Position numbers and translations under genes: made by a program. This document shows, in pieces, positions 1 through 64,000 of a DNA stretch of 64,000 nt. The notes beneath the pieces are model-generated. The model saw only the letters and a list, made by a program, of their open reading frames with translations. It made no database searches and was not told the DNA's origin. Numbering within the stretch: position 1 is the first letter of the stretch; each line of letters starts with the position of its first letter. Source of the DNA: Colwellia sp. BRX10-3 (lineage in GTDB: Bacteria > Pseudomonadota > Gammaproteobacteria > Enterobacterales > Alteromonadaceae); contig NZ_JACGWA010000002.1 of assembly GCF_014077505.1 (NCBI RefSeq), positions 62,001 through 126,000 of the forward strand, read 5' to 3'.

Positions 1-1075
1 TCTTGGCTTAGGCGATGCTGTACATCAAATTGCAGCGGCACATGGCCGTGGTGTTACGCAACTACTCACCTTGGCACTAACGCCTCATATAGAAGAACTT
101 GGTCGACCCAAAGCACAAGAAAATGATGAATTCGATGGTGAGTATGATGAAACCATAGATCATGAAGCGTTAGACCAAAAAAATATTGATGACGCCCCTG
201 AAGAAACTGACACCATTAAGTTAGCTATTATTGGTAAGCCTAACGTTGGTAAATCAACGTTAACTAACCGTATTTTGGGTGAAGATAGAGTTGTGGTATT
301 CGACATGCCAGGTACAACACGTGACAGCGTTTATATTCCAATGGAACATAATGGCCGACCGTATACCTTAATTGATACTGCAGGTATTCGTCGCCGTAAA
401 AATGTTACTGATATAGTAGAGAAGTTTTCTGTTATTAAAACGTTACGTGCGATTGAAGATGCTAACGTTTGTTTATTAATTATTGATGCGCAAGAGGGTA
501 TTAGTGATCAAGATTTAAGTCTGCTTGGTTTTATTCTCGAGGCTGGTCGCTCTTTAGTATTAGCGGTAAATAAATGGGATGGTTTAGATGATCATGTTAA
601 AGATCGTATTAAATCTGAATTAGATCGTCGTTTAGGTTTTATCGATTTTGCCCGTATTCATTTTATATCGGCGTTGCACGGCACAGGAGTTGGTCATTTA
701 TACGAATCAGTTGAAGAAGCTTTTGTTTCAGCGACTAAGCGTATTTCTACTTCTATGGTGACTAAGATTTTAGATATGGCGGTGTTCGATCATCAACCCC
801 CTATGCATCATGGCCGCCGTATTAAACTTAAATATGCTCATGCGGGTGGTTATAATCCACCTATTATCGTTATCCACGGTAATTTAGCGAAAAACTTACC
901 ACTTTCTTACAAGCGTTATTTAATGAACTACTACCGTAAATCGTTAAAAATTATGGGTACGCCAATTAGAATTGAGTTTAGAGAAACCTCTAACCCGTTT
1001 GCTGGTAAGAAAAAGCTAACTTATACTGAGCAAAAGAAAATGGCTCGTGCTACTCAAGGTTATAAGAAAGATTAA
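1..1075 (+). CDS. der: Ribosome biogenesis GTPase Der (EngA), 5'-truncated by window
   Basis: Der is a double-GTPase needed for 50S subunit maturation. The open frame runs in from the window edge (first full codon at base 2), so a TTG at 71 is internal and not the start. What is visible is the tail of G domain 1 (the [17 protein letters not shown] stretch), an acidic linker, the complete second G domain (P-loop GKPNVGKST, switch DxxG in [12 protein letters not shown] specificity motif) and the C-terminal KH-like domain ending in a basic tail. The first P-loop lies outside the window. A clear Rho-independent terminator follows the stop. Family assignment is secure. Confidence 0.97.
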
Positions 1076-1120
1076 ATTGTAAATATGTAACCACATTTTA
1101 GTTTCAGACATATCATGATG

Positions 1121-1149
1121 AAAAGCTGATTATAAAATCAGCTTTTTTT
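1121..1149 (+). terminator. Rho-independent terminator after der
   Basis: AAAGCTGAT and ATCAGCTTT form a 9-bp stem with a short A/T loop and a run of T, about 45 bp after the der stop codon. It separates der from the PilZ gene. Confidence 0.85.
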
Positions 1150-1280
1150 ATGAAAAATTTCACGCATAATAGCGATAAACTTTATTGCTTTAGCAGTAAT
1201 ATTCCGCTAATGTAAAATTTCTAAACAACTTATTTAATTGTATTATTTTGTTTCACTGAGGCCGAACCTTTAGGAAATTT

Positions 1281-1964
1281 ATGCCTGATAATTCTACAAG
1301 AATGGAAACGGAAGGGCGGTTAAATAACAATTTAGCGTTATTGCACCCGGGTTCTGTGGTGACATTAGATATGACGACTCCCGCAGGGCAACGCGGTAAG
1401 TTCCGTTCAACTTTTATTGGCTATCTGAAAAAAAATTACGTTTTAGTGCAATATCCTGACAGTTCAAAAATAGGCAGTTTTGCAAAATATATTGCGCCTG
1501 GTATGGGCGTTACAGTACGTGGATTAATTGAAGGTCATGAAGGTGCTGTAGTAGCCTTTGTTTCTAATGTTAAGCAATCAATCCAAATTCCATCACGCAT
1601 TTTAGTACTTGAATTTCCTCGTGAAGTCAGTTTACAAAATTTACGTGCCTCAATGCGTATCGAAACGCATATTAAAGCTAAAACTAAGATAAAAGATGAG
1701 TATTGGTCTTCAGTAATATCTGATATTTCTGTCTCTGGTTGTAAGCTGATGATTAATAATGGCGAAAAGCTGACATTAAATGATGATAAGCCAGTAGAAA
1801 TAATTATCGAAGATTTTCAAAGTTTAAAAAATCTTAAGTTAGAAGCAGAAATTTGTAACAGTAAAATTCAAACAGGTGGCGTGATGCTAGGGGTTAAGTT
1901 TAGTGAATCATGTAAAACTGAAGTCACTAAACTATTACAAGAAGCTGTTATTATACCTGGCTAA
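1281..1964 (+). CDS. PilZ-domain flagellar brake-type protein (YcgR-like)
   Basis: A 227-residue cytoplasmic protein with an N-terminal YcgR-type (PilZN) beta domain and a C-terminal PilZ domain. The c-di-GMP-binding signature is present: RxxxR (RASMR, near residue 117) followed by DxSxxG (DISVSG, near residue 147). By family knowledge such proteins bind c-di-GMP and slow flagellar rotation or otherwise couple the second messenger to motility; the exact target here is inferred only. AGGAAA sits 7-8 bp before the ATG. The last 4 bp overlap the end of the convergent xseA gene, so the two stop codons interlock. No flagellar genes are nearby. Confidence 0.85.
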   Translation: MPDNSTRMETEGRLNNNLALLHPGSVVTLDMTTPAGQRGKFRSTFIGYLKKNYVLVQYPDSSKIGSFAKYIAPGMGVTVRGLIEGHEGAVVAFVSNVKQSIQIPSRILVLEFPREVSLQNLRASMRIETHIKAKTKIKDEYWSSVISDISVSGCKLMINNGEKLTLNDDKPVEIIIEDFQSLKNLKLEAEICNSKIQTGGVMLGVKFSESCKTEVTKLLQEAVIIPG

Positions 1965-3298
1965 CTAGCTTGTACTGTTATAACTTTCGCCTTGATTATA
2001 CCATCTGAAACTTCCACCTTAATATTATTCTCGATATTTATATCCTTAATACTTTTAATCATTTGCCCTTGTTCATCACGGGTTATACTGTAACCGCGCG
2101 CAATCGTTGCTAGCGGACTCACCATATGAAGTTGTTCGCATTGATGCGCAAAATTTTCTTGTTTAGTTATTAATAAACGCTGTTGTGCGCTAATAAGTTT
2201 TGCCTTGAAAACAATTGATTGCTGTAGGTTTTGCTTTATTTGGTTTAACGGTGAGGCATTGAGCAGCCGTTGTTCGAGATATTTAGGTTTATGCTGAAGT
2301 TGGCTTAACGCTCGGGTAATAAACCTTTGTAAACGAATGCTAAGCTCATCAGACTTTTGCTGCTTATTTTGTAACTGCTGTTCAGGATGTACTTGGCTCA
2401 ACCTATGGTTCAAACTGGTTAATGTGTGAGTAGAGCTTTTTAACTGTTGCTTAAGCGCCCAGTGCGCCCGGTAGAGTAGTTCTGCGACTTTATTGATACG
2501 TTCATCTACATCAGCAGAAACCATTTCAGCAGCCGCTGATGGGGTAGGGGCTCTTAAGTCGGCAACATAGTCAGATAACGTGGTATCAATCTCATGTCCA
2601 ACAGCACTTATGGTTGGTAAAGTAGATTGGAAAATAGCCCGGGCAACTATTTCTTCATTAAATGCCCATAAATCTTCCAGTGACCCACCGCCGCGACCTA
2701 TTAATAATACGTCAACTTCATTGCGTTGATTAGCCATAGCTATGGCACGAGCAATATCATATTTAGCTTGTTCACCTTGTACTAATACCGGGTAAATAAC
2801 TACCTTTAATAAAGGATTTCTGCGCTTTAATACTGTGATGATATCTTTTACCGCAGCGCCGGTAGGGGAAGTTATAATGCCAACCGTTTGAATTAATTTA
2901 GGTATAGCTTGTTTGTGATGAAGCTCGAATAAGCCTTCGCTGTGTAGCTTGTCTTTTAATAATTGATATTGCTGGCGTAATAGTCCTTCACCGGCTGATT
3001 CCATTTGTTCGATAATCAGTTGGAAATCGCCTCGAGGTTCATATAACGAAACTTTAGCTCGTACCAAAACTTGTTGGCCATTTTGAGGCTTTATTCTTAC
3101 CCGACGATTATTACCTTTGAACATGGCGCAACGTACTTGTGACTTTTGATCTTTTAGTGATAAATACCAATGCCCAGAGCTTGCGGCGATAAAATTGGAT
3201 ATTTCTCCACATAACCAGACCGTATTTAACTCACTTTCTAAGATAAAACGTACTTTTTTAGTGAGTTCACTTACTTGTAGAATATGCTGTTGAGCCAT
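1961..3298 (-). CDS. xseA: Exodeoxyribonuclease VII large subunit
   Basis: A 445-residue subunit of the nuclease that degrades single-stranded DNA to oligonucleotides together with XseB. The sequence shows the N-terminal OB-fold region (residues ~1-100, VWLCGEISNF, GHWYLSLKD, VRCAMFKG) and the catalytic domain with the family motifs TSPTGAAVKDI, GRGGGSLEDLWAFN and AVGHEIDTTL, followed by a long Gln-rich helical region (about 260-400) expected to form the coiled-coil that binds XseB copies. Length matches the family. It is divergent from guaB, an arrangement common in gammaproteobacteria. xseB is not in the window. Confidence 0.97.
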   Translation of the reverse strand: MAQQHILQVSELTKKVRFILESELNTVWLCGEISNFIAASSGHWYLSLKDQKSQVRCAMFKGNNRRVRIKPQNGQQVLVRAKVSLYEPRGDFQLIIEQMESAGEGLLRQQYQLLKDKLHSEGLFELHHKQAIPKLIQTVGIITSPTGAAVKDIITVLKRRNPLLKVVIYPVLVQGEQAKYDIARAIAMANQRNEVDVLLIGRGGGSLEDLWAFNEEIVARAIFQSTLPTISAVGHEIDTTLSDYVADLRAPTPSAAAEMVSADVDERINKVAELLYRAHWALKQQLKSSTHTLTSLNHRLSQVHPEQQLQNKQQKSDELSIRLQRFITRALSQLQHKPKYLEQRLLNASPLNQIKQNLQQSIVFKAKLISAQQRLLITKQENFAHQCEQLHMVSPLATIARGYSITRDEQGQMIKSIKDINIENNIKVEVSDGIIKAKVITVQAS

Positions 3299-3488
3299 AA
3301 ATGCTTTACTTTTTCAGTTGTTAAGAGGTAATAAAGGAGTAATTGCCCAGTATTATATATTTGTTTAAACAGTCATCGACAGTTTATTTTCGTTTAATTG
3401 CAATTTTAAGTTTACCTTAGCAGTGAAAGCGGTTAAAATTCTGCCGCAATATTTCCTCCCTAACCACTCATTTTAGAGAGATGTTGCG

Positions 3489-4961
3489 ATGCTAAGAATT
3501 GCCCAAGAAGCGTTAACTTTTGACGATGTTTTACTGGTACCTGCTCATTCCACGGTACTACCCCATACTGCCGATTTAAAAACCAAATTAACTCGAAAGA
3601 TCAATTTAAATGTTCCTATGATCTCTGCGTCGATGGACACAGTGACCGAAGCACGTTTAGCCATTACCTTAGCACAAGAAGGTGGCATAGGTTTTATTCA
3701 TAAAAATATGACCATAGCTGAACAAGCCAAAAACGTTTCTCAAGTTAAGAAATATGAAAGTGGTATTGTTTCAGATCCCGTAACGGTCAACCCAAGCGCG
3801 CGTATTGAAGACACTATGCGATTAGCGGATGAAGTTGGCTTTTCTGGTTTTCCTGTTGTTGATGAAAAAAATAAGTTGGTTGGTATTATTACCGGTCGTG
3901 ACTTACGTTTTGAAACTGACTTAACAAAACCTGTTTCAGCATTAATGACCAAAAAAGACAAATTAGTTACGGTGAAAGAAGGTGCGTCACGCGAAGTAAT
4001 TTTAGGTTTAATGCATGAACATCGCATTGAAAAAATTCTTATGGTTGATGATGCCTTCACGCTTAAAGGTTTGATCACAGTTAAAGATTACCAAAAAGCG
4101 GAAAGCAAACCTAACGCCTGTAAAGATGAATTAGGTCGCCTACGTGTTGGTGCGGCTGTTGGTGTTGGTGCTGGTACAGATGAACGTATCGACGCACTAG
4201 TAGCTGCAGGTGTTGATGTATTATTGATTGATACCTCTCATGGCCATTCACAAGGTGTACTTGACCGCGTTGCTGAAACGCGTGCTCGGTATCCTGATTT
4301 ACAAATTATTGCGGGTAATGTCGCCACTGGCGCTGGTGCTAAAGCATTAGCTGATGTTGGCGTCGATGCGGTAAAAGTTGGTATAGGTCCAGGTTCTATT
4401 TGTACGACTCGTATCGTTACCGGTGTAGGTGTACCGCAATTAACAGCAATTTCTAATGCGGTTGAAGCATTAAAAGGCACGGGTATTCCAGTTATTGCTG
4501 ATGGTGGCATTCGTTTTTCTGGTGATATTGCCAAGGCATTAGTTGCCGGTGCACATTGTGTGATGGTTGGCAGCATGTTGGCGGGCACAGAAGAAGCACC
4601 AGGTGAAGTAGAGCTTTATCAAGGTCGATATTACAAGTCATATCGAGGCATGGGCTCTTTAGGTGCCATGAGTCAGAAGGAAGGCTCAAGTGACCGTTAT
4701 TTCCAAAAATCAGATGGTGAAGCAGATAAGTTAGTGCCTGAAGGCGTCGAAGGTCGTGTTGCTTATAAAGGGCCTGTTGCCGCTATTATCCATCAACAAA
4801 TGGGTGGTTTGCGTTCATCAATGGGTTTAACAGGTTCAGCAACGATTGAAATTATGCGTACTAAACCTGAATTTATGAAGATTACTTCTGCAGGTATGGG
4901 TGAGTCGCATGTGCATGACGTAGCCATAACCAAAGAAGCACCGAATTACCGTATGGGATAA
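3489..4961 (+). CDS. guaB: Inosine-5'-monophosphate dehydrogenase
   Basis: Catalyses NAD-dependent oxidation of IMP to XMP, the committed step of GMP synthesis. The 490-residue protein has the (beta/alpha)8 barrel interrupted by a CBS-domain pair (about residues 90-205). The catalytic loop GPGSICTTR places the nucleophilic Cys at residue 305, and the mobile flap region (SSDRYFQ) and the C-terminal K+/oligomer contacts are present. Full family length. It is followed by guaA on the same strand, but the 292-bp gap with hairpins and a palindromic repeat suggests guaA may be regulated or transcribed partly independently. Confidence 0.98.
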
Positions 4962-5051
4962 TCCAACAGTTGATTTTATTGCTATTTAACATGCTTCGAA
5001 GTCAACTATTCTCAAATTGGGGTGGATTATTTATGCGCATTTCGTTGTTGC

Positions 5052-5094
5052 AAGTGCTGACCTAGTAAACTAGGTTTCGCGCTAGCGCCTTGAA
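5052..5094. repeat. 43-bp palindromic repeat, copy 1 (upstream of guaA)
   Basis: This unit matches another at 6873-6915 in 38 of 43 positions, in the same orientation. Its core CCTAGTAAACTAGG is a perfect hairpin (CCTAGT/ACTAGG), and the ends AAGTGCT / AGCGCCTT can pair with one bulge and one G-U. It looks like a REP/PU-type intergenic element. Confidence 0.75.
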
Positions 5095-5143
5095 CTAGGA
5101 TGGCAATATTTTCAATTGAATGTGAATAGAAAGTACAAAAATT

Positions 5144-5217
5144 GATGAAGGAGAATACTTCATCGAGAAAAAACTCAAATAGGCTGAGCTCAAACTCGAA
5201 AAGAGGCAGCTCAGCCT
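5144..5217 (+). promoter_or_regulatory. Tandem hairpins in the guaA leader
   Basis: Two consecutive perfect hairpins lie in the guaB-guaA gap: GATGAAG (5144-5150) with CTTCATC (5158-5164), then AGGCTGAGCT (5181-5190) with AGCTCAGCCT (5208-5217). The second ends 36 bp before the guaA ATG and lacks a strong T-run on the plus strand. They may be an attenuator, a transcript-stabilising structure or a weak terminator. The purine-riboswitch core was not found. Confidence 0.5.
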
Positions 5218-5253
5218 GTTCATTTTATAGTTAAATAAAAGTAGGAAAACAAC

Positions 5254-6831
5254 ATGAGTAAAGACATTCATGATCACCGCATACTGATATTAGATTTCGG
5301 TTCACAATACACTCAACTTATCGCACGTCGTGTTCGAGAAATTGGCGTTTATTGTGAGTTATGGGCTTGGGATGTTACCCAAGAACAAATTAAAGGCTTT
5401 AACCCTACGGGTATTATTTTAGCTGGCGGACCTGAGTCAGTCACTGAAAATAATTCGCCACGTGCGCCAGAATATGTGTTTAATGCCGGCGTACCTGTAT
5501 TAGGTATTTGTTACGGCATGCAAACCATGGCTGAACAATTGGGCGGTGGTGTTGAGGGCTCTGAGCATAAAGAATTTGGTTATGCTGCGGTTGAAATTAT
5601 CACGCAATCTGCACTCTTTAATGCTATTGAAGACAATGTGGGTGAAAACGGTAATGCTTTATTAGATGTTTGGATGAGCCATGGCGATAAAGTGTCAGCT
5701 ATTCCTGAAGGTTTTGTTACGGTTGCCCAAACTCCTAGCTGTAAATATGCGGCTATGGCGAATGAAGATAAACAATTTTATGGGGTGCAATTCCATCCTG
5801 AAGTCACGCATACAAAACAAGGTATGCGTATTCTTGAGCATTTTGTAGTTGATATTTGTCAATGTGAAAAGCTTTGGACCTCAGCGTCAATTATTGAAGA
5901 CGCGATTGAGAAAATGAAGGCGCAAGTCGGCGATGATGAAGTGGTGCTTGGTTTATCAGGTGGCGTAGATTCATCGGTTGTAGCTATGCTTTTACATCGC
6001 GCTATTGGTGATAAATTAACTTGTGTTTTTGTTGATAACGGCTTGTTACGTTTAAATGAAGCTCAACAAGTTATGGATATGTTTGGTGACCATTTCGGTT
6101 TGAACATTATTCATGTTAATGCTGAGAATCGTTTCTTAGACCGTTTAGCGGATGAGAATGACCCTGAGAAAAAACGTAAAATTATTGGTAATGTTTTTGT
6201 TGAAATTTTTGATGAAGAAGCTAATAAACTTAAGAATGCTAAATGGTTAGCGCAAGGCACTATTTATCCTGATGTTATTGAATCAGCAGCCTCGGCTACC
6301 GGTAAAGCGCATGTGATCAAGTCTCACCATAATGTCGGTGGTTTACCTGAACATATGAAACTTGGTTTAGTTGAGCCATTACGTGAATTATTCAAAGATG
6401 AAGTTCGTAAAATAGGTCTTGAATTAGGCTTGCCATACGATATGTTATATCGTCATCCGTTCCCAGGACCTGGCTTAGGTGTAAGAATCTTAGGTGAAGT
6501 GAAAAAAGAATATGCGGATTTATTACGTCGTGCGGATCATATTTTCATTGAAGAATTACATAAGCATGACTTGTACAAAAAAGTAAGCCAAGCATTCACA
6601 GTATTTTTACCTGTTCGCTCAGTGGGTGTAATGGGCGATGCACGCAAATATGATTGGGTTGTGAGTTTACGTTGTGTTGAAACTATCGATTTTATGACTG
6701 CACGTTGGTCGCACTTGCCATATGACTTCTTAGGATTAGTGTCTAACCGCATAATTAACGAAATTGATGGTATTTCGAGGGTAGTTTACGACATATCAGG
6801 TAAGCCACCTGCCACGATCGAATGGGAGTAA
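5254..6831 (+). CDS. guaA: GMP synthase (glutamine-hydrolysing)
   Basis: Converts XMP, ATP and glutamine to GMP. The 525-residue fusion has an N-terminal class I glutamine amidotransferase domain (residues ~8-200; nucleophile Cys in GICYGMQ, His/Glu in [10 protein letters not shown]), an ATP-pyrophosphatase domain with P-loop GLSGGVDSS, and the C-terminal dimerisation domain ending in PPATIEWE, typical of the family. GTAGGA precedes the ATG. It acts directly downstream of GuaB in GMP synthesis. A terminator lies at 6969-7000. Confidence 0.98.
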
Positions 6832-6848
6832 CTTTGTCTTAAACTGGT

Positions 6849-6928
6849 TAGAACATTTAACTTCTGTGTGGGAAGTGCTCACCTAGTAAACTAGGCTTAG
6901 TGCTACCGCCTTGAATTTAAATGTTCTA
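6849..6928. repeat. Palindromic repeat, copy 2, with 12-bp flanking inverted repeat (downstream of guaA)
   Basis: The 43-bp unit at 6873-6915 repeats the one at 5052-5094. It is enclosed by a perfect 12-bp inverted repeat, TAGAACATTTAA (6849-6860) and TTAAATGTTCTA (6917-6928), so the whole 80 bp can fold as one long hairpin. No coding capacity is credible here. Confidence 0.75.
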
Positions 6929-6968
6929 CTTGCACTTAAGTACCAAGTTATTACATATTGAATATCAT

Positions 6969-7000
6969 AAAACCCTGAGGCTTAAACCTTGGGGTTTTTT
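6969..7000 (+). terminator. Rho-independent terminator after guaA
   Basis: AAAACCCTGAGG pairs with CCTTGGGGTTTT through a short loop, followed by a T-run. It lies between guaA and the RidA-family gene. Confidence 0.8.
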
Positions 7001-7025
7001 ATTTAAATATATTAAGGAAGTCATA

Positions 7026-7379
7026 ATGACTATTGAAAGATTAGAAACTAAACCGCGCATGAGTCGTATTGTTAAACACAATGGTACGGTTTATTTGTGT
7101 GGTCAAGTTTGTGCTGACGCGACGCAAGATATTACTCATCAAACACAAACGATGTTAGATAAAGTTGAGACATTATTAACACAAGCTGGAAGTTCAAAGC
7201 AGCATATGCTTTCAGCGACAATATACCTAAAAACAATGGCTGATTTTGCAGCAATGAATGCCGTATGGGATGCTTGGGTTCCTGATGGTTTCGCTCCTGC
7301 GCGTGCTTGTGTGCAAGCAGCAATGGCAAGAGATGTATTGTTAGTTGAAATAAGTGTTGTTGCTGCCCTAATACAGTAA
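7026..7379 (+). CDS. RidA/YjgF-YER057c-UK114 family protein
   Basis: A 117-residue cytoplasmic protein of the Rid family, whose best-known members hydrolyse reactive enamine/imine intermediates released by PLP enzymes. The family fold is indicated by [14 protein letters not shown]-like IYLKTMADF and the C-terminal [13 protein letters not shown] stretch, which carries the substrate-binding Arg typical of RidA. The ATG at 7026 is chosen because AAGGAAG lies 6 bp upstream; an ORF opening at 6921 would read through the guaA terminator and is rejected. The exact subfamily (RidA versus Rid2/3) was not determined. Confidence 0.85.
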
Positions 7380-7412
7380 GCTATTGCTAGATTCAGAATA
7401 AATAGGCGAGAT

Positions 7413-9377
7413 ATGTCGACGTTACAGCAATCATTAAAAACTACCTTTGGCTTTGACGATTTTAGAGTCGGGCAAGAGCAAACGATAATGCAGTTACTTA
7501 ATGGTGATTCATCATTAGCTATTTTCCCTACCGGTGCTGGCAAGTCACTGTGTTATCAATTAGCCGCAATAAACTTACCGCATTTAACCTTGGTGGTATC
7601 ACCTCTGCTGGCCTTGATGAAGGATCAATTAGCATTTTTACATACTAAAGGCATCACGGCAGCAAGTATTGATTCAACTTTATCATTTGAAGAAAGTCAG
7701 CTAATTACGCGTGATGTTCGTTCGGGTAAAATAAAAATTTTGATGGTGTCGGTTGAGCGTTTCAAAAACGAGCGTTTTCGTCAGTTTATTGAATCCATTG
7801 CTATTTCAATGTTGGTGGTAGACGAAGCCCATTGTATTTCTGAATGGGGACACAATTTTCGGCCCGATTATTTAAAATTACCACGTTATCGACAAGAACT
7901 TAATATCCCATTAGTACTGTTGTTAACGGCAACGGCGACTAAACAAGTTAAACTCGATATGGCGAATAAGTTTGCTATTAGCCAAGAGCATATAGTACAA
8001 ACCGGCTTTTATCGTAGTAACTTAGATTTATCTGTTTATCCGGTTGCGGAGATAGCAAAAAACCAAACACTGGTTGATTTAATTCGTCACCACGAGGGTT
8101 GCGGTATTATTTATGTTACCTTGCAGCAAAGTGCTGAAAAAGTGGCAAATTTCCTACAACAACAAGGCATACCCGCAAAGGCTTATCATGCCGGTTTTAA
8201 AGACGACGTACGAAAGCAAATCCAGCAAGATTTTATGCAAGGTAAAACACCAATAATCGTCGCAACTATTGCTTTTGGTATGGGGATAGATAAATCAAAT
8301 ATTCGCTTTGTTATTCATTATGACTTGCCAAAATCAATTGAAAATTACAGTCAAGAAATTGGTCGAGCAGGTCGAGATAAAGCCGATGCGGCTTGTTTTA
8401 CTTTAGCCAATCTTGATGGTATTCATACCGTAGAAAATTTTGTTTATGCTGATACACCTGAGCGCGCAAGCATCGACTATGTTTTGCAAAATATACGTAG
8501 TGAAGTGCAAAATGGCCAATGGGAATTACAAGTGCTGAGCTTGTCAAATGCCAGTAATATTAAGCAGCTACCGTTAAAAACCTTGTTGGTTCAGTTAGAA
8601 CTGCTCGGTGTTATTGATGCGAAATTTAGCTATTTTGCCGATTTTAAATTTAAATTTGTTACGCCAAAAGAACAAATCATTAGTGCTTTTAATGCTGAGC
8701 GAAATGAATTTTTAGCGCAAGTGTTTAGTTGTGCAAAAATGAAAAAAATCTGGGGAGAACCTGATTTTGAGCTAATGCACACTCGCTATAACGCGCCAAG
8801 AAAAAGAATTGTTTCGGCATTAGAATACTTAGCAGATCAGCAGCATATTATTTTGGAAACGAAAAAGGCCACTGAAGTATTTAGTGTTAATACAGCGGCA
8901 TTTGAAGATAATACTCTGCTTGATACGCTCACCCATTACTTTCTTGAGAAAGAACAATCTGAAATTGAGCGTATAAGTAAGCTGGTCGCGTTTTTCCAAA
9001 GCGATAGTTGTTTAACTCAGCAGCTTTCTCATTACTTTGATGATCAACATGCACCAAAAAAATGTGGTCATTGTTCAGTTTGTCGTGGTCAGGTGGCAAT
9101 ATTACCTTATTCGAGTCATCATCAAACGGTAAATTCTGAGACCATTGCGCTCGCCATTTCGCAGTTACAGCAACACTTTTCGGCTTTAAAAACTAATGCT
9201 ACACAACTTGCAGATAGGTTATCTATTGACACTATTTGTCGATTTTTATCTGGCATGAGTGTACCGCTCTTTACTCGTGCTAAAGTGCGACAACTCAGTT
9301 ATTTTGGCGTTTGTCAGTACATGCGTTACAGCGAGATTAAGGCAAAAGTAATAAGTTATTTAGAAGTGAATCAATAA
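7413..9377 (+). CDS. RecQ-family ATP-dependent DNA helicase
   Basis: A 654-residue superfamily 2 DNA helicase. Motif 0 (FRVGQEQTI), Walker A (TGAGKS), DEAH box (VVDEAHCISEWGHNFRPDY), motif VI (QEIGRAGRDKADA) and the aromatic-rich loop typical of RecQ are all present. A C-terminal cysteine cluster (CGHCSVC) matches the RecQ zinc-binding subdomain, but the region after it does not look like an HRDC domain. It is therefore better called RecQ-type than recQ itself; the genome may hold a separate canonical recQ. It probably unwinds recombination or replication intermediates. A bidirectional terminator follows. Confidence 0.9.
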   Translation: MSTLQQSLKTTFGFDDFRVGQEQTIMQLLNGDSSLAIFPTGAGKSLCYQLAAINLPHLTLVVSPLLALMKDQLAFLHTKGITAASIDSTLSFEESQLITRDVRSGKIKILMVSVERFKNERFRQFIESIAISMLVVDEAHCISEWGHNFRPDYLKLPRYRQELNIPLVLLLTATATKQVKLDMANKFAISQEHIVQTGFYRSNLDLSVYPVAEIAKNQTLVDLIRHHEGCGIIYVTLQQSAEKVANFLQQQGIPAKAYHAGFKDDVRKQIQQDFMQGKTPIIVATIAFGMGIDKSNIRFVIHYDLPKSIENYSQEIGRAGRDKADAACFTLANLDGIHTVENFVYADTPERASIDYVLQNIRSEVQNGQWELQVLSLSNASNIKQLPLKTLLVQLELLGVIDAKFSYFADFKFKFVTPKEQIISAFNAERNEFLAQVFSCAKMKKIWGEPDFELMHTRYNAPRKRIVSALEYLADQQHIILETKKATEVFSVNTAAFEDNTLLDTLTHYFLEKEQSEIERISKLVAFFQSDSCLTQQLSHYFDDQHAPKKCGHCSVCRGQVAILPYSSHHQTVNSETIALAISQLQQHFSALKTNATQLADRLSIDTICRFLSGMSVPLFTRAKVRQLSYFGVCQYMRYSEIKAKVISYLEVNQ

Positions 9378-9381
9378 GATC

Positions 9382-9411
9382 AAAAAAGGCACTGATAAAG
9401 TGCCTTTTTTG
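9382..9411. terminator. Bidirectional terminator between recQ-type gene and slyD
   Basis: AAAAAAGGCACT and AGTGCCTTTTTT form a perfect stem with a 5-nt loop; T-runs occur on both strands, serving the convergent neighbours. Confidence 0.88.
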
Positions 9412-9443
9412 TCATCTGAGATCAGATTAAAATAAACTAACGA

Positions 9444-9932
9444 CTAGTGACTATGGCCACAACCGCCTTCACCATGAACATGGCCATGTGCTAACTCTTC
9501 TTCAGTAGCATCGCGTACTTCTAAAATTTCAACATCAAATTTTAAGTCAAGACCGGCTAGCGGGTGATTCCCGTCAACTGTAATCTCATCTTCTTGAGCA
9601 TCAATCACTATCACGGTTTGTTCGCCGTCGTCAGTAGTAGCACGTAGCTGACTACCCACTTCTAAATCTTCAATACCAGCAAACATATCTTTTGGTACCG
9701 TTTGCACAAAACCGTCTTCACGTTGTCCATAAGCATTATCTGCACTTACTTCAACTTCGAATTTATCGCCCGCTTCGTGACCAACTAAAGCTGCTTCCAA
9801 GCCTGGAATAAGGTAATGAGAGCCCTGAATTACCGCTAATGGGCTGTGATCATATGAACTATCAATTAAGGTGTCTTCGCTATCAGATACCGCGTAATGC
9901 AGTACAACAACTTTGTTGTCAGTAATTTTCAT
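9444..9932 (-). CDS. slyD: FKBP-type peptidyl-prolyl isomerase SlyD
   Basis: A 162-residue cytoplasmic prolyl isomerase and chaperone. The FKBP domain is split by the insert-in-flap chaperone domain (about residues 70-125). The C-terminus is His/Gly/Cys-rich (HGHVHGEGGCGHSH), the metal-binding tail that in SlyD delivers nickel to hydrogenase assembly; it is shorter than the E. coli tail. AGGA precedes the ATG. It lies 8 bp downstream of ygfZ on the same strand, so the two are probably co-transcribed. Confidence 0.93.
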   Translation of the reverse strand: MKITDNKVVVLHYAVSDSEDTLIDSSYDHSPLAVIQGSHYLIPGLEAALVGHEAGDKFEVEVSADNAYGQREDGFVQTVPKDMFAGIEDLEVGSQLRATTDDGEQTVIVIDAQEDEITVDGNHPLAGLDLKFDVEILEVRDATEEELAHGHVHGEGGCGHSH

Positions 9933-9940
9933 ATTATGTC

Positions 9941-10918
9941 CTATTCAATGTCTGTGCTTAATTTGTAAGGTAAGGGTAGTATGGTTAAATTTGAATCTTG
10001 TGTTTTAACTCTTAGTTCGGTGGCATCATCAATATCGTTAGCTAAAACGCCTTGAATATAGCTCTGTTTATTGCTCGCTTGATAAACCGCTAATACATCA
10101 CCAGCTTTACGCCAATTTTCACCGAGCTTTTTCTCGATAATATCACCAACGTTAACCACCATATCTTGGCCGGTAAGCGCAAAAAGCGCACGTTTGTTTT
10201 TACCTAAATATTGCATGCGCGCAACGGTTTCTTGGCCTAAGTAACAGCCTTTAGTAAAGCTAATGCCATTAATTGCTTGTAGGTTAAGCATTTGCGGTAC
10301 ATATTCGGCGACATACTGTTGAGCAAGTAATGGAAAACCTGCTGAAATGTCCAGTAAGTTCCAGAGCGCACTTTCATAAATTGGAAAGTCAAAAGTCGCT
10401 GAAATTTCTGTTATTTTTTCAACATTATCAATAATGACATAGCGGCTAGTATTACCAGCAATATAAATCAAGGTAGTATTATTTTCATGAACTACTGGTG
10501 TTAAACTATCAGGCACTTGTTGAAATAACTCGGCCATTTTTATCGATGCTTGCTGACCCGCAATCGCTAAATAAGCATGCTCAGTGTCTTGGGTTATTTC
10601 AACTTTAGCAAAAACACCAAATTTCTTTAGCTCTGCTAATGACTGTTCAATCGAACTTTTCGGTTGTAACAGTAAGAAGTTTCCTTGACGCTCCAATAAG
10701 CGAAACGCAGAAAAGACTTTACCTTTAGCATTACAGTGCGCGCCAGTCAGTAGTTTTTCTTTCGCCAAGCTGGCAACGTCACAAGTGACTTGCCCTTGTA
10801 GGTATTTTATTTGTTCTTCACCCGTTAAGGTAATGGCGCCAAGACTATCAAGGTTGATTGCAAATACTTCTGGTAATTCGTTATAACTTGGTAAGTTATT
10901 ATTCATTATGTGGTTCAT
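9941..10918 (-). CDS. ygfZ: Folate-binding tRNA-modifying protein YgfZ
   Basis: A 325-residue GcvT-like protein. The hallmark KGCYLGQE motif (KGCYLGQETVARM, in the C-terminal half) is present; family members act with folate in maintenance of Fe-S enzymes such as MiaB. An alternative ATG four codons in (10906) is equally possible. It is divergent from sdhE, matching the gammaproteobacterial arrangement where ygfZ and sdhE/ygfX (ygfY/ygfX) are adjacent and divergent. Confidence 0.93.
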   Translation of the reverse strand: MNHIMNNNLPSYNELPEVFAINLDSLGAITLTGEEQIKYLQGQVTCDVASLAKEKLLTGAHCNAKGKVFSAFRLLERQGNFLLLQPKSSIEQSLAELKKFGVFAKVEITQDTEHAYLAIAGQQASIKMAELFQQVPDSLTPVVHENNTTLIYIAGNTSRYVIIDNVEKITEISATFDFPIYESALWNLLDISAGFPLLAQQYVAEYVPQMLNLQAINGISFTKGCYLGQETVARMQYLGKNKRALFALTGQDMVVNVGDIIEKKLGENWRKAGDVLAVYQASNKQSYIQGVLANDIDDATELRVKTQDSNLTILPLPYKLSTDIE

Positions 10919-11103
10919 CCGACAATAGTGCTAAAAAAAGGCTATTAACCTCATAGGTGAGGACATTTATTCAAATTACAACCATATACTTTATTTTTTC
11001 TGCTACTTTACTATAAGATGATTCCTAATTTAATGATCAATTCGTGGCTATTTTAACTTTGGTTTTGATAGAATACGGTGAATTTTACTAATTAGGCTGA
11101 TGT

Positions 11104-11355
11104 ATGACATTAACAGATAATAAACCTCGACTGCGCTGGGCTTGTCGACGTGGCATGCTAGAGTTAGATGTGCTTTTTATGCCATTCGTTGAAGAGGCAT
11201 ATGATGAACTATCTATTGAAAATAAAGCTATTTTTGAGCGTTTATTAGTGTGTCAAGATCCTGAGTTATTCGCGTGGTTTATGGGACACGAAACTTGTGA
11301 AGATAAAGAACTTAACGCCATGGTGCAGATTATATTACAGCGAGTTAAAATATAA
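11104..11355 (+). CDS. sdhE: FAD assembly factor SdhE
   Basis: An 83-residue protein that promotes covalent flavinylation of SdhA and FrdA. The conserved RGM(x)ELD signature (RRGMLELDV) needed for flavinylation is near residue 16. It has the small five-helix family size and is followed by an overlapping ygfX, the usual partner. Confidence 0.94.
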   Translation: MTLTDNKPRLRWACRRGMLELDVLFMPFVEEAYDELSIENKAIFERLLVCQDPELFAWFMGHETCEDKELNAMVQIILQRVKI

Positions 11356-11806
11356 TATTAAACTAGCGCCTTCTGCACAAAGGGCGATGTTCAGCTTATT
11401 ATTTTACCTTGGTTTTGCTTACCTATCCTTAACTATTTTTATGGGGATTAAGCTTTGGCATGGGCTTTTTATTGCTGCATCATTTGGTTTAATCATTTTT
11501 TTGTATCGGCAGGTTCCTGAATCAATCGCTAATAAATGGCTTGATTTATTTACCTCGAACGAAGATGCAGCCACAACAGATTTTGTTTTATCAGCTACGG
11601 GTGAATGTAAATTTAACCAGCAAGAGACCTGGCAAATCTGCGCTAATTCACAGATTAATTTGTGGGGTTATTGGCTTGTTTTTTCAAAGGAAGATACTGC
11701 AGTTGCTAAACAGTTTATTTTTAAAGATAGTTTGTCTAGTGAAGATCAGGCGCGTATTGCTCGCACTATCATGCGTGTAAAAAAATCACCTGAACTTAAC
11801 CATTAA
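11297..11806 (+). CDS. YgfX-like (CptA) membrane protein
   Basis: The protein has two closely spaced membrane segments (about residues 32-53 and 56-72), then a soluble domain of about 90 residues; size, topology and position after sdhE match YgfX/CptA. In E. coli YgfX has been linked to toxin-like effects on the cell division proteins FtsZ and MreB; that role is not evident from sequence. The start is uncertain: the ATG at 11297 overlaps sdhE by 59 bp, while the family-like N-terminus (IKLAPSAQRA) begins about 20 residues later, with no good ATG/GTG/TTG there. A non-canonical start is possible. Confidence 0.7.
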   Translation: MKIKNLTPWCRLYYSELKYNIKLAPSAQRAMFSLLFYLGFAYLSLTIFMGIKLWHGLFIAASFGLIIFLYRQVPESIANKWLDLFTSNEDAATTDFVLSATGECKFNQQETWQICANSQINLWGYWLVFSKEDTAVAKQFIFKDSLSSEDQARIARTIMRVKKSPELNH

Positions 11807-11817
11807 CCGAATATCTA

Positions 11818-13425
11818 TTATTCATACTGCTGAGGGCTCAGAATGGTGATTTTCGCTTCTGGCAGCAAATCAGGATAATCAAGGGTGTAATGTAAACCTC
11901 GGCTTTCTTTGCGATCTAAGGCTGATCTTATGATCAATTCAGCTACTTGCACTAAATTACGTAATTCTAATAAGTTATTGCTAACTCTAAAGTTACAATA
12001 ATATTCTTCTATTTCACTTTGTAATAGCTCTACTCGATGCAAGGCTCGTTCTAAGCGTTTAGTGGTGCGAACAATACCAACAAAATCCCACATAAATAAT
12101 CGCAATTCGTGCCAGTTATGTTGAATAACAACTTCTTCATCAGAGTTGGTTACCCGGCTTTCATCCCAAGGTGGTAATTGTACACAAGGTTTTGTTAGAT
12201 CAATATTCTGCTCAATATCAATAGCAGCTGCGCGAGCAAATACTAGGCATTCTAATAAGGAGTTACTCGCCAAACGATTGGCACCATGAAGGCCGGTATA
12301 CGCGACTTCACCTATGGCATATAAATTCTCAATATCAGTTTTGCCTTGTTGGTTAATCATTACGCCGCCACAAGTATAATGCGCAGCAGGTACAACAGGC
12401 ATGGCTTGTTTAGTAATATCAATACCTAAGGCTAATGTTCGCTCATAAATTGTCGGAAAGTGCAGTTTAATAAACTCACTTGATTTGTGGCTAATATCTA
12501 AATACATACAATCAGCACCAAGTCGTTTCATTTCGAAATCGATGGCGCGTGCCACAATATCACGTGGTGCTAATTCAGCTCGTTCGTCAAAGCTTGGCAT
12601 AAAGCGGCTACCATCTGGGCGAAGTAATAGTGCGCCTTCACCTCGCAATGCTTCAGTTAACAAAAATGTACCGGCTTCAGGGTGAAATAAGCAAGTAGGA
12701 TGAAATTGATTAAACTCCATATTAGCGACGCGACATCCTGCACGCCAAGCCATGGCAATGCCATCTCCGCTGGCAACATCAGGATTAGAAGTATATTGAT
12801 AAACTTTACTCGCCCCACCGGTTGCTAGAATAGTTTTTTTAGCAAAAACGCGTTCAACATGCTCGTCATTTCGATTCCATACATAAGCACCAATACATTC
12901 TCGTTGAGCAATCACTGTATTTTCTTGGTAAACCAAATCAATAGCATTATATCGTTCAAAAATACGAATTCTACTATGATTTTTTACTTGCGCAACCAGT
13001 GTGGTTTGTATCGCTTGTCCGGTGGCATCAGCAGAGTGGAGAATTCGGCGATGACTATGACCACCTTCACGAGTTAAATGATAATGAACATCCCCGTTAG
13101 CAGCAGGAGCGTCTTGATCAAAATGCACGCCTTTATCAATTAACCATTCTAAGCAGTCTTTGGCATTTTCAGCCGTATATTGCACTGCAGCTTCATCGCA
13201 TAAACCAGCACCAGCAATTAAAGTATCGGCGACATGTGATGCAACACTGTCATTTTCATCGAATACTGCTGCAACACCACCTTGAGCGTAAAAGGTAGAG
13301 CCATCATTAATTTGGCCTTTACTTAAAATGATAACATCGGCATTTTTAGCTAGGTGCAATGCAAGCGATAATCCTGCTGCACCACTACCGACAATTAAAA
13401 CGTCACAATTGTGTTGTTGATTCAT
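11818..13425 (-). CDS. nadB: L-aspartate oxidase
   Basis: The first enzyme of de novo NAD synthesis, oxidising L-aspartate to iminoaspartate. The 535-residue flavoprotein has the FAD-binding motif [11 protein letters not shown] at the N-terminus, the fumarate-reductase-type active-site segments ([21 protein letters not shown]) and the helical C-terminal domain. Full family length. It is divergent from rpoE, as in E. coli and relatives. nadA is not in the window. Confidence 0.97.
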
Positions 13426-13540
13426 ATATTCTTGAAATTAAGGTACAATAATTGATAACACAATATTAGCTTTTATTGCCGTTACAGAACAGCATAAAAC
13501 TATTTTTATAAATAAAATTTAATTTTTTTCAATATTTATC

Positions 13541-13567
13541 GAACTTTTTAACATAAGGCTAGTCCTA
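13541..13567 (+). promoter_or_regulatory. Candidate sigma-E promoter of rpoE
   Basis: GAACTT (13541-13546) is followed after exactly 16 bp by TCCTA (13563-13567). This fits the sigma-E consensus (GGAACTT-N16-TCTGA type) and lies about 80 bp before the rpoE ATG, consistent with autoregulation. The -35 lacks the first G of GGAACTT. Confidence 0.65.
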
Positions 13568-13645
13568 CTTGTTGCGTTTGCTATGAGCCAGATGTAAACC
13601 AGATGTAGATAAGTTAAATAATGGTGAGTAGGAGATACGGCTCAA

Positions 13646-14224
13646 ATGAGCGAACAGAACGTTGACCAGAAGTTGGTTGAGCGGGTTCAACGTGGTGATA
13701 AAAACGCATTTAACCTGCTGGTAATTAAATACCAACATAAATTAGCAAACTTGGTTTCACGCTATGTTAAAAATCATAGTGATGTGCCTGATGTAGTACA
13801 AGAAGCATTTATTAAAGCTTATAGAGCTTTACCTAATTTTCGTGGTGATAGTGCTTTTTATACATGGTTATACCGCATAGCGGTAAATTGTGCGAAAAAC
13901 CACTTAGTTGCCGGAGGACGTAAACCTCCTGGCTCAGATATTGAAATTGAAGATGCAGAAATGTATGACTCTGGTGAGGCTTTACGTGAAAATGCTTCAC
14001 CAGAAAAATTATTACTTACTAATGAAATAAAAGAAGTCGTGTTTAAGACTATAGAACAATTGCCGGAAGATTTGCGTACAGCGATCAACCTAAGAGAGTT
14101 AGAAGGCTTAAGTTACGAAGAAATTGCAACGGTTATGGATTGTCCTGTTGGTACAGTGCGTTCGAGAATATTTAGGGCGCGTGATGCCGTAGATAAAAAA
14201 ATCAGACCATTGTTGCAACAATAA
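13646..14224 (+). CDS. rpoE: RNA polymerase sigma factor RpoE (sigma-24)
   Basis: A 192-residue ECF sigma factor controlling the envelope stress response. Region 2 (NLLVIKYQHKLANLVSRYV, DVVQEAFIKAYRALPNFRGDSAFYTWLYRIA) and region 4 (LREL-EGLSYEEIATVMDCPVGTVRSRIFRARDAV) are intact. It heads rpoE-rseA-rseB-rseC. A sigma-E-like promoter lies upstream. Identity is secure from both sequence and operon. Confidence 0.98.
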   Translation: MSEQNVDQKLVERVQRGDKNAFNLLVIKYQHKLANLVSRYVKNHSDVPDVVQEAFIKAYRALPNFRGDSAFYTWLYRIAVNCAKNHLVAGGRKPPGSDIEIEDAEMYDSGEALRENASPEKLLLTNEIKEVVFKTIEQLPEDLRTAINLRELEGLSYEEIATVMDCPVGTVRSRIFRARDAVDKKIRPLLQQ

Positions 14225-14329
14225 CAAGCAAAACATTAAGTAACGTAGCAATAGTAAATATAGTATTACCTGACAGAACTTGATTTTTGTTGAGTAATTA
14301 ATGAAGTGTTAGAATTTTAAGGTGTCTTT

Positions 14330-14923
14330 ATGAGTGAAAATAAGTTTGAGACAGTATCGTCGATTGTTGATAATTATCAGCAAAATGACGAGTTATTTGA
14401 GGAAATGCTCAATGACTCTCACTTGTCAGCAACGTGGCAACGTTACCATTTAATGGGTGATGTCATGCGCGGTGAAACTTCTGATATTATTAATCTTGAC
14501 CTATCGTCGCAAATAGCCACAGCAATTGCTGATGAACCAACGATTTTAGCGCCTCAAAAAAGCAGTAATTTAGCGGGTAAATTAAAAGCTAAAGTGGTGC
14601 AATTTGCTAAACCCTTTGGTCAAATGGCGATAGCTGCATCAGCGGCTGGTCTTATGGTAATGGGTGTTCAACAAAACAGTGCGGATACCGATGCTTTTCT
14701 ACCGGCTAGCCCAGTAGTTAAAACTATGCCATTTGGTGGTATTGCAGAACCGGTAAGCTTAAATTTTCAACAAACTAGCCGCAGCAGTGAAAAACAAGCT
14801 TTTGTTGAACAACAAAGGCGCTTTCAAGCATTATTATCCGATCATCAACAACAAATAAAATTAAGTTCTGTTGATGCAAACATTACACCTAAACAAGACA
14901 AGGCTGAAGAATCAGCTAAATGA
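14330..14923 (+). CDS. rseA: Sigma-E anti-sigma factor RseA
   Basis: A 197-residue inner-membrane protein. Residues ~1-90 form the cytoplasmic sigma-binding domain (FEEMLNDSHLSATWQRYHLMGDVMRGE is the family core), a hydrophobic segment around residues 103-118 (MAIAASAAGLMVMG) is the membrane span, and the rest is periplasmic and Gln-rich. In the family, DegS and RseP cleave RseA to release sigma-E. It overlaps rseB by 4 bp (ATGA). Confidence 0.93.
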   Translation: MSENKFETVSSIVDNYQQNDELFEEMLNDSHLSATWQRYHLMGDVMRGETSDIINLDLSSQIATAIADEPTILAPQKSSNLAGKLKAKVVQFAKPFGQMAIAASAAGLMVMGVQQNSADTDAFLPASPVVKTMPFGGIAEPVSLNFQQTSRSSEKQAFVEQQRRFQALLSDHQQQIKLSSVDANITPKQDKAEESAK

Positions 14924-15882
14924 AATTAATATCTAGTCTGCTGCTATTGGTTACCATTAGCACATCAGTAGCGGCCAATGAAAACGAACCAGCCGAACCC
15001 TGGCTTGAGCGCCTCGCAACATCCTTACAAACACTTAATTTTAGCACTTCTTTTGTTGTCGTTAAAAATAACCAGGCAGAACCCTATCACTGGTTTCATG
15101 GCGTTGATGAAAACGGCAATGAATTAGAGGTACTTTCTTTGTTAAACGGGCCGCGCAGAGATGTGTTACGTAAGCACAATATTGTCAGCTATATTGAGCC
15201 TGAATTACCTCCGTATTCCGTCTCATCACAACAAATAACCGGGCCTATTCCTGCTGTTTTACGAGAAGGTGTCACCAAACTTGCTCAAACCTACGATTTT
15301 ATTTCTGTTGGCCGTAGTCGTGTTTTAGGGCGTCCTGCGCAATTAATTCGTATTGTTTCTAAAGATGTTTATCGTTATGGGCATTGGCTATGGTTAGATC
15401 AAAAAACCGGCATGATATTAAAACTCGCCTTGGCTAATCGTACTGGCCAACTACTAGAACAAATACAGTTTACACACTTAGATATTACTGATGATTTAGG
15501 CGAGAGTTTGATGCAATTACAGCAAACAACGCTACCAACAGTGATTGAAATTCCAGCAGGATACCAAGAGCAAACACTGCAATGGCAAGTGAAATGGTTG
15601 CCCGAAGGCTTTAAACGACTAAATGCTAATCGTCATCGCATGGCGGCGACTAAAAAACCGGTTGAATTTATGCTTTTCAACGACGGTTTAGTCGATGTCT
15701 CAGTTTATGTAGGGAAAAGTGAAGAAAAACAAAGAGCTACAGATTACGTTATGGATGGCGCAACCGTTGTTTTGAATCAAGTCGTCAATGGTCTTGAAGT
15801 GAGCGTTGTGGGTAAAATACCCGCAAAAACCGCAAAAGCAATTGCTGACTCTGTAGTTTTTACGCCTAAAGCTGCTCCATGA
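14920..15882 (+). CDS. rseB: Periplasmic sigma-E regulator RseB (MucB-like)
   Basis: A 320-residue periplasmic protein with a signal peptide (residues ~1-19, cleaved near SVAANE). The N-terminal half is the LolA/LppX-like lipid-binding domain and the C-terminal half the RseA-binding domain. RseB shields RseA from DegS and is released by mislocalised LPS or lipoproteins. Overlaps rseA and rseC by 4 bp at each end, indicating translational coupling. Confidence 0.94.
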   Translation: MKLISSLLLLVTISTSVAANENEPAEPWLERLATSLQTLNFSTSFVVVKNNQAEPYHWFHGVDENGNELEVLSLLNGPRRDVLRKHNIVSYIEPELPPYSVSSQQITGPIPAVLREGVTKLAQTYDFISVGRSRVLGRPAQLIRIVSKDVYRYGHWLWLDQKTGMILKLALANRTGQLLEQIQFTHLDITDDLGESLMQLQQTTLPTVIEIPAGYQEQTLQWQVKWLPEGFKRLNANRHRMAATKKPVEFMLFNDGLVDVSVYVGKSEEKQRATDYVMDGATVVLNQVVNGLEVSVVGKIPAKTAKAIADSVVFTPKAAP

Positions 15883-16355
15883 TAGAAGAACAAGCCACCG
15901 TTGTCGCAATTGATAAAGACAATGTCACCGTTACCAGTTTAATAAAATCGGCTTGTGGCGGCTGTCAGCAAGTTGATAACTGTGGCAGTGGCCAAGTAGC
16001 AAAAGCTTTTCCACAGAAAAAATTATCCTTGACCTTAAAGTCTTCATTAGCGTTAGAACTTGGCGATAATGTAGTTTTAGGGTTGAATGAAAGCGCACTT
16101 TTACAATCTGCATGGCAAGTTTATTTATGGCCGATATTAGGTTTATTAATGGCTTCATGGTTTGGACAATGGCTTGTTATTAATACCATTCTGCCACATG
16201 AAATATTTGCCATTATATTAGGAGTTTTAGGTGGTTTTGGTGGTTTTTCTTTAGCGAAAAGGCAGCAAATAAAAAGCGCAACATGTGCAAAATTGGCTCC
16301 AAAAATTATCCGCCGAGAAAATCAAAACATCATGATTACAGAAATCACTGATTGA
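15879..16355 (+). CDS. rseC: RseC/MucC-like positive regulator of sigma-E
   Basis: A 158-residue inner-membrane protein with a cysteine-rich N-terminal domain (CGGCQQVDNCG, the family cluster) and two adjacent membrane spans (about residues 75-95 and 103-122). It is related to RnfB/SoxR-reducing system components as well as sigma-E control. Last gene of the rpoE operon; lepA follows 88 bp on. Confidence 0.9.
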   Translation: MIEEQATVVAIDKDNVTVTSLIKSACGGCQQVDNCGSGQVAKAFPQKKLSLTLKSSLALELGDNVVLGLNESALLQSAWQVYLWPILGLLMASWFGQWLVINTILPHEIFAIILGVLGGFGGFSLAKRQQIKSATCAKLAPKIIRRENQNIMITEITD

Positions 16356-16443
16356 ATCGCAACAAAAGATAGCCCCAGCGCGCTAAATTCGCTAAAATCT
16401 CGCCATTATTGAATTAACTACAAGCTTATTTGACTTCCCATTT

Positions 16444-18234
16444 ATGAAAAATATTCGAAACTTTTCTATTATCGCCCATATTGATCACGGTAAATCAACG
16501 CTTTCAGATCGCCTAATACAACATTGCGGTGGTCTACAAGAACGTGAGATGGAAGCCCAAGTACTTGATTCTATGGATATTGAGCGTGAACGCGGTATTA
16601 CCATAAAAGCACAAAGTGTTACCTTGGATTATAAAGCGAAAAACGGTGAAGTGTATCAATTAAACTTTATTGATACCCCCGGCCACGTTGATTTTTCTTA
16701 TGAAGTTTCCCGTTCATTAGCCTCTTGTGAAGGTGCTTTATTGGTTGTTGATGCTGGCCAAGGTGTTGAAGCCCAAACTGTAGCTAACTGTTACACCGCA
16801 CTTGAAATGGATTTGGAAGTTATCCCAATTCTCAATAAAATTGATTTACCACAAGCGGATCCTGAACGTGTTAGTGAAGAGATCGAAGATATAATCGGTA
16901 TTGACGCTACAGGTGCCGTTACCTGTTCTGCTAAAACGGGTTTAGGCATTGAAGATGTACTTGAAACTATCGTTGAGAATATTCCGGCGCCAGAAGGTGA
17001 TCCAGATGCGCCGCTGCAAGCACTTATTATCGATTCGTGGTTTGATAATTACCAAGGCGTAGTATCATTGGTTCGAATTATGAACGGCCAAGTTAAAAAA
17101 GGCGATAAAATGGTGGTTATGTCGACCGGACAAAACCATATTATCGACAAAGTGGGTATTTTTACCCCTAAGCAAAAAGACACAGGTATATTGAAAGCCG
17201 GTGAAGTTGGTTTTCTCATTGCTGGTATTAAAGAAATTCACGGTGCGCCAGTTGGCGACACAATTACCATCTTTAAAAAAGAAGCTGAAAAGGCCTTACC
17301 AGGCTTTAAAAGAGTTCAGCCGCAAGTTTATGCCGGTATTTTTCCGATCAGTTCAGACGATTATGAAAACTTCCGTGATGCTTTGAATAAACTTAGCTTG
17401 AATGACGCATCTTTATTTTTTGAACCAGAAAACTCTTCAGCACTTGGTTTTGGTTTTCGTATTGGTTTCTTGGGCATGTTGCACATGGAAATCGTTCAAG
17501 AGCGCCTTGCTCGCGAATACGATCTTGACCTGATCACAACAGCGCCGACAGTAAATTACGAAATAGCCTGCACCAACGGTGATGTTATCTCAATTGATAA
17601 CCCTAGCGATTTGCCTGCAACAAACAACATTGAAGAAATTCGTGAGCCAATAGTACAAGCGAATATTTTGGTGCCTCAAGAGCATTTAGGTAATGTAATC
17701 ACCTTATGTATCGAAAAGCGTGGTGTACAAAAAGATATTATTTATCACGGGAATCAAGTCGCGGTAACTTATGAATTACCAATGGCCGAAGTGGTGATGG
17801 ATTTTTTTGATAAGTTAAAATCAACCAGCCGTGGTTATGCCTCATTAGATTATCATTTCATCCGTTTTGAAGCTGCAGACATGGTTCGCGTTGATGTTAT
17901 GATTAACAGCGATAGGGTTGATGCGCTAGCGATGATAACGCATCGTGCGAACTCAGTTGCACGTGGCCGTATGTTGGTTGAGAAGTTAAAAGAGCTTATT
18001 CATCGACAAATGTTTGATATTGCCATTCAAGCGGCTATTGGCAACAATGTTATTGCGCGTACTACTGTTAAACAGCTTCGTAAAAACGTAACCGCAAAAT
18101 GTTATGGTGGTGATATTTCTCGTAAGAAAAAATTACTACAGAAACAAAAAGATGGTAAGAAACGTATGAAGCAAGTAGGTAATGTAGAAGTGCCACAAGA
18201 AGCGTTTTTAGCTGTGCTTAAATTGGATAAATAA
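16444..18234 (+). CDS. lepA: Elongation factor 4 (LepA)
   Basis: A 596-residue ribosome-dependent translational GTPase that remodels stalled or mistranslocated ribosomes. G1 (AHIDHGKST), G2 (RGITIKAQ), G3 (DTPGHVDF), G4 (NKID) are present, followed by EF-G-like domains and the LepA-specific C-terminal domain ([22 protein letters not shown]). Full length. It begins the conserved lepA-lepB-rnc-era-recO-pdxJ-acpS run. Confidence 0.98.
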
Positions 18235-18236
18235 TT

Positions 18237-18392
18237 ATACCAATTTGATGACTTACTTGTTCATTTTTAATAGTTAAAATGAAAAGCTACAGTGTTATAA
18301 AATTAAGTTAAATAATTTTTCACTTAATTTATGCCTGTATTTTTCATTTTTCCTCATAAAAAACTAGCATACTTAATTCGTCAAATTCGTAT
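18237..18392. repeat. MITE-like 156-bp imperfect palindrome between lepA and lepB
   Basis: The ends ATACCAATTTGATGA (18237-18251) and TCGTCAAATTCGTAT (18378-18392) are inverted copies with two mismatches in 15. Inside lie a second inverted pair (TTAAAATGAAAA / TTTTTCATTTTT) and a perfect central pair AAATTAAGT (18300-18308) / ACTTAATTT (18322-18330). The whole region can fold as one long hairpin and codes for nothing. This resembles a non-autonomous, hairpin-forming miniature element. Confidence 0.55.
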
Positions 18393-18422
18393 TAGTTTAA
18401 TTACTAAAAAAATAGGAATAAT

Positions 18423-19343
18423 ATGGCAGTTTACTTTTCAATATTTTTAGTCATAGTTACCGTAATTACCGGTATTGTATGGCTAGCTGATAAATTTTAT
18501 TTAGCACCACAACGACAACTTAAGCTAGCAGCTACACAAGAACAATGTGAAGGCGAATTAAGTGGCGATGTTGTTGATAAAATTCTTGAAGCGCCTTACT
18601 TTATTGATACACCCGTGCAAATTTTCCCCGTTATTGCCTTTGTTTTAATATTACGCTCGTTTATTTATGAACCTTTTCAAATTCCGTCTGGTTCTATGAT
18701 GCCAACCTTACTTGATGGCGACTTTATTTTAGTCAACAAATTTAATTATGGCTTACGCGATCCAGTGGTACGTAATAAATTTATTGAAATTGGCCTGCCT
18801 GAACGTGGCGATGTAGTCGTATTTAAATATCCACAAAACCCGCAAATTGATTACATCAAACGGGTAGTCGGTTTACCGGGTGACCGAGTAATTTATAAAA
18901 ATAAAATTTTATATATCAAAGCCGCATGTCTAGCTTCAGATGATAAATGTCCAGACTTTGAACAAGTAGAGCAAACATTTAAAAATAAAACGGATTATAA
19001 CGATCAAGGAATGCCGTTAACGCGTTACACCTCAATCATGGGTGAGAAAACGCATGATTTATTGGTTAATGAGCAAATATTACCGCGCACGCAGCACTAC
19101 TTTCAGCAAGGTGGCACACGAGACAATGAATTTGTCGTACCCAAAGGCCATTACTTTGTCATGGGCGATAATCGCGATAATAGCTTAGATGGTCGTTTTT
19201 GGGGTTTTGTTCCAGAAGAAAACTTAGTTGGTGAGGCAGTTGCTATTTGGATGAGTTTTGATTTTGATCGAGCGCCTGATAGTTTTTTACCACGTTGGAT
19301 ACCCACTAGCGTACGCTTTTCTCGAATTGGTGGAATTGAATAG
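18423..19343 (+). CDS. lepB: Signal peptidase I
   Basis: A 306-residue inner-membrane serine protease that removes Sec/Tat signal peptides. It has two N-terminal membrane spans (residues ~3-25 and ~63-82), the catalytic Ser91 in PSGSMMPT and the general base Lys146 in [11 protein letters not shown], plus the box E motif [21 protein letters not shown] precedes the ATG. The gap to lepA holds the MITE-like palindrome. Confidence 0.97.
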
Positions 19344-19345
19344 CT

Positions 19346-20035
19346 GTGTTACATACTCAAGCCGCCATTGCACGGATATCCAAAAAAATTGGCTATAGTT
19401 TTAAAGAGCCGAAACTATTACTGCAAGCGTTAACGCATAGGAGTGCTAAAGGTGCTCATAATGAGCGATTAGAGTTTTTAGGTGACTCTATTTTAGGCTT
19501 TGTTATTGCAGAATCTTTGTTTCAGAGTTTTCCTAAACAAGCCGAAGGCGATTTAACGCGCATGCGCTCAAGTTTAGTTAAAGGAGTTACTTTAGCTGAA
19601 GTTGGTCGTGGATTCGATTTAGGTCAGTATTTGATATTAGGACCAGGTGAATTAAAAAGCGGCGGTCACCGACGAGATTCAATTCTTGAAGATGCTATTG
19701 AAGCCATAATAGGCGCGGTTTATTTAGATTCAGATTTAGCCACTTCTCAGGCGTTGATACTCAGTTGGTTTGACAAACGCTTAGCCGAAATTAAGCCAGG
19801 TAACGAACAAAAAGATCCAAAAACACGGTTACAAGAATACTTGCAAGGGCGAAAAATTCCTTTACCGCAATATGATGTAATTAATACCACGGGGCAATCA
19901 CATAATCAGCAGTTCACGGTACGCTGTACAACCAGCGTGCTTGAGAAGGAAGTGATTACCAAAGGCAGTAGCCGACGTAAAGCTGAGCAATCAGCCGCTT
20001 CGCAGGTTTTAGCATTAATCGAACAAGCTAAATAG
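19346..20035 (+). CDS. rnc: Ribonuclease III
   Basis: A 229-residue double-strand-specific endoribonuclease that processes rRNA and regulatory RNAs. The RNase III signature [15 protein letters not shown] is near residue 40, the second metal-binding cluster [14 protein letters not shown] near 115, and a C-terminal dsRNA-binding domain spans about 155-225. GTG start 2 bp after the lepB stop, indicating tight coupling with lepB. Confidence 0.97.
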
Positions 20036-20066
20036 CTTGTTCGACAATTAAGTTGATAATTTAATC

Positions 20067-20978
20067 ATGACAACAGAACAAACCCATTGCGGTCTTATTG
20101 CCATTGTTGGCCGTCCAAATGTTGGTAAATCAACATTATTAAATACTTTGCTTGGCCAAAAAGTCAGCATTACGTCACGTAAGCCACAAACCACACGCCA
20201 TCGAATATTAGGTATTCTAACCGAAGGGAGCAATCAAGCGGTTTTAGTTGATACCCCTGGTCTGCACTCAGAAGAAAAACGTGCTATTAATCGTTTAATG
20301 AACCGTGCAGCAAGCAGCACCTTGGCAGAAGTTGAAACCGTCGTGTTTTTAGTTGAAGGTACCCATTGGACAAGTGACGACGAAATGGTACTGACAAAAA
20401 TTAAAAACAGTGGTGCTCCTTGTGTATTAGTGGTTAATAAAATTGACAATATACAAGATAGAGACACCTTGCTGCCGCATCTACAAAAGCTAGGTGCTAT
20501 GCATGACTTTGCTGACATTGTGCCAATTTCAGCCAGTAAAGGGGAAAACGTTGATGCAATTAAAAAGATTTGCTTCAACGCATTACCAGAAGGAGATTTT
20601 TGGTTTCCAGAAGATTATATAACCGATCGTTCAAGTCGATTTATGGCTTCTGAAATTGTCCGTGAAAAGCTTATTCGCTTTACCGGTGATGAATTACCTT
20701 ATTCAACGACTGTCGAAATTGAACAATTTAAGATTGATGACAAAGGTATCCTGCATATTAACGCGCTAATTTTAGTAGAAAGAACAACCCAAAAGCGTAT
20801 GGTCATTGGTAATAAAGGCGAAAAGCTAAAGGTTATTGGCCAAGAAGCAAGACGTGATATGGAAAACCTATTTGAACGTAAAGTCTTTTTAGAAACTTGG
20901 GTCAAGGTTAAGTCAGGCTGGGCAGATGACGAGCGCGCATTGAGAAGCTTAGGCTACGGCGATGATTACTCAGGTTAG
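20067..20978 (+). CDS. era: GTPase Era
   Basis: A 303-residue GTPase that binds 16S rRNA and assists 30S maturation. The G domain shows GRPNVGKST, the switch motif [12 protein letters not shown] and NKID; the C-terminal KH domain ([24 protein letters not shown]) is complete. It lies between rnc and recO in the usual order. Confidence 0.98.
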
Positions 20979-20981
20979 TTT

Positions 20982-20990
20982 GGTATAATT
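20982..20990 (+). promoter_or_regulatory. Possible extended -10 promoter before recO
   Basis: TGGTATAAT immediately after the era stop matches an extended -10 (TGnTATAAT). No good -35 is seen. It would give recO-pdxJ-acpS a promoter of their own with a leader of about 155 nt. Confidence 0.35.
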
Positions 20991-21150
20991 ACGGGGCTAA
21001 TTTACTTTTCGCTGAGTAGTCGATTAATGCTTGGTTTACATCAGGATAGGTGCTTATGTCAGTCTCAAACTTTGTACCGTTACCCATAAATCTTAGAAGT
21101 ATAGCTTTGTGAACAGTTCATTAAAGCAATTGGGCCAACTTGGAATGTAG

Positions 21151-21837
21151 ATGCAAGAAATTACGCAACCAGCTTTTGTTCTTCACACTCGACCCTATCG
21201 AGAAAATCAACTTCTGGTTGATTTATTAACCGAGAATGATGGCAAATTGGCTGCGTTAAGTTATGTTGGCCATTCTACAAAGTCGAGTCGTAAAGCTCTG
21301 TTACAGCCTTTTTCACCGATTAACGTTACCTTGAAAGGGCAACATAGCTTAAAAAGCTTAATTCGCGTAGAACCCGCGGGTAAATCATTTCTTTTAAAAA
21401 AAAACGCTCTATTCAGTGCTTTTTATATTAATGAATTATTGGTTAAATTACTGGGTGAAAATATTGCTTGTGGTGAGCTTTTTCAGCAGTATAAATTTAG
21501 CTTGGAATCTTTAGCAGAAGCTAGAAGTATTGAGATTTGCTTACGAGAATTTGAATTGATGCTAATGGATGAATTAGGTGTTTCTTTTGATTTTTCATTA
21601 GTATTTGATCATAGTGCAGAAGGCTTCTATTATCTGCCAGATGAAGGCTTTATTCCAGCCTACACAAAGTTAAAGCAACCTTGTTATAATCGCTGGCATT
21701 TACAAGCTATTGCTGAACGTGACTTATCAACACCAGAAGTGCTCAATACCTTTAAAGCTTTGATGAGACAAGTCATTAATCATTTGCTTAATGGTGTACC
21801 TCTGAACAGTCGTAAACTATTTAGTAAAAAAGCATAA
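21151..21837 (+). CDS. recO: DNA repair protein RecO
   Basis: A 228-residue recombination mediator of the RecFOR pathway. The N-terminal OB fold (AFVLHTRPYRENQLLVDLLTENDGK) and the C-terminal helical region with LLGENIACGELFQQY and LLNGVPLNSRKLF are typical of gammaproteobacterial RecO. The usual zinc-cysteine cluster is absent, as in many gammaproteobacteria. GGAATG precedes the ATG. Confidence 0.93.
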   Translation: MQEITQPAFVLHTRPYRENQLLVDLLTENDGKLAALSYVGHSTKSSRKALLQPFSPINVTLKGQHSLKSLIRVEPAGKSFLLKKNALFSAFYINELLVKLLGENIACGELFQQYKFSLESLAEARSIEICLREFELMLMDELGVSFDFSLVFDHSAEGFYYLPDEGFIPAYTKLKQPCYNRWHLQAIAERDLSTPEVLNTFKALMRQVINHLLNGVPLNSRKLFSKKA

Positions 21838-21908
21838 TTACTTTAAAACTGAATAAATTAAAGCGCTAAATTATAAATCAGCACTAAAACCAGAATAAGA
21901 GATTTAAT

Positions 21909-22646
21909 ATGAATGATATTTTATTAGGCGTAAACGTAGATCATATTGCCACATTACGACAAGCACGTGGCACAAACTATCCTGATCCTGTCTATGCCGC
22001 TTCTGTGGCAGAGCATGCTGGAGCTGATGGTATTACGGTGCATTTACGTGAAGACCGTCGTCATATTCAAGACCGAGATATTTATGTGTTAAAGCAAACG
22101 TTACATACGCGGATGAATTTTGAAATGGCCGTTACTGATGAAATGTTGGATATTGCCTGTGAAGTAAAACCGGTGTTTTGTTGTTTAGTACCAGAAAAGC
22201 GTGAAGAGTTAACCACCGAGGGCGGATTAGATGTTGCAGGGCAGCAGGATAAAATTAACGCTGCTGTAGCTCGGTTAGCTGACGCGGGTATACAAATTAG
22301 TTTATTTATTGACGCAGATAAAAAGCAAATTGATGCTGCACTTATCAGTAAAGCAACTTATATCGAAATTCATACTGGGCAATATGCAGAAGCTAAAAAT
22401 GAAGAAGAACAACAACTAGAGCTTGCTCGCTTAGTTGAAGGCATTGAGTACGCCCATGCTTTGGGCTTGAAAGTTAATGCAGGCCATGGGCTTAATTATT
22501 TTAATGTAAAACCTATCGCGGCTATCCCTGAAATAATTGAACTTAATATTGGCCACGCAATTATCGCCCGTGCGGTAATTGATGGTTTAGATAAAGCCAT
22601 TAGAGATATGAAGCGTTTAATGCTTGAAGCGCGTGGTTTAGCTTAA
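21909..22646 (+). CDS. pdxJ: Pyridoxine 5'-phosphate synthase
   Basis: Condenses 1-deoxyxylulose 5-phosphate with 3-amino-2-oxopropyl phosphate to make pyridoxine 5'-phosphate. The 245-residue TIM barrel has [17 protein letters not shown] at the N-terminus, the [14 protein letters not shown] segment and the AGHGLNYFN and [12 protein letters not shown] phosphate-binding motifs. Full length; next to acpS as in E. coli. Confidence 0.98.
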
Positions 22647-22670
22647 TTTAGCACTACAGAGGGTTAAAAT

Positions 22671-23051
22671 TTGTCAGTTATTGGAATTGGTACCGATATA
22701 GTTGATATTCGTCGTATCGCTAAAATGTCTGACAGTGCTCAGCAACGCTTAGCAATGCGCATTTTAACGACGAAGGAATACCAGCACTATTTAACCTTAA
22801 AACAGCCTGAGCGTTTTCTTGCAAAACGCTGGGCTGGTAAAGAAGCTGCGGCAAAAGCGCTTGGAACAGGTATTGCTAATGGCGTATCGTTTCAACATTT
22901 TAATATCGTGTCGTTAGCGTCTGGGCAACCGACTCTTGAACTCAGTTTACAGGCTTTAGCGCTAGCTGAAGCATTAGGGGCGAATACATGGCACATATCA
23001 CTTTCTGATGAAATAAAGTATGCCACTGCCTTTGTTGTATTATCAAAATAA
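22671..23051 (+). CDS. acpS: Holo-[acyl-carrier-protein] synthase
   Basis: Transfers 4'-phosphopantetheine from CoA to apo-ACP. The 126-residue protein shows GIGTDIVDIRRI (Mg-binding Asp) and the RWAGKEAAAKALGTGI motif. The start is TTG at 22671, preceded by AGAGGG; no ATG gives the conserved N-terminus. A 16-bp inverted repeat follows the stop. Confidence 0.96.
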   Translation: MSVIGIGTDIVDIRRIAKMSDSAQQRLAMRILTTKEYQHYLTLKQPERFLAKRWAGKEAAAKALGTGIANGVSFQHFNIVSLASGQPTLELSLQALALAEALGANTWHISLSDEIKYATAFVVLSK

Positions 23052-23059
23052 TTGACTGT

Positions 23060-23099
23060 TTTTTAGATTGATTAACAATAGTATTTAATCAATCTAAAA
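23060..23099. repeat. 16-bp perfect inverted repeat after acpS
   Basis: TTTTTAGATTGATTAA (23060-23075) and TTAATCAATCTAAAAA (23084-23099) are perfect inverted copies around an 8-bp spacer. There is no T-run after the stem on either strand, so it is not a classical terminator; it could be a transcript 3' stem or a protein-binding site. Confidence 0.7.
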
Positions 23100-23211
23100 A
23101 TAAACTTAGCCTTAGCAATAATATATGTTCTATACTTTAATGAAAGTAGGTGTGTTTTTTAATCAGTAATTGAGAGATTGTTAATCAGTGAATGTGGATT
23201 TAGGAGTTGAT

Positions 23212-23457
23212 ATGCACACGAAAAAATACCCTATTGTTGATAGGCGAGAAGAAGCGCCGGAGCAATCAATATGGTGGTCTAAGCTCTCGTTAGCACAAAA
23301 GTTTTCTGCGAGTAGTTTAGGAAAGTTTGGTTATGAATTAAGTTTTGTTCGTAATGAACAAGGACATAACTTGGCAGTGTTAACGTGTAATTCAGGCGTG
23401 GCCGTGATAACTGAAGATGGCGATATTAATACCTCTCCCAATATAAATATTCGCTAA
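23212..23457 (+). CDS. Small hypothetical protein
   Basis: An 81-residue protein that I do not recognise. It is soluble, without signal peptide or membrane span. The N-terminal half is basic and contains two Trp (SIWWSKLSLAQKFSASSLGKFGYEL) and the C-terminal half is predicted beta (LSFVRNEQGHNLAVLTC, GVAVITEDGDINTSPNI). The ATG at 23212 follows TAGGAG at a good distance and is preferred over an in-frame GTG at 23188. It sits between acpS and the convergent barA. Confidence 0.65.
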   Translation: MHTKKYPIVDRREEAPEQSIWWSKLSLAQKFSASSLGKFGYELSFVRNEQGHNLAVLTCNSGVAVITEDGDINTSPNINIR

Positions 23458-23501
23458 TTATTTAGAATATCCCTTTAGTTTTTTGCATCTTTAATTTCAT
23501 T

Positions 23502-26288
23502 TTAAGATTGATTTTCGAGCTTTGTAATAAACACTTCAGCATCTTCTAGTACCAAATCTATTTGCTCAAAAAACTCAAAAAATTCTGGTTGTAAATCATC
23601 TAGGCCAATTCCTCGTTTTAATTCCGTTTCAAGTTCATGAGTTACTTTCCCTAAACTAGGCACACCAGAGTAACAACAAGCACCATTGAGTTTGTGTATT
23701 AACACTTTTAGTTGTTCAATATCTTGAGAAATGAGTGCTTCAGAAATGTTTGCTTTACTTTCGGGTAAGCTATTAACTAAGCCAACAAACATGTCTTTGG
23801 CTAACATCTTTTTTTGTCCCGCTCGTTGTAAAGCCAGTTTCCAGTCGATGATTTTTGGTCTAGAGCTTCTAATAGCAACTGGCGATGGAGTAACGAGTTC
23901 TGGGCGATAAGCGAGTAATGTCGAATCACAATATTCATAAATACTGTGATGTAGCATGGCTTCATCAATAGGTTTTGTAATAAAAGAGTTAAAGCCATTT
24001 TCGAGTAATTTGTCTTTTTCTTCTCCGAAAACATGTGCGGTCACAGCGATTATCGGGGTGTGTTCATTAAGCGTTTGCTGACGAATAATAGACAAGGCAG
24101 AAATACCATCCAATACAGGCATTTGTATATCCATAAAAATTAAAGCAAATTTTTCATGTCTACATAACTCTACTGCTTGAGCGCCATCGGTGGCAGTGGT
24201 GACATCATGCACTTGCTCAAGTAACAGTTCATTGATCAACTTTAAATTGGCTTCATTATCATCAACGGCAAGTACTTTAATAGGCACTTTTTGCTCTGAC
24301 ACTTCAATTAAACTATTGATTTCTGGTGTGGTAGTTGGAGACAGTGTTTTGCTTAAACGCTGCAGTGTTATGGGTTTGCTAATACAAGTTTTAGCACCAC
24401 TGGAAATTAATGCTTCATGTAAACTTGGAGAGTTACTATTAATGGCTAAATGTATTGACGGAATAATATCTTTAAGGGTAAAAACAAATTTTTTCACGTC
24501 ATTGAGTGCTGATGGCGTAACGTCATGACCGATTAAGGCAAAGTCGAAGGACGAGAGCATTTTTTTATCGGCGAGAATAATATCCATTTCACTACGCTTG
24601 CTAATACAGGTAATTTTCATTTGCCAACTTGCTAATATTTCACTGGTTGCTAAACGACTTGCTGCATGAAGCTCATAATATAATATAGCCTTACCGCTTA
24701 GGCTTTCTGGTGTTGATAACTGCACAGTGGGTATTGTGTTTAATTCACACTGGAAGGTAAACCAAAAGGTTGAACCTTCATTTTCGACACTTTCAAAGCC
24801 AATACCACCGTGCATTTCTGATACTAAACGTTGTGATATAACTAAGCCTAAGCCAGTGCCACCATAAATACGGGTCACACTTTTATCTCCTTGCCCAAAG
24901 GCTTCAAATATTGAATTTTGTTGCTGATTTGATATGCCGATACCCGTGTCTTGTACCGTTACTCTAATTTTGTAGAGGTTTTTGCCAATGACATTACCTT
25001 CAAGATTAATATCTACAGAGCCTTTATCAGTAAATTTAATGGCATTACTCGCTAAGTTAACCATCACTTGTTTGATACGCATGGCATCACCAATAAGTGT
25101 GTCAGGTAACTGAGGGCTAACGCGTAATGATAATTCTATGTTCTTTTTATGAGCGCTTGGTGCCAGTAACGTTAATGTTTCTTCAATGGATTCACGAATT
25201 GAAAATGGAATGTTTTCAATGATCATTTTACCCGCGTCAAGTTTAGAAAAGTCTAAAATATCATTAATAATAGATAACAAGCTGGCAGCTGAACGTTCAA
25301 TCGTTTGTAAATGATCGCGCTGTGTATCGCTTAAGGGGGTTTTTAATACTTGTCTGGTAAAGCCAATAACGCCATTAAGAGGTGTGCGTAACTCATGGCT
25401 CATATTGGCTAAAAATTCAGACTTTACCTTGTTAGCATCTTGAGCTTTGCGTTTTGCGATATCTAACTCAACGTTTTGAATTTCAAACTGCTCTAAACTT
25501 TCACGTAAATCTATCGTGGCTTGGTCAATACTTCGCTGCATCTCATCTTGATAATCCCCTAAAGATTGAGCCATGGCATTAACACCATTTTTAAGGAAGT
25601 TAAGCTCGCCAACGAGTTGACCGCTAATTCGGCTTTCGATTTTACCTTCTCTAATACGATCTATAGCTAATACCATAGATGATATTGGACGGGTTACACT
25701 ATTAATGAGTTTATATGCAAACCATGCGCTGATGATAAAGCCAGCGAGTAAAATAAAAAATACAGTTATTAATAGCTGTTGCTGAGCATACTTAATCGTA
25801 CTCTTATCTATTTGTATAGCGATATAGCCAATTATATTCATCTCTAAGGCAGAGTTAGTGGTTTGTGTCGTAAACTCGTCAATTATGGGGGCGCGATAAA
25901 TAAGATAGTCATCATAGTCATCATATTGAATTCTTTTGGGCAAATTTTGCCCCGCTTTAATTCGCAATGTATGAGTGTCGCCATGATAAGCGCTGGTGAC
26001 AAAAACTTGGTTGTCTTTGGTAAATATGGCAATGCTTTTGATAATGTCAGACTGACTTCGATGACTAAACCCTATTAAGGTTCTTAAACTATCTCTTTTT
26101 TTCTCTAATAGTGGTTCGGCACTGCTAATGGCAAGAGGAGAGATTATGCTATTGGCACGTTGATAAATAAACTGATCGAGTTCGCTATAGCGACTATAGG
26201 ATAAATAGCCTGCAACAAGTAAACTGATTATGATCGTAGGAACGATCGTAAGTAAAATCACCCAATCTTTCAGGCTTATTTTATGCAT
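23502..26288 (-). CDS. barA: Hybrid sensor histidine kinase BarA
   Basis: The tripartite sensor that with the response regulator UvrY/GacA controls Csr sRNAs. The 928-residue protein has an N-terminal membrane span, a periplasmic domain (~35-165), a second span (~170-190), HAMP, HisKA with His298 in MSHELRTPLNG, HATPase, a degenerate receiver, a full receiver with Asp720 in FMDIQMP and an Hpt domain with His865 in IHKLNGACC. The start at 26288 gives the family N-terminus; an upstream in-frame opening to 26480 would overlap rlmD and lacks BarA-like sequence. The barA / rlmD-relA arrangement is the one seen in E. coli. Confidence 0.95.
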   Translation of the reverse strand: MHKISLKDWVILLTIVPTIIISLLVAGYLSYSRYSELDQFIYQRANSIISPLAISSAEPLLEKKRDSLRTLIGFSHRSQSDIIKSIAIFTKDNQVFVTSAYHGDTHTLRIKAGQNLPKRIQYDDYDDYLIYRAPIIDEFTTQTTNSALEMNIIGYIAIQIDKSTIKYAQQQLLITVFFILLAGFIISAWFAYKLINSVTRPISSMVLAIDRIREGKIESRISGQLVGELNFLKNGVNAMAQSLGDYQDEMQRSIDQATIDLRESLEQFEIQNVELDIAKRKAQDANKVKSEFLANMSHELRTPLNGVIGFTRQVLKTPLSDTQRDHLQTIERSAASLLSIINDILDFSKLDAGKMIIENIPFSIRESIEETLTLLAPSAHKKNIELSLRVSPQLPDTLIGDAMRIKQVMVNLASNAIKFTDKGSVDINLEGNVIGKNLYKIRVTVQDTGIGISNQQQNSIFEAFGQGDKSVTRIYGGTGLGLVISQRLVSEMHGGIGFESVENEGSTFWFTFQCELNTIPTVQLSTPESLSGKAILYYELHAASRLATSEILASWQMKITCISKRSEMDIILADKKMLSSFDFALIGHDVTPSALNDVKKFVFTLKDIIPSIHLAINSNSPSLHEALISSGAKTCISKPITLQRLSKTLSPTTTPEINSLIEVSEQKVPIKVLAVDDNEANLKLINELLLEQVHDVTTATDGAQAVELCRHEKFALIFMDIQMPVLDGISALSIIRQQTLNEHTPIIAVTAHVFGEEKDKLLENGFNSFITKPIDEAMLHHSIYEYCDSTLLAYRPELVTPSPVAIRSSRPKIIDWKLALQRAGQKKMLAKDMFVGLVNSLPESKANISEALISQDIEQLKVLIHKLNGACCYSGVPSLGKVTHELETELKRGIGLDDLQPEFFEFFEQIDLVLEDAEVFITKLENQS

Positions 26289-26429
26289 TTTTTGCTGAAC
26301 TTTAGTGTGAAATATTTGGATGAATAACGCTATAATGGCACAATTGTGACTAATACCAAATAGATAATCGTTCACTATGGCAGCTAATAGACAATTTATG
26401 CTGCTCTTTGATGGCAAACTAAGATAGCT

Positions 26430-27746
26430 ATGGCAAATTTTTTTAAAGCAAGCCCCAAAAAAACGCAAGTTCAACAACACTTAACCCTTAACGTTAGTCA
26501 CCTTGATCAACAAGGCTGCGGCGTCGCTTTTCAGGGTAAAAAACCAATTTTCATTGAAGGTGCTCTGCCTAATGAAACAGTAGAAGTTAACCTTTATGAG
26601 CAAAAAAGTAAGTTCTCAAAAGCAAAGTTATTGCGAGTTATAACTGCCAGTGCCGATCGAGTTGAGCCTAAGTGCCGTCATTATTTTCAGTGTGGTGGTT
26701 GTAACTTACAACATATTGATTACCAACCCCAGTTAGCTTATAAGCAAGATAAAATAACCCAATTATTTTCTCGCCAAGCACTCAATGAAAGTTTGCCGTG
26801 GCAAAATCCTATTGTTAGTGAACCATGGCACTATCGCCGCAAAGCAAGAATTGGTGTGCAATATAATAAACATGGAATGCCTATTGTTGGTTTTCGCCAA
26901 CGTGAGAGTAGCTATTTAACGGCAATTAAATCTTGCCCGGTAATCGTGGAGGCATTTGGTGATATTTTTATTGAGCTAAAAGGCCTTTTACCCAAGTTGT
27001 CGGGTAAAAATGCCGTTGGTCACGTTGAGATTATAGCGGCGAATGAAAATGTGGTTGTAGTGCGACAATTAGTAATATTGACAGCGCAAGATAAACAACT
27101 GTGGCAAAATTTTGCTAATAAAAATCAATGGATAGTCTATATTGACGATGGTAAAAACGTTACGCCACTAACAGAAGATAAAAGCTTATTTTATTCTTTA
27201 ACTGATTCAATAAAAATTGAGTTTTCTGTTAATAACTTTATTCAAGTTAATCATCTCGTTAATAAACAGATGGTTGAACAAGCCCTGGCCTGGTTAGCGC
27301 TAAACGATAAGGATATTGTGCTCGACTTGTTTTGTGGTTTAGGTAATTTTAGTTTACCTATTGCGCAGCAAGCGAGTGCTGTTGTCGGCATCGAGGGCAT
27401 TGTGTCAATGGTTGAAAAGGCACAAGAAAACGCCCAGATAAATGGCATAACTAATTGCCAATTTTACCAAGCTGATTTGAACAGTGATTGGCAAAGCGAA
27501 CTTTGGGCGAAACAAAAGTATACCAAGGTATTACTTGATCCTGCTCGGGCTGGAGCATATCAAGCGTTAACGCAATTACTCTCCTATAAAGTAAGTAAAA
27601 TACTGTATGTTAGTTGCGATCCTACGTCATTGGCCCGTGATGCAAAATTGCTTATTGATCAGGGTTATAAAATTGAAAAAATTACCTTAATGGACATGTT
27701 TTCACAAACAAAGCATGTTGAAACTATGGTAATGTTTAGCTTATAA
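26430..27746 (+). CDS. rlmD: 23S rRNA (uracil(1939)-C(5))-methyltransferase
   Basis: SAM-dependent enzyme that makes m5U1939 in 23S rRNA. The 438-residue protein has an N-terminal TRAM domain, the [4Fe-4S] cysteine motif CRHYFQCGGCNLQH, the SAM-binding LDLFCGLGNFSLP and the catalytic Cys in VSCDPTSLARD. It is divergent from barA and 37 bp upstream of relA. Confidence 0.96.
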   Translation: MANFFKASPKKTQVQQHLTLNVSHLDQQGCGVAFQGKKPIFIEGALPNETVEVNLYEQKSKFSKAKLLRVITASADRVEPKCRHYFQCGGCNLQHIDYQPQLAYKQDKITQLFSRQALNESLPWQNPIVSEPWHYRRKARIGVQYNKHGMPIVGFRQRESSYLTAIKSCPVIVEAFGDIFIELKGLLPKLSGKNAVGHVEIIAANENVVVVRQLVILTAQDKQLWQNFANKNQWIVYIDDGKNVTPLTEDKSLFYSLTDSIKIEFSVNNFIQVNHLVNKQMVEQALAWLALNDKDIVLDLFCGLGNFSLPIAQQASAVVGIEGIVSMVEKAQENAQINGITNCQFYQADLNSDWQSELWAKQKYTKVLLDPARAGAYQALTQLLSYKVSKILYVSCDPTSLARDAKLLIDQGYKIEKITLMDMFSQTKHVETMVMFSL

Positions 27747-27783
27747 ATGTTGGTGGAAAATTGAATCAGAGGTAGAGAGTTCC

Positions 27784-29985
27784 ATGGTTTCTGTGCGTAA
27801 GTCACATCAAATGTCACAAGCAAGTTTTGAGCAATGGCTAGCGGCGCTTGAATTAGATGCTGACAAAAAAGCGGCGTTAGAAAAATTGTATCAAAAAGTC
27901 AGTTATTTATTTGATGACACCACCCAGTGCCAAACTAAATCTTTAGAGATGGTGGAAATTCTTTCGGGTTTAAATCTTGATACCGACTCATTATGCGCTG
28001 CCTTTATCTGTCCCTTGTTTGAGTATAAGTGCATTAGTATTGAATATATTCAAGAGAACTTCTCTAAACAAATATATTTGCTTTGCAAAGGCGTAGGCCA
28101 AATGGAAGCAATTAAGGCTTTACAGCAGCCACAATCAAGCCATATTAGTGCCAATCAAATTGATAATATTCGTCGTATGCTATTAGCTATGGTTGAAGAT
28201 GTTCGTGCCGTTGTTATCAAACTTGCAGAACGTTTATGCCACTTACGTTTAGTAAAAAATAGTGATGAAGAAACCCGTGTTTTAGCGGCTAAAGAAACCA
28301 GCAATATATACGCACCATTAGCCAATCGTTTAGGTATAGGTCAGTTAAAATGGGAATTGGAAGATCTTTCGTTTCGCTATCTGCATCCTGACGTTTATAA
28401 AAAAATAGCGGAACAACTAGATGAAAAACGTCTCGACAGAGAGCAGTACATGACTGACTTTGTTGATAACATATCTAAACAGCTACAGTCGTCGGGCATA
28501 AAAGGTTGCGTATACGGGCGCCCGAAACACATTTATAGCATTTGGAAAAAAATGCAGCAAAAGTCGTTGGATTTTGAACAGCTCTTTGACGTAAGGGCGG
28601 TACGTATTATTGTTGATGAACTACAAGGTTGCTATGGCGCACTAGGTTTGGTGCATACCAGTTGGAAGCATTTATCGAAAGAATTTGATGACTATGTTGC
28701 AACGCCAAAAAGCAACGGTTATCAGTCAATTCATACTGTAGTTATCGGCCCTGAAGGTAAAGCAATAGAAATACAAATTAGAACACAGCAAATGCATGAT
28801 GACGCTGAATTAGGTGTCGCCGCACATTGGCGTTACAAAGAAGGTAACGCTAATGGCAAAACTTCTGGCTTTGACGAAAAGGTCAGTTGGTTAAGAAAAA
28901 TTCTACAATGGCAAGAAGATGTTTCAGAAAGCGGCGAGTTACTCGAAGAACTTCGCAGTCAGGTATTTGAAGACCGTATCTATGTTTTTACCCCAAGTGG
29001 TGACGTGGTAGATTTACCGAGTGGCGCAACACCGTTGGATTTTGCCTACTATATTCATTCAAATGTTGGCCATAGTTGTATAGGTGCTAAAGTATTTGGT
29101 CGAATTGTACCTTTTACCCACCGCTTGCAAACAGGCGATAAAGTTGAAGTTTTACGCAGTAAAACATTAAACCCGAGCAGAGATTGGCTAAACCCAAGTT
29201 TAAATTATCTTCATACATCGCGTGCTCGTGCCAAGGTTCAACACTTTTTTCGCTTACTCGACCGAGATAAAAATTTAGCAGCGGGTAAAGAAATGTTAGA
29301 AACCGCGCTGGGTAAGTTACAGTTATCTTTAGCTAAAGTTGATTTATCACCAGCGATAGAGCGTTTTAATTTCACCATAAAAGATGATTTGCTTGCCGCG
29401 ATAGGTTCAGGCAATACTCGTTTGTTACAAGTGGTTCATTGTTTACAACAGGAAGATGAAAAATCAAAACCTGAAGTTGAAATTGACCCACAAAGTTTAA
29501 TTCGTCAACCCCAACAAACTGATACACAAACCGGCGATAACAATGGCATTACCGTTTCAGGTGTGGGCAACTTATTAACTCATATGGCGAAATGTTGCCA
29601 TCCTGTGCCGGGTGATGAAATTTCAGGTTTTATTACTCAAGGGCGTGGTATTTCTGTGCACCGGGTTGATTGCGAGCAACTGGCTAACGCACTGAACCAG
29701 CAACCAGAGCGTGAAGTAGAAGTGCAGTGGGGCATAGATAGCAAAAAAAGTTATCAAGTTAGCATTAATATTATCGGTGGGGATCGTCAAGGTTTATTGA
29801 GAGATATATCGACGATAATTTCTAATGAAAGAGTCAGTATTATTGGCCTTGAAAGTAATACCGATAACGCCAAGCAAAGTATGAGCATGACAATCAAAGT
29901 AGAAGTGGCGAATAATGAAGCGTTAATGCGATTATTAGCGAAATTGAATCAGTTAGACGACGTTACTGAAGTTAAACGATTATAG
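27784..29985 (+). CDS. relA: GTP pyrophosphokinase RelA ((p)ppGpp synthetase I)
   Basis: Ribosome-associated alarmone synthetase triggered by uncharged tRNA. The 733-residue protein has the inactive pseudo-hydrolase domain, the synthetase domain (GRPKHIYSIWKKM, FDVRAVRI, YVATPKSNGYQSIHT), then TGS, zinc-finger-like (MAKCCHPVPGDEISG) and ACT domains. The EFDD motif before YVATPK is the ExDD signature of monofunctional RelA, distinguishing it from SpoT. It follows rlmD with a likely shared transcript. Confidence 0.97.
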   Translation: MVSVRKSHQMSQASFEQWLAALELDADKKAALEKLYQKVSYLFDDTTQCQTKSLEMVEILSGLNLDTDSLCAAFICPLFEYKCISIEYIQENFSKQIYLLCKGVGQMEAIKALQQPQSSHISANQIDNIRRMLLAMVEDVRAVVIKLAERLCHLRLVKNSDEETRVLAAKETSNIYAPLANRLGIGQLKWELEDLSFRYLHPDVYKKIAEQLDEKRLDREQYMTDFVDNISKQLQSSGIKGCVYGRPKHIYSIWKKMQQKSLDFEQLFDVRAVRIIVDELQGCYGALGLVHTSWKHLSKEFDDYVATPKSNGYQSIHTVVIGPEGKAIEIQIRTQQMHDDAELGVAAHWRYKEGNANGKTSGFDEKVSWLRKILQWQEDVSESGELLEELRSQVFEDRIYVFTPSGDVVDLPSGATPLDFAYYIHSNVGHSCIGAKVFGRIVPFTHRLQTGDKVEVLRSKTLNPSRDWLNPSLNYLHTSRARAKVQHFFRLLDRDKNLAAGKEMLETALGKLQLSLAKVDLSPAIERFNFTIKDDLLAAIGSGNTRLLQVVHCLQQEDEKSKPEVEIDPQSLIRQPQQTDTQTGDNNGITVSGVGNLLTHMAKCCHPVPGDEISGFITQGRGISVHRVDCEQLANALNQQPEREVEVQWGIDSKKSYQVSINIIGGDRQGLLRDISTIISNERVSIIGLESNTDNAKQSMSMTIKVEVANNEALMRLLAKLNQLDDVTEVKRL

Positions 29986-30106
29986 TTAGTCATTAAGTCA
30001 TGTTAACGCCAAGTTCTTAAGAGAAAAACTTGGTGTATTATGCTTTAACTAGGTAACCCACAACGTGATACCTATTGAATCTTAAATAAATGAACGGGTT
30101 AATATC

Positions 30107-30140
30107 GCCCATCTAACTTTATATCAAAGCAAAGATGGGC
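30107..30140. other. Hairpin between relA and a convergent small gene
   Basis: GCCCATCT (30107-30114) pairs with AGATGGGC (30133-30140). A second hairpin, CCAAGTT...AACTTGG, lies just after relA (about 30012-30034). Neither has a strong T-run; they may end the convergent transcripts weakly. Confidence 0.4.
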
Positions 30141-30160
30141 ATGATGTTACAGTAAATTAA

Positions 30161-30601
30161 TTATTTAATATCAATAGGATGATAACCTATTACGTGATTG
30201 CTCCTTTGGATTAAACTATTAAATTCATCTCTAATTTCTTTCGATTTTTCTTCGCCTTCTTGTTTGTTAAAGGCTTGCATCCACTTTATTCCTTCTGCGG
30301 ATATTTCCCATTCCATAGATGAATAGCCCTCTTTTAATGTCCATGCTGTAGCCATATCCCATTCACCACTTTGCAGCCTGACAATATAAGGTACTTGAGT
30401 CCCTGCTGTTTTAGACGCCGGAAAATAATGCTCTTTGATTATTTCCATAGCTCTATCGGCTTTTCCGGGTTTGAAATCGGTATAAGTGATAGATAGATAT
30501 TCAACGTTTGCTAACTTTTTAGGTTTTTGTTCTTCTGCATCAACCATAAACGGCAATACAGTTAACAAAAAAGCTAAACTAGAAATGATAGCTTTATTCA
30601 T
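30161..30601 (-). CDS. Secreted small protein of unknown function
   Basis: A 146-residue protein with a Sec signal peptide (about residues 1-22, ending MVDA). The mature part (YLSITYTDFKPGKADRAMEIIKEHYFPAS, then WDMATAWTLKEG) has the alternating beta/alpha pattern of ferredoxin-like dimeric alpha-beta barrel proteins (NIPSNAP/antibiotic-monooxygenase-like), but I do not assign it to a family. It is inserted between relA and mazG, which are close neighbours in E. coli, and is divergent from mazG. Confidence 0.7.
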   Translation of the reverse strand: MNKAIISSLAFLLTVLPFMVDAEEQKPKKLANVEYLSITYTDFKPGKADRAMEIIKEHYFPASKTAGTQVPYIVRLQSGEWDMATAWTLKEGYSSMEWEISAEGIKWMQAFNKQEGEEKSKEIRDEFNSLIQRSNHVIGYHPIDIK

Positions 30602-30810
30602 TATTATGTTCCTTTTGTAAAGTTTATGTTTCTACTGCATGTTTGAATTACCCCACAAGCTTAGTACATAAAATATACAATCACGAATTGCCAATATCTA
30701 AACGCTAATGAATATAATATATTTGCTTAATATGATGAAGTAGGATGCTACGCTAATTACACAAAGCAGTATGAACATACCGTTAAGGTAAATAATCAGG
30801 ATATTAAATA

Positions 30811-31611
30811 ATGTTGAACGATAAACCCTCAATATCAAAGCTTCGCTGGATCATGTCTGAACTGCGCAATCCTGAAACGGGTTGTCCTTGGGACTTAAAG
30901 CAAACTTTTACATCTATTATTCCTCATACGCTTGAAGAGGCTTACGAAGTGGCTGACGCCATAGAGCAAGAAGAATTTACTGAATTGGAAAAAGAGCTAG
31001 GTGATTTATTGTTTCAAGTGGTGTTTTATAGCCAACTTGGCGCGGAAGAAAAGCGTTTTGATTTTGATAGCGTAGTAAGTGCCATTTGTGAAAAGTTGAT
31101 TCGCCGTCATCCACATGTTTTTGCCAGTAGTGATTTTCAATCAGATGTTGAAGTTAAAGCCAACTGGGAAAATGAGAAAGCGAAAGAGCGCCAGCAAAAA
31201 AACAAGGATACTAATTTAAGTATATTGGCTGATATTCCACGTAATTTACCAGCGTTATCACAAGCGGTAAAAATTCAAAAACGCTGTGCGCATGTCGGTT
31301 TTGACTGGCACAATATTGATGATGTTTTTGCTAAAGTTGAAGAAGAAGTTTTAGAAGTTAAAGCCGAGTTACATCGTGACGATACTGCTTTGGCGGAAGA
31401 GTTAGGTGATTTGATGTTTGCCGTAGTCAATTTATGTCGACATGCTAAACAAGACCCTGAAGCGTTATTACGTCAAGCAAATAATAAGTTTACCAAGCGC
31501 TTTTATGGTGTTGAAGCACAAGTGAATAATGCCGATAAAAGTTTTGAACAGCATTCTTTAGACGAACTTGAAGCCTTTTGGCAACAAGTTAAAGTTACTG
31601 AAAAATCATAA
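30811..31611 (+). CDS. mazG: Nucleoside triphosphate pyrophosphohydrolase MazG
   Basis: Hydrolyses all canonical NTPs to NMP and PPi; in E. coli it moderates ppGpp signalling and starvation survival. The 266-residue protein has two MazG repeats, each with an EExxD-type metal-binding helix (EEAYEVADAIEQ...ELGDLLFQVVF and EEEVLEVKAEL...ELGDLMFAVVN). Full length. Position after relA is conserved apart from the intervening small gene. Confidence 0.96.
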   Translation: MLNDKPSISKLRWIMSELRNPETGCPWDLKQTFTSIIPHTLEEAYEVADAIEQEEFTELEKELGDLLFQVVFYSQLGAEEKRFDFDSVVSAICEKLIRRHPHVFASSDFQSDVEVKANWENEKAKERQQKNKDTNLSILADIPRNLPALSQAVKIQKRCAHVGFDWHNIDDVFAKVEEEVLEVKAELHRDDTALAEELGDLMFAVVNLCRHAKQDPEALLRQANNKFTKRFYGVEAQVNNADKSFEQHSLDELEAFWQQVKVTEKS

Positions 31612-31661
31612 CCTGAAATTTAATATTAATAAAACTTATCAAATAGCATAGCGAGGTAAAA

Positions 31662-32462
31662 ATGAGTTCACTACCTAAATTAGTCGACAGTAAAATAACA
31701 CTCAGTAATAAAGTGGTTACCTTGAGGTTTAATCGCCACGATGTCCGAAATGCTTTAACAGGCACCGCAATAGCAGACGATATTGTTAATACTGTTGAAT
31801 GGATTAATCGCACACCTGAAATAGCGGTGCTGATTATCACCGGTGATGGCTCAGCATTTTCTTCAGGCGGCAATATTAAGGACATGGCTGAGCGAGCAGG
31901 CGACTTTGCCGGTGATGTGCAAGCGCTAGAAAGACGTTATCGAGAAGGTATTCAGCGCATCCCGTTAGCCTTGCACAAATTAGAAGTACCGGTAATTGCC
32001 GCAGTAAATGGTCCTGCAATAGGCGCAGGTTTTGATATTGCCAATATGTGCGATATAATAATTGCCTCGACAAAAGCTAAGTTTGGTGAAACCTTTGTTA
32101 ACTTAGGAATTATTCCTGGCGATGGTGGCGCATGGTTTATGCAACGCTTAATTGGTTATCAAAAGGCCGCAGAGTTAACCTTTACGGGTCGTGTAATTGA
32201 TGCTGTAGAAGCAAAAGAAATAGGTATTGTATTAGATGTTGTTGAGCCTGAAAACTTAATCGAAAGAGTGAACAAGCTTGCAAGTGAAATAGCGGCTAAA
32301 CCAGTAGCGTCGTTACGGTTAACAAAGCGATTAATGAAGTTAGCACAACGCACTGAATTGCCAGACTTTCTTGATATTTGTGCGGTTTTTCAGGGTATGT
32401 GTCATAACAACCCAGAGCACTTGGCTGCGGTAAATACTATGATTGAAAAACTAGCAAAATAA
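31662..32462 (+). CDS. Enoyl-CoA hydratase/isomerase (crotonase) family protein
   Basis: A 266-residue crotonase-fold protein. The CoA-binding/oxyanion segments are seen in SAFSSGGNIKDM and AVNGPAIGAGFDIANMCDI; a Glu in KFGETFVNLGIIPGDGG lies at the position of a catalytic Glu. It is likely an enoyl-CoA hydratase of fatty-acid or branched-chain degradation, substrate unknown. GAGG lies before the ATG. It is 50 bp after mazG and ends toward ltaE; an 8-bp hairpin (ACTAAGGG/CCCTTAGT, 32491-32521) follows. Confidence 0.88.
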   Translation: MSSLPKLVDSKITLSNKVVTLRFNRHDVRNALTGTAIADDIVNTVEWINRTPEIAVLIITGDGSAFSSGGNIKDMAERAGDFAGDVQALERRYREGIQRIPLALHKLEVPVIAAVNGPAIGAGFDIANMCDIIIASTKAKFGETFVNLGIIPGDGGAWFMQRLIGYQKAAELTFTGRVIDAVEAKEIGIVLDVVEPENLIERVNKLASEIAAKPVASLRLTKRLMKLAQRTELPDFLDICAVFQGMCHNNPEHLAAVNTMIEKLAK

Positions 32463-32604
32463 ATATCGTTCAGGATATACAAAACCGGTTACTAAGGGTT
32501 AACTAACGAGTCTCCCTTAGTCATTCATAACACTAAGTTTTTACACTCAGTATTTGTACTTAAGCTTCTGACTCCAAAATATTTATTCGCTTGCTTTAGC
32601 GGTA

Positions 32605-33624
32605 TTACTTCCCTAGTGTTAAAGCGCCGCTCAACTGTGTTATAAAGTTATCAATATCCGCTTTATCAATATCTAGGTGCGTAACTAGTCGCATAGGGTT
32701 ACCAGAGGTTAGCAATATACTCTTGGCTTTGAATTGGACTACTAAATCTGCAATATCAATGTTTTCAGCGAATGTAGCAAATACCATGTTAGTTTCAACT
32801 TGGGCTAAGTTCACTGAAACGTTATCAAGCTGATTTAAGGCCTTAGCCAAATACTGAGCATTGTCATGATCTTGTTGTAGTTTTGCTGGATTTTGTTCCA
32901 GTGCTATTTTTGCCGCCGCGGCAATAATACCAGCTTGGCGCATGCCACCACCCACCACTTTTCGCCAACGCTTAGCACTTTTTATCAAAGCTTCTGAACC
33001 GAGTAATATTGAACCTATCGGTGCGCCGAGGCCTTTTGATAAGCAAATAGACATCGAATCTACGTGTTGGCAAATCTCTGTAATATCGATATTTAATGCA
33101 CTGGCCGCATTGTAAACACGCGCACCGTCTAAATGTAAGGCGAGGTTATTTTGCTGAGTAAACTCACGTGCTTTTGCCATGTACTCCAACGATAGTACTT
33201 TACCGTTAATGGTGTTCTCAATACTGAGTAATGTGGTACGAGCAAAGTGAGAGTCATCAGGCTTAATTGCTGCCGCCAGCTTTTTGAAACACAAGGTACC
33301 GTCTTTCTCATTCGCTATGGGTTGTGGTTGAATTGACCCTAAAACAGCCGCGCCACCGCCTTCAAATTTATAGTTATGCGCTTGCTGGCCACAAAGGTAT
33401 TCATCGCCCCGTTGGCAATGTGCCATTAAGGCTAACAAATTAGCTTGCGTGCCTGAGCTACAAAACATCGCACTGGCAAATCCGTGGCGTTTAGCGGCCC
33501 ATAATTCAAGCTCGTTAACCGTAGGGTCGTCGCCATATACGTCGTCACCGACTTCCGCGTTTGCCATAGCATTGCGCATTGATTTACTAGGTCGAGTTAC
33601 CGTGTCAGAGCGAAAATCAATCAT
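32605..33624 (-). CDS. ltaE: Low-specificity L-threonine aldolase
   Basis: PLP-dependent cleavage of L-threonine or L-allo-threonine to glycine and acetaldehyde. The 339-residue protein begins MIDFRSDTVTRPS, has the family EVGDDVYGDDPTVNELE segment, HLDGARVYNA with the PLP-contacting Asp, and the Schiff-base lysine Lys197 in CLSKGLGAPIGS. Full family length. Confidence 0.95.
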   Translation of the reverse strand: MIDFRSDTVTRPSKSMRNAMANAEVGDDVYGDDPTVNELELWAAKRHGFASAMFCSSGTQANLLALMAHCQRGDEYLCGQQAHNYKFEGGGAAVLGSIQPQPIANEKDGTLCFKKLAAAIKPDDSHFARTTLLSIENTINGKVLSLEYMAKAREFTQQNNLALHLDGARVYNAASALNIDITEICQHVDSMSICLSKGLGAPIGSILLGSEALIKSAKRWRKVVGGGMRQAGIIAAAAKIALEQNPAKLQQDHDNAQYLAKALNQLDNVSVNLAQVETNMVFATFAENIDIADLVVQFKAKSILLTSGNPMRLVTHLDIDKADIDNFITQLSGALTLGK

Positions 33625-33669
33625 GGTTAGCCTTTGTTAATCAAATTTTAATAGTGAGTATAATTAAAC

Positions 33670-33693
33670 AAAAAAGGCATCCGATAAGATGCC
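33670..33693 (-). terminator. Terminator after the YebC-family gene
   Basis: On the minus strand GGCATC-loop-GATGCC is followed by TTTTTTGTTT, just past the stop of the YebC-family gene and before ltaE. Confidence 0.8.
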
Positions 33694-33719
33694 ATCAATT
33701 CATATGTTTTTCGAGAGTG

Positions 33720-34448
33720 TTATTCTTCAGCTAGCTCTGCATTGTGATAAATATTTTGTACGTCATCACAATCTTCAAGCATATTGATGAATTTTTCGAA
33801 ATTAGCTAAGTCATCTTCACCAGAAATTTCAGTGTAGGTTTGTGGTACCCAAGTAATTTCTTCTACTTCTAGTTCAACCTCAGACATACTTTCTGCAAAT
33901 TCAGTTTTAATTTTAAAGAATTCAGTATGCGGTGCGTAAACGGTAATAATACCGTCTTCGAGCTCAACATCAGTAACATCGATATCAGCCATCATTAAAT
34001 TTTCTAATACAGCCTCGTCGTCTTCACCTTTAAAGGCAAACACGGCTTGATGATCAAACATGTGTGAAACTGTGCCTGATGAACCAATTTTTGAATAAGT
34101 TTTAGTAAAACATTGGCGAACATCTTTAATCGTTCGATTACCGTTATCAGTTAGACAGTCAATAATTACCATACAGTTACCCGGTCCAAAGCCTTCGTAG
34201 CGCGATTCTACGTAATCTTCACCACCAACACCTGTAGCTTTTTCTAATGCTTTTTCAATAACATGAGTAGGAACTTGATCTTTTTTTGCTTTCTCGATAG
34301 TACGACGCAAAGAAAGGTTGCCATCGGGGTCTACACCGCCATTTTTCGCTAATACGTAAATTTCTTTACCGTACTTTGAATAAACTTTAGTTTTTTGGCC
34401 CGCAGTTTTGGCCATTGATAATTTGCGGTTTTGGTATGCTCTGCCCAT
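33720..34448 (-). CDS. YebC/PmpR-family (YeeN-like) protein
   Basis: A 242-residue protein of the YebC/TACO1 family, members of which are DNA-binding regulators and/or ribosome-associated translation factors for polyproline. The N-terminus [30 protein letters not shown] and the [26 protein letters not shown] stretch resemble the YeeN branch more than YebC itself. The acidic C-terminal domain is complete. A terminator follows the stop. Confidence 0.9.
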
Positions 34449-34609
34449 CTGAATACGTCTCGTTGCTGATAATTTAAATTTCTATGCGCTAGATTCTAAC
34501 GGGTAGCGACGGCTATTTCTAGTGCTGAACCCATTTGAGCTTTCAAATTTTAAAAAAGCATGCAAAAATTTGATCAAATCTATATGAAGTTGTTTGTTGG
34601 AGTCGTTAT

Positions 34610-35236
34610 TTGAATATAATTTTTGTCGCTGATATTTTTGGTCTTACGGATGATTTTACAAAGTTATGTCAGCAAGTTACTGCCAATGTTGAACAATTAC
34701 TTAAAGTGAAGCAACCGCTTGGGGTTAAATGCCAGCTGCATTTGATTGGCCCATATTCAGAACAAACAAAATCATTTTCCAGTGAAGAAGATGCTTATCA
34801 GTATTTTATCGAAAATGTTACTTTAGATGGCTACGTTAAAAAATTAGAGCAAAAGTTATCAGCAATATCAGGCAGTAAATTGTTAGTGGGCTTTAGTATA
34901 GGGGGCAGCGCTATTTGGCAGTTATATTCACAAAAATATGTTGAGCAAAGCTTAGCTGCTATTTGTTTTTATAGTAGCCAAATTCGGCACATGACGCAGT
35001 TAACGCCCAGTATTGAAACTAAGCTAATTTTACCTGCAACAGAACAGCACTTTTCAGTTGCCGCGCTCAGGGCTATTTTACAAGAAAAATCAATGGTCAC
35101 CATTGAGCAAAGTGAATACTTACACGGCTTTATGAATGCATTATCTAATAACTATAACCGGCATGCTTATGAGTATTATACAAAAAGGCTTGCTGAGTTA
35201 TTGTTAGAGCAATACCTTAACGAAGAGGCTAGCTAA
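34610..35236 (+). CDS. Small alpha/beta hydrolase, dienelactone-hydrolase-like
   Basis: A 208-residue cytoplasmic protein. The nucleophile elbow GFSIGG and a late HGFMN (catalytic His) fit the dienelactone hydrolase group. The segment where the catalytic Asp is expected reads LILPATEQHFS, so the acid could be Glu or missing. TTG start at 34610 with TTGGAG 7-8 bp upstream; no ATG gives the beta-1 strand. The substrate is unknown. A solitary gene between yebC-like and glsA. Confidence 0.65.
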   Translation: MNIIFVADIFGLTDDFTKLCQQVTANVEQLLKVKQPLGVKCQLHLIGPYSEQTKSFSSEEDAYQYFIENVTLDGYVKKLEQKLSAISGSKLLVGFSIGGSAIWQLYSQKYVEQSLAAICFYSSQIRHMTQLTPSIETKLILPATEQHFSVAALRAILQEKSMVTIEQSEYLHGFMNALSNNYNRHAYEYYTKRLAELLLEQYLNEEAS

Positions 35237-35280
35237 ATCGTTAGTAGTAATAAAGCGTAGCTCAAATATAACATTTGGTG

Positions 35281-36213
35281 TTAATGGTAAATCGATAAGC
35301 CTAATTCTTCGGCTAAACTAGCCACTAAGTTTGTGCCAATAACTGAGTTACCAAAAGAATTTAACGGTGGACTCCATGTACAAATAACACCATAGCTTGG
35401 CACTATGGCAATTACTCCGCCGCCAACGCCGCTTTTAGCAGGTAAGCCAATAGAAAAGGCAAATTGGCCTGACTGATCATACATACCACTGGTCGATAAT
35501 ATTGCATTAACTCTATGGGCATCTCTGGGTGTGCAGATAACTTTTTTAGTTAAAGGGTCAATACCTTTATTCGCTAAAAATAGTAAACTGGTCGCCAATT
35601 GTTCACAACTCATCGCCACTGAACATTGGGTAAAGTAATGACTTAATACTTCCGGTATTTCTGATTCTATATTGCCAAAGCTTTTCATTAAATACCCTAG
35701 CGCGGCGTTTCGGCTGCCATGGGCTAATTCTGATTGATAAACATAATTGTCGATAAATACAGCTTCATCATGAGCCAACTTACGCATAAAGCTTAAAAAG
35801 GCTAACTTACTTGAAGAAAAATGGCTAGTTAGTACGTCAGCAACCAATAATGCACCGGCGTTTATAACTGGGTTTCGCGGAATACCTTTTTCCCACTCTA
35901 ATTGGATAATAGAGTTAAATGGTTGCCCTGAAGGCTCCATATTAACGCGTTTCCACAAATCATCTCCAATACGCTTCATCGCCATGACCAAACCAAATAC
36001 TTTCGAAATACTTTGAATAGAAAAGGGCTCTTGATAGTCACCTGCGCCTGCCGTTTTACCATCAATAGTGGTAACACAAACCCCCATTTTTTCAGGGCTA
36101 ATTTCGGCTAAAGCTGGAATGTAGTCGGCCACTTTACCTTGCGTGTAAAAGCTTTGCTGCGCTGCTAGTAAGCTTTGTAATTTAACTTGCAAGTTGGAAA
36201 TGTCTTTTATCAT
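35281..36213 (-). CDS. glsA: Glutaminase
   Basis: Beta-lactamase-fold enzyme hydrolysing L-glutamine to glutamate and ammonia. The 310-residue protein shows SIQSISKVFGL (catalytic SxxK), EPSGQPFNSI, NPVINAGAL, GSRNAALGYLMKSFGN and the GLPAKSGVGGGV motif. The ATG at 36213 (MIKDISNLQ) is chosen because the 26 residues an upstream in-frame ATG would add do not look like the family. Confidence 0.95.
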   Translation of the reverse strand: MIKDISNLQVKLQSLLAAQQSFYTQGKVADYIPALAEISPEKMGVCVTTIDGKTAGAGDYQEPFSIQSISKVFGLVMAMKRIGDDLWKRVNMEPSGQPFNSIIQLEWEKGIPRNPVINAGALLVADVLTSHFSSSKLAFLSFMRKLAHDEAVFIDNYVYQSELAHGSRNAALGYLMKSFGNIESEIPEVLSHYFTQCSVAMSCEQLATSLLFLANKGIDPLTKKVICTPRDAHRVNAILSTSGMYDQSGQFAFSIGLPAKSGVGGGVIAIVPSYGVICTWSPPLNSFGNSVIGTNLVASLAEELGLSIYH

Positions 36214-36644
36214 ATAAGCGAACTTGTTTATCTGTTGAATAACTGCAATAAAGCATGAATAGGCGTTCATTATGCACAAAAAGTGATACATGCCTAGTGC
36301 TTTGTCAACGTTGAGATATTTGGACGAGTAAATTACTAACTACGAGGGAATATTCTTGGTTTTTTTATGATGTAAAACATATTGATTTTAGTTAGTTGCA
36401 ACGTCAGCTAAATAATATTTACCCTGCATTTTATTTACTATTATCTAGCTGCGTTGTGTTGACATTATTCATTAAGTTAGCTGTATGCTGATAAACCATT
36501 GTAATGAATAATGCTATATTATTACTCAACATCCCACTGACTGATTGAGATATGCTTAATTTCAATAATAAAGCTAATTGTTGAGCTTATTTCGTTAATA
36601 ATATTATTTACCATTTAAATGCTCCTATTTGAATGAATTGAGTT
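36214..36644. other. Intergenic region with a 12-bp inverted repeat
   Basis: No gene is seen in these 431 bp. CATTATTCATTA (36463-36474) and TAATGAATAATG (36502-36513) form a perfect 12-bp inverted repeat around a 27-bp loop. TTGACA at 36459-36464 resembles a -35 box but the -10 17 bp on (TGTATG) is poor, and no plus-strand gene follows within 2 kb. A smaller hairpin AAGCT/AGCTT lies near 36570-36590. Confidence 0.5.
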
Positions 36645-37160
36645 CTAATCAGATAATTCTGTTGAGTTTTCAATTTGATTTATAGGTAAAAGTTGTTTTA
36701 ATTTTTGTAAGTTACCTGCGGTAATTGCGTTGTCGTTAATGTTAACCGCCAATTCAAAATCTTCTAATGCTGCGGTTAACTGGTTTTTCCTAAATCGAGC
36801 AACACCACGGTTACTATAATTAAGTGATGTTAAATACCGTACTTTAGTACTTTGACGTTTCGCAGACTCTAAGCTATCGATAGCGTCTGTACAGGCTGTT
36901 TCTGATTTATCGCTATGAGTAACGTTAGACTGTAAATATGCAACGCATAAATTCATTTTATTAGCATAAAAATCTTGGCTTTTTTCGTTCTCGGTTAATT
37001 TTTTTATACCTGATTCTAATTTACCTTTAGTGATCTCTTCAGTACCAATAGCCCCTTTTATTATGGCTACTTGGAATACGTCATCACTGGCAAAAGCTGA
37101 ATGTGTGGCACTTAATAATATAGTGGCTAATAAGGTGTTTTTTAAAGTTAATTTCTTCAT
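36645..37160 (-). CDS. Secreted TPR-containing protein
   Basis: A 171-residue exported protein with a signal peptide (residues ~1-23, ending HSAFA). The mature protein is helical; the segment LNYSNRGVARFRKNQLTAALEDFELAVNIN is a clear TPR, with a less clear repeat before it. A role in the periplasm as a protein-binding adaptor is inference. The ATG at 37160 gives the signal peptide directly; ten extra residues from an upstream in-frame start are not needed. Confidence 0.75.
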   Translation of the reverse strand: MKKLTLKNTLLATILLSATHSAFASDDVFQVAIIKGAIGTEEITKGKLESGIKKLTENEKSQDFYANKMNLCVAYLQSNVTHSDKSETACTDAIDSLESAKRQSTKVRYLTSLNYSNRGVARFRKNQLTAALEDFELAVNINDNAITAGNLQKLKQLLPINQIENSTELSD

Positions 37161-37459
37161 TTTGTTTTCTCTATATTGGTTACGCATCAAGTTGATACAG
37201 GGCTAATATAGAGAGAAGTTGGATGACTGACAAACGATTAGAATACACTCATCAAGTGAATAATATTCACTTGTATTACCAATGCTTGAATGTGTTAGTC
37301 AGGGCTATTTATGCCAGCCTGAATATCAGTCTCTAGTGGCCTATCTGTTCCACTTTAAGATGAGCCTTAGCAAAGTGTAGCAACTGCATTTTAAAATGGA
37401 GCGGGTATAAAAGGGTAAGAGCATTATTTCTGTAAAGTTCTTACCTCAATCATAAATGA

Positions 37460-38338
37460 TTAAATTGTGAAGGTTTCTTTTACCCATTTAGCGAATAAAG
37501 ACAGCTCTGTATGGTTGTCCATATTTTCATGTTGAATAAGGTAGTACTTATCATTGGTATTTAATTCTTCATCAAATAATTTAACTAATAATTGCTCACT
37601 GAACCAGGCTTTACTCATGGGCAATGGCACTAGTGCTATCCCCATCCCTTGCTGCGCAGCTCTTGCAACACCAAACATGCTATCAAATTGGATAATTTGC
37701 TTAGGATCAAAGTCCTCAACATTGTTTTTATCAGCCCATTGATGCCAAGACCAGGGTCGTGATCTGTGTAAAATTAACGGCGTGGTTTTTAATGCGGAAA
37801 AGCCAGAGGCTTTTAATTTTTTATATAGCCTTTTGTTACATGCAGGTGCGTAACGGATAGGAAATAATTCTTGAACAATTTTCGCATTGGGTTTGCCATT
37901 AGCAAGCACAATGGATAAATCTGCCGACTGTGATGGCTGGCTACCAGATTTTACGGTTTCGAGTTGAAGATTAATTGTTGGATTGTTTTCGGACCAAAGT
38001 GATAAGCGAGGTATAAATAATTCGCTAGCAAAAAACTCCGGCAAGCTAATGACTATCGTTTGATTTTGCTGCTTTTTAGTAAACTCGGATATAGTTGACT
38101 CTAATTGATTAATTATCGGTTGAATTGACTGGTAAAACTGTTTGCCTGCACTGGTTAGTTCAATGGTTCTGGTACCACGATTGAACAAAACGATGCCTAA
38201 TTGCGTTTCAAGTTGTTTTATTTGATGACTGACTGCTGACGGAGTTAGAAATAATTGTGATGCTGCATGTTTAAAGCTTAAACATTTCGACGCAACACAA
38301 AATGAGCGCAGGCCACGTATAGGTGTTTGGATTGACAT
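37460..38338 (-). CDS. LysR-family transcriptional regulator (GcvA-like)
   Basis: A 292-residue regulator with an N-terminal winged HTH (RGLRSFCVASKCLSFKHAASQLFLTPSAVSHQIKQLE) and a C-terminal periplasmic-binding-like effector domain. The HTH resembles the GcvA/AmpR subgroup. The ATG at 38338 is preferred to one three codons upstream. The neighbouring gene on the other side of the 564-bp gap is the first subtilase, which could be a target, but no evidence beyond proximity exists. Confidence 0.88.
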   Translation of the reverse strand: MSIQTPIRGLRSFCVASKCLSFKHAASQLFLTPSAVSHQIKQLETQLGIVLFNRGTRTIELTSAGKQFYQSIQPIINQLESTISEFTKKQQNQTIVISLPEFFASELFIPRLSLWSENNPTINLQLETVKSGSQPSQSADLSIVLANGKPNAKIVQELFPIRYAPACNKRLYKKLKASGFSALKTTPLILHRSRPWSWHQWADKNNVEDFDPKQIIQFDSMFGVARAAQQGMGIALVPLPMSKAWFSEQLLVKLFDEELNTNDKYYLIQHENMDNHTELSLFAKWVKETFTI

Positions 38339-38498
38339 AGTTAACATTTATTAGTGAAGACAAAATCTATTTGCAAAACTTAAGCCGTAATTTAAGGTTA
38401 TGATTTTAATTGCTTTATTGTTTTATTCGGGTTTTGATATGCTTTTGGATGCACCATGATAGTGTGCTTGCACCAAATTAATGTTGTTAAAAATAAAT

Positions 38499-38660
38499 AA
38501 AAAAAAAGGACATCAATAGATGTCCTTGAAATAAAACAAATTAACTATGTAAAAAACGTTATGGAATCGGGGGAGATTCAAAACAAGTTCATCTTAAGGT
38601 CATTTCTTGTCGCCCGCAAACGAGATAAATTCATTTAACAGATGAATTAATTTCATGCAT
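38499..38660 (-). ncRNA. Candidate sRNA, family copy 1 (duplicated non-coding element)
   Basis: This stretch aligns end to end with 51554-51715, roughly three-quarters identical by eye, including a run shared exactly around CGAGATAAATTCATTT. Read on the minus strand it has a 5' hairpin (AATTCAT/ATGAATT), a middle hairpin GAATC-TCCCCC-GATTC with a C-rich loop, and at the 3' end AAGGACATC-loop-GATGTCC followed by nine T: a Rho-independent terminator. No ORF is conserved between copies. The organisation is that of a trans-acting sRNA; promoter and expression are not shown. Confidence 0.55.
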
Positions 38661-38788
38661 TAGCTGTGTATGTTTATATGAGGGGGCAATGTTAAAGGAG
38701 TGGTATTTTATCTTTTACTTTATTCTTTTTTTAAAATTAAAATCAATTTTTATTATTCACTGATATTTTATACAAAATAAGTCAGCTG

Positions 38789-38828
38789 TAGGGGTTTTCC
38801 CCTGTATGTACTAGGGACTGATCCTGAT
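38789..38828 (+). promoter_or_regulatory. Two-part dyad motif upstream of subtilase 1
   Basis: TAGGGGTTTTCCCCT (38789-38803) and TAGGGACTGATCCTGAT (38812-38828) are two AGG...CCT dyads 23 bp apart. The same pair with identical spacing lies upstream of subtilase 2 (48072-48111). Likely operator for a shared regulator, with the LuxR-type regulator at 47378-48016 the prime candidate. It ends 74 bp before the ATG. Confidence 0.6.
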
Positions 38829-38902
38829 AGTAAGCCATGCTGAAATCGCGTCAAATGAAGGTGTTCATAAAATATACTTTCAGAGATGGGTGGATACAAA
38901 AG

Positions 38903-41368
38903 ATGAAAACACTAATTAAAAATATGGCATTAACCATGTCAATCGCAGGTATCAGTCTAAACGCAACAGCTGCGGCTGTTATCGGTTCTCAATTAGAACA
39001 ACAATTACAAAATATGACTGCCACTGACAGTGCAATGGTAGTCGTGTCTTATGACCAGCTCGATGCACTAACCACATCGCAGTTACAAAACTTACTAAAC
39101 ATAGGTTTAGCGCAAGGCGTTCAATTCCAATCATTACCTATTATTGGTGTGATGGCAAGTCCGGCTCAAATTAATCAATTAGCTGCTATGCCAGGTGTGC
39201 GTTCAGTTTTTGCAAACCGTACACTTGAGTATTTTAACGCAGAAGCACGTGAAATAACGGGCGTGGAAAAGTTACAATCAGACAGTTTTGCCGCTAATAA
39301 TGGTATGAAATTTACCGGTAAGGGCGTTACGGTTATTGTTAACGATTCAGGCATTGATGCAACGTTAGATGACCTAGAGTACGGCGCTAAAGTGGTTGAA
39401 AACGTACAGGGCGTTACTCATGCACAAGCCATTTCATTAACCGGTGTTGACGGCGTCTGGATTGAAGGCCAACCCAATACTGATTTAAATGTTGGCCACG
39501 GAACACATTGTGCCGGCACAGTAGGCGGTTGGGGCACACACTCTGACGGTAAGTACAAAGGTGCAGCGACAGGTGCAGATATTGTCGGCTACGGTTCTGG
39601 TGCTGGTCTTTCTATCCTAGATGCACTTGGTGGCTATGATTATGCCATTAGTCATATTTGGGATTTTAACTCTCCTATTCGTGTGATGAGTAACTCTTGG
39701 GGCTCAAGTGGAAAATTTGATCCAGCAGGCCCTATTTCATTAGCGTCATACAAAGCTCACAAATTAGGTATGATTTCAGTATTTGCTGCTGGTAACAGTG
39801 GTGCAGGTGAAGATACCCACAACCCTTATGCACAAATCCCATGGGGTATGTCAGTTGGCGCAACCACAAAACAAGGCACTTTAATTGATTTTTCTTCACG
39901 TGGTAAACGTGGCGAACAAGCTGACTTTACAATGCCGGATGGTTCGACCTGGACTTATAAAAACGAAGTAACGATAGTTGCACCTGGTGTTGATATTATT
40001 TCAACCCGTGCTAAAACTAACCTTGCCTCTAACGGTGGTGCTGACGATGTAGGTGTTATCGAAGATGAATACTTACCTTTCTACACTAGGATTTCTGGCA
40101 CCTCGATGGCAACGCCTCATGTAGCGGGTATCATTGCTTTAATGTTAGAAGCTAACCCTGACTTAACGCCTTTACAAATTAAGCAAATCATTCAAGAAAC
40201 CGCGACTAATATGCCGGGTTATGAATCTTGGGAAGTGGGTGCTGGTCATGTCAATGCTTATGCGGCAGTAGCAGGAGCACTAGGTCATGATGAGCAAAAT
40301 AGCGCGACAGTAAATAACTTAAGTGAGTTTAATGCCAACGCTATCCTTACTTCTGGCGGCGAGCCTGAAGCGTTTGAAGTGCTATTTTCTCCTGTTGGTG
40401 AACCTGAAGTGCATACCTTCGATGTTGAAGCTGATGCAGCTTGGATCAGTGCTTCGTCTGAAACCCTTGCCAATCTAGTTAAATTAAAATTAGAAGCGCC
40501 AGACGGGACTGTTTATTTTGGTAACTTAACGACGCCAGTACTGAGCGATACCATGCGAGTTTCTGCCCCTGCACAAGTGGGTCAATGGAAGCTTTCTGCT
40601 TACGGCATAACTTCACTTTCAGGTGTTCAAGCAGATCCAACAGGCACATCAAATGGCCCAGGACTTCCTGAATATGTTAGCGGTGAAATTTCAATCTTGA
40701 ACTCTGGTGGTTATGAAGGTTTAAATGATATTGCTGGCCATCCTGCTGAAAAAGCGATTGAGTTTGCGGTAAGTGAGCGTTTAGTGGATAGCAAAAATGA
40801 CCGTTTTTACCGCCCAGATGCTAACTTAAAACGTCAAGAATTAGCTAAATTCTTAGTAATGGGTTTATCAATCAGACAGCAACGTGACATCTTGAATGAG
40901 CAAAAAACAGCTTTTACTGATGTAAACAATAAGTATGCACCTTTTGTTGATGCAGTGACCACTGTTGGCTCGGCACTTAAAGACAGAGTTCAAAATCAAT
41001 GGCCGGTAATGTTATCAAATGGTGACGAATTCACTCCTCGTAAAAATGTTACTAAACAAGAGCTTGCTTATTCATTAGTGCAAGGGCTAGGACTTGAAAC
41101 ACAAGCATTAAGTTTCTCTGGAGAGTTAACAGTTGATTATAAAGGCGAGCGCATTGCTGTGATGGACTCAAGTTCTGTACCACCTGTCTTAAAAGGTTAT
41201 GTGCAAGCTGCTATCGATATGTCATTAATGGGTGTTCGTTTTGCACTTGAGCAAGGACCTTATGACTTATCACCAACAGTAGTTGCTTACTTTGAGCCAG
41301 CTAATAACATTAAGCGTGGTGACTATGCCGTTATTATTGGCCGAGCGTATGATAGCTACTTACGTTAA
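38903..41368 (+). CDS. Secreted S8 (subtilisin-like) serine peptidase with SLH-like C-terminus, paralogue 1
   Basis: An 821-residue exported protease. A signal peptide (residues ~1-24) is followed by an I9-like propeptide region (~25-115) and the S8 catalytic domain with Asp148 (NDSGID), His199 (GHGTHCAG), the oxyanion Asn in AAGNSG and Ser401 (GTSMATPH). A beta-rich middle region precedes three degenerate S-layer-homology-like repeats (about 610-820): HPAEKAIEFAVSERLVD, AFTDVNNKYAPFVDAV and KGYVQAAIDMSLMGV, each ending in a K/R-Q/G-E/D-x-A-type motif. The start at 38903 gives the signal peptide; 22 codons upstream from 38837 are probably untranslated leader. Paralogue of the gene at 48171. 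Confidence 0.9.
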   Translation: MKTLIKNMALTMSIAGISLNATAAAVIGSQLEQQLQNMTATDSAMVVVSYDQLDALTTSQLQNLLNIGLAQGVQFQSLPIIGVMASPAQINQLAAMPGVRSVFANRTLEYFNAEAREITGVEKLQSDSFAANNGMKFTGKGVTVIVNDSGIDATLDDLEYGAKVVENVQGVTHAQAISLTGVDGVWIEGQPNTDLNVGHGTHCAGTVGGWGTHSDGKYKGAATGADIVGYGSGAGLSILDALGGYDYAISHIWDFNSPIRVMSNSWGSSGKFDPAGPISLASYKAHKLGMISVFAAGNSGAGEDTHNPYAQIPWGMSVGATTKQGTLIDFSSRGKRGEQADFTMPDGSTWTYKNEVTIVAPGVDIISTRAKTNLASNGGADDVGVIEDEYLPFYTRISGTSMATPHVAGIIALMLEANPDLTPLQIKQIIQETATNMPGYESWEVGAGHVNAYAAVAGALGHDEQNSATVNNLSEFNANAILTSGGEPEAFEVLFSPVGEPEVHTFDVEADAAWISASSETLANLVKLKLEAPDGTVYFGNLTTPVLSDTMRVSAPAQVGQWKLSAYGITSLSGVQADPTGTSNGPGLPEYVSGEISILNSGGYEGLNDIAGHPAEKAIEFAVSERLVDSKNDRFYRPDANLKRQELAKFLVMGLSIRQQRDILNEQKTAFTDVNNKYAPFVDAVTTVGSALKDRVQNQWPVMLSNGDEFTPRKNVTKQELAYSLVQGLGLETQALSFSGELTVDYKGERIAVMDSSSVPPVLKGYVQAAIDMSLMGVRFALEQGPYDLSPTVVAYFEPANNIKRGDYAVIIGRAYDSYLR

Positions 41369-41388
41369 TTGTTAGCTTTATGAAGAAG

Positions 41389-41414
41389 AACCAACCTGAT
41401 AGTAGGTTGGTTTT
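41389..41414 (+). terminator. Rho-independent terminator after subtilase 1
   Basis: AACCAACCT and AGGTTGGTT pair around a 6-nt loop, followed by TTTTC. It separates subtilase 1 from the downstream signalling operon. Confidence 0.85.
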
Positions 41415-41530
41415 CTTGCTACTAAATGAGCCTAAATACTTGCTAATTTATTAAATTCAACGTAGGTTCTGTTAGCAGAGTCATAAAACAATCTGAGTTA
41501 ACTAGCAGATTCGTATCCAGAGGAAAAAAG

Positions 41531-42367
41531 ATGTTGAACAAAAAAAATATAACGACTAAATTTTTGGCCACAACTGCCATTTTTTTTAGTACCTTATCTT
41601 TCGCTTCCCAACCATTATCGGTCGACGTGCAGGGTAATAAAGTAGAAGTTATTGTTCATTTACCCGGTGATATTTCTGCAGACCTTAGCTTACAGTTTGA
41701 AAATGCAGTCGGCCTAACTAAAGATAGTTTAGGATTAAGTGCAGAATTAATCGATGTTACCTCATTAGACATTATAGACCGCTTACCTAGTGGGTTAAAT
41801 ATTACCCCCGCAGCGGCCTTTCCAATGATGATCACCATTGAACCTAAAGCGAATACTGGTTTTTCGTTCTCGGGTGTTGCGACAATAGATCTACATACGC
41901 ATAATCTAGAATATACAGCCGGCACGCCTTTCCGTTTCTTTAAAGCACCATTAAACGGGGAGTTTAAAGATATTACCGAGACCTTAGGCTCTGGAAGCTT
42001 GCGTACTCGTGGTTCAACAGGCAAATTTTCTCAATTTATAATTGTGGCTGATTTGCGTGCACCTCTAGTGGTTGTTCAACAAAAATTTAATGATTTACAA
42101 ACCGCGCTAAATGAATTTTCTCCGCAAATAAATGCAGCGGTTTATTCAGCGTTATTACAAGATATTAACGACATTAATCAGTTGATATCAACTCAAGACT
42201 ATAATTTGGCAAGTAATAAGCTTAATGAGTTTAATCGTCGTATTAACGACAACCGTGGTATTAATATTCCAGATGTATGGCGTTCAAGCCGAGATATTCG
42301 TAATATTGCCGGTGAGTTGATGGCATTCTCAAAAACCTTGCGATTTAGTTTGCGTTTAATTAAGTAA
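41531..42367 (+). CDS. Secreted protein of unknown function heading the kinase operon
   Basis: A 278-residue protein with a signal peptide (about residues 1-26, ending LSFAS). The first ~160 residues are beta-rich (SVDVQGNKVEVIVHLPG, FPMMITIEPKAN, GVATIDLHTHNLEYT); the C-terminal third is helical and polar, coiled-coil-like (VVVQQKFNDLQTALNEF...NKLNEFNRRIND). I do not recognise the family. AGAGGAAA precedes the ATG. It is 32 bp upstream of the FHA gene and so is likely co-transcribed; as the only soluble exported product of this operon it is a candidate ligand or substrate of the system. Confidence 0.7.
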   Translation: MLNKKNITTKFLATTAIFFSTLSFASQPLSVDVQGNKVEVIVHLPGDISADLSLQFENAVGLTKDSLGLSAELIDVTSLDIIDRLPSGLNITPAAAFPMMITIEPKANTGFSFSGVATIDLHTHNLEYTAGTPFRFFKAPLNGEFKDITETLGSGSLRTRGSTGKFSQFIIVADLRAPLVVVQQKFNDLQTALNEFSPQINAAVYSALLQDINDINQLISTQDYNLASNKLNEFNRRINDNRGINIPDVWRSSRDIRNIAGELMAFSKTLRFSLRLIK

Positions 42368-42399
42368 CGCAACCATTTTTTTTATGTAGAGGTGTTGTT

Positions 42400-43302
42400 A
42401 TGCCAGCTAGAATTACCGTTTGTTATCCTAACCAACCTGCAGTAGAAAGTTTTCTTTATGAAAACAGTGGTTACCGTTTAGGGCGCTCAAATGAATGTGA
42501 ACTTTTATTAGATCACCCTACGGTTTCTCGCCAACATGCTAAAGTTGCGCATACAAATAAAATTTGGCAACTTAATGATGAGCGCAGTCGCAACGGTACA
42601 AAAGTCAATGGTATTGCCATTACTCAGTCCACTTTAAATACTGATGCCTTAATTTCGATTGGTGAGTTAGACTGCTTATTTGAAACGAAATCATCTGAAC
42701 AGCTTGATGCTATTATTACACATAATCAATGGCGTTTATCCAATAGCCAATCACCAATATCAACCCCTTTAACAGAACACTTACAAGACAATTTATCGGC
42801 ACAATTACAAAATATCATTATGTTAACGGGTACACAGCGTGGCATTATTTTATTGGGTGATACTCTACAAACCTTAAGTGTTAGCATTGCTCATGGCATG
42901 CAATTAGCTGATTTTAAATTAGCTAACTTCGAAGGCAGTGTCGGCGCTATTACTCGCTGCTTTGAGTCCGGGCAAGCGGTTATTGCCATGGATGTTACTC
43001 GCCATGAACTGTTAAGCTCACGTAAGAGTATAGAAACCAAAAAAATATCCGCATTAGCCTGTATCCCCTTGTTCTATGAAGATAAAGTTGTGGGTGTTGT
43101 TTACACTGACAGTAAAATATCTGATAAAGTACTCACTGAATTAGATATCGAAATTTTAAGCACCATGAGCCAGCAAATTCAAGCATCAGTTCAAGCAATA
43201 TTACTGCAACAATCGATTGATTCGTTGCAAAAAATTCTCGATGATGACTCAATACGGATATCAGGTAAAAAAGACGCTAGTTTGCTTAATTTGTGCCATT
43301 AA
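42400..43302 (+). CDS. FHA-GAF domain protein
   Basis: A 300-residue cytoplasmic protein. The N-terminal FHA domain (residues ~5-95) has the phosphothreonine-binding signature GRSNECEL, SRQHAKV and RNGTKVNG. Residues ~125-265 look like a GAF domain (IIMLTGTQRGIILLG, GSVGAITRCFESGQAV, ACIPLFYEDKVVGVVYTDS). The family reads phospho-Thr marks, and the adjacent Ser/Thr kinase is the natural partner (23 bp downstream). The GAF ligand is unknown. Confidence 0.88.
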   Translation: MPARITVCYPNQPAVESFLYENSGYRLGRSNECELLLDHPTVSRQHAKVAHTNKIWQLNDERSRNGTKVNGIAITQSTLNTDALISIGELDCLFETKSSEQLDAIITHNQWRLSNSQSPISTPLTEHLQDNLSAQLQNIIMLTGTQRGIILLGDTLQTLSVSIAHGMQLADFKLANFEGSVGAITRCFESGQAVIAMDVTRHELLSSRKSIETKKISALACIPLFYEDKVVGVVYTDSKISDKVLTELDIEILSTMSQQIQASVQAILLQQSIDSLQKILDDDSIRISGKKDASLLNLCH

Positions 43303-43324
43303 ATTTTATTAATAAATAGGCTGT

Positions 43325-46300
43325 ATGAGCACTCCTGAAAAGCCAAAATTAATTAAGCCTGTTGAAATATCACAACAGACAACGCAAATTATCCAACCTG
43401 ACAATTCACTGGCAATAGGTGAATGTCTTGTTGGTCGTTTTGTGATTAAAAGCCTGCAAGGTAGAGGTCGTTATGGCTGTGTTTATAGCGCGTATGATCA
43501 GCAACTCGATGCTGTTATTGCCATCAAAGTACTTGATAAATCCCTTAGCCAAAATGCAAAAAATTTAGCTGATTTTAAAAATGAATTGTTATTAGTTCGT
43601 CAACTTAGTCACCCCAACATTATTCGTGTCCATGAATATTATCAGCATCAAGATTTACACTTCTTAACCATGGATTGGATAGAAGGGGGGAGCTTAGAAA
43701 AAATTATCACTAGTCAACCTCTGTCTATCAAGCAAGTTCAAAGTTTTATTGAACAATTACTGAGTGGTCTAGCTTTTGCGCAGCAAGCGGGTATAACGCA
43801 TAAAGATATTAAGCCTGAAAATATTATGATAGACACATCTGGTCGGCTCTATATCGCTGACTTTGGCCTTTCGGTGCTGAATAAAGAAAGTGCCGCGGCC
43901 AGTGTGATGGGCACGCCGCACTATGCGCCACCTGAATATCTTCAGTCAGGTAAAATTAATGCCAGTACAGATTTATATGCTGCTGGTATTGTTATATTCC
44001 AACTCTGTTGCCATTGCTTACCGTTTAATGGTGATTCAATAGATGAACTAATAGAAAGCAAGTTACTCAATAAAGCTAAATTTAACCCAAAGCATGCGGA
44101 ACTTAATACTCTAAAATCTTGGTTGTTATCGTTAATTTCAGCTCATAGTGCATCACGCCCAGTAAATATCGCACTGGCAGAACAGCAATACATAGCACTA
44201 ACAACGGACAAAAAAACATTAAGTAAAACCTCAGTATTTTATGGTGTTTTTGCACTTTTTCTGGTTGGGATTTTTATTACGATTTGGATTTATAATCAAC
44301 CAAAAGCAATCAAGTCGAGTGCCAAAAATCACTACGCTGTAGCTATCTTGCCAACGTTGACCAAAGATGAAGAGTTTGATCAAACATTTGCCAATTATTT
44401 AAATTATCAACTAAGCGAGATTTCGAATTTACGGGTAATAGAGCAATCGAGGCTGAAGCAATTATTAGCGCAACTAGGTATAAAATTACCGTTAGATGAC
44501 AACAAAATTGAGCTAATTACTGATCTACTACAAATTGATTTAATGATTAGTCCGCAAATTATTGTGGCCGGTACCCAAGCGAAGGATATACAGTTTGAAC
44601 TAATCTTTGTTGATGGTTTTAAAACCCATCGTGAAACTTTACTGCGGCAAGTGTTTGACGAAAAAAACTGGCAAAGTACTTCGGTTAACTTTGTTGATAA
44701 CTTTATAAAGCGCTTAGCTATAGAAGCGAGTGCCACGCAGACCTTGTCATATGAGCCTAATCCACTGCTTGATTTATTTGCTATTAAAGCTTTTATCGCA
44801 CAAGGGGATTTTGAGAGTGCGCAACTAGCGCTTACCCCAATACTTAGTGATAATTCAGAGTCTGCGCAAACTTGGTTGCAACAAGGTGAACTGAATCTTG
44901 CCCAAAACTTAATTTTAGAAGCAGAGCAAGCTTACGGTAAGGCAGCAGAGTTTAGTACAGTTAATTCATATACTACAAAACTTGCTAGTGCCCGATTGAA
45001 TGATTTAGCAGGCAAAGTTGAGCAAGCACAAACTGACTACTTAGCCTTAGTGAATGCCTTTCCTTATAACACTGAACTTAAAATGATGTTGGCGGAGTTT
45101 TATTTTTTAATTGAACAGCATCAAAAAATGGAATCGCTATTACTGGACGTCGTAAACATTGATGCTAATCATCCTAAAGCTTGGTTTATGTTAGGCAGAG
45201 CCGCCTTTTTACAAGGTGATTTTGAAAAAGCACTGAATGAATATTTTGTTAAAGCATTAGTCACAGCAAAGAAACTAAAAAATCAATATAAAGAAGGTGA
45301 AGCCCTAAATGCTTTTGGTGTGGTGTACGAGCAGTTAGGTGAAACGAAACTAGCCTTTGATTACTACCAAGAAGCGTTAGCAATTAGAAAAGTGACCGGA
45401 GATTTGGCCGGCACTGCAACTACGATGACAAACCTTGCAGCTATGCATTTAGCAATTGGCGAGTATCAAAAAGCTGAGCAGTATTTAAAAGAAAGTTTAG
45501 ACATTTATCCGCAGCTAAACGATCAAAAGGGGCTTGCCAATACCTACAATGAACTTGGCAATTTGGCGGAAGAACAAGCCTTGTACCAAATTGCGTTAGA
45601 AAACTATCGCCATGCCTTAAATATTCGTATCGATTTAGGTAACTTAATGCTACAAGCAGAGAGCATGAACAATATAGGGTATAGCTATTTTATGTTGCTT
45701 GATCCTGAGAATGCATTGGTTTATTGGCGTCAATCAGAGCAGTTATATCAGCAGATCCAATTTCCAATTGGCATTATTCATGTCAGACAAAACTTAGGTC
45801 AATTGGAACTAGCAAAAGGTAATTGGCGTAATGCCTATCATCTTTTTAACAATACATTAGCAGACGCGAATGAACTGAGTAGTTCTGAAGAATCGCTGGT
45901 ATCACACAGTTACCTCACTAAACTGGCATTTTTACAAGGTAACTTTCAATCGAGTATTATCGAGTTGATAGCGCTTTATTCGGAAGCAGAAAAATTGCAT
46001 GATGTTAGAGCTACAGCGCAACTCGGGCTTTGGTTGGCTGATTGGTCTCTGCAATTAGGTGATATTAAACAAGCTGAACAACATCTAGCGAAAATTAGCA
46101 AAATCGTCTCAACTTATGGCAATAAAGAATACAAAACGACCTACCATTTTTTAATTAGTCAGGACCAAAATAATGTCACAAGCACGTCGTTTGGAGCTAA
46201 AGATGTTGTTACTGATCACGCACACCAAACTATTTATATCCGCCAGTTAATAAAGCAAGCGAGAGAGCTTTTACGTGCAGGAAATAAAGACATTAGCGCT

Positions 46301-46669
46301 AATTTGACACTATTGGCTGAAATAGACTTTGGACTCTATCAGTATCAGTATATCGAGTATTTAGAGCTACTAGCTGTGCAACAATATTATTCTCAGGCGT
46401 GGACTGATTTAAAAAGTACTTTGCGCGAAGCAGACCTTTTATTAAGAAAAATGGGCGATTATTGGCGAAGTTTTCAATTTGATCGTTTACGAGCTCAATT
46501 AGCGATCGCAGATAAGCAAGACCCAGAAAAATATCACGATACTGTCCGTAAAAAACTTAAAAATTTGATGACTAATTTACCTACTGAAATGTCGTCAAAC
46601 TTCTTGAAAAAACAAGATTACTTTCAATTAAATGACTCGCTACAGGAATTACTGCGTTATGAGCAATAA
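43325..46669 (+). CDS. Membrane Ser/Thr protein kinase with TolB-N-like and TPR extracytoplasmic region
   Basis: A 1114-residue kinase of the PknB type. Kinase domain about residues 35-290: glycine loop GRGRYGCVY, Lys68 in AIKVL, catalytic loop HKDIKPEN with Asp161, DFG Asp179, APPE. The HRD Arg is Lys, so the site is not of the classical RD type. One membrane span at about 303-323 is followed by a segment resembling TolB-N/CsgG-like domains (YAVAILPTLTKD...LRVIEQSRL) and then some 600 residues of TPR repeats (for example NAFGVVYEQLGETKLAFDYYQEALAIR). By topology the TPRs lie in the periplasm and may sense partner proteins. It overlaps the histidine kinase by 11 bp. Confidence 0.92.
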   Translation: MSTPEKPKLIKPVEISQQTTQIIQPDNSLAIGECLVGRFVIKSLQGRGRYGCVYSAYDQQLDAVIAIKVLDKSLSQNAKNLADFKNELLLVRQLSHPNIIRVHEYYQHQDLHFLTMDWIEGGSLEKIITSQPLSIKQVQSFIEQLLSGLAFAQQAGITHKDIKPENIMIDTSGRLYIADFGLSVLNKESAAASVMGTPHYAPPEYLQSGKINASTDLYAAGIVIFQLCCHCLPFNGDSIDELIESKLLNKAKFNPKHAELNTLKSWLLSLISAHSASRPVNIALAEQQYIALTTDKKTLSKTSVFYGVFALFLVGIFITIWIYNQPKAIKSSAKNHYAVAILPTLTKDEEFDQTFANYLNYQLSEISNLRVIEQSRLKQLLAQLGIKLPLDDNKIELITDLLQIDLMISPQIIVAGTQAKDIQFELIFVDGFKTHRETLLRQVFDEKNWQSTSVNFVDNFIKRLAIEASATQTLSYEPNPLLDLFAIKAFIAQGDFESAQLALTPILSDNSESAQTWLQQGELNLAQNLILEAEQAYGKAAEFSTVNSYTTKLASARLNDLAGKVEQAQTDYLALVNAFPYNTELKMMLAEFYFLIEQHQKMESLLLDVVNIDANHPKAWFMLGRAAFLQGDFEKALNEYFVKALVTAKKLKNQYKEGEALNAFGVVYEQLGETKLAFDYYQEALAIRKVTGDLAGTATTMTNLAAMHLAIGEYQKAEQYLKESLDIYPQLNDQKGLANTYNELGNLAEEQALYQIALENYRHALNIRIDLGNLMLQAESMNNIGYSYFMLLDPENALVYWRQSEQLYQQIQFPIGIIHVRQNLGQLELAKGNWRNAYHLFNNTLADANELSSSEESLVSHSYLTKLAFLQGNFQSSIIELIALYSEAEKLHDVRATAQLGLWLADWSLQLGDIKQAEQHLAKISKIVSTYGNKEYKTTYHFLISQDQNNVTSTSFGAKDVVTDHAHQTIYIRQLIKQARELLRAGNKDISANLTLLAEIDFGLYQYQYIEYLELLAVQQYYSQAWTDLKSTLREADLLLRKMGDYWRSFQFDRLRAQLAIADKQDPEKYHDTVRKKLKNLMTNLPTEMSSNFLKKQDYFQLNDSLQELLRYEQ

Positions 46670-47381
46670 TATGGATATGACTAAGTTGGTGGCACAACTT
46701 AATGAAAAGCAAAAGCAAATATCTCAGCAATTATATATTGGTAACGAGCAAATGCGTGGCTTAGCTAAGCGGGTATGGCGAGTACAAGAAGATGAACGTA
46801 AACATATTGCCCGAGAATTACACGATGGTGTAGGGCAACTTCTAACGGCTTTGATCAATCAATTACAACAAGTACAAAAGGGCGATCCAGCAATAGCATT
46901 AAGTGAAAGTATTGATTTAGCGCGCCAAGCTTTGTCTGATACTCGGGTTATTTCTCGTCTAATGCGACCAAGAATTTTAGACGATCTTGGCCTTATCCCC
47001 GCTTTAGAATGGTTAGTGAGAATAATGGGCGAGCCAGAAGAGGCAGAAATTGAATTTCATCATCAGATAAATACCGAGATAGATAACGATACGCAAACCT
47101 TAGCTTTTCGTGTCATACAAGAAGCTCTAACTAATGCGATTAAACATGCTCAAGCTAAAACTATTACCTTAAATGTAATAGCAACAAGTAAACTGTTAAT
47201 GATCAAAATAGCAGATGATGGTGTTGGTATGCCTCTTGGTACAGAAGATAACCCAGATGGCTTCGGCTTGGGCGCTATGCGAGATAGGGTCAGTGCTTTT
47301 GGTGGCCAGTTAACCATTAATTCATCACCTAACCAAGGTTGCGAAATCAAGGTTTTAGTGACAGGAAGAGAAATGTCATGA
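46659..47381 (+). CDS. Sensorless NarX-type histidine kinase
   Basis: A 240-residue soluble protein with a short coiled-coil N-terminus, a HisKA_3 dimerisation/phosphoacceptor domain with His55 in RELHDGVGQLLTAL, and a HATPase_c domain (EALTNAIKHAQA, DDGVGMP, GFGLGAMRDRV). There is no membrane span and no PAS, GAF or other input domain, so the signal must come from a partner; the overlapping Ser/Thr kinase and FHA protein are the obvious candidates. The ATG at 46659 (AGGA upstream) is preferred over 46632. It overlaps the regulator start by 4 bp. Confidence 0.9.
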   Translation: MSNNMDMTKLVAQLNEKQKQISQQLYIGNEQMRGLAKRVWRVQEDERKHIARELHDGVGQLLTALINQLQQVQKGDPAIALSESIDLARQALSDTRVISRLMRPRILDDLGLIPALEWLVRIMGEPEEAEIEFHHQINTEIDNDTQTLAFRVIQEALTNAIKHAQAKTITLNVIATSKLLMIKIADDGVGMPLGTEDNPDGFGLGAMRDRVSAFGGQLTINSSPNQGCEIKVLVTGREMS

Positions 47382-48016
47382 TCAGCGTACTTATTGCCGA
47401 TGACCACACTATTTTACGCCACGGTCTGGTGAGTTTATTAAGCAAAGATGAAAATATTCGCGTGGTAGCTGAGGCTGCAGATGGCGTGGAGGCGATTAAA
47501 AAAGCACTGGAATTAAAACCAACGGTTATTGTTATTGATATCAGTATGCCTGAGATGAATGGCATGGAAGCAGTTAAACGCTTACACGAACAATTACCTG
47601 AAGCTAAGGTGTTAGTGCTTACTATGCATGAAGAGCAAGAATATGTAATACATATGGTTAGAGCCGGGGCTTCAGGTTATCTATTGAAAGATAGTGCGAG
47701 TGATGAATTAATTGATGCGGTAAAAGCCTTGGCTGAAGGAAAAACCTATTTCAGCCAGTATGCCGCTAGCGTTTTAGCTACTCAATACAATAAACCAGCA
47801 GAAAGTTGGCAAGACCCTTATAAAAACCTGACTAATCGTGAACGTGAAGTGTTTCACTTGATCATTGAAGGTAAAACCACGAAAGAAATCGCTCGATCTT
47901 TAGATATTAGTGTCAAAACCGCGGAAAACCATCGCGGAAAAGTATTAGACAAACTTGATGTCGCTAATGCGGCAGAACTAGTGCGCTATGCCGCTAAACA
48001 CCATCTATTAATGTAA
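47378..48016 (+). CDS. LuxR/NarL-family response regulator
   Basis: A 212-residue regulator with a receiver domain (IADDHTILRHGL, phosphoacceptor Asp54 in VIDISMPEMNG, Lys in LLKDSASDEL) and a C-terminal LuxR HTH (LTNREREVFHLIIEGKTTKEIARSLDISVKTAENHRGKVLDKL). The ATG at 47378 overlaps the histidine-kinase stop (ATGA), so the two form a cognate translationally coupled pair. Subtilase 2 begins 155 bp downstream behind a motif shared with subtilase 1; both are inferred targets. Confidence 0.95.
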   Translation: MISVLIADDHTILRHGLVSLLSKDENIRVVAEAADGVEAIKKALELKPTVIVIDISMPEMNGMEAVKRLHEQLPEAKVLVLTMHEEQEYVIHMVRAGASGYLLKDSASDELIDAVKALAEGKTYFSQYAASVLATQYNKPAESWQDPYKNLTNREREVFHLIIEGKTTKEIARSLDISVKTAENHRGKVLDKLDVANAAELVRYAAKHHLLM

Positions 48017-48071
48017 TTTCAATAAAAAAATTATAGTTAAGCTTTACTGCATTAATTAAATTTTTATCCAT

Positions 48072-48111
48072 CAGGTGTTTTACCCTAATCCTTCTAGGGG
48101 TTTATCCTGAT
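48072..48111 (+). promoter_or_regulatory. Two-part dyad motif upstream of subtilase 2
   Basis: CAGGTGTTTTACCCT (48072-48086) and TAGGGGTTTATCCTGAT (48095-48111) repeat the arrangement found at 38789-38828, again 23 bp apart. Here the inner pair CCCTA-N7-TAGGG is perfect and the outer ATCAGG / CCTGAT is also an inverted pair. It ends 59 bp before the ATG of subtilase 2. Confidence 0.62.
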
Positions 48112-48170
48112 TCTTTAATACCTTGTTGTTTGAGATGCTCGTTGTATCGAAACTACTTAGGTTACTCCCA

Positions 48171-50630
48171 ATGCTTAAAACTAAACTAAAAAATAAATTG
48201 CTAATCGCTGGTTTAATGGGGGCAGGTATACTGTCTTCTAGTCTCTCTGCTAAATCTTTCGGACCTGAATTACAAGGCTTGATGTCAACAGCAGCTGTTC
48301 ATGATGTCTTCGAAGTTATTGTGACATTTGAAGGTGAGGGTGCAATAAATACTGAACGCTTAAATATTATCGAATCTGCTGGTGTAATTGGTGGTGTTAG
48401 CTTCAAGCAATTGCCAATTGTTGGTATTACCGCAACGAAAGCGCAAATCGAACAAATATATACTTCAAATAAAGTGCGTTCTGTTTATTTTAACGCGCCA
48501 CTTTCATTAGAGAATGATGGCGCAACACAAATTACCGGCGTCGACCGTTTACGTGCTGATTCAACAATGAGAAGCCAAGGTACTCCATTTTCTGGTCGCG
48601 GTATCGGTGTTGTTGTTAACGACTCAGGCGTTGATGGCACACACAGCGATATTAAATACCCGAATCACGTTGTACAAAACGTATTAGCGCAAACTAACTT
48701 ACATTCATTATCAGATATTTTACCTATTACTTATCAAGAAGATACCGCCAACACAGATATTGCTGGCGGTCATGGTTCACATGTTGCCGGTATTATTGGC
48801 GGTAATGGCGCTATGTCTACTGGTAAATACCAAGGTGTAGCACCTGGTGCAAAAATTATCGGTTACGGCTCAGGCGCAGGTCTCTTCATTTTAGACACGA
48901 TTGGTGGTTTCGATTATGCCTTAACCCATCAATATGATTACAACATTCGCGTTATCTCAAATTCTTTTGGCAGTACTAGTGACACAGGAACTGATTTTAA
49001 CCCGGATCACCCAACCAACGTTGCCACTAAAACTCTATCAGATAACGGTGTTATTGTAGTGTTCTCTGCGGGTAATTCTGGTAGTGGTGAAGCGACGATT
49101 ACTGGTAACTTTAAAAAAGCACCATGGGTTATTACGGTTGCGGCAGGCGATAAAGAAGGAAAGTTGGCTGACTTTAGTTCACGTGGTGTTAAAGGCAAAG
49201 GTGGCGAAGTGATGGTTGGCGATGAAATGTTTCATTGGGAAGACCGTCCAACCGTTACCGGACCTGGTGTTGATATCATTTCTACACGCGCATCATTATC
49301 AAGCTTGAGCGCGTTAAGTATTGGCGATGACAGTGAAGTAATGGCGCCTAACCATGTGCCTTATTACACGTCTATGAGCGGTACATCGATGTCTGCTCCA
49401 CATGTTGCTGGTATTGTTGCTTTGATGTTAGAAGCTAACCCAAGCTTAACTTGGCGTGAAGTAAAAGCAATTTTACAAGAAACTGCTACTAATATGCCTG
49501 GTCGTGAAACGTGGGAAGCTGGCGCAGGTTATGCAAACGCATATGCTGCAGTTAAATCGGTGGTAGATCAAAGCCTAAACTTTGGTAGCACAACTAAAAT
49601 TGAACGTAATTTTAATGCTAAAGCGTTAACGTCAGTACAAGCAGAATACGCTGAAACTGTTACCTTCAGTCCTGTAGGTGACAGCGAAGGAACTGTTATA
49701 CCAGTGAAAGCTGACGCTTCTATGGTGATGGTACGCGCAAATATTGATGATAATACGGTTGGTTTATCATTAACTAGCCCAAGTGGTAAACGTTACGGTT
49801 CTAGTATCGCCATTCCAGTGTTAGGCCAAAATATTGCAGTAACGGCTCCCGCTGAAGCAGGTAACTGGATATTGAAAGCAAATGGTATTGGTGGTATTTC
49901 TGGAGTAGCGCTTGACCCAGCGGGTGTTACTAACGGCTACGCGGTTCCAGGTGATATTGCAGTATCAATCAAAATTATTAAAACTGACGGTTATACCGGC
50001 CTTGGCGATGTGGAAAACCATCCGGCAAAATCATTTATTGAATATGCGGTAAGTGAAGAACTAGTTGATGCCAATGCAAACGGCTTTCAACCAGATGAAG
50101 TGTTAACTCGCCAAGTGCTAGCTGACTTTTTAACTTTAGGTGCAGGCATTCGTCAATCTAACTTAGCAACAACAAGCGCCTTTAATGATGTTTCTGGTCA
50201 GTATGCTGCAGCAGCAAATGCGGTTAATAATAAAGGTGCGGCTTTACGTAATACTGCGCAAGATCAAGCGCCTGTTATGCAATCTAATGGCAGTAGCTTT
50301 AACTCAGAACAGTCAGTTGACCGTAATCAGTTAGCATACTCTTTAGTGCAATCATTGGCATTACAACCTTTGGCAGAAAGCTTTAGTGGTGAGATCACTG
50401 CGATTTTTCAAGACCAACGCGTAGTACTAGCGGATCAAGCGCAAATTCCTGCTGAGTTAAAAGGTTATGTACAATTGGCATTAGATTTAGGGATATTAAA
50501 TGCGCACTTTGACATTCAACAAGGTCCTTATGATTTAGAGCCAACTATTATTGCTAACTTTAACGGCGACAATGTAGTAACTCGTGCGGATTATGCAGTA
50601 GCAGCAACGCGATTCTTTAACAACTATTAA
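48171..50630 (+). CDS. Secreted S8 (subtilisin-like) serine peptidase with SLH-like C-terminus, paralogue 2
   Basis: An 819-residue exported protease with the same layout as the one at 38903: signal peptide (~1-26), propeptide-like region, S8 domain with Asp151 (NDSGVD), His201 (GGHGSHVAG), Asn in SAGNSG and Ser406 (GTSMSAPH), a beta-rich linker, and three SLH-like repeats (HPAKSFIEYAVSEELVD, AFNDVSGQYAAAANAV, KGYVQLALDLGILNA). Similarity runs over the whole length, so the two arose by duplication. The start at 48171 gives the signal peptide; an in-frame opening at 48123 lies in the leader. A strong terminator follows. Confidence 0.9.
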   Translation: MLKTKLKNKLLIAGLMGAGILSSSLSAKSFGPELQGLMSTAAVHDVFEVIVTFEGEGAINTERLNIIESAGVIGGVSFKQLPIVGITATKAQIEQIYTSNKVRSVYFNAPLSLENDGATQITGVDRLRADSTMRSQGTPFSGRGIGVVVNDSGVDGTHSDIKYPNHVVQNVLAQTNLHSLSDILPITYQEDTANTDIAGGHGSHVAGIIGGNGAMSTGKYQGVAPGAKIIGYGSGAGLFILDTIGGFDYALTHQYDYNIRVISNSFGSTSDTGTDFNPDHPTNVATKTLSDNGVIVVFSAGNSGSGEATITGNFKKAPWVITVAAGDKEGKLADFSSRGVKGKGGEVMVGDEMFHWEDRPTVTGPGVDIISTRASLSSLSALSIGDDSEVMAPNHVPYYTSMSGTSMSAPHVAGIVALMLEANPSLTWREVKAILQETATNMPGRETWEAGAGYANAYAAVKSVVDQSLNFGSTTKIERNFNAKALTSVQAEYAETVTFSPVGDSEGTVIPVKADASMVMVRANIDDNTVGLSLTSPSGKRYGSSIAIPVLGQNIAVTAPAEAGNWILKANGIGGISGVALDPAGVTNGYAVPGDIAVSIKIIKTDGYTGLGDVENHPAKSFIEYAVSEELVDANANGFQPDEVLTRQVLADFLTLGAGIRQSNLATTSAFNDVSGQYAAAANAVNNKGAALRNTAQDQAPVMQSNGSSFNSEQSVDRNQLAYSLVQSLALQPLAESFSGEITAIFQDQRVVLADQAQIPAELKGYVQLALDLGILNAHFDIQQGPYDLEPTIIANFNGDNVVTRADYAVAATRFFNNY

Positions 50631-50650
50631 GCGTTGTAGACCTCTGGAAG

Positions 50651-50686
50651 AAAAGCCCACCAGTTTGTATTAGGTGGGCTTTTTAT
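50651..50686 (+). terminator. Rho-independent terminator after subtilase 2
   Basis: AAAAGCCCACC pairs with GGTGGGCTTTTT around an 11-nt loop, with a T-run. Confidence 0.9.
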
Positions 50687-50792
50687 TCAGACCAAAAACT
50701 TTAAAATATTTTAGCAATAAGCATTATTTAATCCGATTGGTTTAACAATTAACTGCCCAAGTTATAGGCAAATAAATAAAAGGTATAATCCG

Positions 50793-51464
50793 ATGAAATT
50801 TAAATATATCAATCGTTTAGTCATTGGCTCAGTGTTGTCTTTAAGTTGTTTAGTTAGCCCGGCACAGGCTGGCTTGATCACTATTGGCGCGTTAACCAGT
50901 AATAATGACGGTAGTACCAGCGTTATTACCGATACCCTTAATAATCTTGAATGGATGCGATGGAATGAATCAGCTAATTTTAATTATGCTGAAGCTTTAT
51001 TGCAGAACACGTCAGGTTGGACAATAGCTGGTGCAAACCAAGCTAATTTATTCCTCGATGCGTTATATAACGGTATTAGCCATGGTTGTTCTGATAACAT
51101 CGACGACTCTTTATTTTGCGCAGATAGCGGTAGCTTCTCAAGTGAAGAATACACTGCGCTGTTAGGCGACTCATCTACACGTGGCACAAGCAGTATTGAT
51201 GCAGCATGGTTCTATGATGACGAAATAACAGATGGTAAAGCCGGTTATTTAAAGCTAGGGTCAGGAACTAGTAATGAGAAATTTAATACTTATGGCACTA
51301 TTGCTAAAACTGAAGTAGATAGACTTTTGAGTAATGAAACTATTGGCTGGTTAATGTATAGAACAACCACAGTGCCTGAGCCTACCACACTAACTATTTT
51401 TGCATTAGGCATTATCGCTTTAGCGTCACGACGATTTAAGAAGCAAGTGTCACCGCAAGTGTAA
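50793..51464 (+). CDS. PEP-CTERM sorting domain protein
   Basis: A 223-residue exported protein. It has a signal peptide (about residues 1-26, ending AQA), a secreted domain starting LEWMRWNESANFNY, typical of DUF1566-like/PEP-CTERM cargo, and at the C-terminus the PEP-CTERM tripartite signal: VPEP, a hydrophobic helix (TLTIFALGIIALA) and a basic tail (SRRFKKQ). Such tails are processed by exosortase (EpsH-type), usually in exopolysaccharide producers. No exosortase gene is in the window. AAAGG lies 9 bp before the ATG. Confidence 0.88.
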   Translation: MKFKYINRLVIGSVLSLSCLVSPAQAGLITIGALTSNNDGSTSVITDTLNNLEWMRWNESANFNYAEALLQNTSGWTIAGANQANLFLDALYNGISHGCSDNIDDSLFCADSGSFSSEEYTALLGDSSTRGTSSIDAAWFYDDEITDGKAGYLKLGSGTSNEKFNTYGTIAKTEVDRLLSNETIGWLMYRTTTVPEPTTLTIFALGIIALASRRFKKQVSPQV

Positions 51465-51843
51465 CAGGCTTTGTTGTCTATAGATTTTTATCTCAGTTGA
51501 TTAATTCAAAGTTAATAGCTGTTGAGCAGTTTTAGTTAAGTTTGATAAAAAAATAAAAAAAGGACATCAAACGATGTCCTTAAAATGAAAGCAATTAACT
51601 GTCTAAAACCTTGTGTCGAATCGGAAAAGAACCGTAAAAAAGTTCATCCTAAGGTTATATTTTACCGCCTGTAAACGAGATAAATTCATTTAATAGATGA
51701 AATTTTTCATTCACTGAAATTGCAAAAGCTATAAGTAGTTATTGCTTCAACCTACTTTCAGTAGCATCAAACCTAAAGTATTCAGGTCATTTTAACATTT
51801 GCAAGACATGCTATGCATTTATAACCTGAAGCAATCATAAGCC
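51465..51843. other. Intergenic region between PEP-CTERM gene and fadD
   Basis: These 379 bp separate convergent genes and hold copy 2 of the non-coding repeat (51554-51715). No other element was seen; 51716-51843 is a plain A/T-rich fadD 3' flank. Confidence 0.7.
51554..51715 (-). ncRNA. Candidate sRNA, family copy 2 (duplicated non-coding element)
   Basis: Second copy of the element at 38499-38660, same orientation. On the minus strand it keeps the 5' hairpin (TTCAT/ATGAA), the ACCTTAGGATGAACTT stretch and the terminal hairpin AAGGACATC-GTTT-GATGTCC with a T-run; the middle loop is changed from TCCCCC to a U-rich TTTTCC. It begins 128 bp after the fadD stop, so it could be an independent sRNA or a processed fadD 3' UTR that also provides its terminator. 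Confidence 0.55.
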
Positions 51844-53472
51844 TTATCTTAATTCTCTTCGCAATAATTTACCGACCGTTGATTTTGGAATTTCATCAAG
51901 AAATACCACTTGTTTCGGTACTTTATAAGCGGTAAGTCCTTGACGACAATAAGCTATAATATCTTTTTCGGTAATGCTCTGGTCTTCTTTTACCACAAAT
52001 AGCTTAACAGCTTCGCCCGTTCTATCATCTGCGACACCAATACATGCTGATTCTAATATACCAGGCATTTTGGCAACCTCAGCTTCAATTTCATTCGGGT
52101 AAACATTAAAGCCTGAGACATTAATCATGTCTTTTATGCGATCAACAATATGGAAAAAACCATCATCATCTAACATAGCCACATCACCGGTTTTAAAATA
52201 ACCATCAGGAGTCATGCATTCTGCAGTTGCTTCAAGATTATTCCAGTAACCTTTCATTACTTGTGGACCTTTAGCGCATAATTCACCAGATTGGCCTTGT
52301 TCAACGGTATTGCCGCACTCATCTCGAATAGAAATATCTGTGTTGGGCAAAGGCACACCAATACCAGGTACACTCTCACTTTGATCACCATTACCAAAGT
52401 TTAAGGTTAAAACGGGTGAGGTTTCCGACAAACCATAACCTTCATGTAACCTAGCACCGGTAACCTGTTGCCATTTATCTGCCACAGCTTGTTGTACTGC
52501 AGCGCCACCACCAACGCAAAGTTTTAATGATGAAAAGTCGATTTGATCAAATTTTGGCGTATGTAATAAGCCATTAAATAATGTATTCACGCCAGTAAAC
52601 GAAGTTGCCGCAGAGTTCTTCCATATTTCAACAAAGCTCTCCATATCACGAGGATTAGTCACTAACACATTTTTAGCGCCAAAAGTGAAATAAGCTAAGG
52701 TGTTGGCCATCAAAGCAAAGATGTGGTACATCGGGATTGCCGTAATAACAACTTCATGACCATGGTCGATGTGATTTTTAGTAAATTCTTGAAATTGCAG
52801 AATATTGGCAATTAAATTGCCATGGCTCAACATAGCACCTTTAGATAAACCTGTAGTACCACCGGTATATTGCAGGAACAGTAAATCATCATGATTCAGT
52901 GCTGGTTCAGACAACTCAAATTTTTCACCTTGAGTTAAAACATCTGTGAACTTAATCGTATGAGTCAAACGCTCGTCAACAGGTGCACAAGGTAAACCTT
53001 TATTGACTAAGTCGTCTAAATCAATAGTAATAATGTTTTTAACATCGGTTTTATCGAGCACGTCAGCTAGCATTTTACTTGATTGAGAAAATATAATGAT
53101 GGTATCAACTTGAGCGTCGTTAAGTTGATGTGTTAACTCTCTTGCAGTGTACATGGGGTTTACGTTTACTTGCACAGCACCCGTACGAATAATTCCCCAC
53201 ATGGCGATTGGAAAGCATAAGGTGTTAGGGCACATTAAGGCGACACGTTCACCTTGTACAACATTGAGCTTATTTTGTAGATAAGCGGCAAAACATCGTG
53301 AAAGTTCATCTACTTGCTTAAAAGTAAGCTCAGCGCCAAAATTACTATAGGCAGTTTGCTGTTCATATTTAGTGGTGGTTTGATGAAATAAATCTAATAA
53401 AGAACCATAACGATTTAAATCTACTTCATGAGCCACGTTTTCTGGATAGTTTTTCATCCAAGGTTTAGTCAT
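51844..53472 (-). CDS. Long-chain fatty acid-CoA ligase (FadD-type)
   Basis: ATP-dependent activation of fatty acids to acyl-CoA, likely at the inner membrane. The 542-residue ANL-superfamily protein has the P-loop YTGGTTGLSKGA, the adenylate motif GYGLSETSP, GYFKTGDVAMLDDDGF and the catalytic Lys region near the end (KSTVGKLLRRELR). The ATG at 53472 gives the FadD-like N-terminus MTKPWMKNYPENV; 19 extra codons upstream are rejected. It lies downstream of the aldehyde dehydrogenase and would act on its carboxylic acid product. Confidence 0.92.
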   Translation of the reverse strand: MTKPWMKNYPENVAHEVDLNRYGSLLDLFHQTTTKYEQQTAYSNFGAELTFKQVDELSRCFAAYLQNKLNVVQGERVALMCPNTLCFPIAMWGIIRTGAVQVNVNPMYTARELTHQLNDAQVDTIIIFSQSSKMLADVLDKTDVKNIITIDLDDLVNKGLPCAPVDERLTHTIKFTDVLTQGEKFELSEPALNHDDLLFLQYTGGTTGLSKGAMLSHGNLIANILQFQEFTKNHIDHGHEVVITAIPMYHIFALMANTLAYFTFGAKNVLVTNPRDMESFVEIWKNSAATSFTGVNTLFNGLLHTPKFDQIDFSSLKLCVGGGAAVQQAVADKWQQVTGARLHEGYGLSETSPVLTLNFGNGDQSESVPGIGVPLPNTDISIRDECGNTVEQGQSGELCAKGPQVMKGYWNNLEATAECMTPDGYFKTGDVAMLDDDGFFHIVDRIKDMINVSGFNVYPNEIEAEVAKMPGILESACIGVADDRTGEAVKLFVVKEDQSITEKDIIAYCRQGLTAYKVPKQVVFLDEIPKSTVGKLLRRELR

Positions 53473-53580
53473 GTTATTTCCTTTAGCACTAAATGCATTT
53501 ATGCTTGAAAAACAGAGTTGAACAAGCAAAGTAGGTTGAAACTCTAAATTGAGTTAAATATTTATTACTCATTAAGTCAA

Positions 53581-54996
53581 TTAACGAATAAATATTTTAA
53601 ATAATAGTTGATGAATTTTATTACCAAATGGAGGGAATAATAATGAACCTAAGCTTATTTTTCCTCGTGATAGCACGGACTTTCCATGCGAGAAAGTTTT
53701 AAAACCTTCACTACCGTGGTATTGCCCCATGCCAGAAGCACCAATGCCACCAAAAGGTAAATCATCAATAGCCACATGAAAAGCAGCATCGTTAATGCAA
53801 ACACCACCTGCATGGGTATTTAATAAAACTTGTTGTTGAAATGACTTGTCAAAACTACAAATGTATAAAGCAAGTGGACGAGGCTTACTGTTGATATAAG
53901 CAATCGCTTCGTTAATGTTGTTATAGCCAATAATAGGTAATAATGGGCCAAAAATCTCTTGCTGCATAATGGTCATGTCATCATTAACATTAGTTAGCAG
54001 TGTTAAAGGCATTTTTCTTGAAGCGCTACCATTACTGTCTTTTGATAAAGGCATTATCGTTGCCCCTTGCGCTTTCGCATCGGCTAATAAACTATCAAGA
54101 CGGGCTTTTTGTGCATCATTAATTATGCAGCTGCAGTCATCATTCTCTTCAATATTAGGGTACATGCTTTGATAAGCGGTTTGAAAAGCTTGGGTCAATT
54201 CTTCTACTTTGCTTTGCGGGCAAAAAATATAATCGGGTGCAACACAGGTCTGTCCGGCATTAAGGGTTTTACCCAAAATTAAGCGGCTAACGGCAGTTTT
54301 TATATCTATATCATTGTCAATAATGGTGGGTGATTTACCACCTAACTCTAAAGTAACAGGCACTAAATTTTCAGCCGCGGCTTTCATTACGAGTCTGCCT
54401 ACGCCGGTAGAGCCAGTAAAAAATAAGTGATCAAAAGTTAGGCCTGAAAATGCTGCTGCCATGTCAGACTCACCGCAAATAATAGCCACTTTATTACGAG
54501 GAAAAATATCTGCAATTAACTTGGCTAATAGCGTGTTGGTATTAGGCGTGTACTCACTCATTTTTATCATCGCAGTATTACCTGCCGCTAATGCCGTAGT
54601 TAATGGTCCCAAAGTTAGAAAAACCGGATAATTCCACGGCGCAATAATGCCGATAACACCTTTAGGTTGAAAAACTACCTCACCCTTTGCCGGTTGAAAT
54701 AAAATCCCGATATGTTTCTTTTCAGGTTTCATCCATTTTTTCAGTTTTTTTATCGCATAGTTTATGCCCATGACGGTGGTGAGAATATCTCCTATTCTAG
54801 AGTCGGCGGCACTGCGATGGCCAAAATCTTGGCTCATGGCATCAATAAAAGCTTCTTGGTTATCAATAATAATGGCTTTTAACTTTACTAAGTCGCTAAT
54901 GCGCTCTTGATAGCTAGGATAAGTATTACTCGCAAAATATTCTTTTTGTTGTAAAAAAGTATCAGTTAGTGCTGTTTTTGTTGTTATTTCTTTCAT
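53581..54996 (-). CDS. Coniferyl-aldehyde-dehydrogenase-type aldehyde dehydrogenase
   Basis: NAD(P)-dependent oxidation of an aldehyde to its acid. The 471-residue protein has the Rossmann motif FTGSTGVGR, catalytic Glu in LELGGKSP and nucleophilic Cys in NAGQTCVAPDY. The family (class 3-like, coniferyl aldehyde dehydrogenase/CalB and long-chain fatty aldehyde dehydrogenases) tends to use bulky or hydrophobic aldehydes. It has a hydrophobic C-terminus (LGSLLFPPFGNKIHQLLFKIF) that may touch the membrane. Its ATG overlaps the permease stop by 1 bp (TAATG), so translation is coupled. Confidence 0.92.
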   Translation of the reverse strand: MKEITTKTALTDTFLQQKEYFASNTYPSYQERISDLVKLKAIIIDNQEAFIDAMSQDFGHRSAADSRIGDILTTVMGINYAIKKLKKWMKPEKKHIGILFQPAKGEVVFQPKGVIGIIAPWNYPVFLTLGPLTTALAAGNTAMIKMSEYTPNTNTLLAKLIADIFPRNKVAIICGESDMAAAFSGLTFDHLFFTGSTGVGRLVMKAAAENLVPVTLELGGKSPTIIDNDIDIKTAVSRLILGKTLNAGQTCVAPDYIFCPQSKVEELTQAFQTAYQSMYPNIEENDDCSCIINDAQKARLDSLLADAKAQGATIMPLSKDSNGSASRKMPLTLLTNVNDDMTIMQQEIFGPLLPIIGYNNINEAIAYINSKPRPLALYICSFDKSFQQQVLLNTHAGGVCINDAAFHVAIDDLPFGGIGASGMGQYHGSEGFKTFSHGKSVLSRGKISLGSLLFPPFGNKIHQLLFKIFIR

Positions 54997-57344
54997 TACT
55001 TTTTATCCTTTTTAGAACCTATTTTGAGTAACCATGCAATAGCTGGAATAAGTGTTAGCGCACCTAACATGTTAAAAATAAACATGAAAGTGAGTAATAT
55101 ACCCATGTCAGCTTGAAATTTGATTGGTGAAAACACCCAGGTAGCTACACCAATAGCTAAGGTTATACCGGTAAAAGCAACGGCTTTACCTGTTTGATTT
55201 AAAGCGTAGCGATATGTCATGTATAACGACTTGCCTTGGGTGAGGGCCTCTTTAACTTTACTGAAAATGTAAATACCGTAATCAACACCAATACCTACAC
55301 CTAAAGCAATTACGGGTAGGGTGGCGACTTTTACGCCGATACCTAAAATACCCATTAAACCTTGGCTCATAATACTGGTTAAAATTAATGGTGTGATGAT
55401 ACAAATAACAATGCGACCACTTCTAAAAGTGATTAAACAAATAATAATAACAATGGAATATACCCAAACTAGCATTTCAGTTTGTGCGTCTTCAATCACC
55501 ATATTAGTGGCAGACTCTATACCTGCATTACCTGCAGCCATCAGAAATTCTATACCATCGACTGGGTTTTCAGCTTTAAATTCTTCTACTGCTTTGACAA
55601 CATTATCAAGAGTTTGTGCTTTATGATCATTGAGGAAGACCAACACTGGCACCATTGAGCAATCTTTGTTCATTAAGCCTTGCGGTGTTTTTGACAATGA
55701 AGCGTTAGTCATTAATTGGTTACGGTTTAAGCCATACCATTTTAGTGAACCTTCATTCATGCCAAATAGCCCAAACTTTGAAACATCAGCAACAGACTTA
55801 ACCGCTTGAACACCTGCAACGTTGCGTAAATGCCATTGAAATTGATCAACCCACACCAGATTTTGATATTGAGCACATTGCTCAACGTCAGTTTTTACCA
55901 TAATGACAAATAAGTCAGTACTGGTACTGTAATTATCAACAATATAGGCGTTGTCTAAGTTGTAGCGAGAATCAGGTCTTAGCTCGGGTGCACCGGCGTC
56001 TAAATCGCCAATTTGCATGGCTTGAGAAAAGTAAATCCCTAAGCCAAAAAGGATTATACCAACCGCTATCGCAATTTTTGCTAGTGGTGGTTTGGCAAAG
56101 TTTTTAAACAAACGTTCAACAATACCTGTTTTATGAGCAGATTTTTGTGCGTATTTTAAACCGGCAGGTGAAACACCGATGTAACTCATGAGAATAGGTA
56201 GCGCAATTAAGTTGGTAACAATAATAATAGCAACACCAATACTAGCGGCTATGGCTAATTCTCGGATCACTTCAATATCAATTACCATTAAAGTAGTAAA
56301 ACCGATAGCGTCACTAACCAAAGCGGTAATGCCAGCAATATAGAGTGAGCGAAAAGCAAGCTTGGCAGAATCAATCTTATTAGCGCCAGTTACGCTATGG
56401 TGAATAATTGAATTGATAATTTGTACGCCATGGCTAACACCAATAGCAAAGACTAAAAAGGGCACCAGCATTGAATATGGATTAATGCCAAAACCGAGCA
56501 AATTTAAGATGCCGAGTTGACAGCATACGGCAAAAATTGAGAAAACTAATACCGAAACCGTACTGCGTATACAGCGTGAATAAAACCATAATAATACAAA
56601 GGTAATAACTACGGCTAAAACGAAGAATGCAACAACTTGTAAAGCACCATCGATTAAATCACCCACCACTTTTGCAAAACCAACAATACGAATAGTGACA
56701 GTATCGCTACTGTATTTGTCGCGTATTTTATCTTCTAAAATTGATGATAGCTCCCGATAATCAAGCGGCAAGCCTGTTTCAGGATTAATGTCTTGTAAGG
56801 GGGCTAAAATAATTGCTGATTGGAAATTATTAGCAACCAGCACACCTATTTGCCCTGATTTAAAAATATTAGATTTAACGCGTTCAATCATCTCGTCAGA
56901 GCCGTCGTAACCGTCAGGTATAACAGCACCGCCTACAAAGCCTTCTTCGGTAACTTCTTGCCAGCGAACATTAGGTGTCCATAATGATTTAAGGCCGTCA
57001 CGACTTACGCCAGGAATATAGAAAACTTCGTCGGTGACTTGCTTTAAAGTTTGTTGAAAGTCGGCATTGAAAATATTACCTTGTTTAGTTTCAACCACAA
57101 TACGAACAACATTACCTAAATCAGCGAGTTCTTTTCTGTAGGTTAAAAAATTATTGACGAACGGATGGTCGCCGGGGATCATTTTAGTAAAGCTAGCTTC
57201 AGGTTTAACTTTAACGGCTTGTATGGTTAACAAAGCGATACAAACGACAACTATCGCCATCACTAATGCACGATGACCAAAAACAAAGTTCTCTATTAGC
57301 TGCTCTAATTTGGTCGGTGAATGAACGGTTTTATTCTCTGACAT
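54996..57344 (-). CDS. MMPL/RND-superfamily permease
   Basis: A 782-residue inner-membrane protein with the RND layout: one N-terminal span (~30-50), a large periplasmic loop, five spans (~235-395), a sixth before a second periplasmic loop (~425-445) and five C-terminal spans (~625-775). GVGIGVDYGIYIFSKVKEAL is the conserved TM10-like segment. It belongs to the MMPL/HpnN-like group that moves lipids rather than drugs; no MFP or TolC-type partner is present. It lies 10 bp downstream of the YCF48-like gene. Substrate unknown; locus content points to a hydrophobic compound. Confidence 0.9.
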   Translation of the reverse strand: MSENKTVHSPTKLEQLIENFVFGHRALVMAIVVVCIALLTIQAVKVKPEASFTKMIPGDHPFVNNFLTYRKELADLGNVVRIVVETKQGNIFNADFQQTLKQVTDEVFYIPGVSRDGLKSLWTPNVRWQEVTEEGFVGGAVIPDGYDGSDEMIERVKSNIFKSGQIGVLVANNFQSAIILAPLQDINPETGLPLDYRELSSILEDKIRDKYSSDTVTIRIVGFAKVVGDLIDGALQVVAFFVLAVVITFVLLWFYSRCIRSTVSVLVFSIFAVCCQLGILNLLGFGINPYSMLVPFLVFAIGVSHGVQIINSIIHHSVTGANKIDSAKLAFRSLYIAGITALVSDAIGFTTLMVIDIEVIRELAIAASIGVAIIIVTNLIALPILMSYIGVSPAGLKYAQKSAHKTGIVERLFKNFAKPPLAKIAIAVGIILFGLGIYFSQAMQIGDLDAGAPELRPDSRYNLDNAYIVDNYSTSTDLFVIMVKTDVEQCAQYQNLVWVDQFQWHLRNVAGVQAVKSVADVSKFGLFGMNEGSLKWYGLNRNQLMTNASLSKTPQGLMNKDCSMVPVLVFLNDHKAQTLDNVVKAVEEFKAENPVDGIEFLMAAGNAGIESATNMVIEDAQTEMLVWVYSIVIIICLITFRSGRIVICIITPLILTSIMSQGLMGILGIGVKVATLPVIALGVGIGVDYGIYIFSKVKEALTQGKSLYMTYRYALNQTGKAVAFTGITLAIGVATWVFSPIKFQADMGILLTFMFIFNMLGALTLIPAIAWLLKIGSKKDKK

Positions 57345-57354
57345 AAGCTTGCCC

Positions 57355-58488
57355 TTACTTCTTAAGTAACCAAGTTGAAATGCCGAATTGTCCGGCGAGA
57401 ACTAATGAGTTTTCTTGTACTAAAATACTAGAAAGTGCGGCACCTGATGGATGTTTATTGATACGCAGTGTGGCTAGATTTTCAGGAAGGAAGTCAACAA
57501 TTAATCCACCATGGCCCACTAAGTAGGCTTGACCTTGTTTAGAAAAATCTCCACCCAATAAACTTGCGCTAGTAGGCAGTTTTTTATGTTGCCAGTTTGC
57601 ACCACCGTCAAGCGATACCATTAAATTTCCTTGCAAACCAAAAGCAACAAGCTGCTCAGGTTTTTCAGTATTGGCAATAATGCCAAATAAACTGCCGTAG
57701 TAAGGCATGGCCATCGTAGACCATGTTTTACCTTGGTTAACAGAATGAAAGCCCATGCCATTTTCGCCAACAATATAAAGTTGATCATTAGTGGTGACGA
57801 TAATCGAGTTGAGGTGGAAGTTATCTGGGTTATCGAGTCGCTTACTTATTAAAGACCACGTTTCACCTTTATCTTCACTGGTAAGTAATGCGCCATAGGC
57901 GCCGCTCGCAAACAGCAAGTCGTTTGCGGTTCGGGCAACAGATAATAGGGGTTTATTTGGGCCAGACTTTAATTCAATTTGGTTGTCTTCAAGTGCAAAG
58001 GCAAAGTCTTCAAGTTGGAAGGTTAGCTCTTCAAGTACATCTTCATCTTGTGTTTCGCTTATCAAAAGCTTTAAAGCTGCTTGTTGCTTGGTGAGTTGCG
58101 CTATTTTTAACTTAGTTAGCTCTGCGCCAGTAAATACTTTGCGCCAAGTGCTGCTGCTATTTTCAGCTTTGAGGATAACGCCATCATGGCCAACAGCTAT
58201 TTTACTGCCGTCAGACAATATCGTTACATTGGTGATGGAGACACTAACAGGGGATTGCTGTTGCTGCCAGTCGTCTTTATTATTCCAACTAATAATGTGA
58301 CCACGTTCGCCAACGACTAATACGGTATTATTGATTGATGTCATCGCCATAAGCACACTTTTGCTTGCTAACGAGCTTTGCTTAGCGGGTAACTCAAGCA
58401 GATCTAAACTGCTTTTCGCTTCGGCTACATTAAGCTGAGCGAGAAAGAACAAGTTTATCACGCTAATGACAATATAAGATGAGCGCAT
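57355..58488 (-). CDS. YCF48-like beta-propeller exported protein
   Basis: A 377-residue exported protein (signal peptide ~1-24, ending VAEA). Repeated WxxxxSGxxLxA and GETW/GKTWS-type motifs (DKGETWSLISKRL, NQGKTWSTMAMPY, DGGANWQHKKLP) mark the YCF48/Hcf136-like propeller with BNR repeats. A helical insert rich in Leu/Glu (LKIAQLTKQQAALKLLISE) interrupts the blades around residues 125-165. By context it is the periplasmic partner of the MMPL permease, a pairing commonly seen with DUF1302/DUF1329 genes. Confidence 0.85.
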   Translation of the reverse strand: MRSSYIVISVINLFFLAQLNVAEAKSSLDLLELPAKQSSLASKSVLMAMTSINNTVLVVGERGHIISWNNKDDWQQQQSPVSVSITNVTILSDGSKIAVGHDGVILKAENSSSTWRKVFTGAELTKLKIAQLTKQQAALKLLISETQDEDVLEELTFQLEDFAFALEDNQIELKSGPNKPLLSVARTANDLLFASGAYGALLTSEDKGETWSLISKRLDNPDNFHLNSIIVTTNDQLYIVGENGMGFHSVNQGKTWSTMAMPYYGSLFGIIANTEKPEQLVAFGLQGNLMVSLDGGANWQHKKLPTSASLLGGDFSKQGQAYLVGHGGLIVDFLPENLATLRINKHPSGAALSSILVQENSLVLAGQFGISTWLLKK

Positions 58489-58757
58489 AAAGATCCTAAT
58501 AAGTTATATAAGTCTACTTACTAGTATTGATGAAAAAAAAATAATTGAGAGGTGTTAAACGTGCCAAATGATTATCTTTGCGACACAGAGTGTTTTTAAT
58601 GAGTTTTTTTTAAGCAAAAACAGCCATAAAGCATGTTCTTAATATTAATTTAAATACATCATCTTCAAGGGTTTAAATGATTCTAAGCGCTAAATAGTTA
58701 AGATGAATTATCAATTTTTTATGCTTTAGACCAGAGCAGAATGATTGATTGTTTATT

Positions 58758-59786
58758 TCAACTGCTGTTTCTACCTTGTCTATAATCACCAGGTGTTTGG
58801 GTTGTCCAACGCTTAAAGGCGCGATTAAAATTACCGACACTCGAAAAACCAACTAAGTAACCAATTTCACTTAAGCTTAAGTGTTTTTGAGTAATGTAAT
58901 TCATGGCTAACTTTTTGCGCGTGCTTTCTAATATTTCTTTATAACTTGTTCCTTGGTCATTTAGTTTGCGTTGTAAGTTACGCAAACTCATGCCAAGGAA
59001 TTCAGCTATTTCAGTTTGTGATGGCGCGCCAAGCGGCAATAATTCAAAAATTTTGTTTTTAATGATATGACTTAAATCATTTTTATCAACTCTGGCCATA
59101 AATTCGTCAAGCATTTTTTCATGGCTGTGGGTTATTAAAGGGTTACCACACATTAATTTTTCTTTAGTTTGCTTAAGATCAAAAACAATAGCTGTTTGGC
59201 TGCAACCAAATTCTACTTCACAGTTAAAGAAATTTTCTAGATAAGACGTATCATAGCGAGGAGTAGGATAACCAAAACAAATTTTTAAAGGGGCAAAATC
59301 TAAAGTAACGAGCTCGCGGGCAAACCGAATAATAGTGGCTAAAAAAGTTTCTGCTGTTGCAAGGGGAAGTACGGGTCTATTGGTTGATTCATAGGTGAAA
59401 ATGTTCATTTCAAACACTAAGTGTTCATTTCGCTGGTGATTAACCAATTTACAAGTATTTGAAACAACACGCTTGTAATGGGCAATTCGCTCTAATGCAT
59501 CGAATAGTGTGTTTGATGACATCATTGCATAACCAAGTGCATGAAACATACCGGGGTGAAACTGCTCTGCTACCAACACAGAAAAATCATGACGGCCCAA
59601 TTTCTTATTACAATATTCAAGTAAATGCGAAAATTTTTCTGCCGCAATACGAGATTCTTGGTCCGTTACTATGTCTTGAGAAATGTCACATTCGTTAAGC
59701 GCTTTTACAATATCAATCTTGTGCGCGTCCATAGCTCTAGAAATAGGGATCATCCAGCCGGTTAATGTTGAATAATAATCTTGCAC
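58758..59786 (-). CDS. AraC-family transcriptional regulator
   Basis: A 342-residue regulator with an N-terminal AraC-ligand-binding-like domain of the OruR/ArgR type (about residues 15-205) and a C-terminal double HTH (LGMSLRNLQRKLNDQGTSYKEILESTRKKLAMNYITQKHLSLSEIGYLVGFSSVGNFNRAFKRWT). It sits at the divide between the ALDH/permease genes and the divergent DUF1302/DUF1329 genes and probably activates one or both in response to the pathway substrate. Confidence 0.93.
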   Translation of the reverse strand: MQDYYSTLTGWMIPISRAMDAHKIDIVKALNECDISQDIVTDQESRIAAEKFSHLLEYCNKKLGRHDFSVLVAEQFHPGMFHALGYAMMSSNTLFDALERIAHYKRVVSNTCKLVNHQRNEHLVFEMNIFTYESTNRPVLPLATAETFLATIIRFARELVTLDFAPLKICFGYPTPRYDTSYLENFFNCEVEFGCSQTAIVFDLKQTKEKLMCGNPLITHSHEKMLDEFMARVDKNDLSHIIKNKIFELLPLGAPSQTEIAEFLGMSLRNLQRKLNDQGTSYKEILESTRKKLAMNYITQKHLSLSEIGYLVGFSSVGNFNRAFKRWTTQTPGDYRQGRNSS

Positions 59787-59946
59787 TGCAGCACCTAAAT
59801 TTTTGAGGATTTTCTATTCTACGAGATTTGCACGAAATGACAATAGGTTGGCACATTTAGCGAAATATTAATTAAATCATTGGCGTAATGTAATTGCGAG
59901 ACTAATATTACATTACGTTTTACTAGACAATAAATAGGCGAATAAT

Positions 59947-61788
59947 ATGCAAAATAATAACTATAAAATCAAGCCCATAGCTTTGATGGTTGCCTTGGTT
60001 TTGGGGGCGTCTTCAGCCAATGCGGTCGACTTTAATCTTGGTGAAAACGAAGACATTTTATTGCAAATCAACTCTCAACTAGACATTGGTTCTAGCTGGC
60101 GACTTGGTGATGCTGATCCTCGATTTATTGGTAAAACTAATGGCGGAACAGGTGCCACAGCGACTACTGATGATGGTAACTTAAATTATGATAAACATGA
60201 CGCTTACTCACAGATCATCAAAGGTGTGCATGATATTCAGTTGAGTAAAGACAATTTTGGTGCCTTTGTTCGTGTTAAATATTGGTATGACTACGCCCTT
60301 AAAGATAAAGATGTACCACACGGTAACTCCATTAATGGTTACACGCCTAATACTCCTTTGAGTGACGATGGCTTTGAAGATAACACTAAGTTTTCAGGTA
60401 TCACCTTATTAGATGCTTATGTTTATGCTTCTTTTGATATTGGCGATTCACCGTTAGACATTCGTTTAGGCCGACAAGTTGTAAGTTGGGGGGAGAGTAC
60501 TTTTATTCAAGGGGGTATGAACTCATCAAACCCTTTTGATGTTGCCGCTTTAAGACGCCCAGGTGCAGACTTAAAAGAAGGTATTTTGCCGGTAGGAATG
60601 TTATATGCCAATTTAGGTGTTTCACAAAACTTAAGTGTCGAGGCTTTTTATCAATATGAGTGGGAAAAAACTCAAATTGATGGTTGTGGTACTTATTTTT
60701 CAGGCGCAGATTTTGCAGCAACAGGTTGTGACTTTGTTTCTGTTGGCCCATTGGGCGACCAAGCAGGTTTAGCCGCAGGACTAGCGGCAGAGCGAAGAGC
60801 AGATGTAGAACCCGATGACGGTGGCCAATATGGTTTAGCGGCTCGCTATTATTCAGAAGCATTAAATGATACTGAATTTGGTTTGTACTATATGAACATT
60901 CATTCTCGTTTGCCGCTAATTAATGCAATTAGAACGAGTATCCCTTTAGCTACAGGTAATGCTGCACCAGTTTTTGTACCTAAAGCGTTTGACCCAACCG
61001 GTGGTGCTTTAGCTGCATTAAATCCAGCCTATGATATTGAATTCCCTGAAGACTTAAAGTTTTACGGGGTTAGTTTTGCCACCAATGTTGCTGGTGTCGC
61101 TTTGTCAGGTGAAGTTTCTTACAAGCCTGATACGCCAGTACAAATTAGTGGCCCTGAAATACTTAACGGTGTGTTATCTGAAGCACCATTTTTACGCTAC
61201 ACCTCAAGAGTCACCGGTGTAGGATATGGTCAAGAAGCTAAAGGTTGGGATGAGTTTGATGTCACCCAAATGCAAATGACCGCGATTCAATTTTTTGAAA
61301 ATACTATGGGCGCTTCTCGTGTTACTGTTATCGCAGAAATTGGCGTAATTTTAACCAATGGTGTTGAAGACTCGAACCAACATTATGGTAGGAATTCAGT
61401 CTTTGGCTTAGGTGACTTTGATGCTGGCGGAGGCATAAACTGTACTAATTTAGTTGCTGGAGGCAACTTGTCCGGTGATTGTAGCGCCGATGGATTTACC
61501 ACTGATAGTGCATGGGGATATCGTCTTCGTGGTGTTTGGGAATACTCTGATGTCTTTGCTGGAGTGTCATTAAAACCTACTTTATCTTGGGCGCATGATG
61601 TTAGTGGTTACTCGCCTGATCCAGGTCAGCAATTTCATGAAGGCCGTAAAAACTTAGGCTTTTCATTAGAAGCAGCGTATCAACAAAAATACAGTTTAAC
61701 GGTGGGTTATAACAACTACTCAGGTGGTAGCCACAATATCTTAGAAGATAAAGATTTAATCTCGTTGGCTTTCGGCATTTCATACTAA
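59947..61788 (+). CDS. DUF1302 family outer-membrane-type protein
   Basis: A 613-residue exported protein (signal peptide ~1-26, ending SANA). The mature sequence is Asn/Gly/aromatic-rich with alternating beta strands and an aromatic C-terminal end (LISLAFGISY), the pattern of an outer-membrane beta-barrel. Family motifs such as RLGRQVVSWGESTFIQGGMNSSNPFDVAALRRPGADLKE are diagnostic of DUF1302. It precedes the DUF1329 gene by 53 bp, as is usual. Likely an outer-membrane channel or receptor for hydrophobic compounds (inference). Confidence 0.88.
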   Translation: MQNNNYKIKPIALMVALVLGASSANAVDFNLGENEDILLQINSQLDIGSSWRLGDADPRFIGKTNGGTGATATTDDGNLNYDKHDAYSQIIKGVHDIQLSKDNFGAFVRVKYWYDYALKDKDVPHGNSINGYTPNTPLSDDGFEDNTKFSGITLLDAYVYASFDIGDSPLDIRLGRQVVSWGESTFIQGGMNSSNPFDVAALRRPGADLKEGILPVGMLYANLGVSQNLSVEAFYQYEWEKTQIDGCGTYFSGADFAATGCDFVSVGPLGDQAGLAAGLAAERRADVEPDDGGQYGLAARYYSEALNDTEFGLYYMNIHSRLPLINAIRTSIPLATGNAAPVFVPKAFDPTGGALAALNPAYDIEFPEDLKFYGVSFATNVAGVALSGEVSYKPDTPVQISGPEILNGVLSEAPFLRYTSRVTGVGYGQEAKGWDEFDVTQMQMTAIQFFENTMGASRVTVIAEIGVILTNGVEDSNQHYGRNSVFGLGDFDAGGGINCTNLVAGGNLSGDCSADGFTTDSAWGYRLRGVWEYSDVFAGVSLKPTLSWAHDVSGYSPDPGQQFHEGRKNLGFSLEAAYQQKYSLTVGYNNYSGGSHNILEDKDLISLAFGISY

Positions 61789-61841
61789 TCCAAACCTTGT
61801 ATTTATTAGGATTTGAGAAAAGTAAATAAAAGAGAATGATA

Positions 61842-63203
61842 ATGAAAAAATATATAACCACAGCAAGTTTACTGATGCTATCAATTGCATCAAGTACGGT
61901 GTTAGCGCAAGTTAGCCCAGAAGAAGCAGCAAAACTAGGTACAACATTAACGCCATTAGGAGCAGTAATGTCTGCAAATTCAGCAGGCACTATTCCTGCT
62001 TGGACGGGTGGATTAAATAGTAAAAACTCAACTAAAAGTGAAGACTCAGGACGACCTGCGCATCCTTTTGCGGAAGATAAGCCTATGATGGTCATTACTT
62101 CAGCAAACTATAGTGATTACCAAGACAACTTGAGCCCAGGGCAAATCGCCATGTTTGAAAAATATGCTGATTATAAAATGCCTATTTATAAAACAAGACG
62201 AACAGCAGCATACTCAAGTGACTTATATGATGTAGTAAAGAAAAATGCCACTACTGCTGAGTTAGTTCAATCAGGCAATGGTATTGCTAATTTTGATACT
62301 ACAATTCCGTTTCCTCTTGCTAAAAATGGCTCAGAAGTTATTTGGAATCATATCACTCGTTATCGTGGCGGAGCAGCTAAACGATTTTTGACCACTATTC
62401 CAGTGCAATCAAATGGTTCATTTGTACCCGTAAAAATGAATGATCAACTTGTTTGGCCAGAATTTTTGAAAGATGGTCGTGATGCAAAAGAAGATGACAA
62501 CATATTATTCTATTACCTACAGGAAATTACTGCACCTGCTCGCTTAACAGGTACAGCTTTATTGGTTCATGAAACTATTGACCAAGTTAAAGAAGCACGT
62601 AAAGCCTGGGTTTATAATGCCGGCCAACGCCGAGTTCGTCGTGCGCCTAATGTTGCTTATGACGGACCAGGTGCAGGTACTGATGGTTTAAGAGCCACTG
62701 ATAACTACGATATGTACAATGGTGCGCCAGATCGTTATGACTGGAAATTAATCGGTAAAAAAGAGCTTTATATCCCATATAACTCTTATAACTTACTTGA
62801 TACCACAGCAAAATATGAAGACCTAATTCAACAAGGTCATTTAAATGCTGATTACTTAAGATATGAGTTACACCGTGTTTGGCAAGTTGAAGCAACATTA
62901 AAGGAAGGTGCTAGACATATTTATGCTAAACGTACTTTCTTCATTGACGAAGATACTTGGGGCGCATCAGTGATTGATCAATACGACGGTCGCGGTGAGC
63001 TATGGAAATTATCAGAAGCCCACAACATTCAATTTTATGATGTTGATACACCTTGGATGGTTGCCGAAACCTTACATGACTTAAACTCAGGCCGTTATTT
63101 GGTTACAGGCTTAAGTAATGAAGAGCCAACCTTTATGATTTTTGGCGAAAAAGTTAAGCGTACTGATTTTTCAACTTCCGCGCTTAGACGCTTGGGTCGT
63201 TAA
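61842..63203 (+). CDS. DUF1329 family periplasmic protein
   Basis: A 453-residue exported protein (signal peptide ~1-22, ending VLAQ). It opens with [35 protein letters not shown], the DUF1329 signature; later motifs [15 protein letters not shown] and [17 protein letters not shown] are also typical and resemble the lipid-binding LolA/LolB fold. The ATG at 61842 fits the AGAGA upstream better than the one at 61836. It probably shuttles a hydrophobic substrate between the membranes together with DUF1302, YCF48 and the permease (inference). A terminator follows. Confidence 0.88.
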
Positions 63204-63220
63204 TCAAAGTAAACCCCCTG

Positions 63221-63270
63221 CTGATTAATATTGTTGAATTAATTTTCAACCATATTAATCAGTTTTTTTT
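63221..63270 (+). terminator. Terminator after the DUF1329 gene
   Basis: CTGATTAATAT (63221-63231) pairs perfectly with ATATTAATCAG (63252-63262), with an inner GTTGAA/TTCAAC pair, and is followed by eight T. Confidence 0.88.
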
Positions 63271-63301
63271 GTCTTTTTTACCACTTTTTAAGAGAAATAG
63301 C

Positions 63302-64000
63302 ATGTTAAAACCTAGCTTTCCACTTCTTGGGTTTGTATATTGTACTTTGTTAGCCACTATGAGTGTTGCCAATGCTAATACAAATACCGAGCTAAAGCCC
63401 GCCAGTAAATATACTGTTGCTCATCAAGCAGAGTTATTAGAAAACTTACCATTTAGCGATAAACTTGATTTCACTTTGGCTGAGAAAGGCTTAATTAAAC
63501 GACCAGAAAAGCTCATTATTAAAGATAAAGCGGGTAATGTTGTTTGGGAGCTCGGCAATTATCAATTTTTACTTGATAACCAAAATATTGACAGCGTAAA
63601 CCCAAGTTTATTGCGCCAAGCTAAGTTAAATATGGCTTACGGTTTATATCAAGTAACCGATCGTATTTATCAGGTTAGAGGCTACGATCTAGCTAATATT
63701 ACTTTTATTAAAGGTGATAGTGGTTGGATTATTTTTGATCCCCTATTAACCGCTGCTACTTCTCGAGCCGCGTTCGCACTTGTTACTCAAGAATTAGGTC
63801 AGTTTCCCGTAAAAGCTGTGGTATATAGTCACGCTCATGCCGACCATTTTGGGGGCGTAAAAGGTGTTGTTAGCCAAGCACAAGTTGATGCCGGTGAAGT
63901 AGAAATTATCGCTCCGCGTGGTTTTATGGAACACGCCATTAAAGAGAATGTATTAGCAGGCAATGCGATGACACGTCGTGCCACATATCAATACGGTAAT
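63302..64000 (+). CDS. Alkyl/aryl sulfatase (SdsA/BDS1-like metallo-beta-lactamase fold), 3'-truncated by window
   Basis: The first 233 residues of a type III alkyl sulfatase, cut by the window end. A signal peptide (~1-25) is followed by the N-terminal segment [34 protein letters not shown] and [35 protein letters not shown], characteristic of SdsA1-like enzymes. The metal-binding motif [10 protein letters not shown] is present. These Zn enzymes cleave alkyl sulfates such as SDS to alkanol and sulfate in the periplasm. AAGAGA lies 7-8 bp before the ATG. A terminator separates it from DUF1329, so it probably has its own promoter. Confidence 0.9.

Follow-up and report, generated by a model that had tools for sequence, protein, structure and literature searches.

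In Bacillus subtilis, the response regulator DegU controls subtilisin. Its histidine kinase, DegS, has been reported to be phosphorylated in the input domain by serine/threonine kinases, which raises phosphotransfer (PMC3033389), and phosphorylated DegU is described as regulating more than 120 genes (PMC2245950). Where Ser/Thr kinases and two-component systems meet, the contact is otherwise presented mostly as cross-talk of separately encoded systems (PMC12189002). Examples given there are NarS–PknL, CroS–IreK and AlgR–Stk1, in which the Ser/Thr kinase alters the activity of the histidine kinase or regulator (PMC12189002). For EspA/EspB and PktA5 of Myxococcus, Ser/Thr kinases are thought to be in a complex that possibly interacts with a histidine kinase; EspA is reported to be a hybrid kinase, with MrpC turnover as its output (PMC4320627).

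We analysed a 64,000-nucleotide stretch of DNA from Colwellia sp. BRX10-3 (hereafter the window) that encodes a Ser/Thr kinase, an FHA–GAF protein and a two-component pair between two subtilases. The closest known system appears to be Bacillus DegS/DegU with its Hanks-kinase input. The likeness is one of working, a cytosolic sensor kinase and regulator with Ser/Thr-kinase input, and orthology is not claimed; control of a secreted subtilisin may have a counterpart here, as four subtilase genes carry a box with the geometry of a promoter site. The Ser/Thr kinases acting on DegS serve the cell at large, whereas the Ser/Thr kinase, FHA–GAF protein and DUF6689 protein described here are encoded in the operon of the pair, and the reported breadth of the DegU regulon contrasts with a few boxed subtilases.

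NarL-family systems (NarX/NarL, UhpB/UhpA, LiaS and MctS/MctR) resemble the locus in joining a HisKA_3 kinase to a REC–GerE regulator, but the kinases NarX, UhpB, LiaS and MctS carry membrane sensor parts, of which the window's histidine kinase has none. FhaB and OdhI/GarA are FHA proteins that read the phosphothreonines of Ser/Thr kinases. The locus shares with them the kept phosphate-binding FHA residues beside a transmembrane Ser/Thr kinase, and sub-threshold NCBIfam matches to FhaB and OdhI were found; it differs in the fusion of FHA to GAF and in the two-component pair encoded alongside. The FHA region also matches the EspA profile, and FHA is presumably part of EspA itself. Unlike NarS–PknL, CroS–IreK and AlgR–Stk1, the locus keeps its parts together in a single conserved operon. 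A first-pass annotation of this DNA had stated that no system with this gene set is described. We found none in the open-access literature, but the kind of system has a precedent in DegS/DegU (PMC3033389). New features are the narrow regulon of subtilases and the fixed operon in which an FHA–GAF adaptor and DUF6689 accompany the pair.

Gene organization of the cluster

The cluster comprises seven genes in one direction, all with open frames: subtilase 1, a DUF6689 protein, an FHA–GAF protein, a Ser/Thr kinase, a HisKA_3 histidine kinase, a response regulator and subtilase 2 (Table 1). Both subtilases matched S8 and SLH profiles (E = 6.5e-42 and 2.6e-44), and the DUF6689 protein matched PF20396 with E = 1.9e-108 and 362.3 bits, against a curated cut-off of 27. 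The signalling proteins matched FHA and GAF, Pkinase and TPR, HisKA_3 and HATPase_c, and Response_reg and GerE, respectively. The open frames and profile matches bear out the gene order and families of the first-pass annotation. It had also described the four signalling genes as overlapping or nearly touching, and we measured a gap of 22 nt between the FHA and kinase genes and overlaps of 11 nt (kinase and histidine kinase) and 4 nt (histidine kinase and regulator). What it called a secreted unknown protein does have a signal-peptide-like start, but belongs to a named Pfam family, DUF6689, to which no function is assigned there.

The DUF6689 gene ends 32 nt before the FHA gene; wider gaps separate subtilase 1 from DUF6689 (162 nt) and the regulator from subtilase 2 (154 nt). 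We preferred the starts at 38903 and 48171 because each follows a box and a –10 element, and those at 46659 (histidine kinase) and 47378 (regulator) because tight-operon overlaps result.

Table 1. Features of the cluster, with positions in the window
Feature	Position	Strand	Basis or remark
Box upstream of subtilase 1, GTAGGGGTTTTCCCCTGT	38788..38805	+	~115 nt before ATG 38903; PWM score 24.2
Extended –10-like element TG-A-TAGTAA (last base A, not the usual T)	38825..38833	+	Conserved distance from subtilase 1 box
Subtilase 1: signal-peptide-like start, S8 peptidase, C-terminal SLH	38903..41368	+	Profiles; subtilase 1 clade of tree
Weak terminator-like inverted repeat between subtilase 1 and core operon	41389..41412		Minus-strand listing; 13 sites found versus 9.5 expected from shuffles
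DUF6689 protein: signal-peptide-like start; predicted beta sandwich and helical C-terminal part	41531..42367	+	Profile and structure model
FHA–GAF protein, putative phosphothreonine adaptor	42400..43302	+	Profile; kept binding residues
Membrane Ser/Thr kinase: kinase domain, TM segment, then, beyond the membrane, predicted alpha/beta domain and TPR superhelix	43325..46669	+	Profile, alignment, hydropathy, model
Thr motif T20-Q-I-I in disordered kinase tail, candidate FHA docking site	43382..43393	+	Motif statistics; low pLDDT
Soluble sensorless HisKA_3 histidine kinase	46659..47381	+	Profile, alignment, hydropathy
NarL/LuxR-type response regulator	47378..48016	+	Profile, alignment
Box upstream of subtilase 2, CTAGGGGTTTATCCTGAT	48094..48111	+	77 nt before ATG 48171; PWM score 19.6; exact pattern match
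Extended –10-like element TG-A-GATGCT	48131..48139	+	Conserved distance from subtilase 2 box
Subtilase 2: signal-peptide-like start, S8 peptidase, C-terminal SLH	48171..50630	+	Profiles; subtilase 2 clade of tree

Conservation of the core and its subtilases

A scan of named genomes, with loci collected through DUF6689, yielded 60 loci. They came from Colwellia, Cognaticolwellia, Pseudoalteromonas, Kangiella, Pleionea, Alteromonas, Planctobacterium, Pseudidiomarina and Aliidiomarina, with further loci in Lysobacter, Luteimonas, Arenimonas, Rhodanobacter, Silanimonas, Vulcaniibacterium, Xanthomonas sp. and MAGs. The nearest relatives of the window's DUF6689 protein were in Colwellia sp. C1TZA3 (90% identity) and Cognaticolwellia sediminilitoris (86%). 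The core of DUF6689, FHA, Ser/Thr kinase, histidine kinase and regulator genes was ordered on one strand in 56 of the 60 loci, and the remaining four end at a contig end; the signalling genes, proposed earlier to form a unit, do so. An S8 gene lay in the same stretch in 55 loci and was absent in L050, L080, L084, L090 and L094, where the core order was equally unbroken. In Aliidiomarina indica, another part of the genome carries a second, complete cluster (L180).

The reverse test, from S8 to DUF6689, matters because these loci were found through DUF6689. Among 295 genomes of the order, 16 had a DUF6689 match above the cut-off, as did 3 of the 369 genomes in a class sample. S8 proteins like subtilase 2 (E 1e-60) were present in 15 of the 295 order genomes, all 15 of them DUF6689-positive, although this represents few independent events, because only five genera are involved and 11 of the 16 genomes are from one genus. 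The sole DUF6689-positive order genome without such an S8 protein at this threshold was G224. A seventeenth order genome, G270, has a weak DUF6689 match with a stop, at a locus without other module genes. In the class sample, such S8 proteins occurred in 4 of 369 genomes, two of which (G467, a genome ~90% complete, and G319) had no DUF6689 match; conversely, G658 has the five-gene module and no such S8 protein at E 1e-60. Four of the loci without a nearby subtilase (L050, L080, L084 and L094) had no such S8 protein anywhere in the genome at E 1e-40, despite the module. Lack of co-conservation had been named beforehand as one way in which the proposal could fail, and the core and subtilases proved co-conserved. 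The neighbourhood is more than chance; we rejected chance on the conserved core order and the co-occurrence of subtilase and DUF6689 across genomes.

In a phylogenetic tree, subtilases 1 and 2 form two clades (support 1.0 and 0.999), and the Lysobacteraceae subtilases fall inside the second clade, sister to subtilase 2 proper. Round the core, the subtilases show REARRANGEMENT without separation, and members of the second clade occur in four arrangements: downstream and co-directional in Colwellia, Pseudoalteromonas and Kangiella; downstream and convergent in Alteromonas; upstream in tandem with subtilase 1 in Pseudidiomarina (L055); and divergent, upstream of DUF6689, in Lysobacteraceae. Adjacency has thus been kept through rearrangements, which suggests that selection keeps the subtilases linked to the core.

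Features of the signalling proteins

The Ser/Thr kinase is predicted to be catalytically intact, with K68, E87, D161, N166 and D179 invariant in 65 aligned sequences. Its structure model (mean pLDDT 86.2, pTM 0.66) has a helix at residues 307–323 in the hydrophobic segment, an alpha/beta domain and a long TPR superhelix; a Foldseek search with this model gave, among the 50 matches listed, only ones to the kinase domain and none to the TPR part. The first 25 residues are predicted to be disordered (pLDDT <50 for residues 6–25). Of 58 unique tails, 44 carry the motif T[QEG]x[ILVY], compared with a mean of 11.7% and a maximum of 31% in 1,000 shuffles, the motif having been picked after viewing the sequences and the counts being inflated by related species. 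It lies mostly 16–17 residues before the kinase domain, and 14 of the 58 tails do not have it. The version with Ser for Thr is near background (17% versus 10%).

On the FHA side, G28, R29, S43, R44 and H46 (the GR and SRxH signature) are conserved in 90% or more of 65 sequences; the window has the Asn of the binding face, and L033 and L034 have another residue there. The histidine kinase has no TM-like segment in any of the 56 loci that have one (best 19-residue hydropathy ≤1.41), in agreement with its earlier description as sensorless. As there is no TM segment and only ~45 residues lie ahead of the H-box, it would need a partner. Its residues H55, N159, D186, G188, G190 and G203 are invariant in 61 aligned sequences, as are D54 and K104 of the regulator, which matched PF00072 (REC) and PF00196 (GerE); the conserved DNA-binding residues of the regulator are generic for the LuxR family. 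The best NCBIfam profiles for the two proteins were UhpB and MctR, both below their cut-offs.

The subtilases matched PF00082, and the Asp, His and Ser motifs NDSG, GHG[TS]H and GTSM were found by eye. For DUF6689, the structure model is confident (pLDDT 91.6, pTM 0.85). Its top Foldseek match, a GH92 mannosidase chain, was rejected as a likeness on its TM score of 0.29 and rmsd of 17. Weak matches to ankyrin ZU5 domains (E 0.012–0.027, probability 0.89–0.93, TM 0.28–0.30) agree with the beta-sandwich look of the model. Some ZU5 proteins undergo autoproteolysis. Residues F166–S167 of DUF6689 are invariant.

A palindromic box upstream of the subtilases

The subtilase genes have a palindromic box, TAGGGG-W4-CCCY, ahead of them. 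We scored boxes as matches to CTAGGGG-N(3-5)-CCCCTAG (maximum 14) within 250 nt upstream. Scores of at least 11/14 were found for 59 of 94 S8 genes (L036–L095), compared with 0.87% of 1,500 other 250-nt segments of the same loci; at a threshold of at least 10/14, the figures were 86 of 94 and 8.9%.

In the 3.87-Mb genome of the window, the exact sequence TAGGGGNTTTCCC has a single copy, the subtilase 1 box. Across 15 of the 16 DUF6689-positive order genomes (all except G078), we found 24 exact copies, distributed over 12 of these 15 module-bearing genomes, with three having none; a reversed-pattern control gave 3. Of the 24, 22 were placed by script 73–116 nt ahead of an S8 start; the window's subtilase 1 box is another, at 114 nt, and the last lies elsewhere (G235). 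The form of the box used in Alteromonas was searched in 12 of the 13 Alteromonas genomes available, leaving out L094, which has no S8 gene. It had 29 copies (control, 2), 21 before S8 genes, one elsewhere and seven before a small gene with a PEP-CTERM-like end that adjoins subtilase 2 in Alteromonas. The Lysobacteraceae form had nine copies in 12 genomes (control, 0), each 116–212 nt before an S8 start. Nearly all exact copies lie in the cluster (23 of 24 across the 15 genomes, and 28 of 29 for the Alteromonas form across the 12 genomes); only the absence of matches elsewhere is informative here, because the patterns were drawn from the sites themselves.

Looser scans showed no excess beyond the known targets. 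With one mismatch, matches numbered 7 versus 5 in the control for G000, 8 versus 3 for G161 and 8 versus 9 for G184. A looser scan of the window's own genome gave 17 matches (control, 6), just four of them before S8 genes and the others mostly within coding frames, including a third exact one at C46:32491. Exact matches outside the cluster in G235 and G678 were background-like. A pattern allowing up to three mismatches found just the two sites in the window and missed unlinked targets, because it included extra bases common to the two window promoters.

We saw no box that belongs to the core operon of the window. Box-like sites precede DUF6689 elsewhere, at 112–181 nt in three Aliidiomarina loci (scores 11, 11 and 10) and at ~440 nt in Pleionea.

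Promoter geometry

Among 53 non-redundant boxes, G, A and T at +38, +41 and +45 from the box start carry 0.67, 0.51 and 0.54 bits, whereas the best position in 2,000 random rotations reached at most 0.38 bits. By its sequence, this signal is an extended –10 element (TGn-TAnnnT). If the last –10 base is placed at –7, the box centre would lie at about –43 to –44 from the transcription start deduced in this way. Such a place (about –43.5) is used by activators that touch RNA polymerase from above the –35 region, and the box therefore most likely serves activation. The claim that the regulator controls the flanking proteases gains support from this shared box at the position of an activator; that the regulator itself binds the box is what we infer.

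Boxed subtilases outside the cluster

The window's genome has 11 S8 genes (12 domain matches, two in one frame). Scored with a PWM built from boxes of other genomes, for which the background maximum was 9.2 in 3,000 segments, four of the 11 are boxed: the two in the cluster (24.2 and 19.6) and two unlinked ones (16.4 and 18.9). The third subtilase (C50:929588-930484; 16.4) has its box 78 nt before the ATG and keeps the +38/+41/+45 bases. The fourth (C41:114771-115583; 18.9) belongs to another subfamily, and its first ATG follows 125 nt after the box. For the remaining seven, scores at the likely starts are negative.

The unlinked third-type subtilase was boxed in all four genomes examined (G000, G031, Pleionea and Pseudidiomarina), with scores of 10–11/14, PWM scores of 16.4–19.1 and a distance of 78–93 nt from the start; in Kangiella, it lies inside the cluster, again with a box. 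Of the S8 genomes without the module, G467 has a box-like site (14.8) and G319 none. We rejected the idea that boxes occur only in the cluster, since a list limited to at least 11/14 had missed the unlinked third-subtilase boxes (10–11). With two unlinked subtilases boxed, control probably acts in trans as well. The cluster had been called self-contained, a description to be qualified, as these two subtilases of the same genome carry the box.

Discussion

We read the locus as a signalling module that runs from the envelope to gene control and is dedicated to activating a small set of secreted subtilases, and give this reading a probability of roughly 0.6. The membrane Ser/Thr kinase might, at even odds, sense a cue in the envelope or outside the cell through its alpha/beta and TPR part, perhaps with DUF6689 as a partner beyond the membrane; pairing DUF6689 with the outer part of the kinase is a guess from gene order. 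The kinase may then phosphorylate a Thr in its own tail, to which the FHA–GAF protein would dock, a step we hold to be evenly balanced between true and false. Whether the adaptor would in turn switch on the soluble, sensorless histidine kinase we judge a coin toss. Phosphorylation of the NarL-type regulator by this kinase is very probable, as such phosphotransfer is familiar from the family. The regulator would, with good likelihood, bind TAGGGG-W4-CCCY and recruit RNA polymerase to the extended –10 promoter; the targets in the window's genome would be the two flanking and two unlinked subtilases. Box, spacing and the set of boxed genes can be read directly from the DNA. The putative link from Ser/Thr kinase through FHA to histidine kinase, also proposed in the first-pass annotation, is suggested by co-conservation, the kept phosphothreonine-binding residues and the tail Thr motif, and docking of FHA–GAF on the phosphorylated tail, with its state passed to the histidine kinase, would be the simplest reading of these. 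A fully hard-wired relay, in which the phosphorylated tail recruits FHA–GAF as an obligate activator of the histidine kinase, DUF6689 is the sensing partner and subtilases are controlled in cis and in trans, is more tentative, and somewhat short of an even bet.

The upper half of this pathway could be read differently. The two-component pair may control the subtilases while the Ser/Thr kinase and FHA protein serve another target, merely co-transcribed, with the input of the histidine kinase coming from elsewhere. Sequence offers no support for an FHA–histidine kinase contact, soluble histidine kinases can read several metabolic inputs, as reported for DegS (PMC3033389), and Ser/Thr kinases are described as often having many targets (PMC12189002). 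We regard this as rather unlikely in view of the five-gene order, unbroken in all 56 uncut loci, including the five without a nearby subtilase. The lower half would fall if an unlinked regulator bound the box, with module and subtilases sharing no more than a neighbourhood. That exact boxes are nearly absent outside the cluster, that box and module occur together across several families, and that box-like sites precede DUF6689 in Aliidiomarina and Pleionea all make this very unlikely, even though binding by the module's own regulator is deduced and G467 has its box-like site without a DUF6689 match.

The subtilases might also act upstream, cutting DUF6689 or the outer part of the kinase and so starting or stopping the signal. 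Such a feedback loop would be compatible with a module that activates the subtilases. The proteases, DUF6689 and the TPR part of the kinase are all predicted to lie beyond the inner membrane, and subtilase and module genes stay linked when rearranged; modules nevertheless exist in genomes without such subtilases, and we think the loop unlikely. PADLOC raised an anti-phage or conflict system, with matches to the kinase and subtilase domains and weak ones to the regulator. These are single generic domains, FHA, histidine kinase and DUF6689 had none, and the boxed genes encode proteases with signal-peptide-like starts, which leaves this role barely credible. The gene set of a catalogued anti-phage system was not present beyond such single-domain matches, and we rejected that assignment.

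Both kinase types, an FHA adaptor and DUF6689 have been kept in one operon across several bacterial families. The output, consisting of a DNA box and a few secreted proteases, is easy to follow and would allow a direct test of Ser/Thr phosphorylation as the main input of a His–Asp system, and DUF6689 would gain a first role. The shared DNA site suggests that the module switches on secreted proteases, and the model predicts control of extracellular proteolysis in several marine and soil bacteria.

Subtilases and boxes beyond the cluster

The palindromic box TAGGGG-W4-CCCY, a putative regulator site, also lies before a fourth subtilase of the window's own genome (G000), which belongs to another subfamily; its open frame encodes 436 aa with a propeptide-like start. 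In genome G467, a sub2-like subtilase (resembling subtilase 2) carries a box-like site (PWM score 14.8), and no DUF6689 match was present in that genome, where the module is perhaps diverged or missing. Five modules (L050, L080, L084, L094 and L184) occur in genomes in which no such subtilase was found, with sub2-like S8 proteins sought at E 1e-40 for the first four. Aliidiomarina indica contains the module twice: one copy (L180) is complete with both subtilases, while the other (L090) has no subtilase and shows a box-like site upstream of DUF6689.

Chromosomal setting of the cluster

Inspection of the 162-nt gap between subtilase 2 and the PEP-CTERM gene revealed no box. Among 12 Alteromonas loci, seven have a box ahead of a small gene that adjoins sub2 and encodes a PEP-CTERM-like end, but this gene differs from the PEP-CTERM gene of the window. 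The downstream gene row may constitute a separate catabolic cluster. Given the hybrid kinase and RelA/SpoT gene upstream, the cluster's surroundings are therefore ordinary chromosomal genes.

Features around the cluster and subtilases elsewhere
Feature	Position	Strand	Setting
BarA-type hybrid kinase (cache, HAMP, HisKA, REC, Hpt) and RelA/SpoT gene	window 23502-29985		upstream of cluster
PEP-CTERM protein gene	window 50793-51464	+	directly 3' of subtilase 2
Aldehyde dehydrogenase, MMPL transporter, YCF48-like, AraC-type regulator and DUF1302 genes	window 53581-61788		consecutive
Fourth boxed subtilase (L226)	G000:C41:114771-115583	-	not linked to cluster
sub2-like subtilase	G467:C368:26477-28870
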